Assembly (NCBI RefSeq): GCF_000745475.1
Contig: NZ_JQJJ01000017.1
Coordinates: forward strand, 1 to 64,000
Source of the DNA: Allobosea sp. UNC402CLCol
GTDB lineage: Bacteria > Pseudomonadota > Alphaproteobacteria > Rhizobiales > Beijerinckiaceae
Length of the DNA stretch: 64,000 nt
Direction of reading: 5' to 3'
Shown here: one piece after another, positions 1 to 64,000 of the stretch
Layout of the letters: each line of letters opens with the position of its first letter
How positions within the stretch are numbered: position 1 is the first letter of the stretch
Position numbers and translations under genes: made by a program
The notes under the pieces: generated by a model
What the model was told of the DNA's origin: nothing
The model's database searches: none
The model's input: only the letters and a program-made list of their open reading frames with translations

Positions 1-44
1 CGGGCCTGTCAAGGATATCCCTCATCACAATCGATAAATCGCAT

Positions 45-77
45 AACGCGGCGGTCGACACTTGTCGCCGCCGCGTT
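45..77. terminator. Strong hairpin upstream of the initiator tRNA
   Basis: Ten-base perfect arms (AACGCGGCGG at 45-54 and its complement at 68-77) are extended inward by a CGAC/GTCG pair with one bulged base and a four-base loop. There is no clear T-run on either side. It is probably the terminator or processing stem of a transcript that begins outside the window. Confidence 0.5.
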
Positions 78-149
78 ACCGTTTAAAGCCCAAACCGTCC
101 CAGGACAGGCCGCATCGCCCATCCAGGACGCCAAAGGCCAAATCATTGA

Positions 150-213
<64 letters not shown>

Positions 214-226
<13 letters not shown>

Positions 227-342
227 ACGATACTGACAAACCCGTCGCTCCAGCGGCGGGTTTTGTCGTTCTAGCAGCCTGCCAACCGCTTGCTGCCAGG
301 TCCAAGCGAGGATCGTGCCGAGCTCCCCGTGCAGCGTCGCAA
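214..342 (+). repeat. Copy A of a 129-bp tRNA-3'-end/terminator repeat
   Basis: This segment starts in the last 13 bases of the tRNA, spans the terminator position and ends in a conserved block at 281-342. Copy B lies at 26995-27123 with exactly the same length. The last 62 bases match at 54 positions and the first 31 at 25, without gaps. An open frame on the opposite strand across this stretch reads through the tRNA and is not a gene. Bases 343-521 hold nothing I can name. Confidence 0.75.
241..264 (+). terminator. Rho-independent terminator of tRNA-fMet
   Basis: An eight-pair stem (CCCGTCGC with GCGGCGGG, one G-T pair) and a four-base loop are followed directly by TTTT. It lies 14 bases after the tRNA, so it ends that transcript. 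Confidence 0.85.
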
Positions 343-521
343 ACATCTCGCCCCGCTCCCGCCCCCGGCGTCAGCACGATCGCCGCGATCAGCACCCACA
401 CCGCTCCCGCCCGCCTCAGGCCGCGCGGCGGGCATGGTTCATCAACGCCGGGCGCAACAGGTTGCGGGACAGCGTTCATCAGCTTGGCCAGGAGATGACA
501 CGCTTAGCGTCGCGGCCGGCA

Positions 522-1163
522 TTACGCCTTGCAGCCATTGTAGAAGACATCCGCACATTGTCTCGCCCGTAGTGCAATCTCATCGCGATGCGGAGCGCTT
601 CGCTGCCCCATCATCGCAGTGCGCTGCGGCTCCATGATCATCATGCCGCGCAGCAGGCCCGAGGTGATATGGACATCGTCAAAGCGCAGGAGACCTTTGT
701 CCTTCTGCCTCGTCAGCCAGGCTTCGATGATGCCGTTCACGGGCATGATGGCTGACTGGTAGAAAGCCCGTGCGACCTCGGGAAACCGCTCGCACTCGCT
801 GATGACGAGCCGCGTGATCGCGATGGTCTCCGGGCTCAGCGTCAGGACGCCGAATGCAAACAGGATGTGCTCAAGCGCGGCCCGCGGATCGTCACTGACG
901 TCGTCGACCACGTCGAGCAGGAAGCGGCCAATGCGGTCTTGGATCGTGCGCTCGAACAATTCCGCCTTTGTGGCGACGAGCTTGTAGAGCGTCTTGGTCG
1001 AGACGCCGGCGCGCTGCGCCACCGTCATGATGCTCGTGCCGGCATAGCCCTTCGACTGAAATTCGCGATCGGCCGCTTCGACGATGAGATGGAGCGTGTC
1101 AGCATCGCACCGCTTCTGGGGGCGTCCGCGGGACCGCTTCACCGTCTCGTGATTTTGGCGCAT
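522..1163 (-). CDS. TetR/AcrR family repressor of the adjacent efflux pump
   Basis: A 213-residue one-component repressor. The N-terminal TetR helix-turn-helix is clear: FQSKGYAGTSIMTVAQRAGV followed by STKTLYKLVATKAELF, at about residues 33-68. The C-terminal part is the variable ligand and dimer domain. I chose the ATG at 1163 (MRQNHETVKR), which has GGAAAA upstream. A GTG at 1190 would add nine residues but has no ribosome site and lies inside the presumed promoter. The gene is divergent from an EmrA/EmrB pair, with an inverted repeat between, so it most likely represses the pump and itself. The ligand is unknown. Confidence 0.9.
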   Translation of the reverse strand: MRQNHETVKRSRGRPQKRCDADTLHLIVEAADREFQSKGYAGTSIMTVAQRAGVSTKTLYKLVATKAELFERTIQDRIGRFLLDVVDDVSDDPRAALEHILFAFGVLTLSPETIAITRLVISECERFPEVARAFYQSAIMPVNGIIEAWLTRQKDKGLLRFDDVHITSGLLRGMMIMEPQRTAMMGQRSAPHRDEIALRARQCADVFYNGCKA

Positions 1164-1165
1164 GA

Positions 1166-1227
1166 CTATTTTCCAAAATTTCGTTGACACACGCAGTGTA
1201 AGGATTATTTGGAAAATAGCAATTTTC
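1166..1227. promoter_or_regulatory. Operator/promoter region between tetR and emrA
   Basis: Perfect 12-base inverted arms CTATTTTCCAAA (1166-1177) and TTTGGAAAATAG (1208-1219) are 30 bases apart. A second small palindrome, GAAAAT/ATTTTC, lies at 1212-1227. A TTGACA -35-like hexamer lies between the arms at 1184-1189, so the right arm would cover the -10 of the pump promoter. The layout suits two TetR dimers controlling both directions. Confidence 0.7.
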
Positions 1228-1273
1228 TAAATGACGAAGCGCCCGATCGCGACGCCCAATAGGAGCTGGATCG

Positions 1274-2464
1274 ATGAGCACACATGAAGATCGCGTCAAG
1301 GCCGAGCGGGCCGTGCCTGGCGAGCGGGTTGTCCCGGCGACCACGGTTGAAAAGCCGGCCGATTCTGCTTTGTCGCCGCCGCCAGGGGAAAAAACTCACA
1401 GCAAGCACGGCCTGCGCCGCCTGGCGCTGGGAGGTGTCGCACTGATCGCGCTCGTGGGCATCGGCTATTGGGGGCACGGGTATTGGACCGTCGGTCGCTT
1501 CCAGATCTCGACGGACGATGCCTATGTGAAGGCCGACAGCACCACGATTGCTCCAAAGGTCTCCGGCTATATCGCCGAGGTGCTGGTTCGCGACAACGAG
1601 CCGGTCAAGGCCGGCCAGGCCCTTGCCCGGATCGACGATCGAGACTTCCGCGTCGCGCTTGATCAGGCAAAGGCCGACGTCGAAGCGGCCCGAGCCGCCG
1701 TTGTCAGCAAACTGGCCCAGCTCGAGGCCCAGCAGTCAGCGATCGATACAGCCAAGGCGACGGTCGAAGTCGACAAGGCCAACGCGAACTTTGCCGAACA
1801 GGACAACGAGCGCTACGCGAACCTCGCCAAAACGGGCTATGGCTCCGTGCAGAACGCCCAGGCGGCGGTCGCCAAGATTTCGGCGGCACGCGCCGCGATC
1901 GACCGCGATGTCGCTTCGCTCGCCCAGGCCCAAAAGCAGGTTGATCTGATCAAGGCCGACCTGGCCCAGGCGAGGGCCACGGTCTCCCATGACGAAGCCG
2001 TTCAGCGCCAAGCCGAACTCAACTTGTCCTATACCGCCGTTCTGGCCCCTGTGGACGGCATTGTCGGAAACCGGACGCTTCGGGTCGGCCAGTATGTCCA
2101 GGCAGGCACGCAGTTGATGGCCGTTGTCCCGGTCGCGAACGCCTATGTCGTTGCGAATTTCAAGGAAACACAGCTGACCAATGTGAAGCCCGGTCAGAAA
2201 GTCGAGATCGAGGTCGACATGTTCCCGGGCGTCACGGTGGAGGGGCATGTCGACAGCATCGCTCCGGCCAGCGGCCAGGAATTCGCCCTGCTTCCGCCCG
2301 ACAATGCGACCGGCAACTTCACCAAGGTCGTCCAGCGCGTTCCGGTCAAGATCGTCCTCGATCCCGACCACAGCCTTGCCGGCAGCCTGCGACCTGGCAT
2401 GTCGGTCGTTCCGACGATCGACACCAAGGTTTCCAAGAACAATTCAGTGGCGGACGCGCGGTAA
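1274..2464 (+). CDS. emrA: HlyD/EmrA-type membrane fusion protein of an MDR pump
   Basis: A 396-residue periplasmic adaptor of an EmrAB-TolC type efflux pump. After a roughly 50-residue cytoplasmic tail there is one membrane helix (about residues 57-72). Then come the first half-lipoyl segment (YIAEVLVRDNEPVKAGQALA), a long alpha-helical hairpin rich in Ala, Gln and Lys (about 120-245) and the second lipoyl/barrel part (LSYTAVLAPVDGIVGNRTLR). The SDGQ-like tip of drug adaptors is replaced by ISTDDAYVKAD near residue 80, the usual EmrA signature. It is followed 31 bases later by the MFS transporter and is probably co-transcribed with it. The outer-membrane partner is not in the window. Confidence 0.93.
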   Translation: MSTHEDRVKAERAVPGERVVPATTVEKPADSALSPPPGEKTHSKHGLRRLALGGVALIALVGIGYWGHGYWTVGRFQISTDDAYVKADSTTIAPKVSGYIAEVLVRDNEPVKAGQALARIDDRDFRVALDQAKADVEAARAAVVSKLAQLEAQQSAIDTAKATVEVDKANANFAEQDNERYANLAKTGYGSVQNAQAAVAKISAARAAIDRDVASLAQAQKQVDLIKADLAQARATVSHDEAVQRQAELNLSYTAVLAPVDGIVGNRTLRVGQYVQAGTQLMAVVPVANAYVVANFKETQLTNVKPGQKVEIEVDMFPGVTVEGHVDSIAPASGQEFALLPPDNATGNFTKVVQRVPVKIVLDPDHSLAGSLRPGMSVVPTIDTKVSKNNSVADAR

Positions 2465-2495
2465 TCCGCGCGCCCGGCTTGCGAGGAGCTGGGCC

Positions 2496-4085
2496 ATGTC
2501 TACGCAAACGCCGGCCGTTGCCCCATCGACCCCGTCAACCGGGGACAAGGCGAGCTTGTCGACCTGGATCGCGATCACGGCCGGCGCCATCGGCGCCTTC
2601 ATGGCGATCCTGAACATTCAGATCACCAATGCCTCGCTGCTCGATATCGAGGGCGGCATCGGCACCGGCATCGACAACGGCGCCTGGATTTCGACCTCCT
2701 ACCTGATCGGCGAGATCATCGTCATTCCGCTGACGAGTTTTCTCAGCCGCGTCTTCTCGTTCAAGCTCTACATGATCTGGAGCACGATCGCGTTCGCCCT
2801 GTTCTCGATGGCCTGCGCCTTCGCCAGCAATCTCGGCGAGATGATCGCCATGCGCGGCCTTCAGGGCTTTGCCGGCGGCGTGCTCATCCCGATGGCCTTC
2901 ACCATGGTCGCGACCCGCCTGCCGAAATCGCAGCAGCCGATGGGCCTGGCCATGTTCGCGCTGGCGGTGACATTCGCTCCGGCGATCGGGCCGACGATTG
3001 GTGGTTACCTCACCGAGAACTATGGCTGGCAGACGATCTTCTTCATCAACACGCTGCCCAGCGTCGCGATGGTGGTTGCGCTCTCGCTGACGCTCGAAAA
3101 GCAGCCGTTACAGCTGGGCCTTCTCAAGGAGGGCGACTGGGCTGGCATCGCGACGATGGCGATCGGCCTCTCGGCGCTGCAGACACTGCTCGAGGAAGGC
3201 AACAAGGAGGACTGGTTCCAGTCGACCTTCATCGTCCGTCTCGCCGCGATCGCCGCCGCGTTTTTGGCGGCCTTCGTCTGGATCGAGTTGACGGTCAAGA
3301 AGCCGCTTGTCGATCTCTCGCTGCTGAAGAACCGCAACTTTACGGTCGGCACGCTGTCGAACGTCCTGGTCGGGTTCGGCCTGTTCGGCTCGGTCTATGT
3401 CCTGCCGCAATATCTCGGCCAGGTGCAGGGTTATAACGCCGAGCAGATCGGCATGGTCCTGGCGTGGACCGGGCTTCCGCAGCTTCTCCTCATTCCGCTC
3501 GTCCCGATGCTGATGAAGCGCTTCGACATCCGCTACATCACCTTCGTCGGCATAGCCCTGTTCGCCGGCTCATGTTTCATGAACACGCATATGTCGCTGA
3601 ATTATTCCGGTGACCAGCTGTTCTGGCCCAATGTCGTCCGTGCCGTCGGCCAGTCGATGGTGATCACGCCGTTGACGGCGATCGCGATGATGAGCATCCA
3701 GCCCAGGGACGCGGCAAATGCATCGGGCCTGTTCAACATGCTCCGCAATCTTGGCGGCGCGGTCGGCACGGCCGTGCTTGGGACGATCATCACCAAGCGG
3801 GAGCAGTTCCATTCAAACATCATCGGACAGGCCGTTACGCCCTTCCGCGACGAGGTCCGGGGCCGCCTCGACCAGATGACGGGCTACTTCATGTCGCACG
3901 GCGTTTCCGATCATGCGGCGGCCCAGCGTCAGGCGGTCATCGCGCTGGGCAAAACGGTGAAGCGGCAGGCGTTGGTCATGGGCTTCAGCGACACCTTCGC
4001 GATCATCGGCGTCATCCTGGTCATCGCGGCGGTTGCGATCCTGTTCGCCCGAAAAGGGCAGGGCAGCTCGGCTGCGGCGCACTGA
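2496..4085 (+). CDS. emrB: DHA2-family MFS drug exporter, EmrB type
   Basis: A 529-residue proton antiporter of the 14-helix DHA2 family. The first helix carries the family motif (IQITNASLLDIEGG, residues 43-56), where IVNVALP-like sequence is usual. The loop after helix 2 and the proline/glycine-rich motif C region (FAPAIGPTIGGYLTENYGW) are present. Fourteen hydrophobic stretches can be counted. The ATG at 2496 has GAGGAGC just upstream; an in-frame ATG further 5' lies inside emrA and has no ribosome site. With EmrA it should move hydrophobic toxic compounds out across both membranes. The substrate is unknown. Confidence 0.93.
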   Translation: MSTQTPAVAPSTPSTGDKASLSTWIAITAGAIGAFMAILNIQITNASLLDIEGGIGTGIDNGAWISTSYLIGEIIVIPLTSFLSRVFSFKLYMIWSTIAFALFSMACAFASNLGEMIAMRGLQGFAGGVLIPMAFTMVATRLPKSQQPMGLAMFALAVTFAPAIGPTIGGYLTENYGWQTIFFINTLPSVAMVVALSLTLEKQPLQLGLLKEGDWAGIATMAIGLSALQTLLEEGNKEDWFQSTFIVRLAAIAAAFLAAFVWIELTVKKPLVDLSLLKNRNFTVGTLSNVLVGFGLFGSVYVLPQYLGQVQGYNAEQIGMVLAWTGLPQLLLIPLVPMLMKRFDIRYITFVGIALFAGSCFMNTHMSLNYSGDQLFWPNVVRAVGQSMVITPLTAIAMMSIQPRDAANASGLFNMLRNLGGAVGTAVLGTIITKREQFHSNIIGQAVTPFRDEVRGRLDQMTGYFMSHGVSDHAAAQRQAVIALGKTVKRQALVMGFSDTFAIIGVILVIAAVAILFARKGQGSSAAAH

Positions 4086-4185
4086 TCACCACAACCAACG
4101 CCAGCCACCGCGCACCGGCAAGCTGTCTCCACAGTTGGCGCGAGTGTCGCGCAGGCCAAAAGCACCCGCGCGATGTGGCGCTCGA

Positions 4186-4314
4186 TATACGAGCGCGACA
4201 TTGGCGTCGGTGCTTGCCGAGACGACGGCGACGTTTCGAGACCTGACGGGCAAGGCGCCACGATCGGTCGGCGCGTGGCTGCGCGAGAACATCGCGGCTT
4301 TTCGAAAGCCCTGA
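4186..4314 (+). pseudogene. C-terminal relic of an NmrA-like/SDR oxidoreductase
   Basis: The frame ending at the TGA of 4312-4314 reads YTSATLASVLAETTATFRDL followed by TGKAPRSVGAWLRENIAAF. This is the typical last forty residues of NAD(P)-binding NmrA-type proteins, which end in LTG-x-APR-x-hydrophobic-x-x-F and a helix. No Rossmann half precedes it; the frame upstream runs into the emrB 3' end. HxlR genes often sit beside such reductases, so this is probably the remains of an HxlR target. The assignment rests on by-eye similarity. Confidence 0.5.
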
Positions 4315-4366
4315 TTGCCATGCCGCCGGTCCAGCGGCCGGGGGTATAAATGCCGAGGTTGGAAGA

Positions 4367-4777
4367 TCAGACAGATCGGGAAGCCGACGATGCTTCGTGC
4401 GGCGCCGGTCGGCCGTTCATGGCATCGAACGCCTGTCGCGCGGCATCGACCTCCGGCAGCTTTTCGAGCGTCCATTCGTGCAGCGCCCGGAACGGCTGCT
4501 GCAATGTGCGACCAAGCGGCGTGATCTGATACTGCACCGCCACTGGGGACAGCGAGATGACCTCCCGCGAGATCAAGCCGTTGCGCTCCATCCGGCGAAG
4601 GCACTGGGTAAGCGCCTTCTGGGTGACGCCTTGCAGCCGGCGACGGATGGCGTTGAACCGCTGCGGTCCATCGTCGAGCACAACCAACACCATCATCGAC
4701 CACTTGTCCGCGATCTGATCGAACAAGGCCCGGCTAGGACATGCCGACGAGAAGCAGAGGGGTTCCAATTCGAGCAT
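4367..4777 (-). CDS. HxlR family transcriptional regulator
   Basis: A 136-residue winged-helix protein. It shows the HxlR hallmarks: a cysteine near the start (CPSRALFDQIADKWSMMVL, residues 13-31), the recognition helix (GVTQKALTQCLRRMERNGLI) and the wing (VQYQITPLGRTL). The N-terminal cysteines (C8, C13) could sense electrophiles or redox state, as in other HxlR/DUF24 proteins. It is divergent from an Old Yellow Enzyme gene with nested inverted repeats between them, so it probably controls that gene and itself. The 3' end faces the oxidoreductase relic. Confidence 0.93.
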   Translation of the reverse strand: MLELEPLCFSSACPSRALFDQIADKWSMMVLVVLDDGPQRFNAIRRRLQGVTQKALTQCLRRMERNGLISREVISLSPVAVQYQITPLGRTLQQPFRALHEWTLEKLPEVDAARQAFDAMNGRPAPHEASSASRSV

Positions 4778-4809
4778 CCAGGTTTCCTTCGATATACCAG
4801 GGCGACTTC

Positions 4810-4854
4810 AAGTGCCTAATTGACGCTAGGTATACGAGTTATACTTAGGCGCTT
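4810..4854. promoter_or_regulatory. Nested inverted repeats, probable HxlR operator
   Basis: The outer arms AAGTGCCTAA (4810-4819) and TTAGGCGCTT (4845-4854) match at 9 of 10 positions. The inner arms CTAGGTATA (4826-4834) and TATACTTAG (4840-4848) match at 8 of 9 around a five-base centre. The site lies between two divergent starts (4777 and 4880), where one dimer could block both promoters. Confidence 0.65.
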
Positions 4855-4879
4855 CATAGTTGGAAATGGAGTCCCTGAC

Positions 4880-6001
4880 ATGCCTCATCGTGATACCAGC
4901 AGCTTGTTCCGTCCTTTCAGCGTCCGGTCGCTCGAACTGAAGAACCGCATCGTCATGGCGCCGATGACACGGCTTTTTTCCCCTGAAGGCATTCCGGGGC
5001 CGGCGAGCGCTGCCTATTATCGCCGGCGCGCGGAAGGCAATGTCGGGTTGATCTTGTCCGAAGGAACGGTGGTCGACCGCCCGGCATCGCGTAACGATGC
5101 CGGAATTCCTTTCTTTCACGGCGACAAGGCGCTGGCGGGGTGGAAGAATGTGATCGATGCTGTCCACGATGCGGGTGGTCGCATGGGCCCGCAAATTTGG
5201 CACACCGGCGCAACCCGCTACATCAACGGCTGGGAGCCCGATGCGCCGGTGGAGAGCCCTTCCGGTCTTGATTCCCCGGGCGACCCGCGCGGCGTCTCTA
5301 TGAGCGAGGAGGATATCGCCGACACGGTCGCAGCCTTTGCCAAGGCGGCGGCGGACGCGAAACGGATGGGGTTTGACACGGTCGAGATCCACGGCGCCCA
5401 TGGATATCTCATCGATCAGTTCTTTTGGGCGGGCACCAATCTGCGCACCGACCGCTATGGCGGGCTCACGATAAAGGACCGCTCGCGCTTCGCGGTGGAT
5501 ATCGTCGGCGCGGTGCGCGAAGCGGTGGGGCCCGATTTCCCGATTATCCTGCGTGTCAGCCAATGGAAGCAGCAGGATCTCAGCGTGCGCCTCGCCGCCT
5601 CCCCAACGGAGATGGAAAACTGGCTGCGGCCGCTGGTCGAGGCGGGGGTCGATGTCCTGCACGTTTCGCAGCGCCGCTTCTGGGAGCCGGAATTCCCGGA
5701 GATTGACGGCGAGAACGGGCTCAACGGCGCAGGCTGGGCCAAGAAGGTGACCGGCGCTGCGACGATCGGTGTCGGATCGGTCGGCCTCGACAACGATGTT
5801 GTGAACAGCGCCTTCGCCGGCAAGGGATCAACTTCGGCCAGCCTGGATCGCCTTGTCGAGCGACTGGAGCGGGACGAGTTCGACTTGATCGCTGTAGGCC
5901 GGGCACTGCTGAGCGATCCCCAGTGGGTGGCGAAGGTCGAACGAGGCGATCACGGGGCCTTGAAGGGGTTCGATGCCGCGTCCCTGGCCGAACTGGTATA
6001 A
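4880..6001 (+). CDS. NADH:flavin oxidoreductase, Old Yellow Enzyme family
   Basis: A 373-residue FMN-dependent TIM-barrel ene-reductase. The N-terminal LKNRIVMAPMTRLFSPEG, the HTGATRY loop, the substrate-binding HGAHGYLIDQFFWAGTNLRT block (about residues 175-194) and the C-terminal phosphate site (DLIAVGRALLSDPQWV) are all present. Members reduce activated C=C bonds of enones, nitro compounds or maleimides with NAD(P)H. I chose ATG 4880 because frame upstream of it covers the operator. It stands alone, divergent from hxlR, which fits an electrophile-induced detoxifying reductase. The physiological substrate is not evident. Confidence 0.93.
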   Translation: MPHRDTSSLFRPFSVRSLELKNRIVMAPMTRLFSPEGIPGPASAAYYRRRAEGNVGLILSEGTVVDRPASRNDAGIPFFHGDKALAGWKNVIDAVHDAGGRMGPQIWHTGATRYINGWEPDAPVESPSGLDSPGDPRGVSMSEEDIADTVAAFAKAAADAKRMGFDTVEIHGAHGYLIDQFFWAGTNLRTDRYGGLTIKDRSRFAVDIVGAVREAVGPDFPIILRVSQWKQQDLSVRLAASPTEMENWLRPLVEAGVDVLHVSQRRFWEPEFPEIDGENGLNGAGWAKKVTGAATIGVGSVGLDNDVVNSAFAGKGSTSASLDRLVERLERDEFDLIAVGRALLSDPQWVAKVERGDHGALKGFDAASLAELV

Positions 6002-6204
6002 TGGTTGCCGCGGGCGGAGGCGGGATTCGTCTCCGCCCGTGTGGCTCACCAAACATCGAAGCCGGCGCGGCCACATTCGCCGCGATGCCGTCATTGCGAT
6101 GACCTATACCTGGAACGATCGCGCCCGCTGCCTCGAGTTCTCGGACCAGGGGGCTGATCCTTACCTGGGGCGTGGTCTCGGAACAGGAGGCTTCCGTAAG
6201 TGGC

Positions 6205-7257
6205 TCAGCCCTGCTCAGGAACGATCGTGCGATTCTCGGACGCGGACAGGAGGATCGCAGAGGCCGCCGCGAGCGTGCGGAGACCGTCTTCGCCCGAGCA
6301 GACGGGTGCGGCACCGTCGCGGATCACAGCGCAGAAATGCGTCAATTGGGAATGATAGGCATCCGCCGGCGTGACGAGGCGTTCCTCGGAGATCGATGTG
6401 GCATTCCAACTCGGTTCCTCGCCCGTGGCATGGCGCCAGATCCTCAGGTCGGGGAACTCAAGCGCCGCTTGGGTGCCGAGAAACCGCGTCGAGTTGGCTC
6501 GGCTCATTCGGATCGCCGGGTTTTCACCGGAGTTTGCGTCCCAAGACCAGGGCGAAGGCGCTGCGTCGCTGGCCGTGACCGTCGCCAGCGCTCCGGTCTC
6601 GAAACGGATCAGGACAGCGGTCGTGTCCTCGATCGCCAAGCCGCGACCCATATTCCCAACATGGGCAGTAACAGCCGAAATCTCGCCGCAGAGATGGCGC
6701 AGCAGATCGATGTCGTGGATGAGATTGGTCAGCACCGGGCCGGCGCCGGGTTGTGTGCGCCAAGGCACCGTGAAATAGGCGTCCGGCTTCCGCACGGCCC
6801 AGAGCATGTTCACGGCGAGCAGACGCCCCAGCTCGCCGCCGCCGATGATTTCGCGGGCCGCCGCCACAATCGGATTGTGCCTTCGGTGGTGGCCGACGAG
6901 GAGTGAGACTCCGTTCGCCTCTGCGACGTCGATAATCCTGCGTGCCGACGGGACATCCGCAGAGATTGGCTTTTCGACCAGGAGATGCAGCCCTGCCTCC
7001 GCTGCGGCCACGCAGATCGACTCGTGCAGCGGAGTCGGCGTCGCGACGATCACGGCCTCGGGCCGGATTGCGGCAATCATGCTCTCGATGTCGGCAAAGA
7101 CGGGCACGTCAAGTTCGCCGGCCAGAGCAATCGCTGCAGGCGCAGGATCAACGATCGCACGGAGCGTGGATTCGGGATGGCTGGCGCATAACCGGGCATG
7201 GCGCTGGCCGATCGCTCCCGCGCCGATGACCGCGATCTGGACTGGAGGCCGTTCCAT
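6205..7257 (-). CDS. Gfo/Idh/MocA family NAD(P)-dependent oxidoreductase
   Basis: A 350-residue sugar/inositol-type dehydrogenase. The Rossmann motif GAGAIGQRHA is at residues 12-21, the EKP motif (LLVEKPISAD) near residue 95, and the substrate domain contains HDIDLLRHLCG, where the catalytic His/Asp usually sit. It is the last gene of the minus-strand arm of the sugar locus. Its ATG overlaps the context of the preceding stop as TGAGATG, so it is probably translationally coupled to the damaged SDR upstream. A likely role is oxidation or reduction of a cyclic polyol, sugar or sugar acid. Confidence 0.9.
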   Translation of the reverse strand: MERPPVQIAVIGAGAIGQRHARLCASHPESTLRAIVDPAPAAIALAGELDVPVFADIESMIAAIRPEAVIVATPTPLHESICVAAAEAGLHLLVEKPISADVPSARRIIDVAEANGVSLLVGHHRRHNPIVAAAREIIGGGELGRLLAVNMLWAVRKPDAYFTVPWRTQPGAGPVLTNLIHDIDLLRHLCGEISAVTAHVGNMGRGLAIEDTTAVLIRFETGALATVTASDAAPSPWSWDANSGENPAIRMSRANSTRFLGTQAALEFPDLRIWRHATGEEPSWNATSISEERLVTPADAYHSQLTHFCAVIRDGAAPVCSGEDGLRTLAAASAILLSASENRTIVPEQG

Positions 7258-7258
7258 C

Positions 7259-7633
7259 TCAGTGGGTCGCCCGGCCGCCGGCCGCGTCGAAGGTGAAGCC
7301 CGAAGTGGTGAGATCGATGCGGATCACATTGTCCCAATGCTCCGGCGGATAGTCCTCGACCCGGTGGATGGGGCCGTTGATCCCGACATTGTTGATCAGA
7401 ATGTCGACGCGACCGAGCGCAACCAGCGTCTCGCTGAAGGCGGCCGCGGCCGCTGCCGTATCGGCCACGTCGACGACGCGTCGGTCTACCGCCGCTATGT
7501 CGAAGCCTTCGAAGGAGCGATCCCAGATCGAGACACGGCAGCCGCGATTCAGCAATTCCTTGACGATGGCGAGACCGATGCCGCGCGCGCCGCCCGTGAC
7601 GATCGCGGTCTGGCCAGCGAATTCGGTTGTCAT
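7259..7633 (-). pseudogene. SDR family oxidoreductase with internal deletion
   Basis: The frame encodes 124 residues instead of about 250. It begins as a normal short-chain dehydrogenase: TGGARGIG cofactor motif near residue 14, then D-V, and LINNVGINGP. It runs to HWDNVIRIDLTT, and then jumps directly to the C-terminal strand SGFTFDAAGGRATH. The middle part, with the catalytic Ser and the YxxxK pair, is absent, so the product cannot be a working dehydrogenase. The deletion kept the frame and the tight junction to the next gene. I chose the ATG at 7633 (MTTEFAGQTA). Confidence 0.75.
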
Positions 7634-7717
7634 GACCTTGAAGCTCCCATTGACCTGGCCTGGGTGGGCTGGCTGCGGGAACCGGAGCGCGAGCACACCG
7701 GATCCCGCCTGTGATCG

Positions 7718-9031
7718 CTACCGCGCCTTCTTCAGAGCCTCGTCGTATTTGGCGACGATTTCGGTGTAGGCGTCCTCGGCTGTGCCATTGCGCAGAATCA
7801 TTCGCACCGTGGCGTCGCCGATGATCTGGTTGAAGGTCGAGCTGATCACGGAATAGTTGACCATCTTGCCGCGCGCCTTGATCAATTCGGCCCAAGCGAG
7901 TTGGTTGGCCGCCTCCGGCTGCTTGAAATAGGGCGCCTGATAGGCAGAGGCGCGCGATACCACCTCGCCACCTTCGGCTGCGATTGCCTGCGCTTCGGGA
8001 CTGGTCATGAACTTCGTGAAGGCCCACGCCGCCTCACGCCGAGGAGAATTGGCGTTGACGACGATCTGGAAGCCATAGGTCACCATCTTTCCGGCGGGCG
8101 CGAAGGCGGGCGGCGGCGCCCAGGCGAGGTCGTTGCCGGCTCCGCCGGACTGGATGGCGCGGAAGCGGAACAGGCCGAAGGTTCCCTGCGCGATCGTGCC
8201 GGCTCGCAGGCCGTCATGGGTTTCGCTGTACCCGAACTGCGCGTTTGTCGGCGGCGTCGCCTTGCACTTGCCGTACATGTCTCGAATGGTCTGGAGAGTC
8301 CGGATCACGGCCTCGCGCGGCGCCTGGAAGGCGCGGCCGTCATCCGCGAAATAGTCACCGCCTGATTCCGTCACCATCGAGCTGAAAAGGTTCTCGGCCA
8401 ACGCCTGGGCGCCCCCGACACCGCCGCTCGATCCGAGCGGAATGGCATAGCCTGTGACGCCGTCCTTGTTCAGCTTGCCGCCGGCTACGCACGCCTCGTC
8501 CCAAGTCTTCGGCGGCGTGACACCGGCTTTATCGAGCAGGCTCTTGCGATAGAGCAGCACAGGGATACGGTAATCCTGCTGTATTCCATAGATCTTGCCG
8601 CCGACTTTGGTCTGGGCGAGCGGAATCAGCCAATCGGTCTCGCTGACGTTGTCGCGCTTCAGCAGGTCGTCAAGCTGCAGCACCGAGCCCGTGGCCACGA
8701 TTTCCGAAATCGACCAGTTGGCGAAGCGGGCAATATCTGGCGAATCCGACTTGCTGCGAAGCGCCCGCGCCGACGCGCTTTGGGTGGGGTCGATGACAAC
8801 CTTGACCTTGATGTTCGGATTGGCCTTCTCGAAGGCCTCGATCATCCGCGTCTGTGCCGCGGCGCGCGGATCGGCCCTGTTGTTGGGGTCGAGGAAGGTT
8901 GCGTAAGCAATCTCGACCTGTTGGGCATGGGCAGGGGCAAGGGCGCCCAGCGTGAGCACGATCGATGAGGCAAGCAGCGCGAATTGGCGGCGGCTGGCAC
9001 GCGAATTTTTTGTCTGGATCGATGTCGTCAT
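7718..9031 (-). CDS. Sugar-type ABC transporter substrate-binding protein (orphan)
   Basis: A 437-residue family 1 (MalE-like) binding protein with a Tat-like or Sec signal (SRRQFALLASSIVLTLGALA, cleaved after AHA near residue 36). The mature protein opens with VEIAYATFLDPNNRADPRAA. It is a clear paralogue of the binding protein at 19482-20780; the two agree at roughly half of positions by eye, including TFLDPNN, GVTPP-TW and AAEGGEVVSR. Just upstream lies the decayed tail of a permease in the same order as in the intact operon. It may feed the intact MalFGK complex or be a leftover. Confidence 0.92.
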   Translation of the reverse strand: MTTSIQTKNSRASRRQFALLASSIVLTLGALAPAHAQQVEIAYATFLDPNNRADPRAAAQTRMIEAFEKANPNIKVKVVIDPTQSASARALRSKSDSPDIARFANWSISEIVATGSVLQLDDLLKRDNVSETDWLIPLAQTKVGGKIYGIQQDYRIPVLLYRKSLLDKAGVTPPKTWDEACVAGGKLNKDGVTGYAIPLGSSGGVGGAQALAENLFSSMVTESGGDYFADDGRAFQAPREAVIRTLQTIRDMYGKCKATPPTNAQFGYSETHDGLRAGTIAQGTFGLFRFRAIQSGGAGNDLAWAPPPAFAPAGKMVTYGFQIVVNANSPRREAAWAFTKFMTSPEAQAIAAEGGEVVSRASAYQAPYFKQPEAANQLAWAELIKARGKMVNYSVISSTFNQIIGDATVRMILRNGTAEDAYTEIVAKYDEALKKAR

Positions 9032-9085
9032 GGTTCCCCCTCTTTCGGTCTGGTTTCTCGTTGGCGGTGGTCGGCATGGGCATCG

Positions 9086-9265
9086 CTATCCCTTCACGGG
9101 ACCGGCGGCAGCCCGCCAGAGAACCCGTGCCGGGCGAAACTGAAGAAGGTGATCACCGGCAGCGAGCACCTCGTTGACCAGTGCGACCTGCAGCTTCCCG
9201 CTGGCGTTTCCGGACGCGAATACCGCGACCGCGATGTCGTCGGCGCTGCTCAAGGCAACATGCTG
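9086..9265 (-). pseudogene. Relic of a MalG-type ABC permease C-terminus
   Basis: The frame ending in TAG at 9086-9088 reads ADDIAVAVFASGNASGKLQV followed by ALVNEV, then a scrambled stretch, then AAAGPVKG. The intact permease at 18575-19423 has ITVAVFAPEVAKRTLQVALV and ends LTAGAVKG. In another frame the scrambled part reads FARHGFSGGL, matching VQKWFISGL, so a frameshift and deletion are visible. An in-frame stop lies at 9268. Bases 9266-9325 hold nothing recognisable. Confidence 0.7.
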
Positions 9266-9325
9266 TCAATTCGCAGCGCATGAGGGAGCTTTCGCCGACA
9301 CGAACGCCGCGATCAGGACTGACTG

Positions 9326-10147
9326 CTACCGGCCGAGGGATTGCAGATTCCAACCCCGCTTCTTCAGCTCCGCGATGCCCGTGTTGATCGATCCCAAAGG
9401 CTCATCCTCGCGAATGATTTCGAGGACCACGTTTTCGACCTTGCAGGTAGCGTCGACGGCTTTTGCCAGCTCCACAAAATCGACCACACCCGTGCCGATC
9501 GGATCATGGCCCCATTCCTCGAGGCCCGTGTCGGAGATATGGACGAGCCCGATTGCCGAATGCCCGGACAGCAGGGTCGAGACGGGATCTTCCTTGATGT
9601 ACGCCGCGTTCGCGACGTCATAGACAATCTTCAGATTTTCACTGTTAACGTCTTTTACGAGCCCGAGCATTTCATCGAATGTCGGCCTGAAGCAATAGGG
9701 CGTGTTTTCGAACAAGAGGCGGACGCCAGCCTGCTCGGCCCGCGGCAACAGAACGTCCAAGCTTTCGTACAGCCAGCCAAAAGTCTTCGGAAGCGATGGA
9801 GAAATCATCGGGCGCCTTGTGCCCGGCGAGATGACCACTTCGGCTGCGCCCCAATCGTAGGCCAGCTCGATCACAGCCTTGATATGATCCGTGCTCTTGC
9901 GTCTCATATTGGCTGCGGGGCTAGCGAGGTTGATATCGAAGCCACCGGCGTTGAGACACCGCACGCTCGCGCCGCAATCCTGCAAACGCTTCTTTCCGTC
10001 CGAACGCACCGCCCGCGTCATCTCGTCCGGCCAACAATGCGGCGAACTGATCGGCACCTCGAACACATGGTAGCCGTGCCGGGTAAGCTCGCACATCGCA
10101 TCCACCGCCGTCGCGGACCAGATGTATGAAAACGTATTGATGATCAT
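9326..10147 (-). CDS. Sugar phosphate isomerase/epimerase family (TIM barrel)
   Basis: A 273-residue xylose-isomerase-like TIM-barrel protein. Metal-ligand segments are visible: VISPGTRRP, LLFENTPYCFRPT (Glu), KIVYDVANAAY (Asp), GLVHISDTG (His) and VVLEIIRED (Glu). This is the D-tagatose 3-epimerase/inosose isomerase pattern. The ATG at 10147 follows GGGAG. It lies in the minus-strand arm of the sugar locus, after a hairpin at 10207-10247 that separates it from the SDR gene. It most likely interconverts keto forms of the imported sugar; the substrate is not known. Confidence 0.88.
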   Translation of the reverse strand: MIINTFSYIWSATAVDAMCELTRHGYHVFEVPISSPHCWPDEMTRAVRSDGKKRLQDCGASVRCLNAGGFDINLASPAANMRRKSTDHIKAVIELAYDWGAAEVVISPGTRRPMISPSLPKTFGWLYESLDVLLPRAEQAGVRLLFENTPYCFRPTFDEMLGLVKDVNSENLKIVYDVANAAYIKEDPVSTLLSGHSAIGLVHISDTGLEEWGHDPIGTGVVDFVELAKAVDATCKVENVVLEIIREDEPLGSINTGIAELKKRGWNLQSLGR

Positions 10148-10206
10148 TTTATAAGAACTCCCTAGACGCTCGTTGTTTTTTTGAGGACGGACTGGACCGA
10201 TCCGAT

Positions 10207-10247
10207 CTCAAGAGGCTGACAACAACAGTTGATCTCAGCCTCTTGAG
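10207..10247. repeat. Perfect 13-bp inverted repeat between two genes of the locus
   Basis: The arms CTCAAGAGGCTGA (10207-10219) and TCAGCCTCTTGAG (10235-10247) are fully complementary around a 15-base loop. No T-run follows on either strand, so it is not a classic terminator. It lies between the stop of the SDR (10272) and the start of the isomerase (10147). It could tune expression by mRNA processing, or be an operator. Confidence 0.75.
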
Positions 10248-10271
10248 GCGATTGAGCCAATAAATCCTCGG

Positions 10272-11072
10272 TCAAGCGCCTTGAGGCGTTGAGCTCGGGC
10301 GGCCAGGAATGTGGCTGAGAATCGACTTGGTAAAACCACCGTCGACGCAGAGATCCTGACCCGTGATGTAACTCGATAGCGGGCTGATCATGAATTCGAT
10401 CGCATTGGCGATATCTTTCGGGTCACCGATCCGGGAAAGCGGGATCAGCGCCTCTCTTGCCTTCTTGATCTCGGGGTCGGCGTACATCTTCGCTGACATG
10501 GGGGTGTGCGTCATGCCGGGGGAAACGACGTTGACGCGAATTCCGTCTGGCGCCCATTCCAGGGCGAGCGTTTGCGCAAGCATCCTGAGCGCAGCCTTGG
10601 TCGGGCTGTAGGCGCCCGATCCCTCGTGCGGTACCTGCCCTGACATCGAAGACGTGAAGCAGGCTGCGCCGCGGCTTGCTTTCAGATGAGGGTAGGAACT
10701 CTTGGCGAGCAGCCAGGCGCCGCGAAGGTTGATGTCGAACATCCTGTCCCATTCGGCAACCGACAGGTCACAGATTTTCCCGGGGCTCGCGACGCCGGCA
10801 TTGCAGACGAGAGCGTCGAGCCCGCCGAAAGCTGCCACCGTCGCTTCCACAAGCTTGGCGGCAGCGTCGACACCGCTGAGATCTCCGGACAAAGCGACGG
10901 CCTCGCCCCCCATCTCCCGCACCGCACGGGCAACCTCCTCCTGCGGTTCAGAATCCTCTCGACCACAGACTGCGATCTTCGGACGCTCGCCTCTCGCAAG
11001 GGCGGCTTCAGCGATGCGCAGGCAAACCGCCGCTCCGATCCCGCGGCTTCCGCCGCTCACCAAGGCTCTCAT
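10272..11072 (-). CDS. SDR family NAD(P)-dependent oxidoreductase
   Basis: A 266-residue classical short-chain dehydrogenase. The cofactor motif GGSRGIG is at residues 7-13, followed by LVCNAGVASP. The active-site Ser is in FTSSMSGQ, and YSPTK holds the catalytic Tyr and Lys. The tail GQDLCVDGGFTKS is typical. AGGAGG precedes the ATG by eight bases. It sits between a TIM-barrel isomerase and a UxaA-type dehydratase. In non-phosphorylating deoxysugar routes such enzymes oxidise the 2-keto-3-deoxy acid to a diketo acid, which an FAH-family hydrolase like the one at 20848 then splits. That role is inferred. Confidence 0.92.
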   Translation of the reverse strand: MRALVSGGSRGIGAAVCLRIAEAALARGERPKIAVCGREDSEPQEEVARAVREMGGEAVALSGDLSGVDAAAKLVEATVAAFGGLDALVCNAGVASPGKICDLSVAEWDRMFDINLRGAWLLAKSSYPHLKASRGAACFTSSMSGQVPHEGSGAYSPTKAALRMLAQTLALEWAPDGIRVNVVSPGMTHTPMSAKMYADPEIKKAREALIPLSRIGDPKDIANAIEFMISPLSSYITGQDLCVDGGFTKSILSHIPGRPSSTPQGA

Positions 11073-11201
11073 CGATCGTTCCTCCTGTTAAAATCGGGTC
11101 TCGTCGCCGCGAAGCCCATCCAATCCCGGGGCTTGTGGCGTTTGGTGCAGGGTCCAGATCGCGTCGTGGCGATCTCTCTCGACATCCGTCATGCCCGCTA
11201 T

Positions 11202-12719
11202 TCAGACGGTGACGCCGAGCGGCCACGGAGCGAACTCGGCCGATCCGAAATCGAACAGCTCGCTCTTGGTGCGCTCGCCGGAGGCGACCCGCAGAATGAG
11301 GTCGAAGATCCGCTGCCCGGATTCCGGTACGGTCTCCTCGCCCTCGAGGATCGTGCCGCAATTGACGTCCATGTCCTCCTCCATGCGCCGGTAGAGAGGA
11401 GTGTTGGTGGCGATCTTGATCGACGGCGCCGGCTTGCAGCCAAATACGCTGCCGCGCCCGGTGGTGAAGCACACCACGTTTGCGCCGCCGGCCACCTGAC
11501 CGGTCGCCGCGACCGGATCGAAGCCCGGCGTGTCCATGAACACGAACCCCTTCGCGGTCACGGCTTCCGCGTATTGGATCACGTCCACGAGGTTGGTGCT
11601 GCCGGCTTTGGCCATCGCACCGAGCGATTTTTCGAGAATCGTCGTCAGCCCCCCGGCCTTGTTGCCAGGAGACGGGTTCGCATTGATCTCCGCCCCGTGC
11701 TTGCGGGTGTAGTCCTCCCACCAGGACATGAGGCTCACCAGCTTCTCGCCGACCTCCCGGCTGACGGCGCGACGGGTGAAGAGATGCTCGGCGCCGTATG
11801 TTTCCGTCGTTTCCGACAGGATCACCGTGCCGCCATTGCGCACGACGAGATCGCTTGCGACGCCAAGGGCAGGATTGGCCGAGACGCCAGAATAACCGTC
11901 CGAGCCGCCGCATTGCAGTGCGATCTTGAGCTCGCTTGCGGGAACGGTCTCCCGATGCACATGGTTCGCATCGGCGAGAACCTCCCGCACGAAATCCATG
12001 CCAGCCTCCACCGTCTTGCGGGTGCCGCCCATGGCCTGAATGTCCATGTTGCGGATGCGGTCGGTCAGATTGTGCTCCTTCAGCATCCCGCTGATCTGGT
12101 TCACCTCGCAGCCGAGCCCGAGCACGACGATGTGAGAGAAATTGGGGTGGCGCGCATAGCCGGCGAGCGTGCGCCGCAGAAGCTGCAGGGGCTCTCCTTC
12201 GGCCATGCCACAGCCGGTCTTGTGCGTGAGCGCAACGACGCCATCGACATGCGGATAGTCGGCGAGCGGCTCGATCCCGAGAAGGGGATGCCGCTTGAAT
12301 GCATCGGCCACGAGCCCTGCGACATGGGCGCTGCAATTCACCGAGGTGAGGATGCCGATGTAGTTGCGGGTCGCGACGCGGCCGTCCGGGCGGCGAATGC
12401 CCTCGAAGGTGGCGGGGACTTCGACATAATCCGTGGGCTTTGCGTCTCGGCCGTAGGCATAGTCCTTCGCGAAATCGCCCATTCCCATGTTGTGAACATG
12501 GACATGGTCTCCAGGGGCGATAGCGGTGGTCGCAAAGCCGATCACCTGATTGTAGCGGCGAACGGGCTCGCCTTGAGCGATCGGGCGCGCAGCGGTCTTG
12601 TGTCCTGCAGGAATGCGAACGGAGGTTCCGACCCCGTCCGCAATGGGCGTATCAGCCAGCAACGCCGTGCGCGCAATGACGACGTTATCGTCGGTGTGAA
12701 GGCGTATCACTGGGTGCAT
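11202..12719 (-). CDS. UxaA family (altronate dehydratase-type) sugar-acid dehydratase
   Basis: A 505-residue protein covering both halves of the family. The N-terminal SAF-like domain (about 1-90) has the HVHVHNMGMGDFA loop. The large C-terminal domain (about 115-505) has TRNYIGILTSVNCSAHVAG, THKTGCGM and GLGCEVNQISG with the conserved cysteines, ALQCGGSDGYSGVSANPALG, and the tail motif NCGTILEGEE. Family members remove water from hexonates such as altronate or galactarate using iron. The substrate is not settled by sequence. It lies in the IclR-linked minus arm with two dehydrogenases, so it probably makes the 2-keto-3-deoxy acid of the pathway. Confidence 0.92.
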   Translation of the reverse strand: MHPVIRLHTDDNVVIARTALLADTPIADGVGTSVRIPAGHKTAARPIAQGEPVRRYNQVIGFATTAIAPGDHVHVHNMGMGDFAKDYAYGRDAKPTDYVEVPATFEGIRRPDGRVATRNYIGILTSVNCSAHVAGLVADAFKRHPLLGIEPLADYPHVDGVVALTHKTGCGMAEGEPLQLLRRTLAGYARHPNFSHIVVLGLGCEVNQISGMLKEHNLTDRIRNMDIQAMGGTRKTVEAGMDFVREVLADANHVHRETVPASELKIALQCGGSDGYSGVSANPALGVASDLVVRNGGTVILSETTETYGAEHLFTRRAVSREVGEKLVSLMSWWEDYTRKHGAEINANPSPGNKAGGLTTILEKSLGAMAKAGSTNLVDVIQYAEAVTAKGFVFMDTPGFDPVAATGQVAGGANVVCFTTGRGSVFGCKPAPSIKIATNTPLYRRMEEDMDVNCGTILEGEETVPESGQRIFDLILRVASGERTKSELFDFGSAEFAPWPLGVTV

Positions 12720-12836
12720 CGTCCCGGCTTCCTGTGTGTGAAACCGCGCGTCGACCGTGGCAGGGCGCGCCGTTCTTGCTGGTTGGGCCGTATCGTTGGG
12801 AGCCGGCCCTGGCGCCCTAAGGGCGGCGATTTGGCC

Positions 12837-13514
12837 TCATCGGTTGCCGACGAGGTCGAATTGCAGGCGGTAGACTCCCTGCAGGGCTTCCTGAGCGCCC
12901 AGATCAGCCAGCACCGCGGGGCTCAGATGAGTGGACAGGACATGCTCGACCGCCTCCTGCGTGGCTCCTTCCACGATTAGGACCCAACGAGGAACCATGT
13001 TTGCGGCGCGCCCGCGCTGCTCGGCTGTCTTGACGTTGCTCGCGCTCTCATCGGCCCGGCAGATATGCGCTGCGGAGATCGCGGCTGTTTTCGCCACCTC
13101 GGGCAGGATCGCTTCGGAGACCGTCTTGAGAATTTTCGGATCCTGGCCTGGTTCGCAATCGAAGCGGATCGTCCCGATGAAACCACCCGACCCCGCGCCG
13201 AGCGAGACCTCGACATCGCACAGCGAGCGAGCGGTGTTCCTGAAGTGCTGGACCGAACGTGTGGTCCACTCGGTCGGGCTGTTCAATCGCGCCAGATAGT
13301 CCGCTCCGGTGAGCACGGACTTGTCTTCAACCTCGTAGAGCGTGAAGTACTCCGGCGTTCCCGACAAGGCGATATAGCGGCGCCCGCGCAGAAAGCCGGG
13401 TATGCCGACCCGCTCCGGAATATGCTCGCGGTCGTGCCATTCGTAGAAATTGGCGCGCCCCTCGTCAGTGATATCGTTCCAAATCGCGATGACGCCGGAT
13501 CCTGACAACGACAT
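12837..13514 (-). CDS. EthD-like/DUF4286 family protein
   Basis: A 225-residue protein with a ferredoxin-like dimeric barrel segment at the front: GVIAIWNDITDEGRANFYEW then HDREHIPERVGIPGFLRGRR. This is the signature of EthD/DUF4286-type small proteins. A second barrel-like half may follow from about residue 115. The ATG at 13514 has GAGGAA eight bases upstream; an in-frame ATG further 5' lacks one. Such proteins accompany many catabolic loci and are thought to bind or rearrange small metabolites. No catalytic claim can be made. Confidence 0.8.
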   Translation of the reverse strand: MSLSGSGVIAIWNDITDEGRANFYEWHDREHIPERVGIPGFLRGRRYIALSGTPEYFTLYEVEDKSVLTGADYLARLNSPTEWTTRSVQHFRNTARSLCDVEVSLGAGSGGFIGTIRFDCEPGQDPKILKTVSEAILPEVAKTAAISAAHICRADESASNVKTAEQRGRAANMVPRWVLIVEGATQEAVEHVLSTHLSPAVLADLGAQEALQGVYRLQFDLVGNR

Positions 13515-13619
13515 GGGTGTTTCCTCTTTCGTCTGTTTCCCGTTCGGCTCGATCGATCTCAGGGGTCGACGAACGCGCTCAGCATCGCAGCGGGTCAAAG
13601 CCGCTCGGGGGGAGGGGCC

Positions 13620-14627
13620 CTATGGGGCATGCTCGACTGTTTGGGGGGCGCCGCCATTGGCTGCGGAACGGTATGCTGCCTCAAGGACAGCCATCGCGTG
13701 TTCGGCTTCGCGCAGACCTGCGAAAGGCGGCCGCCCCTCGGCCAGATCTGCCCAGCTGCGCCTCAGGAACACCGGGTAATAAGCGTCGGTGTTGTACTCG
13801 ACCGTCGTGGACTGTCCCGCCGCCTGATCGTGTGCCTTCAGATAAAGTTGGTCGGCATAACCCCGTATGTAGGAGGTGCTGTGCGAGATGGAGAACGCGA
13901 AGTCGCGCTGATCCTCTGCCGTCGACGGATACAGGTAGCCCGTCTCGATCACTCCGATCTGGCCTGCCGCAGTTTGACAGGTGAGCACAGCCTGCTCGTC
14001 GACCGTGACGTCGGGTCGATATGTGCGTGCCTGGGCTGAAACGTGAGTGATCGGGGCGCCCGTCAGAGTCGCGATCAGGTCGATGAAATGGATGCCGACA
14101 TTCAGCAGTGACCCACCGCCAGCCTGCTGCTTATCCAGCATCCAGCCGCACCCATTTCGCTCATAGCGCTCGACCGGCCCAACGACGAACCGGAACGAGA
14201 GGTGCTGAAAGCCCTCCGGCGTAAAGCCTTCGGCGGGCGACAGCCGCGCGGCCCAGTCGCTCACACGATTGATGAAGGGAACGCTGACATAGACGCCGCG
14301 CTGCTCCGCCAATTGCCGGATTCGACGAACTTCCTGCAGATCGAGCCCGCAGGGCTTCTCGATCAGAAACGGAATACCACGCTCGATGAGCCGCTCGGCC
14401 AGTCCCGCCATCCTGGAATGACGGCTGAACACCAGGGCAAAGTCGAATTCCTCTTCGAGAAGCTCTTCATTGGAGTCGAAGAGCTTGCAGTTCAGTTGTT
14501 GCGCGAAACGAGTGCCGGCAAACGCTTCACTGTCCGAGATCCCCACGACCTCGATGCCAGGGTCTCCCAGCGGCGAGAGATACAGTGGGAAATGCCAGTG
14601 GCTGACGTCAAATATGGCGATCTTCAT
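13620..14627 (-). CDS. Gfo/Idh/MocA family oxidoreductase
   Basis: A 335-residue member of the dehydrogenase family, only distantly like the one at 6205. The N-terminus MKIAIFDVSHWHFPLYLSPL replaces the usual glycine-rich loop, so cofactor binding may be atypical. The EKP motif is intact (FLIEKPCGLD, near residue 95), as is the second-domain segment GGSLLNVGIHFIDLIATLTG with the catalytic His/Asp. The ATG at 14627 is 34 bases after the stop of the SDR upstream. It is part of the minus-strand arm; the substrate is probably a sugar or lactone. Confidence 0.88.
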   Translation of the reverse strand: MKIAIFDVSHWHFPLYLSPLGDPGIEVVGISDSEAFAGTRFAQQLNCKLFDSNEELLEEEFDFALVFSRHSRMAGLAERLIERGIPFLIEKPCGLDLQEVRRIRQLAEQRGVYVSVPFINRVSDWAARLSPAEGFTPEGFQHLSFRFVVGPVERYERNGCGWMLDKQQAGGGSLLNVGIHFIDLIATLTGAPITHVSAQARTYRPDVTVDEQAVLTCQTAAGQIGVIETGYLYPSTAEDQRDFAFSISHSTSYIRGYADQLYLKAHDQAAGQSTTVEYNTDAYYPVFLRRSWADLAEGRPPFAGLREAEHAMAVLEAAYRSAANGGAPQTVEHAP

Positions 14628-14661
14628 CGGAAGCTCCGTGACAACCCGGGTGTCGAGGCAC

Positions 14662-15423
14662 TCAATCCATGTAGGAGCCGCCATTGACGCTTAAGGTCTC
14701 TCCGAAGACGTAGCTCGCGTCGTCAGACACGAGGAAAGCCGTGGCCCGCGCGATCTCCTCTGGGCGACCAAGGCGGCCGGCGGGAATGCGCGAGATGGTC
14801 GTCGCCTTCATCTCGCTGCTCATCTCATCGCTGAGCTCCGTGGCAACCAATCCCGGCGCGATGGCATTGACGTTGATGCCAAACGGGGCGGCGTAGAGCG
14901 CGAGGGACTTCGTCAGGCCGATAATCCCAGCCTTGGCAGCGGTGTAATGCGCATTGCCGATAAAATCGCCGCGCTTTCCGGCCACGGAACTGATGTTGAC
15001 GATCTTCCCGTACTTCTGCTCCTTCATGCCGGCGAGCACGGCCTGGCAGCAATTGAACGAGCCTTTCAGATGGATGTTGAGCATCCGGTCCCATTTTTCG
15101 GGGGTGATTTCTGGAAAGCTCACAAAATCGCCGATGCCGGCGTTATTGATCAGGATGTCGACCCGGCCGTGATCCCCCCGGATCCTTCGGAAGGCAATCT
15201 CGACCTGGTTCGGGTCGGCTACGTCAAAAGCGATCGCACTGGCGCTCTCGCCTCGAGCCCGCGCGGAGGCGGCTGCCTCTTCGGCCAGTTCGAGCGTGAG
15301 ATCGTTGACGACCACATGAGCGCCACGGCCGGCGAGCACGTCGGCGATGGCTTTTCCCAATCCGCGGCCGGCGCCGGTGACCACGGCGATCTTTCCCGAC
15401 AGGTCCTGCTGAATTGACCTCAT
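14662..15423 (-). CDS. SDR family oxidoreductase, first gene of the minus arm
   Basis: A 253-residue classical SDR. TGAGRGLG forms the cofactor loop (about residues 16-23), NNAGIG follows, then the catalytic Ser in NISSVAG and YTAAKAG. The end is GETLSVNGGSYMD. I chose ATG 15423 (MRSIQQD); longer frames run into the regulatory region and iclR. It is divergent from iclR with an IclR-box palindrome in the 108-base gap, so it is the likely promoter-proximal gene of the minus-strand catabolic arm. Likely role: oxidation of the sugar or of the 2-keto-3-deoxy acid. Confidence 0.93.
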   Translation of the reverse strand: MRSIQQDLSGKIAVVTGAGRGLGKAIADVLAGRGAHVVVNDLTLELAEEAAASARARGESASAIAFDVADPNQVEIAFRRIRGDHGRVDILINNAGIGDFVSFPEITPEKWDRMLNIHLKGSFNCCQAVLAGMKEQKYGKIVNISSVAGKRGDFIGNAHYTAAKAGIIGLTKSLALYAAPFGINVNAIAPGLVATELSDEMSSEMKATTISRIPAGRLGRPEEIARATAFLVSDDASYVFGETLSVNGGSYMD

Positions 15424-15492
15424 GGTGGCTCCCAGGCTTCCTTGGCGGGTTATCGGGCCGCGAAGTTTGCGAAAACCAGCGGATCGTGCTAA

Positions 15493-15507
15493 TGGAATGT
15501 CGTTCCA
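15493..15507. promoter_or_regulatory. Palindromic IclR box 1
   Basis: TGGAATGTCGTTCCA has perfect TGGAA/TTCCA arms. It lies between the divergent SDR and iclR starts. A near-identical palindrome precedes the ABC importer at 16426, and no third copy was found in the promoter regions I checked. Confidence 0.75.
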
Positions 15508-15531
15508 ACAACCTCTTGCTACAGTGGTGCC

Positions 15532-16332
15532 ATGCGGCTTGTCAAATCCCTCGTCGAACGCTGCTTCGACCTCATCACCCTGCTGAGCGAGAATGCCGGC
15601 GCGATGCCGCTCGGAGAGATCAGCCGCCGCCTGGATGTGCCGAAAAGTGCGGCGCATCGGCTTGTCACCACCCTGTGCGACCTCGGATGGGCCGAGCAGG
15701 ACGCCGATAGCGGCTTCTACCGCCTGTCGTTGCGCTTGGCCGTGGTTGGCCAGCGCCTTCTGGTCGGGACGCGTATTCCGGACATTTGCCAGCCCATTCT
15801 CGATCGATTGGCAAGCACAACGGAAGGTCTTGGCAGGATCGCTATCGTCGATCCTGACGGACTAACCTGGATTGCTCATTCGCAAGGCGCCAGAACAGGA
15901 TTGATATACCAGCCGGAGCTTGTCGCAAAAGTTCCCCTTCATATGACGGCCAATGGTAAAGCTTGGCTGGCGACGCTCGATCGCGACGAGGCCCTCGCCC
16001 GAGCCGTCGCCAGCGGGCTGGGGACATCGGACAAGGGAGGTCCTCGGGTCATCACGACGAAGCAGACTTTCTCGGCTGCCCTGGACGAGACGCAGGAGCG
16101 AGGCTGGGCCACTGCGATCGAAGAGGCCGAGCCGGGCGTTGCCGCCGTGGCGGCTGCAATCCGCGTCGGCGAGCAGGTCGTGGGCACCGTAAGTGTTGCC
16201 GGCCCGATCCATCGCTTTTCCCCCCTTGTCGTTCCACGAGTGGGGGAGCAGGTAAAGGCCGCTGCACAGGAGCTTTCTGCCCTCTGGCCGTACCGAATTG
16301 CCTCCTCCGTCAGGCAGGCGACCACGGCGTAA
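15532..16332 (+). CDS. IclR family transcriptional regulator of the sugar locus
   Basis: A 266-residue regulator. The winged helix-turn-helix is at the N-terminus (FDLITLLSENAGAMPLGEIS and LDVPKSAAHRLVTTLCDLGW), and the IclR effector domain follows from about residue 80 (HMTANGKAWLATL, GWATAIEEAEPGVAAVAAAI). It is placed between the two arms of a sugar-acid catabolic locus. The two palindromes flanking it are the probable binding sites, so it likely represses both arms and itself until the pathway substrate or an intermediate binds. Confidence 0.93.
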   Translation: MRLVKSLVERCFDLITLLSENAGAMPLGEISRRLDVPKSAAHRLVTTLCDLGWAEQDADSGFYRLSLRLAVVGQRLLVGTRIPDICQPILDRLASTTEGLGRIAIVDPDGLTWIAHSQGARTGLIYQPELVAKVPLHMTANGKAWLATLDRDEALARAVASGLGTSDKGGPRVITTKQTFSAALDETQERGWATAIEEAEPGVAAVAAAIRVGEQVVGTVSVAGPIHRFSPLVVPRVGEQVKAAAQELSALWPYRIASSVRQATTA

Positions 16333-16406
16333 TCGCCATAAAATATTGATAATGTTATATATTTTATGATTCGTGCCGCAGGGGTGCGCGGCGCGAGAGG
16401 TTCGAA

Positions 16407-16440
16407 TTGACATTCAGCATGCTAACGGAATATCGTTCCA
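16407..16440 (+). promoter_or_regulatory. Promoter of the ABC importer with IclR box 2
   Basis: TTGACA (16407-16412) is a good -35. The palindrome CGGAATATCGTTCCA (16426-16440) begins 14 bases later and overlaps the expected -10. It shares 12 of the 14 core bases with box 1. The position fits repression by steric block. Confidence 0.7.
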
Positions 16441-16501
16441 TTAACAGCCAGGTCCTGGCCAACCAAAAAAATGGCCGCTCAGAGGCCGAGGGAGGAAACG
16501 A

Positions 16502-17554
<1,053 letters not shown>

Positions 17555-17625
17555 GTACCGAAGACTTTGCTCCCTGGCGGCATCGCGAATGCAGCCGTGG
17601 TCGAGAGAACTCATACGGAACTGAA

Positions 17626-18564
17626 ATGTCAGCAAGCCACACACAGGCCGCGACCGCCACTCCCGGGGCTGGTCTTCTTGGCGACACGTCGGACACGCAG
17701 AGCCGAGCTCGCTTTTCGTGGATCCCCTATCTCTGGTTCGCGCCAGCGATCGTCGTCCTGTTTCTGGTTACGCTCTATCCGACGTTCTTCGTTGGTTGGT
17801 TGAGCTTCCAGAAAACGCGGTACTACGAGCTCACAGGGTTCGTAGGCCTGGCGAATTTTTACGAGGTCTTCGGCTCGTCGGCGTTCTGGAACACGGTGTT
17901 TGTCTCGCTGGCCTACGTCGTCGGATCGCTCGCTGGCGCGGTGGTTCTCGGGATGGCCGCAGCCCTCGTGCTGAACAACGCCGGCGCGACCGGTTCGGTC
18001 CTGCGGGTGTTCATTCTGTTCCCCTGGACGCTGTCGATGTCGGTCGTGGGCAGCATATGGCTTTGGCTGCTGAACCCGTCATTCGGGCCTATTCCCTACC
18101 TGATGCAGGCCGTGGGGATCGAGCCTGGTCTCATGTTGGGTGATCCGGGCCTCGCATTGCCCCTGATCATCATCGTCACCGCATGGTGGTCCTTTCCCTA
18201 TGTGATGGTCATGGCCACCGCTGCCATGCAGTCAATTCCCAAGGAGCTTTACGAAGCCGTGGAAATTGACGGCGGCGGGGCGCTCGTCAAGTTTCGCTAT
18301 GTCACCCTGACGCACATCCTTCCGACATTGGGCAGCACTGCACTGACCCTGTCGATCATGTACCTGACCCTCATGACGCTGATTATCGTCATGACTGGCG
18401 GCGGTCCATTGGGTTCAACGACGACATTGAGCTTCGAGGCGTTCCGCGGAACCGTTCAGGCCGTCAATATTGGGCCCACGGCTGTCGTCTCCATCGTTGT
18501 TCTGTTGATCAACGTTGCGCTCGGTGTGGTCTACACCCGGCTTACTGGCCGCGTCACTGGATAG
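17626..18564 (+). CDS. ABC sugar transporter permease, MalF type
   Basis: A 312-residue inner-membrane permease with six predicted helices. The first helix is FAPAIVVLFLVTLYPTFFVG. The EAA loop that docks on the ATPase is PKELYEAVEIDGGGALVKF (about residues 205-223). I chose ATG 17626 (MSASHTQAA), since the longer frame overlaps the end of the ATPase. It pairs with the permease that starts ten bases after its stop. Confidence 0.94.
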   Translation: MSASHTQAATATPGAGLLGDTSDTQSRARFSWIPYLWFAPAIVVLFLVTLYPTFFVGWLSFQKTRYYELTGFVGLANFYEVFGSSAFWNTVFVSLAYVVGSLAGAVVLGMAAALVLNNAGATGSVLRVFILFPWTLSMSVVGSIWLWLLNPSFGPIPYLMQAVGIEPGLMLGDPGLALPLIIIVTAWWSFPYVMVMATAAMQSIPKELYEAVEIDGGGALVKFRYVTLTHILPTLGSTALTLSIMYLTLMTLIIVMTGGGPLGSTTTLSFEAFRGTVQAVNIGPTAVVSIVVLLINVALGVVYTRLTGRVTG

Positions 18565-18574
18565 GATCTGTCAT

Positions 18575-19423
18575 ATGAGCGCCGCCATATCCTCCGGTCG
18601 CCCGAATGGGCGAATCCCCGCAATCCTCCTGTCCTTCATCTTTGCGGTCATTGTGCTCGGGCCTGTGGCGTGGGCCCTGGCGACTTCGTTCAAGACCGAA
18701 GTCGAAGCCGTGGCCGTGCCGCCGACGCTCTGGCCCAGCACTGCGACATTGGAAAACTACCTCAAAGTGTTTCGCGACCAGTCGTTCCTTCGGGATTTCT
18801 GGAATTCCGTCGCCTATTCCGTTGGCGCCGTGGCTCTCGCCCTGCTGGTCGGGATCCCCGCGGGCTACGCAGCCGCGCGCTTCTCGTTCAAAGGCAAGCG
18901 CACTCTGATGCTGACGATTCTGGCAACCTCGATGGTGCCGGGCGTCGCGCTCCTGGTCCCGACGTTCTACCTGCTCGACTCGATCGGGCTGCTCAACAGC
19001 GGGATCGTCGTGACGATCATCCTGTCGGCGAGGATCATTCCCCAGACGGTGTGGTTCATTGCGAACTTCGTCGAAGCCGTTCCTGTGGAGATTGAAGACT
19101 CCGCCTTCATGGATGGCGCAAACCGCTTTCAGATCATCTGGCACCTCATCCTTCCGCTGATCCGGCCGGGCATCGCCGCAGTCGCAACCATCGGCATCGT
19201 CACGACCTGGAACGACTACATCACGGTTGCCGTCTTTGCGCCCGAGGTCGCCAAGCGGACTCTTCAGGTTGCGCTGGTCAACCAGGTCTTCGACGCGGTC
19301 GGCATCTCGTGGTCTTACATGATGGCCTTCGTCGTCATCGCATCCATGCCGGTCATTCTCATGTTCGGTCTGGTTCAGAAGTGGTTCATCTCCGGCCTTA
19401 CGGCAGGGGCTGTGAAAGGCTGA
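18575..19423 (+). CDS. ABC sugar transporter permease, MalG type
   Basis: A 282-residue permease with six helices and an EAA loop PVEIEDSAFMDGANRFQIIW. It ends FISGLTAGAVKG, the usual MalG-family tail. The ATG at 18575 lies ten bases after the stop of the previous permease. Its C-terminal region is the template by which the decayed permease at 9086-9265 can be recognised. Confidence 0.94.
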   Translation: MSAAISSGRPNGRIPAILLSFIFAVIVLGPVAWALATSFKTEVEAVAVPPTLWPSTATLENYLKVFRDQSFLRDFWNSVAYSVGAVALALLVGIPAGYAAARFSFKGKRTLMLTILATSMVPGVALLVPTFYLLDSIGLLNSGIVVTIILSARIIPQTVWFIANFVEAVPVEIEDSAFMDGANRFQIIWHLILPLIRPGIAAVATIGIVTTWNDYITVAVFAPEVAKRTLQVALVNQVFDAVGISWSYMMAFVVIASMPVILMFGLVQKWFISGLTAGAVKG

Positions 19424-19481
19424 TCGGCAGGAATTCTTACCCGCGCGCCAGAATTACCAACGAGAGAGAGGGGAAACACTC

Positions 19482-20780
19482 ATGAGCGCTACGTCACGAC
19501 GCACATTGATCAAGGCAGCAGTCGCATTGACCGTCTGCGCCGGCGTATCCGCTTCCTTCACGGAGCGCGCCGCCGCCCAAGCGACGGAAATCGTCTACTC
19601 GACGTTCCTCGACCCCAATAATGCCAATGATCCTCGGTCTGCAGCCCAGACGAAGATGATTCAGGCTTTCGAGAGCAAGCACCCGGACATCAAAATTCGT
19701 CTTCTGGTCGATCCCACGGGCCAGACGGTAACAAGGGCGGTCAAATCCCGCAGCGAAACGCCCGACGTCATCCGGGTCGTCAGCTTCGGTCTTCCCGAAT
19801 ACGCGGCCACGGGCAATCTCCTGGCGTTGAACGACCTCGTCAAAAAGGATGGGATTCCGGATGACGACTGGTTGCTGCCGCTCTCGACGGCGCAGATCGA
19901 CGGCAAGCTCTACGGCCTCCCCCAGGACTTCCGCATCCCGATCCTGGTCTACCGCAAGGGCGCCCTTCAGGAAGCGGGCGTGACGCCGCCGACGACGTGG
20001 GAGGAGGTCTGCGCGGCTGGACCAAAGTTCAAGCAGCCGAACATCAACGGTTTCGCCGTCCCGCTCGGCGCGACCGGCGGCATTGGTGGTGCCCAAAGCC
20101 TCGCGGAGTTCTTCCTCAGCACAATGCTCGTGGGCTCGGACGGGCGTTACTTCGCGCCGGACGGCAAGATCGCGTTCTCGAAAGAGAACTTCATCCGCGC
20201 CGGAGCGACCATCAAGGACCTGTTCACCAAATGTAAGGTGACGTCGCTGCGCAGCGCGCAGATGGGGATCAACGAGGTCCATGACGGCCTTCGGTCCGGC
20301 ACGATCGCGATGACGAATTTCGGCTTGTACCGCTTCAAGACGGTCCAGACGCAAGGAGCAGGAGACGATCTGGCCTGGGCCCCGGCCCCGTCCTACATGC
20401 CGTCGGACAAGCAGACCGTCTACAGCTATTCGATCGCCCTGAACAAGAATTCCAAGAAGCAGGATGCCGCCTGGACCTTCATGAAGTTCGTCATCTCCCC
20501 GGAGGCGCAGGTGATCGCGGCCGAGGGCGGCGAGGTGGTTTCCAGGAAGTCGACCTATACCGCGCCCTATCTGCAGAGCGAAGCCGCTGCGAACCAGAAG
20601 CGCTGGGCCGAACTGGTCAGTCAGCGCGGCCAGGCGGTCTCTTATTCGCCCATTCTGTCGACCTTCCACACCATCCTTGGCGAAGCTTTCCAGAGGATGG
20701 TGCTGAAGGATGAGACGCCCGAAAACGCCTATGCGGAAGTCGTCAAGCGCTACGACGAGGCGCTGACCAAGGCGCAGTGA
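19482..20780 (+). CDS. ABC sugar transporter substrate-binding protein
   Basis: A 432-residue family 1 periplasmic binding protein. The signal peptide is TSRRTLIKAAVALTVCAGVS with cleavage near AAA/QAT (about residue 31); the SRRTLIK run resembles a Tat signal. The mature part begins TEIVYSTFLDPNNANDPRSA. GAGAGAGGGG lies upstream of the ATG. It completes the MalKFGE-type importer. The paralogue at 7718-9031 is encoded in the opposite arm. Confidence 0.95.
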   Translation: MSATSRRTLIKAAVALTVCAGVSASFTERAAAQATEIVYSTFLDPNNANDPRSAAQTKMIQAFESKHPDIKIRLLVDPTGQTVTRAVKSRSETPDVIRVVSFGLPEYAATGNLLALNDLVKKDGIPDDDWLLPLSTAQIDGKLYGLPQDFRIPILVYRKGALQEAGVTPPTTWEEVCAAGPKFKQPNINGFAVPLGATGGIGGAQSLAEFFLSTMLVGSDGRYFAPDGKIAFSKENFIRAGATIKDLFTKCKVTSLRSAQMGINEVHDGLRSGTIAMTNFGLYRFKTVQTQGAGDDLAWAPAPSYMPSDKQTVYSYSIALNKNSKKQDAAWTFMKFVISPEAQVIAAEGGEVVSRKSTYTAPYLQSEAAANQKRWAELVSQRGQAVSYSPILSTFHTILGEAFQRMVLKDETPENAYAEVVKRYDEALTKAQ

Positions 20781-20847
20781 TCGCACCACAAGGCCAGGCG
20801 GGTGGGACGGGCATTCCTGCCCACCCGCAGTTCATGGAGAGTCACAT

Positions 20848-21696
20848 ATGAAGTTGTTTCGCTACGGACCGGCGGGCGGGGAGCGGCCTGCTCTTCTCGA
20901 AAGCGACGGCACGATCCGGGATCTCAGCGGGGTCGTTCAGGACGTCAACGGCGCGACCGTGACCCCCGATGGACTTCGACGGATTGCAGCGCGCGACCCC
21001 AAAACGCTGCCTGTCATTGAGCAGGTCGATCGGATCGGCCCCTGCCTCAGCGGCGTGGGCAAGTTCATCTGCATCGGGCTCAATTACATCGATCACGCGC
21101 GAGAGACGGGCAACCAGGCGCCCGCCGAGCCCGTCGTGTTCATGAAGGCGACGAGCGCGATCGTCGGCCCCAACGACAACATCGTCCAGCCCCGCGGGTC
21201 CACCAAGCTCGACTGGGAGGTCGAGTTGGGGGTCGTGATCGGAACCAAGGCAAAATATGTGTCGGAGGCGCGTGCCCTCGACCATGTCGCGGGCTACTTC
21301 CTCGCCAATGACGTGTCTGAACGGGCGCTGCAGAGCGAGGGCACCGGTCAGTGGACCAAGGGCAAGAGCTGCGACACCTTCGGGCCGATCGGGCCTTGGT
21401 TCGTCACCGCTGACGAGGTCCCGAACCCTCAGGCGCTGCGGCTTTGGCTCGATGTCGATGGCGTCCGGCGCCAGGACGGCACGACCGCGAACATGATCTT
21501 CAGCGTCGCTCAAATCGTGAGCTATCTCAGCGGGCTCATGACGCTTCACCCCGGCGACGTGATCATCACGGGAACGCCGGCTGGCGTCGCCCAGGGAATG
21601 AAGCCTCCCGCCTATCTGCGCCCCGGGCAAGTCATCACGCTCGGCATCGAGGGACTGGGCGAACAGAGGCAGACCGTCATCGCTGACGCAGCCTGA
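20848..21696 (+). CDS. Fumarylacetoacetate hydrolase (FAH) family protein
   Basis: A 282-residue FAH-fold enzyme. The metal ligands are seen in KLDWEVELGVVIG (Glu pair) and YFLANDVSER (Asp). The GKSCDTFGPIGPW segment and the DVIITGTPAGVAQGM loop are typical of the subgroup that includes 2,4-diketo-3-deoxy-L-fuconate and -rhamnonate hydrolases and ureidoglycolate-lyase-like proteins. The location after the sugar importer and opposite sugar-acid dehydrogenases and a dehydratase supports cleavage of a 2,4-diketo-3-deoxy acid into pyruvate and a hydroxy acid. The exact substrate is inferred, not shown. Confidence 0.93.
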   Translation: MKLFRYGPAGGERPALLESDGTIRDLSGVVQDVNGATVTPDGLRRIAARDPKTLPVIEQVDRIGPCLSGVGKFICIGLNYIDHARETGNQAPAEPVVFMKATSAIVGPNDNIVQPRGSTKLDWEVELGVVIGTKAKYVSEARALDHVAGYFLANDVSERALQSEGTGQWTKGKSCDTFGPIGPWFVTADEVPNPQALRLWLDVDGVRRQDGTTANMIFSVAQIVSYLSGLMTLHPGDVIITGTPAGVAQGMKPPAYLRPGQVITLGIEGLGEQRQTVIADAA

Positions 21697-21827
21697 TCAC
21701 ATCTCCGCGGTGAGCGATCCCTCCTGCTGCAGTGTCAGTGCGATCGCTCATCGATCGGAGCACAGCGCGAGCAGTCAACTCTCCGTGTCGTCATCGGCCT
21801 GGATAGGCCATAGGCAAAGAGGTCAGA

Positions 21828-22592
21828 ATGGCTCTTGAGCATTCGCGCCCTTCCGAAAACCAATCTTTCGCAGATGAGCTGGTCCGCGCCCATCTGACTG
21901 GAAAGAGGGTTGCTTCCCCCTCGATGCCGGTGCCGCACAGTCCAGTGAGTGCCATGCAGGTACAGGCCTCGGTGCAGGAGCGGCTTGCTCGACCCGTGGG
22001 TGGCTGGAAAGTGGCGATAGGGCCGCAGCAATTGCCGGTCGCCGCCCCGCTCTTGTATCTATATCCCGACGCGGCGGAGATTTCCCTGTTCCCCGACTGC
22101 ACCATAGAGGTCGAGCTCGCGGTTCACCTCCGTCAAGATCTTCCAAGGCGTGAGACCGGGGCTTATCAGCGCTGCGATATTCTTGATGCGATCGAGAACG
22201 TCGTGCTTGGAATCGAGGTCATCGGCGGACGGTTCGACAGCGCGGCCAGCGTGCCATTCCTGTCCTTTCTCGCGGATAATCTCGGAAATAGGGGGTATGT
22301 CGTTGGCGAAAGCGTCCCGCTCTCCGCCCTCAGCGAGATCAATGGCCTCGCATGCGACGTGATGCTGAACGGACAGCCTCTCTATGAGGCCCCTGCATCC
22401 CATCCCGCGGGAGATCCGTTATTGCCATTGCTGGCTTATGCAAACGCGCAAAGCGACAATCTCGGAGGATTGAAGGCGGGACAGCTCGTGACCACGGGGA
22501 GCCTTTGCGGCGTCCTGCCGATCCGCGCCGCTGGGCTGTTGGAAACTCGTATTTCGCAGCTAGGCCGGATTTCCGTGCGCTTTTCTGAATAG
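21828..22592 (+). CDS. MhpD-like 2-keto-4-pentenoate hydratase family protein
   Basis: A 254-residue member of the hydratase/decarboxylase branch of the FAH superfamily. Metal-binding acidic residues are in CTIEVELAVHLRQDLP, and VVLGIEVIGGRFD is the family core. It ends in a GQLVTTGSLCGVLPI segment where the family usually has TGS. It lies 131 bases after the FAH gene and could hydrate or isomerise a 2-keto-3-deoxy acid in the same pathway. Confidence 0.88.
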   Translation: MALEHSRPSENQSFADELVRAHLTGKRVASPSMPVPHSPVSAMQVQASVQERLARPVGGWKVAIGPQQLPVAAPLLYLYPDAAEISLFPDCTIEVELAVHLRQDLPRRETGAYQRCDILDAIENVVLGIEVIGGRFDSAASVPFLSFLADNLGNRGYVVGESVPLSALSEINGLACDVMLNGQPLYEAPASHPAGDPLLPLLAYANAQSDNLGGLKAGQLVTTGSLCGVLPIRAAGLLETRISQLGRISVRFSE

Positions 22593-23233
22593 TGCCGGAT
22601 TTCGCTCGCCGCGCGCATTGAGGGCAGACCCTCGTTGCGTGTCCACTCCGCTGACGGGGGTGCCGGTCGACCCCACGCATCAATCAAGCCGGCGTAAGCC
22701 TTTTTTGAGCCCGGGGTCGCCCGACGGCTAGGTCGAGTAGCAAGATGTGCCGCTTGTCTGAACTTCATAAGAACCCGCTCGTCGTGCTCGACGACGCCGA
22801 TCTGAAGGTCGCCGTCGAGATCGCGGTCAACGGCGCCTTCTTCTCCACCGGCCAGCGCTGCACCGCGTCCTCGCGCCTGATCGTCCAGGCCGGCATCCGC
22901 AGCTTTGGAAAACGGCACTCCCGCGCGCGCGAAGAATGGCCGGGGCGACGCGTTTTTCGCCGCGGTCACAACAGCATTACGTAATTGAATTGTCTTCGAC
23001 CGAGACGCTCGGGCGCGAAACGGCATGAGAAAGCCCATCCGCCGCAATTCTTGATCTGGACCGCAAAATTCTTTCGAACGAATCGGTTTGAGCGTCCGCT
23101 TTCCGACCGTGGCTCAATGACCGCTTCTGGCGCAAAGCCGACCATGTATTGGATGGAAAACAGGACACTCCAGAGAGGCAGGCCATCTGCAGGGGCGGCC
23201 CTTCAAGCAGAAATTTTCGTGCAAAATCCCAGC
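22593..23233. other. Gene-poor stretch with an ALDH relic
   Basis: The 641 bases between the hydratase and the GntR gene contain only the aldehyde dehydrogenase fragment described separately. An opposite-strand frame covering the same bases is its shadow. The remainder shows no family resemblance, no tRNA fold and no transposase. Confidence 0.6.
22769..22897 (+). pseudogene. Internal fragment of an aldehyde dehydrogenase (KGSA-type)
   Basis: The frame reads KNPLVVLDDADLKVAVEIAV then NGAFFSTGQRCTASSRLIVQ. This is the segment around the catalytic Cys of 2,5-dioxovalerate (alpha-ketoglutaric semialdehyde) dehydrogenases, in which GQRCTASSRL holds the nucleophile. Nothing of the remaining 430 residues is found in any nearby frame. 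Sequence after QAGI is unrelated. It is a relic of a pathway gene once linked to the sugar-acid locus. Confidence 0.8.
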
Positions 23234-24016
23234 CTAATTGATGCAAATGGAGCGAGCGCCGCCGCCATTGGCGGATAGCAGCGATCTCAGGTCGACGTCC
23301 TCGCTTTCACGATCCGTAATCAAGGACTTGCGTAGCAGGCCAAGAAATTCTCCGATCATGGAAAGGGCTTTTTCCGATTCCTTTTCCGCGATTCGTTTGA
23401 TGAGCAAGGATTGAAACCGAGCATCGGCCGATAGGAGGCCGCTTCTGTCAAAAAACGATTGTGCGAGAACATATCTGACGGCAAGGCGGGCTAACAGGTG
23501 CGTCAACAGCACATTGCCGTAGACTCCAGCCAGCAGAATCCAAAACTCTGCTCTTAGCTGAAGAGCTCGATCGTGATTGCCTGACGAATCGAACTCAGAC
23601 TGCACCTTGATGTGCTCATCCAGCAAAGCACGATGCTCATCGGAAATGACAACGTCTGAATGCACCAATTGGGTCACCAGATGCGTAACCGTCATCGCGA
23701 ACACTTCCTGCGTCGAGCGTGCGTCCGACAGGTCCAGGACGGCAATGAATGCGCCGCGGTTTTGTGGAAGGTGAACCACCCCCTCCTGTTCTAGGATGTT
23801 AAGAACCTTGCGAACAACCGTGCGGCTGACGCCGAAAACATCTCCTATAATGCTCTCGTTCAGTTTTGTGCCCGGACGAAGCTTTCGTTCGGCAACGCAA
23901 CGCCAGAGCCGCGCATAAATTTGAGCCTCGACACCGCTCAGTGGCACAACACGAAGTGCTTCCGCGGGCATCCGAGAGAGCGCTGGTGAGAGAAAGCTCT
24001 CGTTCTGTCGATTCAT
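23234..24016 (-). CDS. GntR family (FCD/FadR-type) transcriptional regulator
   Basis: A 260-residue repressor. The winged helix occupies about residues 30-95 (VEAQIYARLWRCVAERKLRP, then ESIIGDVFGVSRTVVRKVLN). The all-helical FCD ligand domain follows, with its metal-site histidines poorly conserved. I chose the ATG at 24016; a GTG at 24043 would add nine residues. It lies downstream of, and facing, the sugar locus. Its target may be the porin or a lost operon. Confidence 0.88.
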   Translation of the reverse strand: MNRQNESFLSPALSRMPAEALRVVPLSGVEAQIYARLWRCVAERKLRPGTKLNESIIGDVFGVSRTVVRKVLNILEQEGVVHLPQNRGAFIAVLDLSDARSTQEVFAMTVTHLVTQLVHSDVVISDEHRALLDEHIKVQSEFDSSGNHDRALQLRAEFWILLAGVYGNVLLTHLLARLAVRYVLAQSFFDRSGLLSADARFQSLLIKRIAEKESEKALSMIGEFLGLLRKSLITDRESEDVDLRSLLSANGGGARSICIN

Positions 24017-24728
24017 CAGATCCTGATTGCCGTAATAGACCACATCAGCTCGCCTGGTTGCCCAGGAAGCCGCGTGCAGTCTGCCCCTTTCACGATCACG
24101 TTATCATGATTGGCAGGCCAGAAAAGCCCCTTGTTCACAGGGGACAAGGTTATTCTGGGCTGCATCCGGATTGCTTTAAAAGGATTGCGGGCTCGGTTCC
24201 CGTCCAAAAGCCCCGTCCTCTGGACGCAATGCTATCAGGACTTGCCCGCGTCGCGGTAACGATCCACCGCAAACGTCTTCTCTGAGGCCTGACTCGCGCG
24301 ATCTTACTCGCTCGATCTATTTCTTATTTCGCAGGAATCTCAATGATGGGAACGACGATCGGGATTATTGTTCCCTGAAGCAGATCATATTTCATGCTGG
24401 CGCGGTTTCGATCGCATGAGCGCACTCATGCGATTGGCGCAGCATCGCGCCCTCGGCTCGGCGGACAAGTCATCCGCACAGTCGCCGCGTATGTCGAGGC
24501 TTTTCCAATCGATTCAATGGCGCGATGAGATACAGGATTGCGGATTCGCCCGGCGCAGCGCCAGTGCCAAAAATGCAACATCTGTCGCGTAAGAGAGTCT
24601 GGATCTGATATTCAGATTGATCGGATTTATGTCAACATTGTATCCAGAAAGTGCGCCTACGTCAGCGACAGGCGGTTCAATGCGGCAACATGGTGTCGCT
24701 CCGACTTAACTTTTTGGAGGTTTATCAA
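24017..24728. other. Long intergenic region upstream of the porin
   Basis: About 710 bases without a gene. It holds a short inverted repeat CCTTGT/ACAAGG at 24129-24149, a possible GntR site; the strong palindrome at 24411-24434; and an AT-rich stretch at 24600-24660 that probably carries the porin promoter. GGAGG sits ten bases before the porin ATG. The rest shows nothing recognisable. Confidence 0.6.
24411..24434. repeat. Perfect 10-bp palindromic stem-loop
   Basis: ATCGCATGAG and CTCATGCGAT are exact complements around the four-base loop CGCA. There is no T-run. Its form suggests a dispersed intergenic palindrome of the REP type rather than a terminator. No second copy was noticed in the window. 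Confidence 0.7.
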
Positions 24729-26114
24729 ATGAAGCTCGTCAAGAGCCTCCTCCTCGGTTCCGCCGCCGGCATCGCCGCGGTCGCCGGGGCTCAGGCCGCC
24801 GATCTTCCTTCGCGGAAGGCCGCTCCGGTCGAATACGTTCGCGTCTGCACCGCCTACGGTGCCGGCTTCTTCTATATCCCGGGCACCGACTCCTGCCTGC
24901 GCATCTCGGGCCGCGTTCGCGCCGAGTACGCTGTCGGCAGCCGCTACAGCGACTACCAGGATGCCTACGGCACCCGCGCCCGTGGCCGTCTGAACATCGA
25001 CGTCCGCACCGCGACCGCCTACGGCACGCTGCGCACCTTCATCCGCTACGAGCTGACCAACAACACCGGCATCTACGGCGCCGGCGGCATCACCCCGTTC
25101 AACGTCGGCGCGACTGTCCCGGGCTTCGTCCGCGGCGCTTCGTCGACCTCCACCGGCTCGCTGCTCGACCTGGCCTTCGTCCAGTTCGGCCCGATCACCG
25201 CTGGTCGCGCTCAGTCGTTCTTCGACTTCTATGCCAACGACCTCGGCTTCAACTCGGTTCGCACGTCGGATACGCGCGTCAACCTGCTGGCCTACACCGC
25301 CACCTTCGGTTCGGGCTTCTCGGCCACGATCTCGGCGGAAGACCGCACCTCGGGCACGTCCGGCCGCGAGCTGCCGGGCGCGGCCTTCAACCCGCTGGTC
25401 GGCGGCGCCGCTGCTGCGGCCGTCGTCCAGGGTCAGGACTACCCGGATCTGATCGCGTCGCTGCGCGTCGATCAGGGCTGGGGTTCGGCTCAGCTGTCCG
25501 GCGCTGTCGGCCAGCGTAAGTACGCCACGGCTGCGGCTCTCGGCGCTGTCGACGGCGACGAGATGGTCTGGGCCATCCAGGGTGGCGTGAAGATCAACCT
25601 GCCGATGCTCGCCGCTGGCGACGCCTTCTGGCTGCAGGCTGCTTATGCTGACGGCGCTCTCGGCTATCTCGGCTGGAGCCCGGGCAGCCTGGGTCTCGGC
25701 CGCATCGGCGGTCTGGTGCTGGCTGATGCCGCGCTGAACCCGGTCACCGGCAATGTCGACAACTCGACCGGCTGGTCGGTCGTCGCGGCGTTCCGCCACT
25801 TCTGGACCCCCACCCTGCGCACCGAGATCTTCGGTTCGTACTCCGAGGTGAAGTTCAAGTACCTCGACGCGGCGGCGGTTGCTTTCGGTGGTCTCACCGC
25901 TCGCTCGGCTGATCCGAAGGAGCTCATCCTCGCTGGTAACCTGATCTGGTCGCCGGTCTCCGGCCTGGATATCGGCGTCGAAGTGCTCTACTCGCACCTC
26001 GATATCCGTTCGCCGGTCGGCAGCGTGAGCAACGCCGCTGCTCGCAGCGCGGTCCTCGGCATCAAGTCGGAAGACTCGGTCGCCGGCCGCCTGCGCATCC
26101 AGCGCGACTTCTGA
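24729..26114 (+). CDS. Alphaproteobacterial general porin (Porin_2 family)
   Basis: A 461-residue outer-membrane beta-barrel. The signal peptide MKLVKSLLLGSAAGIAAVAG is cleaved after AQA (about residue 22), and the mature protein begins ADLPSRKAAPVEYVRVCTAY. The two cysteines in VRVCTAYGAGFFYIPGTDSC are the conserved pair of this family. The barrel ends SVAGRLRIQRDF, with the terminal Phe needed for BAM recognition. Codon use is strongly biased to C-ending codons, as for a highly expressed gene. GGAGG lies ten bases before the start. A textbook terminator follows. Confidence 0.96.
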   Translation: MKLVKSLLLGSAAGIAAVAGAQAADLPSRKAAPVEYVRVCTAYGAGFFYIPGTDSCLRISGRVRAEYAVGSRYSDYQDAYGTRARGRLNIDVRTATAYGTLRTFIRYELTNNTGIYGAGGITPFNVGATVPGFVRGASSTSTGSLLDLAFVQFGPITAGRAQSFFDFYANDLGFNSVRTSDTRVNLLAYTATFGSGFSATISAEDRTSGTSGRELPGAAFNPLVGGAAAAAVVQGQDYPDLIASLRVDQGWGSAQLSGAVGQRKYATAAALGAVDGDEMVWAIQGGVKINLPMLAAGDAFWLQAAYADGALGYLGWSPGSLGLGRIGGLVLADAALNPVTGNVDNSTGWSVVAAFRHFWTPTLRTEIFGSYSEVKFKYLDAAAVAFGGLTARSADPKELILAGNLIWSPVSGLDIGVEVLYSHLDIRSPVGSVSNAAARSAVLGIKSEDSVAGRLRIQRDF

Positions 26115-26138
26115 TCGCCTCTCGCGATCCTAGTCGGA

Positions 26139-26166
26139 AGCCCCGGGGAAACCCGGGGCTTTTTTT
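26139..26166 (+). terminator. Rho-independent terminator of the porin gene
   Basis: AGCCCCGGG and CCCGGGGCT form nine perfect pairs around GAAA, followed by six T. It starts 24 bases after the porin stop. Confidence 0.95.
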
Positions 26167-26559
26167 CTGGCGGCATTCCTCTCCGGCACCGGCTTGATCA
26201 GCATTGTTATCGCCACTCGATCTTCATCGACCCGCAGCTTGCTGTGCCGCAACCTCCCGGATCCGTATCCCGTTTGCGGGGAGCGGCTTGGGGGTAGCTA
26301 TCATCCAGATCGAGTTGGGGCGGAGACGGGCCAAAGCCAGTTGTTCAGATAATGGAATTTGTCCACCAATCCGATTGAGAATGATTCATGAGTCAATTCG
26401 ATTCTGTATTGACTAAGTGCGGGGCACATGGCACGTCTGATGGTAGACAATGATCCGATCGAGTTTCGAGACCCGACCCTCTATTGTCTAAAAGCGGCCT
26501 GCGTTGCCCAATCAGCGGAGGCTAAGTGAGTACTCGATAGTATTCGCTGACAGCTGAAG

Positions 26560-26592
26560 ATGTGGAGCGCGCCGACCCCGGCGCCTCCACAT
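26560..26592. terminator. Long GC-rich hairpin, possible terminator of a small RNA
   Basis: ATGTGGAG pairs with CTCCACAT, and GCGCCG with CGGCGC, around ACCC with one bulge. This gives a fourteen-pair stem. TTTGTT follows on the plus strand, a weak U-tract. No coding gene ends just before it. Confidence 0.55.
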
Positions 26593-26994
26593 TTGTTGCG
26601 TTAAAGCATGCTCGGTTCGGTTATCACGGCGGGTGCAATTGGCGCCGTGCCGAGGCCCCAGCCAATGCGAGTTCCTCCGCCTGACATCTCGGCTTTTCCT
26701 GCGTCTGGAGAGTCTCTCCATGAACGACGAAAAGCACGTTCGAATCGAACATCCGCTCCCAGGCACGCCTCCAGCATCCGCTTCTGGCGCGATCCGGCCC
26801 CGTTGGGAAATAGTTGCAGAGCGGCGCTATGGAGCGCTCCCTTCCCGCGCATCCTTCCTTGGGCGGCCGAGTGTTCGCAGTTCTGTATCGGTATGACCGA
26901 AATGGCGCGCCAAAAGGTTCGAACTCAATCCTGCGGAAGGGGCTATTGGCGTCAGATCGCCGCTGCTAACGAATGCTGGAATCGGTAGTTGCGT

Positions 26995-27123
26995 GCCCTC
27001 GCAACCACCGATGCAGACACTCCCGCGAGCCCGCTTCGGGAGTGTTCGTTTTTGTAACCCCGCCAAGGGCTTGCCGCCCGGTCTAAGCGAAGATCGTGCC
27101 GAGCTCGCCGCGCAGCGTCGCAA
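26995..27123 (+). repeat. Copy B of the tRNA-3'-end/terminator repeat
   Basis: GCCCTCGCAACCA resembles the last 13 bases of the initiator tRNA (12 of 13). The segment then continues colinearly with copy A for 129 bases. Within it a terminator (27017-27053) replaces the one after the tRNA, and the last 62 bases match copy A at 54 positions. Upstream of 26995 there is no tRNA body. The first bases also belong to a local hairpin (26982-27011), so part of the tRNA likeness could be chance. Confidence 0.6.
27017..27053 (+). terminator. Plus-strand rho-independent terminator in repeat copy B
   Basis: ACACTCCCG and CGGGAGTGT form nine perfect pairs around an eleven-base loop, followed by TCGTTTTT. 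No intact plus-strand gene ends before it. This is what one expects if a tRNA-like transcription unit once stood here. Confidence 0.75.
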
Positions 27124-27234
27124 GTCGCGCGTCGTCGCGTAGCCCCGTCCGCCCATGCGACCGACTGCGTCGAGCGTGGCAGGGTCGAAATGGTTTTATC
27201 GCAGGCGACCCAACCCGTTTCTTCGAGCATCGCG

Positions 27235-27708
27235 TCAGGTGCACACCCATTCGCGCACGACACACCGCGTGCCTATCCGCTCGCAAGCCTGCACAGCTCG
27301 ATCCTCGGCCTGCTGGCGCGTCGACGCGGCCTTTGCGCTCCACGGCGTGATGCGCTCGCCCTTGCCCTCGGCCACGGCGAGCGCGCCGCAGTGATGGTAG
27401 GGGAAGCCGGTGCGATCATCATCGTCCCAATGGCGATGATTGCGAAAGACGCTCACGACGACGCATTCGTCGCCTCCAGCCCGCCGGCAATGCGCGAGAG
27501 CCAGATCCGCCGCCTCCTGCCGCTTGTCGGCGCCCCAGAAGAAGCCGTGCTTCTGGTCGGCGCTCGAATAGGCGATCGCCGCCCAGATGCCGCTTTCCTT
27601 TGATGCGGGCGGCCCCTTGACCGGTCTGGTCTGAAAATCGGCTGCGCCGAGCTGACCCGAGCAGGCGAGAAGCACGCCGATTGCTGCAATGGCAGAGCCG
27701 AGTTTCAT
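27235..27708 (-). CDS. DUF4189 domain-containing exported protein
   Basis: A 157-residue protein with a signal peptide (MKLGSAIAAIGVLLACSGQL, cut near GAA). The DUF4189 pattern is IWAAIAYSSADQKHGFFWGA, ALAHCRRAGG-ECVVV with a conserved Cys, and CGALAVAEGKGERITPWSA. Four to five cysteines in the mature part could form disulfides. It is the last gene of the adhesin operon, nine bases after the gene before it. DUF4189 proteins are periplasmic or secreted and of unknown function. Confidence 0.88.
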   Translation of the reverse strand: MKLGSAIAAIGVLLACSGQLGAADFQTRPVKGPPASKESGIWAAIAYSSADQKHGFFWGADKRQEAADLALAHCRRAGGDECVVVSVFRNHRHWDDDDRTGFPYHHCGALAVAEGKGERITPWSAKAASTRQQAEDRAVQACERIGTRCVVREWVCT

Positions 27709-27717
27709 CTTGGCACC

Positions 27718-28389
27718 TTATTTTCGGGCGGCCGAGGCTACGGAAACGACGACGCAGCCACTCGCTGTCGGGAGGAGCATCGCGTTTCCGCCATTATTGG
27801 CGAGAGCGTAGACGGCGACTTGCCCAAGGTTGCTGGCGAGCCGGCTGCCTTGCGGGAGAACGGAGGGAAGCTCGGCGCATGAGGCGGAGAAGGGCGCCAC
27901 CCGAACCATGGTGCCTTCGCAAGCCGACTGCGTCGGCGCGGCGAAGACGATGCCGGCGGCCGGTCCGTTATAGTTTTGGGTGGTGTAGCTCATGCCGACC
28001 AGGGCTTGCACGGCGTGACGATCCGCAGCTTCGTTGCTCCAGGTCGACTGGACGTCGTATTTCGCGCCGCTCGTCAGCAGCTCTCCGAGAACCGGAAACA
28101 CCGTGGAGCAACTCTTCAAGCCCGCCTGCCTTGCATGTTGCAGGAAGGGCGTTTCGGGGCGAGCCTGATCGGCCTTGTTCGTTTCCGCGATCGCCGATTG
28201 CGAGACGAGGTTTCGGATTGCGCTGTAATTCATCGAGCCGTAGGCGAGCCCACCCAGGATGACGACGCCGATCGCCGAATAGATCGCGATCCGGGTCCAT
28301 TTGCGTTTGGGCGCGAGGCGGTCGTCGACCTGACCTGACCGGTCCTGCTGGCGCGACATGATCCGGTCGTGGATGGATTGCTGGTTCAT
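27718..28389 (-). CDS. Membrane-anchored protein of unknown function in the adhesin operon
   Basis: A 223-residue protein. A charged N-terminal tail (about 1-33) precedes one transmembrane helix (IAIYSAIGVVILGGLAYGSM), and the rest is periplasmic. The outer part has three cysteines (SCSTVF, SACEGT, SASCAEL) plus one near the end (SGCVVV). I do not recognise a family. It starts 13 bases after the ialB-like stop, so it is certainly in the same transcript. The topology suggests a tethered helper for secretion or surface assembly. Confidence 0.8.
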   Translation of the reverse strand: MNQQSIHDRIMSRQQDRSGQVDDRLAPKRKWTRIAIYSAIGVVILGGLAYGSMNYSAIRNLVSQSAIAETNKADQARPETPFLQHARQAGLKSCSTVFPVLGELLTSGAKYDVQSTWSNEAADRHAVQALVGMSYTTQNYNGPAAGIVFAAPTQSACEGTMVRVAPFSASCAELPSVLPQGSRLASNLGQVAVYALANNGGNAMLLPTASGCVVVSVASAARK

Positions 28390-28402
28390 CGGGACTGCCT
28401 GT

Positions 28403-28981
28403 TCATCTGATCGCCTCGACTGCCTTCGAGAGTCCTCTGAGCGTAGCCGCCGAGATCGTGGTTGTTCCGCGGGGCGTCTCGTAGGAGATCTGCGGCAGCG
28501 CACCCTTCGAGATTTGCTCTCGCACGACCGGCCCGACCGGCAGCATCCCGACGCAGACCGTCGCATTGCAGCCATCGAGCTGCACCTTGAGCGGATTGGC
28601 CTGGCCCTGGAATTTCAGCGATATCGGGCCGGGATTCGTCGCATCCGGCGCAGTGCGCAGAATCATGTAGGGCTTGCCGTCCTGCGTGGCCGCAAGCGAC
28701 CAGCTAAAGGCCAGATGGCCGGCCGAATCCTCGATGGTCTGCGTGACGTTGCAAACCTTCCGACGGGTCTGCAGGTTTTCGTCACAGATCAGCGTCCAGT
28801 TCTCGAAGGGTTGGATGATGCGACGGTAGGCTCCCAGCTTCACATCCGGCGGCACCGCCACGTCGGAAGGCTTGACCCTGTAGTTGGCGCCGGCCGGCAC
28901 CTGTCCAGCCGAGTATTGGCCGGACAGGAACAGGCAAGCCATGGCCATGAGCCAGAGGGAGAGGGCTCGCTTGCCGACCAT
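28403..28981 (-). CDS. Invasion associated locus B (IalB) family protein
   Basis: A 192-residue exported protein of the IalB family. The signal peptide is ALSLWLMAMACLFLSGQYSA. The family core is FENWTLICDENLQTRRKVCN with the first cysteine pair, and LQVQ-like VQLDGCNATVCVGMLPVG with the second. The ATG at 28981 is eight bases after the adhesin stop. IalB proteins are periplasmic or outer-membrane associated in Rhizobiales and were first linked to erythrocyte invasion in Bartonella; the biochemical role is unknown. Confidence 0.92.
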   Translation of the reverse strand: MVGKRALSLWLMAMACLFLSGQYSAGQVPAGANYRVKPSDVAVPPDVKLGAYRRIIQPFENWTLICDENLQTRRKVCNVTQTIEDSAGHLAFSWSLAATQDGKPYMILRTAPDATNPGPISLKFQGQANPLKVQLDGCNATVCVGMLPVGPVVREQISKGALPQISYETPRGTTTISAATLRGLSKAVEAIR

Positions 28982-28989
28982 GCCGCCGC

Positions 28990-31900
28990 TCAGTTCAGAG
29001 TGAGGCTGACGCCGGCGCCCACGCCCCATTCACCCCCGCTGGTCGCGCCGGTCAGGTTGGCGCGGACGCGGCCGTTCTCGCTGGTGTAGCCGGCGCCGAA
29101 GGCGAGTGCGCCCTCACCGCGCCAGGCGCCGCCGCCCGCTGCCACGCTGAGCTTGCCGGGACGATCGTCGAAGCGCAGCGACGCCGCGGCAAGCCCGACC
29201 GCCGCGGCCTGCCTCGCCTCCTGGCGAGCCGCACGAATGCCCTGGTTGAGCTGCCCGAACTTCTGATCGGTGTAGGCTTTGCCGGCCTCGGTCACATTGG
29301 CGAGCTGGCTGTCCGTATAGGATTTGGCCTCGGCAACGCCCTTGTTCAACTGGTTGACATTGACCGCGTCGGTCCCTGCCACGCCCTCGGCAACTTTGGA
29401 GATGACGACCGGTGCGTTGGGATCGCCGCCCTGCAGCGTGATGCTGTTTTTCTTACTGCCGTCGATATTGGTGTCATAAAAGACGGCGCTGTTGGTGATG
29501 TTGCCGATGCCGCTCTGGAGGCTCTCGATCGCCAGGTTGCTGGCGTAGAGCTGCGAGCCGTTGATCGCGTCGGTGCTGGTCGCCGAGATCCGGCCGGCCG
29601 CGACGTTGGTCAGCGTTCTCTCCGCGCCCACGGAACCGATGCTCACGGTGCCGACCGGTGCGGCGCCCGCGAAATTATAGGTCGTGCCCCGGATGGTGGT
29701 GCTGGCGGTGCCGACGGCCGCATCCGTCGCGGAGCCCGCGCCCAGTGCGACGCTGTTGGCGTTGTTGCTGGTCGCGCCGGCGCCGAGAGCGAGGGATTGG
29801 ATGCCGTTCGCCGTCGAGTTCGTGCCGAGGGCCACGCCGTCGGCGAGATTGACCGTCGCGTTCTGGCCGATGGCGATGCCGCCCGGTGCCGTCATCTGCA
29901 CGATGGCGCCATTGCCCATGCCGATGCCGTTGTCGCCGTTGACGGTGGTACGCGGACCGACCGCGACCGAATCGAGGCCGACGGCCGCCGAGTCGGTCGC
30001 GGTCGAATTGGCGTGGAAATACATCGTTCCCGTCACCGCGAAGGAGGCCAGCGAGTTCTTCAGCTGACGTAGCGTGACAGCGTCCTGATCCTCAGTGCCG
30101 TCGGCGACATTGATGATCTGGCGATAGGAGGTGGCGGTGCCCACCGAAAGCGCGCCGAGCAGCGTCTTGTCCGTGGTGTTGTAGAGAACGATGCCGGTGC
30201 CGGCGATCACGGATCCCGACGTCGGCGCGATGGCGCGATCCGAGAGGGAATCGGCGCCGAGCGCGATGCCGCCGAGGATGGTGGCCTGGCTGTTGCGGCC
30301 GAGTGCGAGCGACCCGTCGGCGAAGGCGGTCGCCTGGTAGCCGACTGCGGTGGAGCCTATCCCCTGAGCGGAGGAGTCGGCGACCGCAAGCGTCCTGTCG
30401 TTGGTGCGAACGTACCGGATGCCCTCACCGTTGGCGTCCGTGTAGACGGTCGAGACATTGCCGGCGATGTTGTTGATCGTCGAGCCGAGCGTGGCGATGT
30501 TGGTCGTGTTCGTCGTCACCTGCTGATTGGTCGCGAAGAGCTGCGAGCCGTTGACCGCGTCGGTCGAGGCAGAGGTGAGCTGCCCGGCCGCGACGTTCTG
30601 GATCTGGCGCTCGGCGCCGGCCGAGCCGACCGAAAAGGCGCCGCCCGCCGGGTTCGCACCTGCGAAGCTGTAGGCGGTGCCGCCGATCGTCGCGCCCGCC
30701 ACCGCCGTCGTCGTGCCCGACACCGAGTTGAGGCCGATGGCGACGTCGCCGGTGTTGACGGACCTCGCATTCGGGCCGATGGCGACGGAATCCGTCCCGG
30801 CAGCCACCGAATCCGGCAGGGCCGAATTGGCGTGGAAATACTTGATGCCGCCGCCGGTGGTGATGTTGTTGACGGTGCCGGCGAGACCATCGACCGCCTG
30901 GTTGGTGGCGAAGAGCTGCGAGCCGTTGATCGCATCGGTCGAGCCGCCATTGATCCGGCCCGCCGCGACGTTCGTGATGGTACGCTCGGCCCCCACCGCG
31001 CCCACGCTCACGGTCGACAGCGGAGTGGTGCCGGCGAAGCCATAGGTCGTGCCGTTGATCACGACGTTGGCCGTCGGGACCGCAACGGCCGTGACTGCGC
31101 CGGAACCCAAGGCGACATCACCGGAGTTGGCTGCCGCCGTCGCGCCGTTGCCCAGCGCGATGTTGCCGATGAAACCGGCCGCACCGGCGGTGGAGCCATT
31201 GCCCAGCGCCACTGAGCCTTGCCCGATCGCCTTGTTGTTGTTGCCGATCGCGACCGCTCCGGCGGCTTGGTTGGCCGCCGTGGCGCTCGCCGTGCCGTCA
31301 CTGTTGGCGATGTTGTTCGCGCCGCCGGTGAAGGCGCCGGTACCGCTGGCGTAGCTGGGATCGCCGATGGCCACCGCGCCGTCGCCATATGCGACGTTTT
31401 CGGCGCCGATCGCGACGGCCTTGCCTCCGCTCGCATTCGCTCTGGTACCGATGGCGACGGCATCGGCAGAGCTCGCACTGGACTGGAGACCGACTGCAAC
31501 GGCGTTGGCCGCGGATGCCGACACATCGGTGCCGATGCCGATGGCGCTCTGTGCGCTGGCGCCTGCTCCGAAGGTGCGCGAGCCGAGATAGATGGAGTTC
31601 AACCCTGACGCGCTCGCCGAGACGCCGACGGCGATCGCATTCGTGGCGCTGGACGCGGCGCCGATGCCGAGCGCGGTGCTGGCGATTCCGCTGGCATTGG
31701 CGCTGACGCCGGCAGCGAAAGAATTGTCTCCCGACGCATTCGCGCCGGACCCGAAGGAGGAGGCGTTCTGGCCGCTGGCAATAGCTGTGTTGCCAACCGC
31801 CGTGCTTGCAGCGGCAGTCGCATTCGCGGCAGTGCCCATAGCGGTGCTGGCAGCGCCGGAGGAGACCGCGTTGGTGCCGACCGCGATGCTGTTGGGCAGA

Positions 31901-32886
31901 GCCGTGTTGGCCTGCACACCTGCGACCGCGCCGAGACCGAGGGCGATGGACTGGTTGCCCCAGGCCCTGGCGTTCCGGCCCATCGCCGTGGCGCTCGTGC
32001 CCGTCGCCTGGCTTTGCCGGCCGATTGCGGTGGCATCGACCTCAGACGCTCTCACATCCGTGCCAATGGCGATGGCGCTCTCTTGAAGGGCGCCCATTCC
32101 CGCAACGGTCCGGTTGCCGAGATTGACCGAGTTGATCGCGGTTGCTGTCGCCTGGAAGCCGATTGCGATGGCGTTCTGGTTGCTTGCGATGGCGTTATTG
32201 CCTTGGGCGATCGAATCCAGCCCGGATGCGGTCGCTCCGTGCCCGAGCGCGGTGGCGCGCAGCCCGGTCGCCCGGGTGACATAGCCGATCGCCGTCGATT
32301 CCAATCCGTCGGCGCGCGCGTTCAGGCCAAAGGCGGCCGCGTTTGCGGCTGCAACCGAGTTGACGCCAATAGAGCTTGCTCCGTCCGCGGTGGCCTGGGC
32401 ATTGCCGCCTATGGCGAGGGCATTGACGCCGTTCGCGCGCGCGAAGACACCCATGCCTATGGCGTTGAGGCCACTGACGGCCATCGAATAGCCGATGGCG
32501 ATCGTAGCGTCGCCTGTTGCGTTGTTGGAGGTGCCCAATGCCACGCTGTTATTGCCATTCGCCGTGGCAGCGTTGCCGATGGCGACGGCGTTGCCGCCTG
32601 TCGCCGAACCGCCCCATTGTGCATTTTGCGCCTGCGCCGGCGCCGAGAAGGTCAGCACGGCGAGCGCGGCCAGGCCGCTGATCGCACCGGCCGAACGTAA
32701 CCCTCCGCCAATCCCCAATGTCCCAAGCCCCAGCCCCTTGCGGCTGAGGCCGAGCACGCGATGGGCCATGCGCAGCACCGCCATCAGCCGGCGCCGCAGA
32801 GCGCGGCCGTCGCCGCCTGAAACCCAGTTGCCGGCGAAGCCACCGCGCAATCCACCTGGCGTGCGTCTATTCGTGCAGTCGGTCAT
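28990..32886 (-). CDS. Trimeric autotransporter adhesin (YadA-like)
   Basis: A 1298-residue type Vc secreted adhesin. A long leader of about 86 residues (basic front, then SGLAALAVLTFSAPAQA) precedes QNAQWGG. The passenger consists of many 14-residue YadA-head repeats of the pattern AxAIGxxAxAxGxxS (about 90-560). Neck-type segments follow, such as AGRINGGSTDAINGSQLFAT, which recurs about four times, with FHANSALPDSVAAGTDSVAI-type modules between. The last 110 residues form the coiled stalk (KAYTDQKFGQLNQGIRAARQ) and the four-strand YadA anchor. The protein ends SLTLN rather than in an aromatic residue, which is unusual. Its ATG overlaps the previous stop (TGATG). Confidence 0.93.
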   Translation of the reverse strand: MTDCTNRRTPGGLRGGFAGNWVSGGDGRALRRRLMAVLRMAHRVLGLSRKGLGLGTLGIGGGLRSAGAISGLAALAVLTFSAPAQAQNAQWGGSATGGNAVAIGNAATANGNNSVALGTSNNATGDATIAIGYSMAVSGLNAIGMGVFARANGVNALAIGGNAQATADGASSIGVNSVAAANAAAFGLNARADGLESTAIGYVTRATGLRATALGHGATASGLDSIAQGNNAIASNQNAIAIGFQATATAINSVNLGNRTVAGMGALQESAIAIGTDVRASEVDATAIGRQSQATGTSATAMGRNARAWGNQSIALGLGAVAGVQANTALPNSIAVGTNAVSSGAASTAMGTAANATAAASTAVGNTAIASGQNASSFGSGANASGDNSFAAGVSANASGIASTALGIGAASSATNAIAVGVSASASGLNSIYLGSRTFGAGASAQSAIGIGTDVSASAANAVAVGLQSSASSADAVAIGTRANASGGKAVAIGAENVAYGDGAVAIGDPSYASGTGAFTGGANNIANSDGTASATAANQAAGAVAIGNNNKAIGQGSVALGNGSTAGAAGFIGNIALGNGATAAANSGDVALGSGAVTAVAVPTANVVINGTTYGFAGTTPLSTVSVGAVGAERTITNVAAGRINGGSTDAINGSQLFATNQAVDGLAGTVNNITTGGGIKYFHANSALPDSVAAGTDSVAIGPNARSVNTGDVAIGLNSVSGTTTAVAGATIGGTAYSFAGANPAGGAFSVGSAGAERQIQNVAAGQLTSASTDAVNGSQLFATNQQVTTNTTNIATLGSTINNIAGNVSTVYTDANGEGIRYVRTNDRTLAVADSSAQGIGSTAVGYQATAFADGSLALGRNSQATILGGIALGADSLSDRAIAPTSGSVIAGTGIVLYNTTDKTLLGALSVGTATSYRQIINVADGTEDQDAVTLRQLKNSLASFAVTGTMYFHANSTATDSAAVGLDSVAVGPRTTVNGDNGIGMGNGAIVQMTAPGGIAIGQNATVNLADGVALGTNSTANGIQSLALGAGATSNNANSVALGAGSATDAAVGTASTTIRGTTYNFAGAAPVGTVSIGSVGAERTLTNVAAGRISATSTDAINGSQLYASNLAIESLQSGIGNITNSAVFYDTNIDGSKKNSITLQGGDPNAPVVISKVAEGVAGTDAVNVNQLNKGVAEAKSYTDSQLANVTEAGKAYTDQKFGQLNQGIRAARQEARQAAAVGLAAASLRFDDRPGKLSVAAGGGAWRGEGALAFGAGYTSENGRVRANLTGATSGGEWGVGAGVSLTLN

Positions 32887-33305
32887 CAGCCCACGTGCTC
32901 CTTGGCCCCGCTCGAAAGCTCTCGATGTGCCGCATCGGCTTTGGCGTTGATCTGATCGGTTTGGTCGCGCTGTTCCTTCAGCGTCGCAGCAATTTTTGTT
33001 CCGTGCTCTTCCGCCAGATCGAAGGCTCTTTCGATCCATGGCTCGCCGGCTTTCGGCACGGTGCACAAGGCCGCGTGAGCGCGCTCGGGCGGCAGCTTCC
33101 GCCCGACGAGGGCATTGCAGGCCGTGAAATGGAGGGCCGGCTCCCGCTCGGCGTAGAATGGGGCAGTCAGGCCAAGGACAAGCCGCGCGAAGAGGAAATC
33201 AATCTCCGGGGCTGTCAGCCGATCAGCGTATTGCCGCTGTAAAGCGGTCCATGCCATATCGGATTTCGAGCAAATTAATTCAAATTCCGAAGTTATTTCG
33301 CTCAT
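32886..33305 (-). CDS. Small cytoplasmic protein, first gene of the adhesin operon
   Basis: A 139-residue protein without signal peptide or membrane helix. I do not recognise its family. It is mostly helical by eye, with a Q/K/E-rich C-terminal coiled-coil-like stretch (about residues 100-135). I chose the ATG at 33305 (MSEITSEFEL). Its TGA shares one base with the adhesin ATG, so translation of the two is coupled. A regulator or chaperone of the adhesin is possible, but that is guesswork. Confidence 0.75.
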   Translation of the reverse strand: MSEITSEFELICSKSDMAWTALQRQYADRLTAPEIDFLFARLVLGLTAPFYAEREPALHFTACNALVGRKLPPERAHAALCTVPKAGEPWIERAFDLAEEHGTKIAATLKEQRDQTDQINAKADAAHRELSSGAKEHVG

Positions 33306-33618
33306 ATGCCAAGTCGACCGCCATGCAGATGACCATTTGGACATCTGTTGCTACTCATGACTGTGCGTCTGCGTAAAGCGCCAATTTTGCCTCTTTGAAG
33401 ACACGAAATTAGCGCATTGCGCCGCAGCATAGGTTACGGCTCATGAAAAGCGGCAAACGTTAGCCGCGAGGCGCTTTGCATGCGCCTTGCGCCTGATTGC
33501 CATGCTTTATGCGCATGAATTGCTTCTCATCGACGGCGGGGTGCGCGCCTGCGCATGCCTCGCCATTTAGGCCTCGGCGGCTCGCCTTTTCCTGATGCGC
33601 CGCGGAATCACCCGACGG
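33306..33618. other. Intergenic region upstream of the adhesin operon
   Basis: About 310 bases between the adhesin operon start and the 3' end of the LysR gene. The first 130 bases upstream of the operon are relatively AT-rich and should hold its promoter, but no convincing -35/-10 pair could be assigned. Nothing else is seen. Confidence 0.5.
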
Positions 33619-34671
33619 TCAGGGTCTTTCGCCTTCCCCGTCTTGGCCCGAGCGGGATTCGCGTTGCTCGAACGCTCTCAAGGCATCGCATACGGCTGCA
33701 GCGAACGCCGCCGCGGCCGGCGACAGGTCGCGGTCGGGTAATTTGCAGCAGGCGAGCACATTCCGCGAAAGAAGAGCGTCGTCGATTTCGACATGGCTCA
33801 GTCGCCCCCGATCCTCCTTTTGCTCTCGCCCGGTCACGACGCTGACCCCGACCCCGCATTCCACAAGCGAATGGATCAGCTCGAAGGAGTTCGTCTGCAC
33901 GATCTGGTTGACCCGTGCCTTGGAGCCGCCGAACGCGATATTGAATATCTGCCGTATAAACCCCGAGCCATCGGGCAAGATGAGATTGTGTCCGCCGAGG
34001 TCTGAAAGCGTGACGGACGGACGCGCCGCGAGAGGATGATCAGGCGAGGCGATCATATACATCTTGAGAGGGATGCTCTCTATGTATGAAAGCTCTGCTT
34101 CCGGGGAGAAATTATAAGCAACTGCGAAATCTATATCGCCATCCTTCAGCCGCGAAACGAGCTCCCGCGTGCTGTCGACCTTGACGTCGAAGGTTATATT
34201 CGGATGGGCCTGATGAAAACCTTTGATTGCCTCCGGCAATATGGTGTTTACGATCACATCGTTGAATCCGACCGTCACGTGCCCGCGCCCGAGACCCTGC
34301 AGCGCAATAATTTCATCGTTTGCCATGCGCAGTTCGTTGATCGCCGAACGCAGGCGGGACTGCAGGATGCGTCCCGCTTCCGTCAGTTGCAGCCCGGCTC
34401 GACCGCGCGCCCTTTCGAACAATTTGACGCCGAGGTCGGTCTCGAGATTGCTGACCTGCCGGTTGATCGCCGACGCCGCGATGCGCAGGGATTCCGCCGC
34501 AGCGCGAAAGGAGCCACGCTCGGCCACCTCGGAGAAGTAGCGCAGCGTGGTCGAACCCACCAATTTAGGAATCACCGGATGCTCCGATAGCCATGCAACC
34601 GCCTGGTTTCCCGTCAAAAAGTCATAGGGATTGCGATCCTGATGGCGAACAGCTCTCGCCATTCCGTCCAT
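33619..34671 (-). CDS. LysR family transcriptional regulator
   Basis: A 350-residue regulator. The helix-turn-helix lies unusually far in, at about residues 43-100 (LRYFSEVAERGSFRAAAESL, AASAINRQVSNLETDLGVKL), because of a 38-residue N-terminal extension. An internal start is possible but no methionine occurs in the extension except at residue 4. The effector domain (GHVTVGFNDVIVNTILPEAI, and VVTGREQ) is complete. Neither neighbour is divergent from it, so its target is unclear. It could serve the amino-acid transporter downstream. Confidence 0.9.
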   Translation of the reverse strand: MDGMARAVRHQDRNPYDFLTGNQAVAWLSEHPVIPKLVGSTTLRYFSEVAERGSFRAAAESLRIAASAINRQVSNLETDLGVKLFERARGRAGLQLTEAGRILQSRLRSAINELRMANDEIIALQGLGRGHVTVGFNDVIVNTILPEAIKGFHQAHPNITFDVKVDSTRELVSRLKDGDIDFAVAYNFSPEAELSYIESIPLKMYMIASPDHPLAARPSVTLSDLGGHNLILPDGSGFIRQIFNIAFGGSKARVNQIVQTNSFELIHSLVECGVGVSVVTGREQKEDRGRLSHVEIDDALLSRNVLACCKLPDRDLSPAAAAFAAAVCDALRAFEQRESRSGQDGEGERP

Positions 34672-34907
34672 AAGGCGCGATTACGTTAGGCGACTGTCAA
34701 TCGGTTGGCTTGTCCCGGCACGCATCGGCGGGGCAGGTTGCAGTTTGAGGTGCGTCATCGCAATCACCGCTCGCTCCCTCGTCGGTGTCCGCTTCCGGGC
34801 AGTGACCCAATGTCTGGTTGTGGCGCTCGGTTCCCGAGAAATCGTTCTGTTGCCGTGGGTTACGCTTCCCGATGGCTGCCGTCGCAGTCCCTATCTTCGC
34901 CAGACAC

Positions 34908-35636
34908 TCAGGTCGCGCCGACTTTCTGGAGGAATGCTCCCAGTCGTGACTGCGCTGCGCGACCCGCGAGTTCCGCCGGTTTACCACGCTCGATCACCCT
35001 GCCGGTTTCCATGAACCAAATCTCGTCCGCGACCTCGCGGGCGAAGCCGATCTCGTGGGTGACGCAGATCATGGTCATACCCGCGGCTGCGAGCCGCTTC
35101 ATTGCGGCCAGTACCTCGCCGACCATTTCGGGATCGAGCGCGGAGGTCGGCTCGTCGAACAGCATGACTTCCGGGTCCATCGCCAGCGAGCGGGCGATGG
35201 CGACGCGCTGCCTTTGCCCGCCCGAGAGAAGGCCGGGCATCTCGTTTGCCTTCTCGGTCAGCCCGACTCGGGCAAGTTCCTCCATGGCGCGCTCGCGTGC
35301 CGCCGCCTTCGACATGCCGTGCAATTTGGTCAGGCCGAGCGTGATGTTGCCGAGCGCGCTGAGATGCGGGAACAGGTTGTAGGCCTGGAAGACGAAGCCG
35401 ATGCGCTGGCGCAGGCGGTTGATGTCAAGGCCGCGTGCGGCGACATCGGCACCATCGACCAAGACGCGCCCACCCTGGACCTTCTCCAAGCGCGTGACGG
35501 TCCGGATCAGGGTCGACTTGCCGGAGCCGGACGGGCCGACCAGCACCTTGACCTCGCCGCGGCTGACCTCGCCGGAGATTCCGGCGAGCACCTGGAGCGT
35601 CCCGAACCATTTGTCGACGTTTTCAAAGCGGATCAT
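34908..35636 (-). CDS. Polar amino-acid ABC transporter ATPase (GlnQ type)
   Basis: A 242-residue ATPase. Walker A GPSGSGKST is near residue 32, the Q-loop FVFQAYNLFPHLSALGNI follows, then signature LSGGQRQRVAIARSL, Walker B VMLFDEPTSALDPE and H-loop CVTHEIGFA. The length and motifs match HisP/GlnQ. The ATG at 35636 is seven bases from the stop of the preceding permease gene. It is the last gene of a six-gene minus-strand operon. Confidence 0.95.
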   Translation of the reverse strand: MIRFENVDKWFGTLQVLAGISGEVSRGEVKVLVGPSGSGKSTLIRTVTRLEKVQGGRVLVDGADVAARGLDINRLRQRIGFVFQAYNLFPHLSALGNITLGLTKLHGMSKAAARERAMEELARVGLTEKANEMPGLLSGGQRQRVAIARSLAMDPEVMLFDEPTSALDPEMVGEVLAAMKRLAAAGMTMICVTHEIGFAREVADEIWFMETGRVIERGKPAELAGRAAQSRLGAFLQKVGAT

Positions 35637-35643
35637 GGCTTCC

Positions 35644-36354
35644 TCACGCCGCGACGACGATGCCGGGCGCGCCGCCACGGCCGGCCGAGATGCGCCGCTC
35701 GATCAGGCGCGCCAGCGAGGTCAGCGCGAAGCAGAGCGCGAAATAGGTCAGCGCCAGGATGCCGTAGACCTCGAAAGGCTGGGTCAGCAGGACGTTGTTG
35801 ACCTGCGCCGCCGCGAAGGTGAGCTCATGGGCGCTGATGACATAGCCTAGCGAGGTTTCCTTGATGGTCGAGACGAACTGGCTGACCATGCTCGGCAGCA
35901 TGTTGTGCAGCGCCTGCGGCAGCACGACCTTGATCGTCGTCGGCCAGTAGCGCAGGCCGAGCGAGGTCGCCGCCTCGGTCTGGCCCTTGGGCAGCCCCTC
36001 GATGCCGGCGCGGATGATCTCGGAGAGATAGGCGGCTTCGTAGACGACGAGCGCGATCACCAGCGTCTCGACCCCGCCGACCGCCCGACCGATGATCAGG
36101 GGCGAGAAGAAATAGGTCCAGAAGATGAACATGATCAGCGGCAGGCCGCGCACCGTGTGCACGATCGCGGTCGCCGGCAGGCGCAGCCAGCGATAGGGGC
36201 TGAGACGCGCCAGCGCCAGGCCGATCGCGAAGGGAAAGCACAGCGCCAGCGAGAGTGCGGCCATGAACAGCGTCATGACGAGGCCGCCGATCGGCCCGTG
36301 CGGATACTGCCCGACAAGGAAGAGCAGCCAGTTGTTCTGCAGGATCTCGAGCAT
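35644..36354 (-). CDS. Amino-acid ABC transporter permease (second)
   Basis: A 236-residue HisM/GlnP-type permease with five or six helices. The family motif VHTVRGLPLIMFIFWTYFF is in the first third, and the ATPase-contact loop is GLPKGQTEAATSLGLRYW. Its ATG overlaps the stop of the other permease by one base (TGATG), so the pair is co-translated and forms a heterodimer. Confidence 0.94.
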   Translation of the reverse strand: MLEILQNNWLLFLVGQYPHGPIGGLVMTLFMAALSLALCFPFAIGLALARLSPYRWLRLPATAIVHTVRGLPLIMFIFWTYFFSPLIIGRAVGGVETLVIALVVYEAAYLSEIIRAGIEGLPKGQTEAATSLGLRYWPTTIKVVLPQALHNMLPSMVSQFVSTIKETSLGYVISAHELTFAAAQVNNVLLTQPFEVYGILALTYFALCFALTSLARLIERRISAGRGGAPGIVVAA

Positions 36355-37052
36355 CAGCGCGTCTCGAGCCTGAGGCGATGGCCGGACCAGCTGCCCAGCG
36401 CCATGATGCCGAAGGAGATGGCGAGATAGATCGCGGTCGCGACCGCGAAGGCCTCGAAGGTCTTGAAGGTGTAGCTCTCGACCTCGCGCGTCCGGTAGGT
36501 CAGCTCGCCGACGCCGATCGCCATGGCGAGGCTGGTGTTCTTGAACAGCAGCAGGGTCTGGTTGATCAGCGGCGGCACGGCGATGCGCAGCGCCTGCGGC
36601 AGCACGACATAGCCCATGGCGCCGAGATAGCCGAAGCCGATCGAGCGGGCCGACTCGTACTGGGCCTTCGGGATCGAGCGAATACCGCTGCGGATATCCT
36701 CGGCGACATAGGCCGCCGCAGCGAGGCCGAGCGCGATCGCCGCCAGCAGGAATTCGCCGTGATGGGCGTTGATCCACTGCCGGGCAGGGCGCGGCAGCAG
36801 CGAGGGCACGCCGAAATACCAGACGAAGATCTGGACCAGCAGCGGCACGTTGCGGTGGTACTCGACATACAGAGCCACGAACCAGCCGAGCGGCGGGAAC
36901 GGAATCATCCGGACAAGCGTCAGGACGATCCCCATCGCCATGGCGAGGCACCAGGCGACCGCCGTCAGCGCCAGCGTGGTGGCGATGCCGATCAGGAACC
37001 AGTCGAGATATTTCCCGGTCAGCACGCTGCCGATATCGAAGACATAGCCCAT
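36354..37052 (-). CDS. Amino-acid ABC transporter permease (first)
   Basis: A 232-residue HisQ-type permease. VEYHRNVPLLVQIFVWYFGV matches the family R-N/G-T-P-L-L-V-Q motif, and SIPKAQYESARSIGFGYLGA is the EAA loop. It lies 33 bases after the binding-protein gene. The opposite strand carries a 1.5-kb open frame that is a GC-rich shadow. Confidence 0.94.
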   Translation of the reverse strand: MGYVFDIGSVLTGKYLDWFLIGIATTLALTAVAWCLAMAMGIVLTLVRMIPFPPLGWFVALYVEYHRNVPLLVQIFVWYFGVPSLLPRPARQWINAHHGEFLLAAIALGLAAAAYVAEDIRSGIRSIPKAQYESARSIGFGYLGAMGYVVLPQALRIAVPPLINQTLLLFKNTSLAMAIGVGELTYRTREVESYTFKTFEAFAVATAIYLAISFGIMALGSWSGHRLRLETR

Positions 37053-37085
37053 CGATCGGCTCCCCTCCGATGCCCTGCCGTCAGA

Positions 37086-37904
37086 TCAGCCCCTGATCTC
37101 TTCGATCTTGTAGTCGCGCTTGATGTCGAAGGCCGTGCCCGGGCCGAACCACTTCGAGAAGATCTTGTCGATCTCGCCGGAGTCTGCGGCCTTGGCGAGG
37201 GTTTCGTTGACCAGCGTCTTGAAAGCCGTCTCGCCCTTGCGCAGGCCGAGCCCCCAGGGTTCGACGAAGAGCGACTTCTCAATTACCAGCATCGGCACCT
37301 TCGACTGCTTGGCGAGCTTCACCAGGATGAGCTCCGAGCCGCAGAAGGCATCGACCTTGTCCTGCGCCAGCGCCAGGAAGGCGGAGGAGGTGTCCTGGAA
37401 GGTCACGGTCTCGGCAGTCGGGATCAGTCGGCGCACGCCCTGTTCGGAAGACGAGCCCTTGATCGCCGTGATCTTCTTGCCGGCCAGCCCCTCCAGCGAG
37501 GTGATGCCGGTTTCCTTGGTGGTCAGCAGCTTCTGCTGGCTGACGAAATAGGAATGGGAGAAGTCGATCTGCTGGGCGCGCTCGGGCGTATAGCCGAGAT
37601 TGGCGGCGAGGATGTCGACCCGGCCCTGCAGCAATTCGGGAATGCGCGCCTCGACGGCGATGCTCTTCAGCTCAAGCGGAACACCGACCGCGTCCGCGAC
37701 CTTCTTGCAGATGTCGACATCGTAGCCGACGATCTCGCGGGTCTGCGGGTGCTGGAAGGAGAATGGTTCGGAGGTGCCGAGCGTGCCGCAGATCAGCTTG
37801 CCGCGCGCCTTGATGTCGGCGAGCTGGTCGGCCTGGGCGGCTCCGGAGAGGCCGGCGGCGAGGGCGGCCGCAAGGCCGAGAACCGAGAAGAGCTTCATCG
37901 TCAT
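37086..37904 (-). CDS. Amino-acid ABC transporter substrate-binding protein (family 3)
   Basis: A 272-residue periplasmic binding protein. The signal peptide FSVLGLAAALAAGLSGAA is cleaved after AQA. The family 3 signature GYDVDICKKVADAVG and the arginine/aspartate ligand region (RVDILAANLGYTPERAQQID) are visible; the usual DLL-x-A is DILAANLG here. An alternate ATG lies at 37898. It is encoded next to an aminotransferase, so the ligand is presumably an amino acid with a charged or polar side chain. Confidence 0.94.
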   Translation of the reverse strand: MTMKLFSVLGLAAALAAGLSGAAQADQLADIKARGKLICGTLGTSEPFSFQHPQTREIVGYDVDICKKVADAVGVPLELKSIAVEARIPELLQGRVDILAANLGYTPERAQQIDFSHSYFVSQQKLLTTKETGITSLEGLAGKKITAIKGSSSEQGVRRLIPTAETVTFQDTSSAFLALAQDKVDAFCGSELILVKLAKQSKVPMLVIEKSLFVEPWGLGLRKGETAFKTLVNETLAKAADSGEIDKIFSKWFGPGTAFDIKRDYKIEEIRG

Positions 37905-37913
37905 CCCCTGTTG

Positions 37914-39134
37914 TTATGATCGTTGCAATGCGTCGCAGGCCGTCTTGATGCGGGCGGAGGCCTCCTCGATCGCGCCGAGCGAGGTCGCGATCGACAGGCG
38001 CAGATAGGGCGAGAGGCCATAGGCCGAGCCGTCGAGGACGGCGACGCCGGCTTCTTCGAGCAAGTAAAGCGCGACATCGAGGTCGCTCTGCAGCACCCGC
38101 CCGTCCGGCCGGCGCCGGCCGATCAACCCAGTGCAGCTCGGATAGACGTAGAAGGCGCCGTCGGGCTTGCGGCAGCTCATCCCGTCGATCGCGTCGAGCA
38201 ATTCGACCGCGCGGTCGCGCCGCTGTCGATAGGCCGAGCGGGCCTCGTCGACAAAGCTCTGGTCACCTTCGAGTGCCGCTGCGGCCGCCGCCATGCACAT
38301 CGAGGCCGCGCCTGAGGTCGTCTGCGACTGGATGACGTTGATCGCCTTGACCAGTGCCTTCGGTCCGGCGCCGTAGCCGATGCGGAAGCCGGTCATGGCA
38401 TAGGTCTTGGAGACGCCGTTGACGAGCAGAGTGCGCTCGCGCAGTTCGGGCGCAATCGCGACCGGGCAGACCGGCTCGCCGCCGTCGAAGCGGATATGCT
38501 CGTAGATGTCGTCCGTCATCAGCGCGACGTGAGGATGGCGCTTCAGCACCTCGGTCAGCGCCGTCATCTCGTCGGCGGAGTAGAAGGCGCCGGTCGGGTT
38601 CGACGGCGTGTTCAGGATCAGCCAGCGCGTGCGCGGCGTGATCGCGGCTTCGAGCGTCTCGGCGGTGAGCTTGAAGCCGGCATTCTCGCCGCAGGCGACG
38701 ATGACGGGCGTGCCGTCGCAGGCGAGCACCATGTCGGGATAGGATACCCAATAGGGCGCGGGCACGATGACCTCGTCGCCCTCGCCGATGGTCGCCGCCA
38801 GGGCGTTGAAGATCACCTGCTTGGCGCCGCTGCCGACCACGATCTCGTCGGCGGCGTAGGTCACGCCGTTCTCCCGCGCGAACTTGGCGATGATCGCCTT
38901 GCGCAGGCGGAGCGTGCCGTTGACCGGCGCATAGCGGGTCTCGCCGGCCGCCATGGCGGTGGTCGTCGCCTCCCGGATATGGGCAGGCGTGTCGAAATCG
39001 GGCTCTCCGGTGGTGAGGTCGATGATGTCGCGCCCTTGCGCCTTCAGCTCCTGGGCTCGCAGCCGCGCCACCATGCTGGGCGAGGGCTTGATCCGGCCGA
39101 CGCGCGCGGAAAGCGGAATGGCCGATACCGTCAC
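37914..39134 (-). CDS. Class I/II pyridoxal-phosphate aminotransferase (AspC type)
   Basis: A 406-residue fold-type I aminotransferase of the Ib aspartate/prephenate subgroup. Visible are DLTTGEPDFDTPAHI, NTPSNPTGA with the Asn contacting PLP, TDDIYEHIRF with Asp/Tyr, and the lysine in LVNGVSKTYAMTGFRIGYG. The substrate Arg is in LRLSIATS. It overlaps the RraA-like gene upstream by four bases (ATGA) and precedes the transporter genes by nine bases. It should convert the imported amino acid to a 2-oxo acid. Confidence 0.93.
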   Translation of the reverse strand: MTVSAIPLSARVGRIKPSPSMVARLRAQELKAQGRDIIDLTTGEPDFDTPAHIREATTTAMAAGETRYAPVNGTLRLRKAIIAKFARENGVTYAADEIVVGSGAKQVIFNALAATIGEGDEVIVPAPYWVSYPDMVLACDGTPVIVACGENAGFKLTAETLEAAITPRTRWLILNTPSNPTGAFYSADEMTALTEVLKRHPHVALMTDDIYEHIRFDGGEPVCPVAIAPELRERTLLVNGVSKTYAMTGFRIGYGAGPKALVKAINVIQSQTTSGAASMCMAAAAAALEGDQSFVDEARSAYRQRRDRAVELLDAIDGMSCRKPDGAFYVYPSCTGLIGRRRPDGRVLQSDLDVALYLLEEAGVAVLDGSAYGLSPYLRLSIATSLGAIEEASARIKTACDALQRS

Positions 39135-39790
39135 GACGCAGCCTTTCCGGTCTTCATGTAGAAGCTGTCGACGCGCCCTTCCGCGATCGCGGCGAGCGCG
39201 TTCGCCTCGTGCTCTTCCTGCTGGCGCACCAGTTCGAGGAGCTCGGTCGCGTCGGTACGATCGAAGGCGACGATGCCGTCCGCATCGCCGACCACGACGT
39301 CACCCGGCATCACCACCATGCCGTCGATCGAGACCGGGACGTTGATCTCGCCCGGCCCGCTCTTATAGGGGCCGCGATGGGTCACGCCGCGGGCGTAACA
39401 GGGAAAATCTGCCTGCTGGAACGCATCGACGTCGCGGATCGCCCCGTCGATGACGAAGCCGGCGACACCCATCGCCCGCGCCCGGCTCATCATGATCTCG
39501 CCGACGAGCGCCTGGGTCAGGTCGCCACCACCATCGACGACGAGGATATCGCCCGGGCGCAGCAGCTCATAGGCGCGGTGCAGGGTCTGGTTGTCGCCCG
39601 GTCTCGTCTTCACCGTCACCGCCGTCCCGAGAAGTCGGCCGGAGCGATGATAGGGCCGCAGCGCCCTGGTCCCATGCAGGCGGTTCATCACGTCGGAGAT
39701 GATCGAGACGGGGGCGGTCCGGAAGCCGTCGAGGATCGCCTCCGGCACCGCAGGGCTGTTCGGATTGGTACGGTGGCCGATCAACGACAT
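39131..39790 (-). CDS. RraA-like aldolase/decarboxylase family protein
   Basis: A 219-residue member of the RraA/HMG-aldolase family. Visible are ISDVMNRL near the start, RPGDNQTLHRAYELLRPGDI and VVDGGGDLTQALVGEIMMSR with the metal and substrate loop GE-M-x-x-x-A, and VIDGAIRDVDAF with the catalytic Arg-Asp. Such enzymes cleave 4-hydroxy-4-methyl-2-oxoglutarate or 4-carboxy-4-hydroxy-2-oxoadipate, or decarboxylate oxaloacetate. I chose the ATG at 39790; the upstream ATG at 39829 has no ribosome site. It leads the operon and probably acts on the product of the aminotransferase. Confidence 0.88.
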   Translation of the reverse strand: MSLIGHRTNPNSPAVPEAILDGFRTAPVSIISDVMNRLHGTRALRPYHRSGRLLGTAVTVKTRPGDNQTLHRAYELLRPGDILVVDGGGDLTQALVGEIMMSRARAMGVAGFVIDGAIRDVDAFQQADFPCYARGVTHRGPYKSGPGEINVPVSIDGMVVMPGDVVVGDADGIVAFDRTDATELLELVRQQEEHEANALAAIAEGRVDSFYMKTGKAAS

Positions 39791-39850
39791 GGAAGATTCC
39801 GTCCCCAAGAGCTTGGTTTCGGGAATCATGTGACATGGCGAGAATGACAG

Positions 39851-39883
39851 AAAGCGAATATATTTCTCACAAGCTATCGCTTT
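39851..39883. promoter_or_regulatory. Inverted repeat between the RraA-like gene and lysR
   Basis: AAAGCGA (39851-39857) and TCGCTTT (39877-39883) are exact complements with a 19-base AT-rich centre. The repeat lies in the divergent gap, 40 bases from the lysR start, where a LysR autoregulatory site is expected. Confidence 0.5.
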
Positions 39884-39923
39884 TCTTCATCATGAAGTGG
39901 CGCCGAGCGATGGGGGGAAAGCG

Positions 39924-40832
39924 ATGCCGGCGAGTCTGAGGCAGATCGAGGCCTTCTACTGGACCGCCAGACTTGGCGGCTTCACCGAGGCGTCGCGGCA
40001 TCTCAATCTGGCGCAATCGACGGTGTCGAAGCGGATCATCGAACTCGAGGCCGTGATCGGCGGGCCCCTCTTCGACCGCACGAGCCATGCCTTGCGCCTG
40101 ACCCGGGCCGGCGAGGCGAGCCTGCCGATCGCCACAGAGATGCTCGCGCTGGAACCGCGCTTCCGTGAGGCGGCCGGCGGGGCCGCGACCTTCTCGGGGC
40201 CGTTCCGCTTCGGCACGACCGAGCTCGTCGCCCTGACCTGGTTGCCAAAGCTGATCGTCGCGATGAAGCACGACTACCCCAATGTCGTGCCCGTTCCCGA
40301 AGTCGCGGCCAGCGTCGACCTGTTCGGCAAGCTGGCGGCCACCGAGCTCGACCTCGTCATCGCGCTGGATCCCCCGCAAACGCCGGAATTCACGGCATTG
40401 CCGCTCGATACGGTTCAGCTCGAATGGGTGTCGGCGCCGGGCTTCGGCCCGGGGGAGAACCTGATCCCGCTCGGCGAGATGGCGCGTTATCCGATCCTGA
40501 CGCAGACCCAGGGCTCCGGCCTGCAGAAGCTGGTGCTCGACTGGGCGGTGGCCAATGGACTCGCGATCAACCACATCGTTCAATGCAACAGCCTGAACGT
40601 GCTGGCAGCCCTTGCCGCCGCCGGATTGGGCGTCACCTTCCTGACGGCCAGCTATTTCGGCCCGGAGATCGCCAACGGCCGGCTGCGCGTCATCCGGACC
40701 GAGCCGCCGATTCCACCGCTCCGTTACCATGCGGTGCACCGCAAGGGCGACATCTCGCCGCTCGCCGCGCGCATTGCGGCAATCGCTCAGCAATCCTGTG
40801 ACTTCAGCGCCCGCAGCCTGCCGCGGGATTGA
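39924..40832 (+). CDS. LysR family regulator of the amino-acid operon
   Basis: A 302-residue LTTR. The helix-turn-helix is at residues 3-62 (LRQIEAFYWTARLGGFTEAS, LAQSTVSKRIIELEAVIGGP). The effector domain begins near residue 90 (FRFGTTELVALTWLPKLI). GGGGGGAAA precedes ATG 39924 at a good distance, which decides this start over the in-frame GTG at 39897. It is divergent from the RraA/aminotransferase/ABC operon and most likely activates it. Confidence 0.93.
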   Translation: MPASLRQIEAFYWTARLGGFTEASRHLNLAQSTVSKRIIELEAVIGGPLFDRTSHALRLTRAGEASLPIATEMLALEPRFREAAGGAATFSGPFRFGTTELVALTWLPKLIVAMKHDYPNVVPVPEVAASVDLFGKLAATELDLVIALDPPQTPEFTALPLDTVQLEWVSAPGFGPGENLIPLGEMARYPILTQTQGSGLQKLVLDWAVANGLAINHIVQCNSLNVLAALAAAGLGVTFLTASYFGPEIANGRLRVIRTEPPIPPLRYHAVHRKGDISPLAARIAAIAQQSCDFSARSLPRD

Positions 40833-41247
40833 GTGCTGAGGCGGACGCCTTCGTCGCTCGCCTGCGAGTGAGAAATATCCGTCTAAATCCGGCACCGACA
40901 CCAGGGTGTGCCTGAACGAATGTCTGCTTCCGGGCATCGTGCCGATGTTTACATACGGCGCAAGATGGGAGCGCGCAGCGTGATGTGCTGGCGAGGGATG
41001 CCGCCTCCCATCGGAAACATGCAAGTTTATGTAGCCCCAAGATAGCTCGACGCCGGTCGCCTCATATAGATGCCGATCAAACCAGGCGCCCACGAGCGCA
41101 CCGATGCATCAGGTCGGGGCCATTGCGAAGGCGCCAGGCCCCTGTGTGCCAGGATTGTCTCGATGGCCCACCGCGCTGTGCATCGGCGCCGGCATGGACC
41201 GCATTCGCACAGATGAGGCCGACGGCGTCTGCCACCGTCGGATTCGA
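40833..41247. other. 415-bp stretch without a recognised gene
   Basis: It lies between two convergent genes. Minus-strand frames run through it but carry no family motif and continue as shadows of the LysR gene. No terminator-grade hairpin was identified. Confidence 0.5.
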
Positions 41248-41853
41248 TCAGATGCTGACGAGCTCAGGTGCTGTTAGCTCCGCCTCCATCTCCTTCATAT
41301 CCTCGAAGCGGTCGGCGATGCGCGGATGGGCGCGGCCGCCATCGGAGGCGCCGATCGCGACGACGATCTCGTCGGGGCCGGGCGCATCGGCGATCTGGAA
41401 GGTTGCCGTGATGAAATGCGAACGCTTGCCGGTCTCGCTCTTGTGGATCATCGGCAGCGAAATCAGCGCGCCCGGCGCGGTGCGCGTGTTGGTGAAGCTC
41501 AGGAAGGCGGTTCCCGAGACCGCCTCGCGGAAGGTGTTGCCGAAGCGCAGCGTATGGATGAGCGCCGAAGCGTGCTCGATCTCGCCATTTACGCCGACGA
41601 TCGCGGCCTTGCCATAGGCTTCGACCCGCTCCCCCGGCAGCACGGCGATCAGCCGGCGCGTCATCTCCAGGCCGAGCGGGCGCGCGATGCGCATGATCTC
41701 GGGACGAAGGTTCTCAACGAAGCTCTGGCCGGCCCAGGGGTTCTTCACCACTGCCGCGACAACCGTCATGGTGATCGGACGCGGCGCCGCCTTGCCCCCC
41801 TCGATTATCGTCTCCTCGACGAAGGTCGCGATCTTGCGCACCCCGATATCCAT
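41248..41853 (-). CDS. Amino acid synthesis (AA_synth, PF06684-like) family protein
   Basis: A 201-residue protein. It opens with IRKIA-like VRKIATFVEETIIEGGKAAP and contains VVAAVVKNPWAGQSFVENLR, GEIEHASALIHTLRFGNTFR and LISLPMIHKSETGKRSHFIT, the conserved blocks of this family. The family name comes from context only; the activity is not established. It is divergent from the regulator of the monooxygenase locus. Members of the family commonly neighbour luciferase-like monooxygenases and amide or heterocycle catabolic genes. Confidence 0.88.
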   Translation of the reverse strand: MDIGVRKIATFVEETIIEGGKAAPRPITMTVVAAVVKNPWAGQSFVENLRPEIMRIARPLGLEMTRRLIAVLPGERVEAYGKAAIVGVNGEIEHASALIHTLRFGNTFREAVSGTAFLSFTNTRTAPGALISLPMIHKSETGKRSHFITATFQIADAPGPDEIVVAIGASDGGRAHPRIADRFEDMKEMEAELTAPELVSI

Positions 41854-41910
41854 GGCCCTCTCCCGACAGCTCAGTGGCGATGACGGCCGAGGCTAGTGTT
41901 CGTCAGCCGG

Positions 41911-43788
41911 ATGTCTTCCTATGATTGCGAGGAAGCTTGGCCGTTGGAATGCTGCGAGGCTGCGCAAGATAGGAAGGGGGACGAAGTGCTTACGCCTGTT
42001 TCGCAAATGCATTCGCTCAGGGAGGTGGCGAGCCGGATCAACTCCGGCGTCGATCTCCCCGGCATCCTGTTCGACCTGGTCAAGGCGGCCTGTGACCATG
42101 GCGGCTGGAGCATGGGCTCGATCATGTCGATCGACGTAGGGCATGGCTACGCCCATGTCTCCGTGCGTCATGACCCGACGCTGCTGCGACGCCAGCTCGA
42201 GGATCGCTGGGAACTGGCGACGAGCCCGGCGCTCTTGGCGTTGCGGACGGGAGAGCCGGTCTACATCCCCGACGCACGGGCCTCGGAGGAATTCCCGGGC
42301 TACCGGCGCGAGGCCTTCGAGCGCGACTACCGTTCGGTTCTGGTGATGCCGCTGACCAGCGTCGATGCCGAAGGGCGCCCGATGGTGCTGAGCCTCATCT
42401 CGCGCGACATCAAGCCGCTGCCCTCCGACGACCTCGCCTTCATGGGCATGATCGCCCATCTCGGCGCGATCGCAGTCGAGCGCGAGCATCGTTTATGGGC
42501 AGAGCGGCGCGCAGCAGAGGAGCAGCGTCGCGCGCTGCATGCCCAGGGAGCCTTGCTGCAGGAAGTCCTGTCGGGCGGATCGGCGGATGCCCTGGCGGCT
42601 CGGCTCGACGAGTTGCTGCGATGCGCGGTGCTTGTGGTGGATTTCGCCGAAAACGGACTCGTCGCCGCAGGTTCGCCAGCCCCCGTCTCCTATGACGAAG
42701 CTGCGTGGCGCACCTTGTTGGCGACGGGGCAGGCCGATCCCGTCATCGCCACGGTCAAGGCCGCGGTGGCCGACGGCGAGGCAAAAATTGGCAGCATCTC
42801 CATCGAAGCCGGCGGCGGAAAGCTGGTCTTGCCTGCCTTGATCGAGCCCTTGAGCGTCGATGCGGATATCGTCGGTGCCCTCGTCCTGTTCGACGCCGAG
42901 CCGGGTGACGATCTGCGGCGGCTCATGCTGGACAGCGCCAAATTCGCGCTGAGCGTCCAGATGATGCGCAGCGTGATCCAGTTCCGCTTCGAGACACGCA
43001 CGCTGACCGAGTTGTTCTTCGAGATCGTCGAACGGCGCTGGCGCGATCCGGAGGACATCGCGCGCCGCGCGCGCCATCTCGGCCTGCCGCTATCGCGCGC
43101 GCTGCGCATGCTGGTCGTGGATCTTCCCGGTGCCGCAGGCGGCGAGCGCGAGCCGCTGGAGGCCCATCAAAGCGTCCAGCGGCTCGCGCGGCAACATGGC
43201 CTGAGCTGCCATGTCATCACGATCGGAACCGGCTTGGTCTGCCTGCTCCCAGCGCAGGCGGGCGAGGAGCGAGAGCGGCTCGACCGTTTCGCGCAGCGCC
43301 TGGTCGAAACGCTGCGCCATGGCCCGCGTGGCGAGCCCATCGCCGTCATCGGCGGCGTCTGTGACGGGCTCGACGCCTATTCCGGAGAATGGGAGCGGGC
43401 CTGGCGAATGCTGCGGATCGCGCGCAGCTTCCGGCGCAGCGGCGTGCTTTCGGCGCTCGATTTCGGCCCTTTGCCGATGCTGATTGGCGCCGCCGATTCG
43501 GCCGAGGTGCGGGCCTTCGTCGAGGGCAGCATCGGCCGGGTAGCATCGCATGATCGCGAGCATGGCACGCCCTATCTGGAAACGCTGACAGCCTATCTGC
43601 GCGCCGGCTGCCGCAGCCAACCCTGCGCCGATGCGATGGCGCTGCACGTCACGACGCTGCGCTATCGGCTCGCCCGGATCGAGGAGTTGTTCCAGATCAA
43701 TCCGGACACGCCGGAAAGGCGCTTTACCCTGGAACTGGCGTTGAAGATGCACGACGTCATAGAAGGCCGAACCGCCGCTTACCCCTGA
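41911..43788 (+). CDS. GAF-domain PucR/CdaR-type transcriptional regulator
   Basis: A 625-residue regulator. An N-terminal GAF-like sensor (about residues 30-185, with FDLVKAACDHGGWSMGSIMS) is followed by a middle GGDEF-like/CdaR region. The C-terminal PucR helix-turn-helix has YLETLTAYLRAGCRSQPCAD then LHVTTLRYRLARIEELFQI. ATG 41911 is used; a GTG at 41896 would add five residues, and neither has a good ribosome site. It is followed by the flavin monooxygenase genes in the same direction and probably activates them on sensing the substrate. Confidence 0.9.
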   Translation: MSSYDCEEAWPLECCEAAQDRKGDEVLTPVSQMHSLREVASRINSGVDLPGILFDLVKAACDHGGWSMGSIMSIDVGHGYAHVSVRHDPTLLRRQLEDRWELATSPALLALRTGEPVYIPDARASEEFPGYRREAFERDYRSVLVMPLTSVDAEGRPMVLSLISRDIKPLPSDDLAFMGMIAHLGAIAVEREHRLWAERRAAEEQRRALHAQGALLQEVLSGGSADALAARLDELLRCAVLVVDFAENGLVAAGSPAPVSYDEAAWRTLLATGQADPVIATVKAAVADGEAKIGSISIEAGGGKLVLPALIEPLSVDADIVGALVLFDAEPGDDLRRLMLDSAKFALSVQMMRSVIQFRFETRTLTELFFEIVERRWRDPEDIARRARHLGLPLSRALRMLVVDLPGAAGGEREPLEAHQSVQRLARQHGLSCHVITIGTGLVCLLPAQAGEERERLDRFAQRLVETLRHGPRGEPIAVIGGVCDGLDAYSGEWERAWRMLRIARSFRRSGVLSALDFGPLPMLIGAADSAEVRAFVEGSIGRVASHDREHGTPYLETLTAYLRAGCRSQPCADAMALHVTTLRYRLARIEELFQINPDTPERRFTLELALKMHDVIEGRTAAYP

Positions 43789-43894
43789 AGCGGCGAATCT
43801 TTTTGCGTGCGTGCCCTCCGTTTCGGAGGAAGAAAGGCTGCGGGCGGCTGCCTAGCCTCATCCTCATTGGTGACGAGCACCGAAGAGGATCGCC

Positions 43895-44896
43895 ATGCTG
43901 GCGACGGCGCCCCAACATTCCACCACGATCGACCCCGTCGCCTTGCGGCGGGCTTTTGGGACCTTCCTGACTGGCGTCACGATCGTCACGACGCACGACA
44001 CCGAGGGTCGTCCGCGCGGCATGACCGCGAATTCCTTCACCTCCGTCTCGCTGGATCCGCCCTTGTTGCTGGTGTGCGTCGGCAAGGGGGCGTCGAGCTT
44101 TCCCGCCTTCGAAACGGCGGATTGCTTCGCGGTCAACCTGCTGCAGGAGGAGCAGAAGGACCTCTCGAACCTCTTCGCCTCCAAATCTCCGGATAAATTC
44201 GCCAACGTCGCTTATGACAGCGTCCATACCGGCGCGCCCGTACTCGGCGATTGCCTGACCTGGTTCGACTGCAGCCTGCACCAGCGCGTCGATGCCGGCG
44301 ACCACATCGTGCTGATCGGACAGGTGCAGGCATTCGGCACCAGCCCCTCCGCGCCGCTGGCCTTCTGCCGCGGCCGCTATGCGGCGGTGAAGGACCCGCT
44401 GCCGCCGGGCTGGCTCGCGTCGAGCAGCATGATCGTCAACTACCTCGTCGAGTCCGATGGCAAGCTGCTGCTCTGCCGCGAGGGCGATGGCGGCTGGGCC
44501 CTGCCGCGAGCGACCCGCCGCATTCTCGACGGAAGGCTGCCGCTCGCCAATGGCGAGAGCCTGCCGCTGCTGCCGGAGGACACCTTCCTCTATTCGGTGT
44601 TCGACGTCGCCGATGGCGATCCAGGCCATCTTGTCTACCGGGCGCGACTCGCAGGTGATGCCGGCGACATTTGCCTGCCCGAGGGCGTGCGCTTCTTCGG
44701 CTTCGACGAGTTGCCCTACGAACAGATCCTGACGCGGGAAACCCGCAGCGTTCTTCGCCGCTATGTCAGCGAGAGCAACGGCCGCCGCTTTGGCATCTAC
44801 ATCGATTCCCATGATGGCGGACGCTTCGCGATGGTCGAGGACACCCGGCCCTGGGCCGGCATTCCGCAACTCTGGGAGCGCGGCGGCGCATCATGA
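43895..44896 (+). CDS. Flavin reductase with C-terminal Nudix-like domain (TgnB-like)
   Basis: A 333-residue protein. Residues 15-165 are a DIM6/HpaC-type flavin reductase domain: RAFGTFLTGVTIVTTHDTEG, MTANSFTSVSLDPPLLLVCV, AVNLLQEEQ and HIVLIGQVQAF. It supplies reduced FMN to a partner oxygenase. Residues 175-330 form a second domain that starts SSMIVNYLVESDGKLLLCRE and looks Nudix-like, but without a full Nudix box. Reductases of the trigonelline monooxygenase type have, as I recall, a similar length. The next gene overlaps by four bases (ATGA). Confidence 0.88.
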   Translation: MLATAPQHSTTIDPVALRRAFGTFLTGVTIVTTHDTEGRPRGMTANSFTSVSLDPPLLLVCVGKGASSFPAFETADCFAVNLLQEEQKDLSNLFASKSPDKFANVAYDSVHTGAPVLGDCLTWFDCSLHQRVDAGDHIVLIGQVQAFGTSPSAPLAFCRGRYAAVKDPLPPGWLASSSMIVNYLVESDGKLLLCREGDGGWALPRATRRILDGRLPLANGESLPLLPEDTFLYSVFDVADGDPGHLVYRARLAGDAGDICLPEGVRFFGFDELPYEQILTRETRSVLRRYVSESNGRRFGIYIDSHDGGRFAMVEDTRPWAGIPQLWERGGAS

Positions 44897-46404
44897 AGAC
44901 GACGGTCGAAACCCTTCAGGGCTCGCGCATCGGGCATTTCATCGACGGCTCCTTCGTCGCGCCGCAAGCTGGCGTCTACGTGCCGAGCTATGATCCGACC
45001 ACGGCCGAGCCATGGTACGAGTTCGCCCTGGGCGATGCCGGCGATGTCGACGCCGCCGTCCGCTCGGCCCGCGCCGCGCTGATCAACCCGGCCTGGCGGC
45101 GCATGACGCAGACCGATCGCGGCAAGCTGGTGCGCCGGCTCGGTGAGCTCGTTCTGGTCCATGCCGAGGAATTGGCCCAGCTCGAATGCCGCGACAACGG
45201 CAAGCTGATCAAGGAGATGCGCGCCCAGATGCGGGCGATCCCGGACTCCTACGGCTACTTCGCGGGGATGGCCGACAAGCTCCAGGGGGACACGATCCCG
45301 GTCAACAAGCTCGACACGCTGAACTTCAACCTGCGCGAGCCGATCGGCGTCGTCGCGATGATCATCCCCTGGAATTCGCCGCTGATGATGCTGACGGGCA
45401 CGCTGGCGCCCTGCCTCGCCATCGGCAACACGATCGTGGTCAAGCCCTCCGAGCATGCCACGGCCTCGGCGCTGGCGCTGGCGGAACTGGTGATCGAGGC
45501 CGGCATTCCGCCTGGCGTCGTCAATGTCGTCACCGGCGACGGCATGACCACCGGTGATGCGCTGACCCGCCATCCCGGCATCGCGAAATACGTCTTCACC
45601 GGCTCGACCGACACCGGCCGCAAGATCGCCGGAAACGCAGCGGGCAATCTCGTGCCCTGCCAAATGGAACTCGGCGGCAAGTCGCCCCATGTCGTGTTCT
45701 CGGATGTCGACATCGAGCGCGCGGTCAACGGCGTCGTCTCCGGCATCTTCGCTGCGGCCGGCCAGACCTGCGTCGCCGGTTCCCGCTGCTTCGTCGAGGC
45801 GCCGGTCTATGACCGCTTCGTCGAGGCGCTGGTCGAACGCACCAGGCGCGTCAAGGTCGGCCATCCCATGGCCGAGGACACCGATATCGGGCCGCTCGCG
45901 CTCGCGGCGCAACTCGACAAGGTCGAGCATTTCGTCGGCTCCGGCGTGCGCGAGGGCGCCAGGATCGCCGTCGGCGGCCGCAAGCCGCAGAACGAGGCGC
46001 TGGCGCGCGGCTGGTACTACGAGCCGACGGTGCTGACCGAAGCGCGCAACGACATGAGTTTCATGCGCAACGAGATCTTCGGCCCCGTCGTCGGTGTCGT
46101 GCCCTTTTCGAGCGAGGAGGAAATGATCTCGCTCGCCAACGACAGCGAATACGGGCTCGCTTCCGGTATCTGGACCCGCGATATCGACCGGGCCATGCGC
46201 TTCGCCCGCAATGTCGAGGCTGGCACCGTCTGGATCAACACCTACCGCTCGGCCGCCTTCATGTCTGCGAACGGAGGCACGAAGAAGAGCGGCTATGGCC
46301 GCCGCGGCGGCTTCGAGGTCATGCGCGAGTTCTCGCGCCTGAAGAACGTCGTCATCGACTACTCGGGTGCCATGCAGGACCCGTTCGTCATCCGCCTGCG
46401 CTGA
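44893..46404 (+). CDS. NAD(P)-dependent aldehyde dehydrogenase (TgnC-like)
   Basis: A 503-residue ALDH. Visible are VAMIIPWNSPLMMLTGTLAP with the catalytic Asn, the cofactor loop FTGSTDTGRKIA, the general-base Glu in MELGGKSPHVVF, the nucleophilic Cys in AAGQTCVAGSR and the C-terminal EIFGPVVGVVPF. It starts inside the flavin reductase stop, so the two are translationally coupled. In the proposed pathway it would oxidise the aldehyde or lactol formed after ring opening by the monooxygenase. Confidence 0.93.
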   Translation: MKTTVETLQGSRIGHFIDGSFVAPQAGVYVPSYDPTTAEPWYEFALGDAGDVDAAVRSARAALINPAWRRMTQTDRGKLVRRLGELVLVHAEELAQLECRDNGKLIKEMRAQMRAIPDSYGYFAGMADKLQGDTIPVNKLDTLNFNLREPIGVVAMIIPWNSPLMMLTGTLAPCLAIGNTIVVKPSEHATASALALAELVIEAGIPPGVVNVVTGDGMTTGDALTRHPGIAKYVFTGSTDTGRKIAGNAAGNLVPCQMELGGKSPHVVFSDVDIERAVNGVVSGIFAAAGQTCVAGSRCFVEAPVYDRFVEALVERTRRVKVGHPMAEDTDIGPLALAAQLDKVEHFVGSGVREGARIAVGGRKPQNEALARGWYYEPTVLTEARNDMSFMRNEIFGPVVGVVPFSSEEEMISLANDSEYGLASGIWTRDIDRAMRFARNVEAGTVWINTYRSAAFMSANGGTKKSGYGRRGGFEVMREFSRLKNVVIDYSGAMQDPFVIRLR

Positions 46405-46438
46405 TGCGCTGTCCCGCACGTTTGCACGGAGGCAAGCC

Positions 46439-47524
46439 ATGAAATTCGCTCTCTCGATCAATATGGAGCGCTTTTCACCCGATGAATCGATGCAGGACGC
46501 CATGTCCAACATGCTGGCGCTTGCCCGCATGGCCGACGAGGGCGGCTTCGAGACGTTGTGGACCGCCGAGCATCACACCATCGAATGCACGATCTCGCCG
46601 AATCCGTTCCAGACGCTGGGCTGGCTCGCCCAGCATACCAGCCGGATCAGGCTGGGCACGGCGACGCTGGTCGCGCCCTACTGGTCGCCGATCCGGCTGG
46701 CCGGCGAGGCGGCGCTCTGCGACCACCTGACCGGCGGCCGCCTCGAAATCGGCATCGCGCGCGGCGCTTATCAATACGAGTTTGACCGCATGGCCGGCGG
46801 CATGCCCCAGCAGGAGGGCGTCGCCTATATGAAGGAACTCGTCCCTGCGGTTCAAAAGCTCTGGGCCGGCGACTACGCCCATGACGGGCATTACTGGCGG
46901 TTCCCGCTCGCGACCTCGGTACCCAAGCCGCTGCAGAAGCCGCATCCGCGCATCTGGGTCGCGGCGCGCGATCCCGGCACCTTCGACTGGGCCGTCGGCA
47001 TTGGCGCCAGTATCCTCTCGACCCCGCTTTCGGCGCCGGTCGCGGAGATCGGCGTACTCGCCGAGAAGTTCCGCAAGGCCTGCGCCGATCATCCCGAGCG
47101 CCCGCGCCCGAAATTCATGATGCAGCGCCGCACCTGCGTCTATGACAGCAGGCAGGATTGGCAGGAGATCGTCCGATACAGCGTCGATTACGGGCGCTAT
47201 TTCGAGAATCTGATGCAGAATATCGGCACGGTGAAGAACGGCTTCCCCGAGGCCGTGCCATTCGAGACGGTCGCCAATCGCGGCAGCTACGACCCAAAGG
47301 CGATCCGCGATAACCTGGTCTTCGGCACGCCGGAAGAGGTCATCTCCAAGCTCGAGGTCTACGAGGCCGCCGGCGTCGACCAGTTCTGTCTTGGCCTCTC
47401 CTACAATCTGCCCTTCGAGTTGCAGGTCCGGACGCTCAGGCTCTTCATCGACGAGGTGATGCCGCATTTCGCAGCCCGCGAACGCGAGGCCGCCCGTCCG
47501 CGCCTCGCTGCGGTCGGGGCCTGA
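46439..47524 (+). CDS. Luciferase-like (LLM) flavin-dependent monooxygenase (TgnA-like)
   Basis: A 361-residue TIM-barrel oxygenase of the bacterial luciferase family. It has MKFALSINMERFSP at the start, ADEGGFETLWTAEHHTIECT with the conserved AEHH, SRIRLGTATLVAPYWSPIRL, and GRLEIGIARGAYQYEF. Helper reductase and ALDH genes lie directly upstream. The enzyme probably uses FMNH2 and oxygen to open a nitrogen heterocycle. GGAGG lies nine bases before ATG 46439. Confidence 0.93.
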   Translation: MKFALSINMERFSPDESMQDAMSNMLALARMADEGGFETLWTAEHHTIECTISPNPFQTLGWLAQHTSRIRLGTATLVAPYWSPIRLAGEAALCDHLTGGRLEIGIARGAYQYEFDRMAGGMPQQEGVAYMKELVPAVQKLWAGDYAHDGHYWRFPLATSVPKPLQKPHPRIWVAARDPGTFDWAVGIGASILSTPLSAPVAEIGVLAEKFRKACADHPERPRPKFMMQRRTCVYDSRQDWQEIVRYSVDYGRYFENLMQNIGTVKNGFPEAVPFETVANRGSYDPKAIRDNLVFGTPEEVISKLEVYEAAGVDQFCLGLSYNLPFELQVRTLRLFIDEVMPHFAAREREAARPRLAAVGA

Positions 47525-47529
47525 CGGCG

Positions 47530-48375
47530 ATGGTGGATGCGGCTGCCCTGACACAGGCGCCTGACGTGAACGGCACGCTCCTTCGCGACGGCGTCGAGCT
47601 GAACTACCGGCTGAGCGGCTCGGGCGGTCTGCCGCTCGTGCTGGTCCATGGCGTCGGCTCCTATTGCGAGTCCTGGGACGGGGTGATCACGCGGCTGTCC
47701 GACCGCTTCCGCATCTTGAGCTTCGACCTGCGCGGCCATGGCCGCTCGGCGCGGGTCAAGGGCCGCTATGAGATCGACGATTTCACTGGCGACGTGCTCG
47801 CGCTTGCCGATCACACCGGCTTCGGCCGCTTCGATCTCGCCGGTTTTTCGCTCGGCGGCCTGATCGCGCAGCGCCTCGCTCTGACCCACCCCGAGCGGCT
47901 GCGGCGGCTGGTGCTGCTGTCGACGGTCTCTGGCCGGACCGACGAGGAGCGGGAGCGCGTGCTGGCGCGCCTCGCCGCGCTCAAGGCCGGCGATCGCGGT
48001 TCGCACTACGACGCCTCGCTGTCGCGCTGGCTGACCGAGGATTTTCAGGCGCGCAATCCCGAGCTGATCGTCGAACTCCGCCGCCGCAACGCTGAGAACG
48101 ATCCCGATTGCTACGCATCGGCCTACCGCGTGCTGGCCGAGACTGATTTCGGCGGGTTGATCGACCAGATCCGGCTGCCGACACTGATCATGACCGGCGA
48201 GCACGATCAGGGCTCGAACCCACGCATGTCGCGCTACATGCATGAGCGCATTCCGGACTCCCGGCTGCACATCCTGCCGGGGCTGCGTCACTCCCTGCTG
48301 AACGAGGCACCCGGCCAGGTTGCTGCGCTGATGCGGGGCTTTCTCACCGAAGCCGCCGAGGAGGGCCGCGCGTGA
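47530..48375 (+). CDS. Alpha/beta hydrolase (TgnD-like)
   Basis: A 281-residue hydrolase. The oxyanion HGVGSYCESWD is near residue 40, the nucleophile elbow GFSLGG is near residue 110, the acid is in TGEHDQGSNP, and the catalytic His is in LPGLRHSLLNEAP. It follows the oxygenase gene by five bases and overlaps the NIPSNAP gene by four. In trigonelline-type catabolism a hydrolase of this fold splits the ring-opened N-methylformamido succinate derivative. That assignment is by context. Confidence 0.92.
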   Translation: MVDAAALTQAPDVNGTLLRDGVELNYRLSGSGGLPLVLVHGVGSYCESWDGVITRLSDRFRILSFDLRGHGRSARVKGRYEIDDFTGDVLALADHTGFGRFDLAGFSLGGLIAQRLALTHPERLRRLVLLSTVSGRTDEERERVLARLAALKAGDRGSHYDASLSRWLTEDFQARNPELIVELRRRNAENDPDCYASAYRVLAETDFGGLIDQIRLPTLIMTGEHDQGSNPRMSRYMHERIPDSRLHILPGLRHSLLNEAPGQVAALMRGFLTEAAEEGRA

Positions 48376-48686
48376 TCGTCGAGGAGCGCATCTACCGCAT
48401 CCGAACGGGCAGGATGGGGACCTATCTCAAGCTTGTTCGCGAGGAAGGGCTCGCGATCCAGCAGCCCATCCTCGGCCGCCTTATCGGCTACTTCACCACC
48501 GAGATCGGTGCACTCAGCCAGGTCACGCATCTCTGGGCCTATGAGGATCTGGAGGACCGGCGGCGCAGGCGCCAGCAGCTTGCCGACGAGCCGCGCTGGC
48601 AGGCCTTCCTGCCCAGGCTTTCCGAGAACATCGAGCAGGCCGAGAACAAGATCCTGCTGCCGACCGACTTTTCGCCGCTGCGCTGA
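48372..48686 (+). CDS. NIPSNAP family protein
   Basis: A 104-residue ferredoxin-like dimeric barrel protein. It has VEERIYRIRTGRMGTYLKLV, LGRLIGYFTTEIGALSQVTH and LWAYEDLEDRRRRRQQLADE, then WQAFLP, which are the NIPSNAP hallmarks. Its ATG lies within the hydrolase stop (ATGA), so it is part of the operon. Its function in catabolism is unknown; it may bind an unstable intermediate. Confidence 0.93.
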   Translation: MIVEERIYRIRTGRMGTYLKLVREEGLAIQQPILGRLIGYFTTEIGALSQVTHLWAYEDLEDRRRRRQQLADEPRWQAFLPRLSENIEQAENKILLPTDFSPLR

Positions 48687-48753
48687 CCGCGCAGCGCTCC
48701 TGGGAGAACGGGCGGAAGGTCGACCCCACCGGACAATGAGAAGGGGAACAGCG

Positions 48754-49923
48754 GTGAGCGAAAGGCTGCGTATCGAAAACCTCTACAAGGTTTTCGCCAA
48801 GGACCCGACCGAGGCGCTGCAGATCCTGCGCGGCGGCGGCACGAAGGACAGCGTCTTCGGGAAGCTCGGCCAGGTTGTTGGGCTCGATGGCGTCTCGCTC
48901 AGCGTCCCGTCCGGCGCGATGTACATGATCATGGGTCTGTCCGGCTCCGGCAAATCGACGCTCGCACGCTGCGTCAACCGGCTGAACGAGCCCAGCGCCG
49001 GGCGCATCCTGCTGGACGGTCAGGACATCGTGCCGCTCTCCGAGAAGGCGCTGCGCGAGGTCCGGCGCACGCGGATGTCGATGGTGTTCCAGCACTTCGC
49101 GCTGCTGCCCAACAAGCGCGTCATCGAGAATGTCGAGTTCGGGCTGAAGCTGCGCGGCGTCGCGCCGGCCCAGCGCCGCAAGCGCGCCGAGGAGATTCTC
49201 TCCGTCGTCGGGCTTGCGCGCTGGGGCTATCACCTGCCGCACGAGCTGTCGGGCGGCATGCGCCAGCGTGTGGGGCTCGCGCGGGCCCTCGCGACCGATG
49301 CCGACATCCTGATCATGGACGAGGCCTTCAGCGCGCTTGATCCGCTGATCCGCACCGAGATGCAGGACGAGTTGCTGCGCCTCCAGCGCACGCTGAACAA
49401 GACCATCCTGTTCATCACCCATGATTTCCAGGAAGCGCTGAAGCTGGGCACCCGCATCGCGATCATGTCGGAAGGCAAGCTCGTGCGCGAGGGCACGCCG
49501 CAATCGATCGTGCTCGAGCCGGGCAGCGACTATGTCGCCGCCTTCACGCGCGAAGTCGACAGGGCACGGCTGTTCGACGCACACTCGGTGATGAAGGCGC
49601 CGACCGTGCTCTGGCGCGGGCCGAACGGCATCGTCGTCGGAGGCGCCGGGGGCGGCCTCCTGCTCGACCAGCAGGAGCATGTGGTCGCCGGACTCGGCGA
49701 AGCCCAGATCGCCACGCTGAAGCAGACCGGCGAATTGCCGGCCGGGCGTGGCCCTTATCTCTGCGTTCCCGAGGGCGCCAGGCTCGTCGATGTCGCGCGC
49801 AGCTACCGCTCCGATCACGCCATGGGCGTCGTCGACGACAGTGGCAAGCTCGTCGGTCTGCTCGGCGCCGAGCAGATACTCGCCCGTATCGCCAACCTGC
49901 CGAGCCCGGGAGAAGCCGCATGA
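48754..49923 (+). CDS. Betaine-type ABC transporter ATPase (ProV-like)
   Basis: A 389-residue ATPase. The N-terminal extension typical of ProV (LYKVFAKDPTEALQILRGGG) comes first. Then follow Walker A GLSGSGKST, the Q-loop MVFQHFALLP, signature LSGGMRQRVGLARAL, Walker B ILIMDEAFSALDPLIR and THDFQEAL. The C-terminus has one CBS-like segment (GVVDDSGKLVGLLGAEQILA). I chose the GTG at 48754 because AAGGGGAA lies just before it; an ATG at 48736 would add six residues. It follows the NIPSNAP gene by 67 bases. Confidence 0.92.
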   Translation: MSERLRIENLYKVFAKDPTEALQILRGGGTKDSVFGKLGQVVGLDGVSLSVPSGAMYMIMGLSGSGKSTLARCVNRLNEPSAGRILLDGQDIVPLSEKALREVRRTRMSMVFQHFALLPNKRVIENVEFGLKLRGVAPAQRRKRAEEILSVVGLARWGYHLPHELSGGMRQRVGLARALATDADILIMDEAFSALDPLIRTEMQDELLRLQRTLNKTILFITHDFQEALKLGTRIAIMSEGKLVREGTPQSIVLEPGSDYVAAFTREVDRARLFDAHSVMKAPTVLWRGPNGIVVGGAGGGLLLDQQEHVVAGLGEAQIATLKQTGELPAGRGPYLCVPEGARLVDVARSYRSDHAMGVVDDSGKLVGLLGAEQILARIANLPSPGEAA

Positions 49924-50867
49924 TCAAGGCTGACGATCTCGCGATCTTCCCGGTCGACCAGTGGATCCAGGACGGAGTCCGCTGGCTGGCCCTGAACCTG
50001 CGGCCGCTGTTCCAGGCGATCAAATGGCCGGTCGAAAGTCTGCTCGGCTTCAACGACTGGGTGCTGCATGCGATTCCGTTCCCGGTGATGCTCCTGCTGA
50101 TCGGCTTGATCGCCTGGCGCAGCGCCGGCCGGGGCGTCGCGGCCTTCAGCGTCGTCTCTCTGGTCGTCATCGCCATGCTCGGCGTTTGGACCGAGGCGAT
50201 GACGACGCTCTCGCTAATCACGACCGCGATCGTTTTCTGCGCGGTGATCGGCATCCCGATCGGTATTCTCTGCGCCCGCAGCGACCGGGTCTGGAACGTC
50301 GTCCGCCCAATCCTCGACATCATGCAGACTACGCCGACCTTCGTTTACCTCGTGCCGGTGGTGATGCTGTTCGGCGTCGGCACTGTCCCGGGCGAGGTCG
50401 CGGTGGTCACTGCTGCGGTTCCCCCGCTGATCCGCTTCACCAATCTCGGCATCCGCATGGTCGAGCACGAGATCGTCGAGGCTGGTCTCGCCTTCGGCGC
50501 GGACAGCCGCCAGTTGCTCTGGGAGATCCAGCTTCCGCTTGCGATCCCGTCCATCCTCGGTGGGCTCAACCAGACCGTTCTGACCGCGATGGTGATGTCG
50601 GTCGTCGTCGCGATGATCGGCGCCGAAGGGCTCGGCCTCGTCGTGCTCCAGGGCCTCGGGAGGCTCGATGTCGGCCGCGCCGCCATCGGCGGCATCGCCA
50701 TCGTCCTGCTGGCGATGATGCTCGACCGCATCACCCAGAAACTCGCCGAGACGAAACGTGATCAGCGCACCTCCCTGCTTCAGGCGCTGATGCGCTTCCT
50801 GCGGGGAAGCCGCCGCGAGGAGATCACCGCGCCTGCGCCGCCGGAGGCCAGCCGACAGGCGGCGTGA
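49920..50867 (+). CDS. Betaine-type ABC transporter permease (ProW-like)
   Basis: A 315-residue permease. The cytoplasmic or periplasmic N-terminal part carries an amphipathic segment, and five or six helices follow. The ATPase-contact region is EHEIVEAGLAFGADSRQLLW, and NQTVLTAMVMSVVVAMIGAE is highly typical of ProW. The start overlaps the ATPase stop by four bases. About 30 residues at the C-terminus are basic and variable. Confidence 0.94.
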   Translation: MIKADDLAIFPVDQWIQDGVRWLALNLRPLFQAIKWPVESLLGFNDWVLHAIPFPVMLLLIGLIAWRSAGRGVAAFSVVSLVVIAMLGVWTEAMTTLSLITTAIVFCAVIGIPIGILCARSDRVWNVVRPILDIMQTTPTFVYLVPVVMLFGVGTVPGEVAVVTAAVPPLIRFTNLGIRMVEHEIVEAGLAFGADSRQLLWEIQLPLAIPSILGGLNQTVLTAMVMSVVVAMIGAEGLGLVVLQGLGRLDVGRAAIGGIAIVLLAMMLDRITQKLAETKRDQRTSLLQALMRFLRGSRREEITAPAPPEASRQAA

Positions 50868-50946
50868 CCGACCGATTTCAACGAAGAACCCGCCCACAAA
50901 GGGCGGGCCGGGGACAAGACCAGCCATAACCGAAGAGGAGAACGCG

Positions 50947-51987
50947 ATGATCAGCCTGGCAGCCAGACCGTTTATCAAGACTGTTGCCGCGGCGGCGCTC
51001 GCCGCAGTCACCCTGCAGGGAGCGGCGTTCGCCCAGGCCTTGCCGGGCAAGGGCAAGACCGTGCGCTACGCCCAGAGCGACAGCCTCGGCGCCAATTACG
51101 TGACTGCCCAAATCATCAGCCGGGCGATGAAGGAGCTCGGCTACGAGGTGAAGCTCTCGACGCTCAACACGACGCTGTTCTTCCAGGCTGCAGGGCAGGG
51201 CGATCTCGACCTCGCCACCGACGTCAACATGCCCCAACGCGAACCCGCCTTCCGGGCCGTCGAGAAGCAGGCCGAGCTGCTCGGCAGCGGCATGATCGTC
51301 GGCGGCGGCATCAACGGCTACCTCATCGACAAGAAGACCGCGACCGCACACAACATCACCACGCTGGTGCAGATGAAGGATCCCAAGATCGCCGCGCTGT
51401 TCGGCAAGGATGGGCGCGCGGACCTGATCAACTGCGACCCGGGCTGGAGTTGCGGCGACGTGGTCGACTTCCAGCTCGACAAGTTCGGCCTTAAGGACAC
51501 CGTCCGCTCGGTGCGCGGTAAATACGAGACCCTGATGGTCGAGGCGGTGGCGCGCGTGAAGCGCGGCGAGCCCGCCTTCTTCTATGCGTGGAGCCCGTCC
51601 TGGGTGAACAACGCGCTGATCCCGGGCGAGGACGTCGTCTGGCTGCCCACGCCGGAGGATGCGCTGCCGCCGAACGTGCCGAACCGCGGTTCAGCCCTGG
51701 TACCGGGCGTCAAAGGCTGCGCCGGCGGAGCCGATCCCTGCCGCATGGCGATGTCGTCCTGGAACTGGGCCTCTGTCGCGAACAAGCAGTTCGTCGCGGC
51801 CAACCCGGCGATCAAGACACTGATCGAGCAGATCAAGTTCCCGCTCGCGAGCTGGTCGGCCTGGGAGTTCAACATCAACAAGAACGGCGCCAGCAGCGCC
51901 AACATCAACCGCATGGCCGATGAGTGGATCACCCAAAACAAGGCCATGTTCGACGACTGGGTGGCGAAGGCCAGAGGCGGCGTCTAA
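50947..51987 (+). CDS. ProX-like betaine-binding periplasmic protein
   Basis: A 346-residue binding protein of the ProX family. The signal peptide ends at AFA, followed by QALPGKGKTVRYAQSD. Strong blocks are GYLIDKKTATAHNITTLVQM, KDPKIAALFG, CDPGWSCGDVVDF and AFFYAWSPSWV. Two of the three tryptophans that form the aromatic cage in E. coli ProX are kept (CDPGW and YAW). The first is replaced: DVNMPQ stands where ProX has VNWTP. This suggests a ligand other than glycine betaine. GAAGAGGAG precedes the ATG. Confidence 0.94.
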   Translation: MISLAARPFIKTVAAAALAAVTLQGAAFAQALPGKGKTVRYAQSDSLGANYVTAQIISRAMKELGYEVKLSTLNTTLFFQAAGQGDLDLATDVNMPQREPAFRAVEKQAELLGSGMIVGGGINGYLIDKKTATAHNITTLVQMKDPKIAALFGKDGRADLINCDPGWSCGDVVDFQLDKFGLKDTVRSVRGKYETLMVEAVARVKRGEPAFFYAWSPSWVNNALIPGEDVVWLPTPEDALPPNVPNRGSALVPGVKGCAGGADPCRMAMSSWNWASVANKQFVAANPAIKTLIEQIKFPLASWSAWEFNINKNGASSANINRMADEWITQNKAMFDDWVAKARGGV

Positions 51988-52037
51988 TCGCAGCTTGTAG
52001 GGAAAACGACAACAGTTCGGAATCGCATGCCCGGCTT

Positions 52038-52071
52038 GAGATGCCTCCAGGAAGGCTGCTGGAGGCGTCTC
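52038..52071. terminator. Hairpin between convergent operons
   Basis: GAGATGCCTCCAG pairs with CTGGAGGCGTCTC (13 pairs with one G-T) around an eight-base loop. It lies 50 bases after the proX-like stop and 110 before the 3' end of the opposing gene. It lacks a T-run but is well placed as a two-way terminator. Confidence 0.65.
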
Positions 52072-52180
52072 GGCGCAAGGCACCCCTATTCGCTCGCCCA
52101 ACAGCGTCTGCTTCCTAGCGGGCGACAAGGTCAGCTATTGGCGCTTGCCGCTGATCGAGATCAAACTGTGCGTGCTCGTG

Positions 52181-53770
52181 CTATTTGTGTTTCACGTCGA
52201 CTGCCAATGTGAGCTCGTCGATGCGTGGCTGGTAGAACACCTTGCCTCGCGTCGCCCAGATGTTCTTGAAGTGGTAGAGCGGGAGGATGGCGACGTCGGT
52301 GGAGACCAGCTTCACCGCGTCGAGCACGAGGGCCTCGCGCTTGGTGTCGTCGATCTCGGCGATGGCGCTGGCATTGAGCGCGTCGAGCTTCGAATTGGAA
52401 TACTGCGCCCAATTGTAGAGGCCCCAGCCGGTCTCCTTGTTGCGCGTGCCGACGAGATCCCTGAGCAGGCCCGTGCCTTCCATGGAATTGTTGCTCCAGC
52501 TCCCGAGATAGGCGGTGAACTGGCTCTTGGCGCCTCGCGACGAGTAGACGCTGAAGGGGATGGCGTCGATCGCGGTGTCGACGCCGATGCGGCTCCACAT
52601 CTGCGCGATCGCCTGCGCGACCTCGACGCTGTAGGGCACCCGGTCGTTTGAGGTCGAGAGCGTGATCTTGAAGCCGTTGGGGAATCCGGCCTCGGCCAGA
52701 AGGCGCTTGGCCTTTTCCGGATCATAGGCCGGGACCGGGGTCTTGGGATCGTATCCCATGATCCCGGGCGGCAGCCATTGGCCCGTGGGATTGGCGGTGC
52801 CCAGCATGATCCGCTCCGTGATGCCGGCACGGTTGATCGCGATCGAGAGCGCCTCGCGGACCTTCTGGCTGGTCAGCGGCGACGGATCGAGCTTGGCGCC
52901 CTTCTTGTCCGTTATCGGCGGCGCATCCTCGGCCGGCTTGATCATCGGGACGATGTAGTTGACGCGCATGCCAGCGACCGAGGCAACGTGGATGTTCTCG
53001 GACTTCTCGAGGCGCGGGAGATCGCTGGCGGAGGGCGTGTCGATCAGGTCGAGATCGCCGGACAGCAGGGCGGCCGTCCGTGCGGCGGTATTCGGGATCA
53101 GCCGGATCGTCAGCGTCGTCCAGGCGGGCTTCTCGCCCCACCAGTTGTCGTTGCGGGCGAATTCGACGCGCTCGCCGGGCGTATAGCTCACCAGCTTGAA
53201 CGGGCCGGTGCCGATCGCCGCCTTGCCGCTGTTGTAGTCGGCCGTGGTCGCATCGGTGCCGGCGTGACGCGAGACGATGGCGAGGCGGGTGAGGTCGCTC
53301 GGCAGGTTCGGCACTGGCGACGTGGTGGTCAGGCGGATCACGGTGGGGCCGACGACCTCGGTGTCCTTGATCGGCCGGATGATGCCGGCGAAGCCGCCGA
53401 GATTGTTGGGAACGTCGATGGCGCGCTTCAGGGTGAAGGCGACGTCGTCGGCCGTGAAGGGCCTGCCGTCATGCCAGGTCACGCCTTCGCGCAGCTTGAA
53501 CTCCCACACGGTCGGGGAGATCGCGCGCCATTCCGTAGCGAGACCGGGAGTGAGCTTGCCCTCCGGGCTGCGATGCACCAGCCGGTCGAACATGTGGAAC
53601 GCGACCAGGTTGTTGGGCGTCGTGCTGTAGAAATGAGGGTCGAGCGAATTGACCGCTCCGCCGATTCCCATGGTCAGCTTCTCGGCGAAGGCAGGCGCGG
53701 CGCCCAGGCACAGAAGGAGGGTCGAGGCGAGCGCGAGGCGCTTTACCGGCGAGGTGAGGGTGGCAGCCAT
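52181..53770 (-). CDS. Peptide/organic-solute ABC binding protein (family 5, DppA type)
   Basis: A 529-residue extracytoplasmic binding protein. The signal peptide LALASTLLLCLGAAPAFA is followed by EKLTMGIGGAVNSLDPHFYS. The family signature FKLREGVTWHDGRPFTADDV is clear. Other landmarks are GTGPFKLVSYTPGERVEF and VREALSIAINRAGITERIML. I chose ATG 53770 because the longer frame runs through an AT-rich operator. The matching permeases lie at 58914-60790; no ATPase gene is in the window. The neighbours suggest an acidic substrate rather than a peptide. Confidence 0.93.
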   Translation of the reverse strand: MAATLTSPVKRLALASTLLLCLGAAPAFAEKLTMGIGGAVNSLDPHFYSTTPNNLVAFHMFDRLVHRSPEGKLTPGLATEWRAISPTVWEFKLREGVTWHDGRPFTADDVAFTLKRAIDVPNNLGGFAGIIRPIKDTEVVGPTVIRLTTTSPVPNLPSDLTRLAIVSRHAGTDATTADYNSGKAAIGTGPFKLVSYTPGERVEFARNDNWWGEKPAWTTLTIRLIPNTAARTAALLSGDLDLIDTPSASDLPRLEKSENIHVASVAGMRVNYIVPMIKPAEDAPPITDKKGAKLDPSPLTSQKVREALSIAINRAGITERIMLGTANPTGQWLPPGIMGYDPKTPVPAYDPEKAKRLLAEAGFPNGFKITLSTSNDRVPYSVEVAQAIAQMWSRIGVDTAIDAIPFSVYSSRGAKSQFTAYLGSWSNNSMEGTGLLRDLVGTRNKETGWGLYNWAQYSNSKLDALNASAIAEIDDTKREALVLDAVKLVSTDVAILPLYHFKNIWATRGKVFYQPRIDELTLAVDVKHK

Positions 53771-53781
53771 ACGCGATCCCC

Positions 53782-53801
53782 TTATTATTGGTATATAATA
53801 A
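53782..53801. promoter_or_regulatory. AT-rich inverted repeat upstream of the binding-protein gene
   Basis: TTATTA and TAATAA are exact complements around TTGGTATA, twelve bases before the start codon. The surrounding AT-rich island contrasts with the GC-rich genes. An AT-rich stretch sharing ATATCAAT occurs at about 57190-57205, before the other genes of the locus. Both are candidate sites for the IclR regulator encoded next door. Confidence 0.45.
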
Positions 53802-53922
53802 TTGATATTTGAGGACGATTTTTGCTGACTGTCAAGCGAGCGCAAGCCCGATTGCGCGCGAGCGACGCCCGCAGGTTGAAACCAAGAGATTCCGATTGAG
53901 TGAGCGGGCGCCGAGGCCCGGC

Positions 53923-54756
53923 TCAGGAGGCGAGCGTTTCCGTCGCTTTCGTCGCGGCCTCGAGCACGAGCGGCGCGAGTTCCGCGATCGCGGTCTCGCG
54001 GCTGTAGCGCGTGGTCAGGGTCGAGAGGTTGATCGAGCCGATCGCGCGGCCGGCGCGATCATGAACCGGCGCGGACACCGAGATGCTGCCCTGCTCCATG
54101 TTCTTCTCGGTGACGGAGAAGCCGACCGCCTTGGCCGCTTCGAGGATGCGCATCATCTCGGCCGCGTCGCGCGCCTTGGTGCGCTGTGACACCGAGGGGG
54201 CGGACGCTTTCCAGACCTTCTCGACATGGCTCGGTGCGGAATGGGCGAGCAGCATCTGGCCGGACGAGGAGGAGAGTGCCGGAAACCGGGTGCCGATGGG
54301 GAGGTTGACCGACGAGATATGCGTGCTCGGTATCGTTGCGATGATGACGATGTCGGCGCCGTCGACCTCGACCCAGGAGATCGTCTCCCGGGTCTTCTCG
54401 CTCAGGATGCGCATCTGCGGATAGGCCGCTTCCAGCCCTTGGTTCGACGAGCTGGCATTTTGCGCGAAACGGAAGACCTTCCGCGACAGGCCGTAGCGCT
54501 TCGTCTGGGCGTCGCGATCGAGATAACCGAGGCGCTCGAGCGTATAGATGAAGCGCTGCGAAGCGCTGCGGCCGAGCCCCGTACGGATCGCGATGTCCGA
54601 CAGGCTCAGCGTCGCGGCCGTCTTGTCGAAGGCCTCCAGGACCTTCATCGCCTTGGCGACGGAGGCGACGAAGAGGCGCTCGTCGATCTCCGGCGCCCCT
54701 TCGCCGCGGTCGGCCAGGGGTGCGGCTGGCGCAGATTTCGACATCGACGACACCAT
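53923..54756 (-). CDS. IclR family transcriptional regulator
   Basis: A 277-residue regulator. The helix-turn-helix is at about residues 30-85 (VAKAMKVLEAFDKTAATLSL, GLGRSASQRFIYTLERLGYL), with an effector domain from about 105 (GADIVIIATIPSTHISSVNL; GFSVTEKNMEQGSISVSAPV). Start ATG 54756 is used, though 54744 is also possible. It is placed between the binding-protein gene and the acyl-CoA ligase gene, on the same strand, and likely controls the 52-61 kb locus. Confidence 0.92.
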   Translation of the reverse strand: MVSSMSKSAPAAPLADRGEGAPEIDERLFVASVAKAMKVLEAFDKTAATLSLSDIAIRTGLGRSASQRFIYTLERLGYLDRDAQTKRYGLSRKVFRFAQNASSSNQGLEAAYPQMRILSEKTRETISWVEVDGADIVIIATIPSTHISSVNLPIGTRFPALSSSSGQMLLAHSAPSHVEKVWKASAPSVSQRTKARDAAEMMRILEAAKAVGFSVTEKNMEQGSISVSAPVHDRAGRAIGSINLSTLTTRYSRETAIAELAPLVLEAATKATETLAS

Positions 54757-54812
54757 GGTGTGCGGAGACCTTTCGCGGGGCTGTCCAAGCTGTAGCAGCT
54801 TCGTCCGGCGCC

Positions 54813-56339
54813 TCAACCCGCGCCCGGGCCGAACGTTCCGGCGAAGCGCTGCTTGAGGAGGTTCTTCTGGATCTTGCCGAGCGTATTGCGCGGCATCTCG
54901 TCGACCAGCTCGATGCGCTTGGGCACCTTGTAGCCGGCCAGCGAAGATCGGAGCGCCGCGATCGCTTGCTGCGGATCGAAGGGTGTGCGGCGGTTCGCCA
55001 GCTGCACCACGGCGACGACGGCCTCTCCGAAATCAGGGTGCGAAACGCCGATCACAGCGCTTTCGGCGACCGCGTCCAAGGCGTTGAGCGCCGCCTCGAC
55101 TTCCTTGGGGTAGACGTTGAGGCCGCCGGTGATGATGAGATCGGCGCCGCGACCGAGCACGCTGACATGGCCCTCCTCGTCGACGCGGCCGAAATCGCCG
55201 GTCACGAACCAGCCGTCGCGGAAGGCGGCTGCCGTCTTCGCGTCGTCGCGCCAATAGCCGAGGAACGGAAAAGGCTGCTGCAATTCGATCATCCCGACCG
55301 TTCCGGCCGGCACCTCCTGCCCGTCCTTGTCGACGATGCGAAGCCGCGAACCCGGCAGCGGCAGGCCCGACGTATCGGGGCGGCGATGATCCTCGAAGCG
55401 GTTCGAGGTGGCGATCAGGGCCTCGGTCAGCCCGTAGCGGTCGAGGAGACGATGGCCGGTGCGGGCCGCGAAGGCCTCGAAGGCATCGGCCCGCATCGGC
55501 GCCGAGCCGGTGACGAACAGGCGCATCTCGGTGCAGAGCTCCCGGCCGAAACGCGGGTCGGCCATGAGGCGGCTGTAATAGGTCGGGACCCCGGCGAAGA
55601 TCGTCGCGCGGGGCAAGGCGGCCAGCACCGCCTCCGTCTCGAATTTCGACAGCAGGATCATCGCGGCGCCTCCGGCAAGCGCCGGCGTCGTCGTGCCGAA
55701 GAGCCCGTAGGCCATGGGGTTGGCGTGGAGCAGGGTATCGTCCGGGCCGATCCGCCAGCAGGCGGCGAGCGCGCGCGCGTTCCAGATCACGCTGCCGGCC
55801 GAAAGCAGCGCGCCTTTCGGCCGGCCCGTCGTGCCGGAGGTGTAGACCATGGCGTTCGCGTCGGACGGCGAGACCGCCGTGAGTTCGTCCAGCCCTTCGA
55901 TTCCGCGGCTCCCCTCAGTCAGCGTGCCTGCGCCCTTTGCGTCCAGCGTCAGCACGCGGTGCGTTCCGGCCGAGCCGACGCAGTCGCGCCGCGAGGGGTC
56001 GCAGACCACCGCCACCGGCTCGGCATCCCGGAGGATATGACCGATTTCAGCGTCGGTCAGACCGATATGGACAGGAAGATAGACGGCTCCGAGCCTGCAA
56101 ACCGCGAGATAGAGCAGGATGCCCTCGGGCGATTTCTCCAGAAGGCCGGCGACGAGCCGGCCTTTCGCGACGCCGAGTCCGGCCAGCAGGCCGGCGTAGC
56201 GGGCGGTGATGTCCGCCGCCTCGCCGAAGCGGAGCTGCCGCCCGGCCGCCGTTTCCATGAAGACGCGCGCCGGATCATGCTCCCGGCCGAACAGGGCGCC
56301 AAACACGTTCGCGTCGGTGGGCACGGTGATCTCGGTCAT
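54813..56339 (-). CDS. MatB-like (malonyl-type) acyl-CoA synthetase
   Basis: A 508-residue adenylate-forming ligase. The P-loop MVYTSGTTGRPKGALLSAGS is followed by FAGVPTYYSRLMADPRFGRE, FVTGSAPMRADAFEAFAART, and GHRLLDRYGLTEALIATSNR. Then come GWFVTGDFGRVDEEGHVSVL and the terminal lysine in PRNTLGKIQKNLL. These blocks follow malonyl-CoA synthetases closely, although the HVHGL loop is replaced by AYGLFG, so the acid may differ. It lies 26 bases after the crotonase-fold gene. Confidence 0.88.
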   Translation of the reverse strand: MTEITVPTDANVFGALFGREHDPARVFMETAAGRQLRFGEAADITARYAGLLAGLGVAKGRLVAGLLEKSPEGILLYLAVCRLGAVYLPVHIGLTDAEIGHILRDAEPVAVVCDPSRRDCVGSAGTHRVLTLDAKGAGTLTEGSRGIEGLDELTAVSPSDANAMVYTSGTTGRPKGALLSAGSVIWNARALAACWRIGPDDTLLHANPMAYGLFGTTTPALAGGAAMILLSKFETEAVLAALPRATIFAGVPTYYSRLMADPRFGRELCTEMRLFVTGSAPMRADAFEAFAARTGHRLLDRYGLTEALIATSNRFEDHRRPDTSGLPLPGSRLRIVDKDGQEVPAGTVGMIELQQPFPFLGYWRDDAKTAAAFRDGWFVTGDFGRVDEEGHVSVLGRGADLIITGGLNVYPKEVEAALNALDAVAESAVIGVSHPDFGEAVVAVVQLANRRTPFDPQQAIAALRSSLAGYKVPKRIELVDEMPRNTLGKIQKNLLKQRFAGTFGPGAG

Positions 56340-56365
56340 CGTCGTCGTCCTGTCGGCGTTCCGGT

Positions 56366-57142
56366 TCAGCGCCCGGTAAAGACCGGCTTGCGCTTCTCGG
56401 CGAAGGCGCGCGTGCCTTCGCGATAGTCCTCGCTGCGATCGGCGGCGTCCGACAGCGCCGCGACATTGGCTGCAACATCGGCGAGGCGGCCCAGCTGAAT
56501 CGCGTCGCAGGCGAGCTTGGCGGCCCGGATCGAGAGTGGAGCATTGGCGAGCATGGGCGCGGCGAAGCGTAGCGCCGCCTCGACGACATCGTCCTCGACG
56601 ACGTCCGACACGAGCCCGCAGGACAGCGCCGCCTCGGCCCCGATCAGAGCGCCGGTGTAGAGCATATGCCGCGCCATCGAGAGGCCGGCCGTCGCGGCGA
56701 GGAGCTGCGTGCTGTCGGCTGGATAGACCAGGCCTAGCTTTGCCGGGGGCACGCCGAAACGCGCGGTCGCGTCGGCGATCCGGAAATCCGCGCGCAGCGC
56801 CAGGGTGCAGCCGCCGCCGACGCAGGGTCCACTGACGGCCGCGATCACAGGTACGCGTGCCGCCGACACCGCCGCGTAGCAAGCCATGATGCCGTCCCAA
56901 TAGACCTGGCGCGCCGGAGGATCGTCGCGCACGGCGGCGAAGGCGCCAATCTCGTCGCCGGCGCAGAATGCGCCGCCACGGCCGGTGAGAATGATGGCAC
57001 GCAGCGCATCGTCTGCATGAAGCTGCGTGAACGCGCCACCCAGTTCGCGCCAGGCCTCGCCGCTGAGCGCGTTGCGCTTGGCCGGACGATTGATCGCGAC
57101 GATCGCGACCGCGCCGTGGCGCTCCAGTTCGATGTCGGACAA
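56366..57142 (-). CDS. Enoyl-CoA hydratase/isomerase (crotonase) fold protein
   Basis: A 258-residue crotonase-fold protein. GRGGAFCAGDEIGAF provides the first oxyanion-hole strand and CVGGGCTLALRADFRIAD the second. Both catalytic glutamates of true hydratases are missing: GGGCT replaces GGGCE, and FGVPP replaces FGxPE. It is therefore probably an isomerase, decarboxylase or thioesterase-like member. I chose the TTG at 57142 because GGAGG lies five bases upstream and it gives the usual family length. An ATG at 57190 has no ribosome site. Confidence 0.85.
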   Translation of the reverse strand: MSDIELERHGAVAIVAINRPAKRNALSGEAWRELGGAFTQLHADDALRAIILTGRGGAFCAGDEIGAFAAVRDDPPARQVYWDGIMACYAAVSAARVPVIAAVSGPCVGGGCTLALRADFRIADATARFGVPPAKLGLVYPADSTQLLAATAGLSMARHMLYTGALIGAEAALSCGLVSDVVEDDVVEAALRFAAPMLANAPLSIRAAKLACDAIQLGRLADVAANVAALSDAADRSEDYREGTRAFAEKRKPVFTGR

Positions 57143-57279
57143 ATCAGCCTCCGTGTCTCGCTCGCCCTGGCTTGACACATATCCGAACATAATATCAATA
57201 TTCAATCATTGTTATTGCAATTCGATACTTCCTTGGCCGACATATGCGCGTCGACCGGGCGAGCATTCCGGGGTACGAC

Positions 57280-58827
57280 ATGCAGACCGACGCCATCACG
57301 ATCGGGCAGCTCTGGGACAGGCGCGCTGCCGCGGATCCCGCACATGTCTATTGCCGCTTCGGGGAGCGCGACTGGTCCGTCGGCGAACTCGATGGCCGCA
57401 TCAACCGGCTGGCGAACGCGTTGCTGGCGACGGGATTGCGCAAGGGCGACCGTGTCGCCGTGATGCTGCCGAGCCATCCCGATCACATCGTCACCATCTT
57501 CGCGCTGGCGAAGGCGGGACTGGTCCGCATCCCCGTCAATGTCCATCTCAAGGGCGCCTCGCTCGACTTCGTCTTCGATCGCTTCGCGCCGCATGCGCTC
57601 ATCGCCGATTGCAGCCATGCCGAGCTGCTCGCGCCGATTACCGCGCGGCTGCCGGAGCTCAAGCTGGTCTGGCGCGGGGGCGACGGCCCGGGAGAGTTTT
57701 CCCGGTTGATCGATGCCGCTTCGCCTGGCCGGCCGCCCGTCGATGTGTTGGCCGACGACATCATCGCGATCACGCCGAGCTCCGGCACCACCGGCGAACC
57801 GAAGGGCGTGCTGAAGAGCGACCGCAGCCTGCGTGCGGGGCCGATGGGGACGCTGGCGCTGACCGGTGCCAGGGCCGGAGACGTCTTCCTGCTCTGGGAG
57901 CCGTTGCATCATGGGGCCGGCGTCGCCGTGCTGATCGCGGCGCTGATGGAGCCGATCACGCTCGCCATGGTCGAGAAGTTCAGTGCCTCGCAGTTCTGGG
58001 ACCAGGTCCGGCGCTACGACGTCACGCATATCCACTATCTCGGCGGCGTCCTGCCGCTGCTCCTGAAGCAGCCGGAAAGTCCCCTCGACCGGCAGCACAA
58101 GGTCCGCATGGCCTGGGGCGGCGGCTGCCCGATCGATGTCTGGCGGGCCTTCGAGGAACGCTTTGGCGTCGTGTTGCGCGAGGGTTACGGGCTCTCGGAA
58201 ATGACGACCTTCGTCACGATCAATCCGGAAGGCCGGCTCGGTTCTTGCGGGCGCGCCCTGCCGTTCTACGATGTGAAGCTGCTCGGCGAGGACGGGCAGG
58301 AGGTGCCTGTCGGCGAAGCGGGCGAGATCGTCGTCAGGCCGCGCGAGGCCGAGCTCGCCTTCAAGGGCTATTTCCGGATGGAGGAGGCGAGCGCCGCGCT
58401 GGTCAGGGACGGCTGGTTCTCGACCGGCGACCTCGCCCGGCGCGACGAGGACGGCTTCCTGTTCTATGCCGGCCGCAAGAAGGACAGCGTGCGCCGGCGC
58501 GGCGTCAACATCTCGGCCTGGGAGGTCGAGCGCATCATCCTCACCCATGACGACATTGAAGAATGCGCGCTGATCGGCGTGCCGAGCGAACTCGGCGACG
58601 ATGATCTCAAGCTGTTCATCCGCGCGGCCGGCGGACGCAGCCCCGATCCGCTGGCGTTGATCCGCTGGTGCGAGGGGCGGATGCCGTATTTCCAGATTCC
58701 GCGCTATATCGAGAGGATCGACGAGTTCCCGAAGACGCCGACGCAGCGGATCAAGAAGAGCGATCTCAGCCGCAGCACCGAGGCCGCTTTCGATCTCGAG
58801 CGCTCCGGGCACCGGATCGGCAAATAG
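57280..58827 (+). CDS. CaiC-like acyl-CoA ligase (AMP-binding)
   Basis: A 515-residue ligase (527 if the ATG at 57244 is used; 57280 has GGGG upstream). The adenylate motifs are ITPSSGTTGEPKGVLKSD, GYGLSEMTTFVTINPEG, GWFSTGDLARRDEDGFLFYA and the C-terminal Lys in TPTQRIKKSDL. The pattern resembles crotonobetaine/carnitine-CoA ligases. It is divergent from the crotonase and MatB-like genes and is followed by two permease genes. The locus therefore has two different CoA ligases for imported acids. Confidence 0.88.
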   Translation: MQTDAITIGQLWDRRAAADPAHVYCRFGERDWSVGELDGRINRLANALLATGLRKGDRVAVMLPSHPDHIVTIFALAKAGLVRIPVNVHLKGASLDFVFDRFAPHALIADCSHAELLAPITARLPELKLVWRGGDGPGEFSRLIDAASPGRPPVDVLADDIIAITPSSGTTGEPKGVLKSDRSLRAGPMGTLALTGARAGDVFLLWEPLHHGAGVAVLIAALMEPITLAMVEKFSASQFWDQVRRYDVTHIHYLGGVLPLLLKQPESPLDRQHKVRMAWGGGCPIDVWRAFEERFGVVLREGYGLSEMTTFVTINPEGRLGSCGRALPFYDVKLLGEDGQEVPVGEAGEIVVRPREAELAFKGYFRMEEASAALVRDGWFSTGDLARRDEDGFLFYAGRKKDSVRRRGVNISAWEVERIILTHDDIEECALIGVPSELGDDDLKLFIRAAGGRSPDPLALIRWCEGRMPYFQIPRYIERIDEFPKTPTQRIKKSDLSRSTEAAFDLERSGHRIGK

Positions 58828-58913
58828 CGGCCCCAGCCTGCAGATGAGCGGACGGCGCGAAATCAGATGAATGGCAGCACCACCGAGGCGCGTGAGATGG
58901 GCGAGCGCAGATC

Positions 58914-59878
<965 letters not shown>

Positions 59879-59882
<4 letters not shown>

Positions 59883-60790
59883 GCGCGCCGGCCTCGCTCG
59901 ATCAAGTCGTCCCGCCGCGCGCCTCGGGCTTCAATCGATTCGCACGCGCCTTCACCGCCTCGCGCACCGCCGTGGTCGGCCTGACGCTGCTGGCGGTCGT
60001 CGTCCTGCTCGCGCTCCTCGCTGCCTGGATCGCGCCGCAGAACCCCTACGACCTGACTCAGCTCGACATCCTGGACGGGCGCATGCCGCCCGGCTCGACC
60101 TCGGCGAGCGGCATGACGTTCTGGCTGGGTACCGACGACCAGGGGCGCGACATGCTCTCGGCCATTCTCTATGGCCTGCGCATCTCGCTGTTCGTGGGCG
60201 TGACCTCCGCCGTGGTCGCTGCTGCGGTCGGCGCCCTGCTCGGCCTTTTTGCTGCCTATGCCGGCGGGCGGATCGAGAGCGCCTTGATGCGCCTGGTCGA
60301 CCTGCAGCTCTCCTTTCCGGCGATCCTGATCGCCTTGATGATTCTCGCCTTTCTCGGCAAGGGCGTGCTCAACGTCGTGCTCGCGCTCGTCATCGTCGAA
60401 TGGGCTGCCTATGCGCGCACGGCCCGGGCCAGCGCGCTGATCGAGAGCCGCAAGGAATATATCGAGGCGGCCAGGGCGATGGGCGCCTCGCCCTGGCGCA
60501 TCCTGCTGCGGCACCTGCTACCGAATTGCCTGACGCCGCTGATGGTGATCGCAACCGTCCAGGTGGCCCGCGCCATTGCGCTCGAAGCGACGCTGTCCTT
60601 CCTGGGGCTCGGGGTCCCGGTCACCGAACCGAGCCTCGGCATGCTGATCGCCAATGGCTACCAGTACATGCTCTCCGGCAAGTTCTGGATCAGCTTCTAT
60701 CCGGGCCTCGCCCTGCTGTTCACCGTCATCGCGATCAACCTTGTTGGGGATCGGCTGAGGGACGTTCTCAACCCGCGTGGAGCAAGCTGA
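59879..60790 (+). CDS. ABC transporter permease, DppC type
   Basis: A 303-residue permease. The N-terminal helix is followed by WLGTDDQGRDMLSAILYGLR, the DppC hallmark. The EAA loop is YIEAARAMGASPWRILLRHL. It ends NLVGDRLRDVLNPRG. The genes for the two ATPases that normally follow are absent; after it come a CheY-like protein and a kinase. Confidence 0.95.
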
Positions 60791-60957
60791 CGGGCTGGCA
60801 GCACCGCGGCTGAGGCGAGGCGGGCGGGAAGCGCTCGGCATCATCGAGACCCCGCCGGCTTTCATGCGGCGATCAGGTCAACGGACGCAATTCTTTTCAA
60901 TGCGAGGCAACAAGAGCTGCCGCGGGCAGTTGGCTTGAGAGACGCATCCGAAAGAAC

Positions 60958-61317
60958 ATGATGTCGAAGCTGGTTGTCCTGATCGTCGAAGATGAGCCGC
61001 TGCTCCGGATGGACGCAGCGGACTTCATCGCGGAAGCCGGATTCGAGGTGGTCGAGGCTGCCCATGCCGACGAAGCCATCGCCATCCTGAAGGCCCGCCG
61101 CGACATCGCGGTGGTGTTCACGGATATCGAAATGCCGGGCTCCATGGACGGCATGAAGCTGGCGCATGCCGTGCGCCTGGGCTGGCCGCCGGTTCTCGTC
61201 GTGGTGACGAGCGGGCGCGTCCAGCCCCGTGAAGGCGATCTGCCGGCGAATGTCCGCTATCTCAGGAAGCCGTATCGGCCGGCCGAGGTGATCGAAGCCT
61301 TCCGGGAAGCGGCTTGA
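60958..61317 (+). CDS. Single-domain response regulator (CheY-like)
   Basis: A 119-residue receiver domain without an output domain. The acidic pair is in LIVEDEPLL, the phospho-acceptor Asp is in VFTDIEMPG (near residue 60), the Thr/Ser switch is VVTSGR, and the Lys is in LRKPYRP. The second ATG at 60961 is equally possible. Its stop and that of the kinase gene meet in one TGATCA. The pair may form a phosphorelay, with the receiver acting as a phosphate sink or relay. Confidence 0.93.
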   Translation: MMSKLVVLIVEDEPLLRMDAADFIAEAGFEVVEAAHADEAIAILKARRDIAVVFTDIEMPGSMDGMKLAHAVRLGWPPVLVVVTSGRVQPREGDLPANVRYLRKPYRPAEVIEAFREAA

Positions 61318-62382
61318 TCAGTCGGCGGTGAGGGCTTCGATGGGCCCACGGAGCGAAAAGACCACGCCGGCCGGCTGATAGTCCATCCCGGCTGTCCCGC
61401 TGAAATATCCGGCCAAGGCCCGTTCGATCATCCGCGATCCGAAGCCACGGCGGCTGGGCGGCTCGACGGGAGGGCCGCCGCTCTCGCGCCACTCGAAATT
61501 GAACTCGCCCTCCAGGACCGACCACGTCACGTCGATGTGTCCGTCGTCCTGGCTGAGCGCGCCATATTTCGTGGCGTTGGTCGCCAGTTCGTGGAGCGCA
61601 AGCGCCATCGCCAGGGCGGTCTTCGACGAGAGCTCGACGGCCGGACCTTCGATCCGGAAGCGCGACAGGTCGCCATGCCCCTTCAACGATTCTGCGACGA
61701 GATACTTCAAGCTCGCCCTTGCCCAGGCGGTCTGTGTCAGGATGTCCTGCGCCGAGGCCATGGTGTTGAGCCGCGCGGTGAAGGCGTCCTTGACGGCGTC
61801 AATCTCGGCGCCGCCACGGATCGTCTGATTGGCGATCGCCTGGATCATGGCGACCGTGTTCTTCATCCGGTGCTTCAGCTCCAGCGCGAGCAGGCGTTGC
61901 CGTTGCTCGGCTTCCTTGATCGCCGTGATGTCGCGCGACACCGACAGAATCGCCTCGGGCTTGCCGTCCGGACCGATGATCGGGCCGACCTGGACATCCC
62001 AGAAGCGAGGATTTCCGGCAAACGTATTGGCGATGCCCTGGAAGCGATAGCTGCGGCCGGCCCGCGCTTCCTCGAGCGCGAATTTGGCGTCCGCGTTGCC
62101 CTCATCGGTCCAGAAATCAGGCCAGGGACATCCCTTGATCGCGTTGAAGTCGCTGACCTCCATGATGCGCTGGCCGCCCTCGCTCATGAAGGACAGCCCG
62201 CCGGCAAGATCGATGACCTTGATGCAGTCGTCGGACGCCGCCAGCAGGCTGCGCATGAAGCGTGCGTCTCGCAGTTCCGGCGTCGTCAAAATATCCCCGC
62301 TCTCGCTCCGCTTGGCGGGGCATTCCCAATTTACGCCATGTACGTGCCACGCGGCCAGATCGATGTCCCTGTCATTTGACAT
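61318..62382 (-). CDS. PAS-domain HWE/HisKA_2-type sensor histidine kinase
   Basis: A 354-residue soluble kinase. A PAS domain (about residues 40-165, with SEGGQRIMEVSDFNAIKGCP and ISVSRDITAIKEAEQRQ) is followed by the phospho-His box LALELKHRMKNTVAMIQAIA. The HWE-type ATPase has ALALHELATNATKYGALS and GFGSRMIERALAGYF. There is no membrane helix. Start ATG 62382 is chosen over 62430. In alphaproteobacteria such kinases often feed stress, light or redox signals to single-domain receivers. Confidence 0.93.
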   Translation of the reverse strand: MSNDRDIDLAAWHVHGVNWECPAKRSESGDILTTPELRDARFMRSLLAASDDCIKVIDLAGGLSFMSEGGQRIMEVSDFNAIKGCPWPDFWTDEGNADAKFALEEARAGRSYRFQGIANTFAGNPRFWDVQVGPIIGPDGKPEAILSVSRDITAIKEAEQRQRLLALELKHRMKNTVAMIQAIANQTIRGGAEIDAVKDAFTARLNTMASAQDILTQTAWARASLKYLVAESLKGHGDLSRFRIEGPAVELSSKTALAMALALHELATNATKYGALSQDDGHIDVTWSVLEGEFNFEWRESGGPPVEPPSRRGFGSRMIERALAGYFSGTAGMDYQPAGVVFSLRGPIEALTAD

Positions 62383-62456
62383 GTAGGACTGTCCGACTTG
62401 AACTCGGGAGCGGGCCTCGACGAGGAACAAAGAACAGCGCGGGCCGTTCGTCCTTG

Positions 62457-62729
62457 ATGACCGATGCGATCAAATCCCAGGACGGCCAGACACACGCTGC
62501 GACACACGCCCCGGTTCACGACATGGATCGGTCGCTTCCGCTGGATTCGCCCAAGAATGTCACCCGCAAGAGCCAGCAACTGAAAGCGCGCGCCGTTGCA
62601 GGGCGGCATATCGACGAAGCGCTCTCCGACGTGCCGATCTCTGACGAAACCAAGGCTTCGCGGAAGGCGAAACTCATCGACATGCCGGCCGGCACCCCGG
62701 ATAAGCGCCGCCGCAAGCGGCCGGAATAA
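62457..62729 (+). CDS. Small basic protein of unknown function
   Basis: A 90-residue hydrophilic protein, rich in Lys, Arg, Asp and Ala, without membrane segment or recognised domain. The frame extends further upstream but has no likely start before 62457. It is divergent from the kinase with 74 bases between the starts. Codon use matches the surroundings, which supports a real gene, but no homologue comes to mind. Confidence 0.55.
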   Translation: MTDAIKSQDGQTHAATHAPVHDMDRSLPLDSPKNVTRKSQQLKARAVAGRHIDEALSDVPISDETKASRKAKLIDMPAGTPDKRRRKRPE

Positions 62730-62773
62730 AGCTCAGCTTCGTTCCCTGGCCGTGACGGAAGCGGGGCGGCTCG

Positions 62774-63088
62774 TCACGATGCCGGCTCCTCGTCACGATC
62801 GCCGGGTTGCGCGCGCCTGCAAGTTCCACGGGTGAAGCGTTCGATCTCGGCAAGCGCCTCATCCAGTGTCCGATAGGGTTCGAGCTTCATGCTCGCCATC
62901 GTCTGCACCGCATGACCGGCGGGCTGGATTCGAAACGCGCCTGGGCTTTCTTCCACAACCTGCCCCATTTCCCGGCCAAGCAGATCGGTCAGCAGCCACG
63001 CCGCCTCGCCCGGTTTAGACGTCACGTCGATATCCAAGACAGATTCCTTCGGTTCGTTGCTTGCGACCGCGACGGCCTTGGCTTTCAT
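62774..63088 (-). CDS. Small protein of unknown function
   Basis: A 104-residue protein. Its middle (TSKPGEAAWLLTDLLGREMG, VEESPGAFRIQPAGHAVQTM) looks folded, with an alpha-beta pattern. It ends in a charged tail. It starts within the stop of the gene before it (ATGA overlap), so it is the third gene of a small minus-strand operon. Similar short proteins occur in Bosea and Methylobacterium genomes as I recall; none has a known role. Confidence 0.6.
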   Translation of the reverse strand: MKAKAVAVASNEPKESVLDIDVTSKPGEAAWLLTDLLGREMGQVVEESPGAFRIQPAGHAVQTMASMKLEPYRTLDEALAEIERFTRGTCRRAQPGDRDEEPAS

Positions 63089-63303
63089 TTCGGGCGCTTG
63101 CCGGCCTTCGGCGTTGCTGCCGCGGTCGCGCGGTCGAGGGCTTCCTTCTGGAGCCGCTGTTCCTTCAGCCTGGCCGTATTGGCGTCGCGGGCCTGATTGA
63201 CGCCTTCGGCTTCCGACAGGATGCGATTGCGCGACAGGGCTTGTGTCTGCGTCTTGAGGAATGCGGCTTCCGCCTGGGTGCGGGATTTCGAATGTTCGGT
63301 CAT
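63085..63303 (-). CDS. Small charged helical protein
   Basis: A 72-residue protein rich in Lys, Gln, Ala and Arg. It is helical throughout by eye (RTQAEAAFLKTQTQALSRNR, then ARLKEQRLQKEALDRATAAA). ATG 63303 is preceded by AGGAG. It lies between two other small genes in the same direction and overlaps the next by four bases. No family was recognised. Confidence 0.6.
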   Translation of the reverse strand: MTEHSKSRTQAEAAFLKTQTQALSRNRILSEAEGVNQARDANTARLKEQRLQKEALDRATAAATPKAGKRPK

Positions 63304-63374
63304 CTGCTTTCTCCTGATAGGCGGCTGCGGCCGCCCCTTCTGTCCGGTCGCTGATGCCAGCGAACCCATGATCG

Positions 63375-63596
63375 TCACCGGGAGCCGGATGCCGGCGATT
63401 TCGTTGTCGAAAGGACGATCTGGTCGTGACCGATCGCCCTCTCATGTCCGTCAGCGCCTCTGACGCGATACTGGCGCTCTCCGCTCTCGCGCACGGGCAT
63501 CACGCGAAAGACCTCATAATCTCCCTCTCCCGACCGGTCGGCGAAGCCGAATGAGAGGTTCACGATATCGCCAACCTTGATGATCCGTTCGGTCAT
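63375..63596 (-). CDS. Small SH3-like protein of unknown function
   Basis: A 73-residue protein. It begins MTERIIKVGDIVNLSFGFAD, and YEVFRVMPVRESGERQYRVR followed by GADGHERAI suggests a small beta-barrel like the KOW or SH3 domains of short regulatory proteins. It is probably the first gene of the small-protein operon; 71 bases separate it from the next start. Confidence 0.65.
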   Translation of the reverse strand: MTERIIKVGDIVNLSFGFADRSGEGDYEVFRVMPVRESGERQYRVRGADGHERAIGHDQIVLSTTKSPASGSR

Positions 63597-64000
63597 GGTT
63601 TTTCACTTTCGAGGGCAAGTTGCCCGGCGGGACGCCGCGCGTCTTCGCGACGGGTATCCAGGCGCGCGTCGCAAACGCCCATCGCATCCAGCAGCGCGGC
63701 GATACCAACGCACGACGACCCTCGACGGATCGGGATGCAGGTACAAGGCCTGCCTGTTCGGGAAACTGGGCTGGGACAAGATGTCCGCCGATCTGTTTGT
63801 GCAAGATCGCCGAAGGCTCAGGCGTGCAAGACCCGAAGCGGCGCCAGTTTCGGCCGATCCCCGCCGACGCGGGCAAACTGGCGAATCTCGGCGAGACTGA
63901 TCAGACAGGATACCACGGATTCGCCGCCGCTGTTCTCATTTGACCGATCGCGATGCAGGCGGTCGCGGCAGGCGCCGGCATCGAGGTCGACCAGCGATAA
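63597..64000. other. Window end without a clear gene
   Basis: Frames on both strands run through these 404 bases but carry no motif. A short plus-strand frame beginning MQAVAAGAGIEVDQR at 63953 ends exactly at the last base with TAA; it is too short to call. The region probably contains the promoter of the small-protein operon. Confidence 0.4.

Follow-up and report, generated by a model that had tools for sequence, protein, structure and literature searches.

A trigonelline-type gene cluster of Allobosea, joined to its own ABC importer, in a lineage separate from the known tgn genes

The chemistry of the Tgn route of trigonelline degradation was reportedly set out by Perchat et al. in 2018. 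In the type strain of Acinetobacter baylyi, the tgn locus encodes a two-component luciferase-like oxygenase together with an aldehyde dehydrogenase, an alpha/beta hydrolase, an AA_synth protein and a succinate semialdehyde dehydrogenase (SSADH, TgnE), alongside a GntR regulator and a transporter of the cytosine-permease type. In one annotated record, the reductase bears the name tgnA and the oxygenase the name tgnB; we infer that the A. baylyi hydrolase is TgnD, and its AA_synth protein is taken to be TgnF. An AA_synth homologue, TgnF, is described in PMC7913881 as stimulating TgnE. Rhizosphere bacteria consume trigonelline and related betaines, which come from plants, and tgn-type loci are also present on Sinorhizobium meliloti pSymA and in related rhizobia.

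We examined a stretch of 64,000 nucleotides from Allobosea sp. UNC402CLCol (the window), in which a check of open reading frames confirmed ten genes between positions 41248 and 51987, with their coordinates and strands (Table 1) and no internal stops. Their Pfam domains are, in order, AA_synth (3e-67), GAF with GGDEF_2 and HTH_30, Flavin_Reduct, Aldedh, Bac_luciferase, Abhydrolase_1, NIPSNAP, ABC_tran, BPD_transp_1 and OpuAC. Within the run of genes that begins with the flavin reductase and ends with ProX (43895-51987), neighbours overlap by 4 bases or are separated by 79 bases at most, an operon-like arrangement. The oxygenase starts at the ATG at 46439, and the protein query used for it began one codon 5' of this, at 46436; the ProV query began at 48745, in frame but without a start codon there. 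The match of the flavin reductase to the solved structure 3rh7 spans residues 10-311.

Table 1. Genes of the cluster, with positions counted from the first letter of the window.
Product	Coordinates	Strand	Evidence or remark
AA_synth (PF06684/DUF1185) protein, A. baylyi AA_synth homologue	41248..41853	-	Pfam; fold match; 52% to A. baylyi
PucR-type transcriptional regulator with GAF, GGDEF_2 and HTH_30 domains; probably controls the cluster	41896..43788	+	Pfam; locus counts
Flavin reductase with C-terminal extension of ~165 residues; TgnA-like reductase component	43895..44896	+	Pfam; 3rh7 match; 37% to A. baylyi
Aldehyde dehydrogenase, TgnC-like	44893..46404	+	Pfam; 42% to A. baylyi TgnC-position protein
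Luciferase-like flavin-dependent oxygenase; TgnB homologue, separate group	46439..47524	+	Pfam; tree; conserved columns
Alpha/beta hydrolase, TgnD-like	47530..48375	+	Pfam; 32% to A. baylyi; GFSLG nucleophile motif in sequence
NIPSNAP protein	48372..48686	+	Pfam; top match among solved structures 1vqy (deposition name AGR_pAT_315)
ProV-type ATPase of importer	48754..49923	+	start GTG 48754 or ATG 48736
ProW-type permease	49920..50867	+	Pfam; NCBIfam
ProX-type substrate-binding protein	50947..51987	+	Pfam; NCBIfam; E. coli ProX 1r9l homologue

The window shares with A. baylyi both oxygenase components, the dehydrogenase, the hydrolase and the AA_synth protein, at 32-52% identity. The original prediction had matched four of these enzymes one to one with the Tgn proteins, and alignment upheld the four roles, with identities of 37, 40, 42 and 32% for reductase, oxygenase, aldehyde dehydrogenase and hydrolase and with the genes in one operon-like layout, although the labels TgnA and TgnB had been exchanged. 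The window aldehyde dehydrogenase is closer to the A. baylyi TgnC-position protein than to the A. baylyi SSADH (35%). The two loci differ in gene order, in regulator (PucR rather than GntR) and in transporter (an ABC importer rather than one of the cytosine-permease type), and the window locus lacks an SSADH gene. The S. meliloti and related rhizobial loci carry the same enzyme set as the window, and that of S. meliloti also has a NIPSNAP gene and an ABC importer; unlike the window, however, these rhizobial loci have a TgnB-group oxygenase, a GntR regulator and a substrate-binding protein of another family.

We compared the content of two sets of loci, using gene thresholds that we set ourselves. 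The 21 window-like loci, the window included, were found among the matches listed and hand-chosen plasmid matches, the latter from 11 regions read among 439 plasmid records (7 window-like, 4 tgn-type); the order sample comprised 297 genomes and the class sample 385, with up to six and up to five candidates scored per genome, respectively. The tgn-type set consists of the 80 loci that scored best, out of at least 586, in similarity to a Leisingera protein; deeper branches are under-represented in it, and 21 of the 80 have less than 20 kb of DNA. Among the 21 listed window-like loci, the PucR regulator was present in all, AA_synth, reductase and aldehyde dehydrogenase in 19 each, hydrolase in 17, ProX in 15, NIPSNAP in 12 and another ABC importer in five, while GntR was found in none; since these partner genes recur across the listed loci, their arrangement is not a matter of chance. 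Among the best 80 of at least 586 tgn-type loci, GntR was found in 75 and neither PucR nor ProX in any, and the match to Tgn that had been claimed for the regulator is not supported. Nor are the AA_synth and NIPSNAP genes additions, as had been proposed: NIPSNAP occurs in 14 of these best 80, and AA_synth, besides being present in A. baylyi and having a homologue described as TgnF in PMC7913881, occurs in 78, the two misses starting near a contig end. AA_synth is thus a near-constant partner in both sets, with a biochemical role that is thinly described in the selected literature passages. The combination of PucR with a ProX- or amino-acid-type importer, as against GntR, offers a marker that separates the two lineages and would keep both from being labelled trigonelline degradation. 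A carboxymuconolactone-decarboxylase gene accompanies 8 of the 21 listed window-like loci; none was found in the window, and the genome holds distant relatives elsewhere (38% at best).

In a quick tree of 77 oxygenase rows, the window protein falls outside the TgnB group, lying across a deep split from A. baylyi TgnB that places 43 window and intermediate rows opposite 32 TgnB-type rows. The 21-row window-like group has an SH-aLRT value of 99; the tree is weakly rooted, support for the deep split is only 92 and 87, and a program warning pointed to long branches coming together. Every fourth tgn-type locus entered the tree, which gave 20 of the 80, with A. baylyi included and the other 60 omitted; the duplicate loci L189 and L231 were left out, and loci L256-L265 were added to the collection later. 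Judged by sequence, our verdict is that the cluster represents a lineage separate from the known tgn genes, and by analogy this lineage probably acts on a pyridine betaine in the manner of the tgn pathway. The window oxygenase is 40-45% identical to tgn-type oxygenases, and the best 80 of at least 586 of these are 68-97% identical to their Leisingera query. At thirty alignment columns each group is at least 90% conserved and yet the two groups differ, and 92 columns are conserved alike; lineages that have long been apart will, however, always show some differences of this kind.

The importer, which the original prediction had joined to the cluster, is coupled to it across the genus: among 25 genomes, all seven that carry the oxygenase had a close ProX, and none of the 18 that lack it did (E <= 1e-30). 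Its description as ProVWX-type holds for ProX, which passes the NCBIfam glycine betaine/L-proline ProX equivalog (388.5 bits against a cut-off of 215), but less so for ProV and ProW, which fall below the ProU and ProW cut-offs (323.2 against 326.6 for TIGR01186, and 321.7 against 439). ProV also has a C-terminal CBS match, under its cut-off. E. coli ProU (ProVWX) has the same three components and a homologous ProX, whose quaternary ammonium cage (1R9L) we take to consist of three tryptophans, W65, W140 and W188. The window ProX has tryptophan at the W140 and W188 positions and differs from E. coli at W65, where it has methionine when VNW is aligned with VNM and where the HMMER alignment is gapped; most of the nearest relatives shown have phenylalanine there, and the five more distant window-like ones have tryptophan. 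With one of the three cage tryptophans replaced, binding of a betaine cannot be taken for granted. The passing of the glycine betaine/L-proline model would suit an importer that serves osmoprotection and adjoins an unrelated catabolic operon by chance, but we consider this very improbable, as within the genus the close ProX occurs solely with the cluster, its gene has the same direction as the enzyme genes and is tightly spaced with them, and the five loci without ProX have their other importer instead, which in the four of them that are annotated directly follows the enzyme genes.

With a probability of roughly 0.6, we read the cluster as a self-contained pathway, Tgn-like and of a separate lineage, that takes up an N-methylated pyridine carboxylate (a pyridine betaine) and opens its ring. 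Starting from the observed gene content, homology, grouping, gene coupling and coexistence, we propose every chemical step, and the substrate, by analogy with the Tgn route. ProX, ProV and ProW would import the zwitterion, and the reductase would provide reduced flavin for the luciferase-like oxygenase, whose addition of oxygen would open the ring to give an N-methyl-N-formyl-enamine semialdehyde. The aldehyde dehydrogenase would then convert the aldehyde, or its lactol, to the acid, and the alpha/beta hydrolase would take off the formyl group, leading to collapse of the enamine into formate, methylamine and a C4-C5 acid bound for central metabolism. The AA_synth protein may play the supporting part of TgnF, and the PucR-type protein may sense the substrate and turn the operon on. 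The original prediction of a trigonelline-type locus with its own importer is partly supported.

The substrate might instead not be a pyridine, the oxygenase opening a different cationic nitrogen ring or some other betaine. Luciferase-like proteins form a family of diverse chemistry, the structural neighbours of the window protein including RutA, SfnG, bacterial luciferase and RslO1, and importers of the ProX and amino-acid types accept varied small molecules. However, the partner enzymes besides the oxygenase are the Tgn set, and the genes next to the cluster of Azospirillum oryzae include one for a 2,5-dihydroxypyridine 5,6-dioxygenase, which supports a pyridine substrate. We therefore regard a substrate other than a pyridine as quite unlikely. 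Pyridine-degrading neighbour genes were seen in only 1 of the 21 listed window-like loci, and those of A. oryzae could equally favour trigonelline (N-methylnicotinate).

Among pyridine betaines, the choice lies between trigonelline and its relatives. A tgn-type oxygenase was also found in 6 of the 13 wholly searched genomes with a window-like oxygenase (G008, G020, G028, G116, G174 and G743), or in 5 of 12 without G743, which was sampled because of its tgn locus. G153, outside the 21-row group, was left out of this count, the tgn-type loci of G028 and G116 are labelled only in part, and 48 of the 80 tgn-type loci were searched in this work. No tgn-type oxygenase was found in the 18 genus genomes without a window-like oxygenase (E <= 1e-60), nor in the window's own genome. 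Coexistence of both oxygenase types argues against simple redundancy, and since the window lineage is found alongside tgn-type clusters and departs from them at conserved oxygenase positions, we consider a trigonelline relative somewhat more likely than trigonelline itself, with homarine as the leading single candidate. Whether the two are sister lineages for two pyridine betaines, the GntR tgn genes for trigonelline and the PucR, ABC-importer-coupled genes for an isomer or derivative whose degradation genes in soil and plant bacteria are as yet unnamed, is in our estimate evenly balanced. In the literature searched by titles and selected passages, we found no description of this gene set outside tgn. 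Some bacteria appear to hold two parallel enzyme sets for such betaines. Against a difference in substrate, a genome may well use a pair of differently controlled clusters for the same compound.

The cluster could alternatively be another trigonelline locus, with the same substrate and steps, a different regulator and importer, and succinate semialdehyde oxidised by an SSADH encoded elsewhere. The Tgn-type enzyme set with its TgnF-like protein would fit this, as would the pyridine-degrading genes of A. oryzae and the lack of a tgn-type oxygenase in the genome itself. No SSADH was found in the window locus, and, as the original prediction had allowed, one lies elsewhere in the same genome, 52% identical to Acinetobacter SSADH (G000:C9:718884). 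We rejected the missing gene as an argument against trigonelline, as an SSADH lies within the locus DNA of just 20 of the best 80 of at least 586 tgn-type loci, the other 60 showing none, and its absence from the window accordingly says little. The separate oxygenase group, its differences at conserved positions and the six genomes that hold both types speak against trigonelline, which we consider possible but doubtful as the substrate.

Homarine (N-methylpicolinate), if opened to a product at the level of 2-oxoglutarate or N-methylglutamate, would not need an SSADH, which would explain a cluster that has one in only 2 of the 21 listed loci. A published homarine catabolism pathway with an N-methylglutamate dehydrogenase, Mgd (Ferrer-Gonzalez et al. 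2026, as cited in PMC13390433), likewise breaks down an N-methylated pyridine carboxylate, the class of substrate that we propose for the window, and one cluster member is present in Thalassospira marina. In contrast, most named hosts among the listed plasmid matches are soil or plant bacteria, and PMC8269262 treats homarine as a marine metabolite and argues that its ring opening of the TgnAB type would be hindered. Within the locus DNA, relatives of the Mgd/sarcosine-oxidase-type large subunit were found in 0 of the 21 listed window-like loci, as against five of the best 80 of at least 586 tgn-type loci (four Acinetobacter loci with 82-94% identity, and a fifth locus with 32%). Homarine taken singly is therefore, in our judgment, an unlikely substrate. 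Elsewhere in the window genome, relatives of the Acinetobacter sarcosine-oxidase/Mgd-type protein reach 35-36% and are indistinguishable from sarcosine oxidase.

In fold comparisons, the AA_synth protein matched two members of its own family far above the rest, 3byq (Z 22.5, rmsd 2.5, 176 aligned) and 2qtp (Z 20.8, rmsd 1.5, 145 aligned). A role as a Rid-like imine hydrolase was dropped for want of evidence, as Rid proteins, chorismatase and chorismate mutase all reached only Z 5-6.5, a range that the program rates as common. Of the 18 genus genomes that lack the oxygenase, 5 have a distant relative of AA_synth (40-42%), and the coupling is thus limited to the close form of the protein.

The ten genes that the original prediction had placed between 41248 and 51987, as a trigonelline-type catabolic locus joined to its own betaine importer, were all present as described. 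After the regulator, the plus strand carries the genes for the flavin reductase, aldehyde dehydrogenase (ALDH), luciferase-like oxygenase, alpha/beta hydrolase, NIPSNAP protein, ProV, ProW and ProX in that order, with 4-base overlaps or gaps of at most 79 bases from the flavin reductase to ProX. The C-terminal ~163 residues of the flavin reductase matched no Pfam family, residues 10-311 align to the solved structure 3rh7, and both lineages described below have reductases of comparable length; the extension may serve substrate binding or the regulation of flavin supply.

Coordinates of the cluster genes and their flanks in the window
Feature	Position	Strand	Remark
Class I/II aminotransferase, RraA-like protein, LysR regulator	37914-40832		upstream flank; no clear link to the cluster
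AA_synth	41248-41853	minus	divergent from regulator gene
GAF/PucR-type regulator	41896-43788	plus	divergent from AA_synth
Flavin reductase	43895-44896	plus	
Luciferase-like oxygenase	start, ATG 46439	plus	query sequence started at 46436, one codon 5' of the ATG
Family 5 solute-binding protein, AMP-binding enzyme	52181-56900		downstream flank; no clear link to the cluster

We compared the cluster with the tgn locus of the Acinetobacter baylyi type strain (L164), which was found by genome scan and whose genes took their labels from matches to an Acinetobacter plasmid annotated with tgnA, tgnB and tgnC. That locus reads DUF1330 and GntR (both minus), AA_synth, hydrolase, tgnA, tgnB, tgnC, a cytosine-permease type transporter, an unlabelled protein, succinate semialdehyde dehydrogenase (SSADH) and a carboxymuconolactone-decarboxylase type gene; we infer that the hydrolase, SSADH and AA_synth genes encode TgnD, TgnE and TgnF, respectively. 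As predicted, the window's oxygenase (40% over 359 residues), reductase (37% over 282), ALDH (42% over 480 to the tgnC product, 35% to the SSADH) and hydrolase (32% over 234) all have A. baylyi homologues, and the oxygenase shares 43-45% identity with its tgn-type counterparts from Acinetobacter PK01, Leisingera and S. meliloti. However, the window's regulator is PucR-type where that of A. baylyi is GntR, and its oxygenase falls outside the TgnB group; for these two reasons the cluster cannot be counted as a tgn locus. The prediction of a catabolic operon that resembles tgn and is linked to a betaine-type importer stands as an account of how the cluster probably works, and the cluster is most aptly classed as a second lineage within this type of pathway, with a pyridine betaine as its putative substrate.

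In a 77-row tree, 32 TgnB-type rows, A. baylyi among them, stood apart from 43 rows containing the window oxygenase, within which a 21-row "window-like" group had support of 99; members found in genus and order genome searches were 62-87% identical to the window oxygenase. Since the root was weak, the deep split had support of only 92 and 87 and the tree program flagged the joining of long branches, we based the separation on identity and gene content too. Across 91 tgn-type and 21 window-like sequences, 30 columns were at least 90% conserved within each group yet different between them, and 92 were conserved alike. The predicted fold (mean pLDDT 89.4) is a luciferase barrel, closest among solved structures to 2i7g (Z 36.2, rmsd 2.5, 329 aligned), 7bip (Z 35.9, rmsd 2.2, 317 aligned) and luciferases, and is uninformative on substrate.

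Gene content separates the two lineages. We counted genes, with thresholds of our own and in the sequence around each locus, at 21 window-like loci among the matches listed (the window's own included) and 80 tgn-type loci (the best 80 of at least 586 by similarity to the Leisingera oxygenase). PucR regulators occurred at 21/21 window-like versus 0/80 tgn-type loci, GntR at 0/21 versus 75/80, and ProX at 15/21 versus 0/80; ProW was found at 14/21 window-like loci and an amino-acid-type ABC importer at five. The sole window-like locus with neither importer type, L237, meets its contig end just past NIPSNAP. Tgn-type transporters included an S. meliloti-type ABC binding protein (23/80) and the cytosine-permease type (15/80). 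Shared genes, again window-like versus tgn-type, were the reductase (19/21, 78/80), ALDH (19/21, 80/80), hydrolase (17/21, 79/80), a decarboxylase-type gene (8/21, 20/80) and NIPSNAP (12/21, 14/80), the last of which had been thought an addition to the Tgn set.

The AA_synth protein had been taken for another addition, and it is not one: it has an A. baylyi counterpart (52% over 195 residues) and occurs at 19/21 window-like and 78/80 of these best-matching tgn-type loci, the two exceptions (L133 and L147) being loci whose sequence starts 1788 and 202 bases ahead of the oxygenase. The window protein is predicted (mean pLDDT 82) to share the fold of 3byq and 2qtp. PMC7913881 states that TgnF, an AA_synth homologue, stimulates TgnE-dependent succinate semialdehyde oxidation in A. 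baylyi, and that its authors could observe no such stimulation for their own family member.

Named window-like hosts include Azospirillum, Mesorhizobium, Rhizobium, Shinella, Agrobacterium, Thalassospira and Caballeronia, and the lineage therefore spans Alpha- and Betaproteobacteria. Loci L070 (genome G079) and L071 (G028) pair a window-like oxygenase with a distant PucR and ProX, and no ALDH, hydrolase, AA_synth or reductase above our thresholds was found nearby (L070 has a reductase-like ORF, 33%); perhaps these loci belong to a different pathway with the same importer. A search beside the oxygenase at L068 (G116) and L069 (G079) turned up no alpha/beta hydrolase, and a nearby ORF distantly resembles an isochorismatase-type amidase (28-29%), possibly a swapped hydrolytic step. 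An intermediate-group oxygenase relative (L247, G531) lies with LysR, ALDH, hydrolase and thiamine-pyrophosphate enzyme genes, near a formate-tetrahydrofolate ligase and a choline-sulfatase-like gene, and is another gene combination around the same oxygenase family. In a 1.4 Mb genome (G577), locus L256 carries a tgn-type run of AA_synth, hydrolase, oxygenase (56-57% to tgn-type ones) and ALDH, with no reductase found beside it.

Thirteen window-like genomes were searched whole (G000, G001, G006, G008, G010, G015, G020, G028, G079, G116, G174, G233 and G743), and six of them (G008, G020, G028, G116, G174 and G743) also held a tgn-type oxygenase, by tree position or identity to A. baylyi TgnB. 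Because G743, the genome of Burkholderia sp. Ac-20379 (locus L183), was sampled for its tgn-type locus, the fair count is 5/12. Conversely, 1/48 tgn-type genomes searched had a window-like oxygenase. The window's own genome lacked a tgn-type oxygenase (the remaining luciferase-like matches there were 29-43% over parts of the protein), and none was found at E <= 1e-60 in the 18 genomes of the genus that lack a window-like oxygenase. Coexistence argues that the two enzyme sets are more than merely redundant, although it is no proof of different substrates.

A pyridine substrate is favoured by the Tgn-type enzyme set and by the gene neighbourhood on a plasmid of Azospirillum oryzae. Next to the cluster, that plasmid has genes annotated as 2,5-dihydroxypyridine 5,6-dioxygenase, FAD-dependent monooxygenase, alpha/beta hydrolase, Asp/Glu racemase and N-carbamoylsarcosine amidohydrolase, a group that we interpret as a nicotinate (nic) cluster; genes of this kind lay near 1/21 window-like and 0/80 of the best-matching tgn-type loci, within locus sequence. 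SSADH was present at 2/21 window-like versus 20/80 tgn-type loci. The prediction held that this step must lie elsewhere or the substrate differ, and an SSADH (52%) is indeed encoded elsewhere in the window's genome, consistent with trigonelline as a possible substrate. Homarine is also possible and would account for the SSADH missing from the locus, but an Mgd/sarcosine-oxidase-type large subunit lay near 0/21 window-like versus 5/80 tgn-type loci (four of the five Acinetobacter). PMC8269262 argued that steric hindrance makes TgnA/TgnB action on homarine unlikely, and reported that Ruegeria pomeroyi grew less effectively on homarine than on trigonelline. A pathway for homarine has appeared in print since then and is cited in PMC13390433. 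The subunit gene in the Acinetobacter loci L153, L154, L155 and L164 (82-94%) is perhaps for released methylamine.

In the genus (25 genomes), a ProX of 79% identity or more and an AA_synth of 75% or more accompanied the oxygenase in the same 7/7 genomes; ProX was found at E <= 1e-30 in 0/18 genomes without the oxygenase, and distant AA_synth forms (40-42%) occurred in 5/18. Being neighbours, these genes may just have moved as one block. The window's ProX is a homologue of the E. coli protein, whose cage tryptophans we take to be W65, W140 and W188; W is kept at the W140 and W188 positions and M replaces W65, a position that is F or M in the nearest ProX relatives shown and W in five more distant window-like loci (L067-L071). 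Judged from these residues, betaine binding is plausible and the pocket likely altered relative to E. coli ProX. Two window-like loci, L231 (G008) and L065 (G020), have a second ProX (56-57%) and an SSADH-like gene (47-48%) within ~5 kb of the cluster's AA_synth end, which suggests a larger betaine island.
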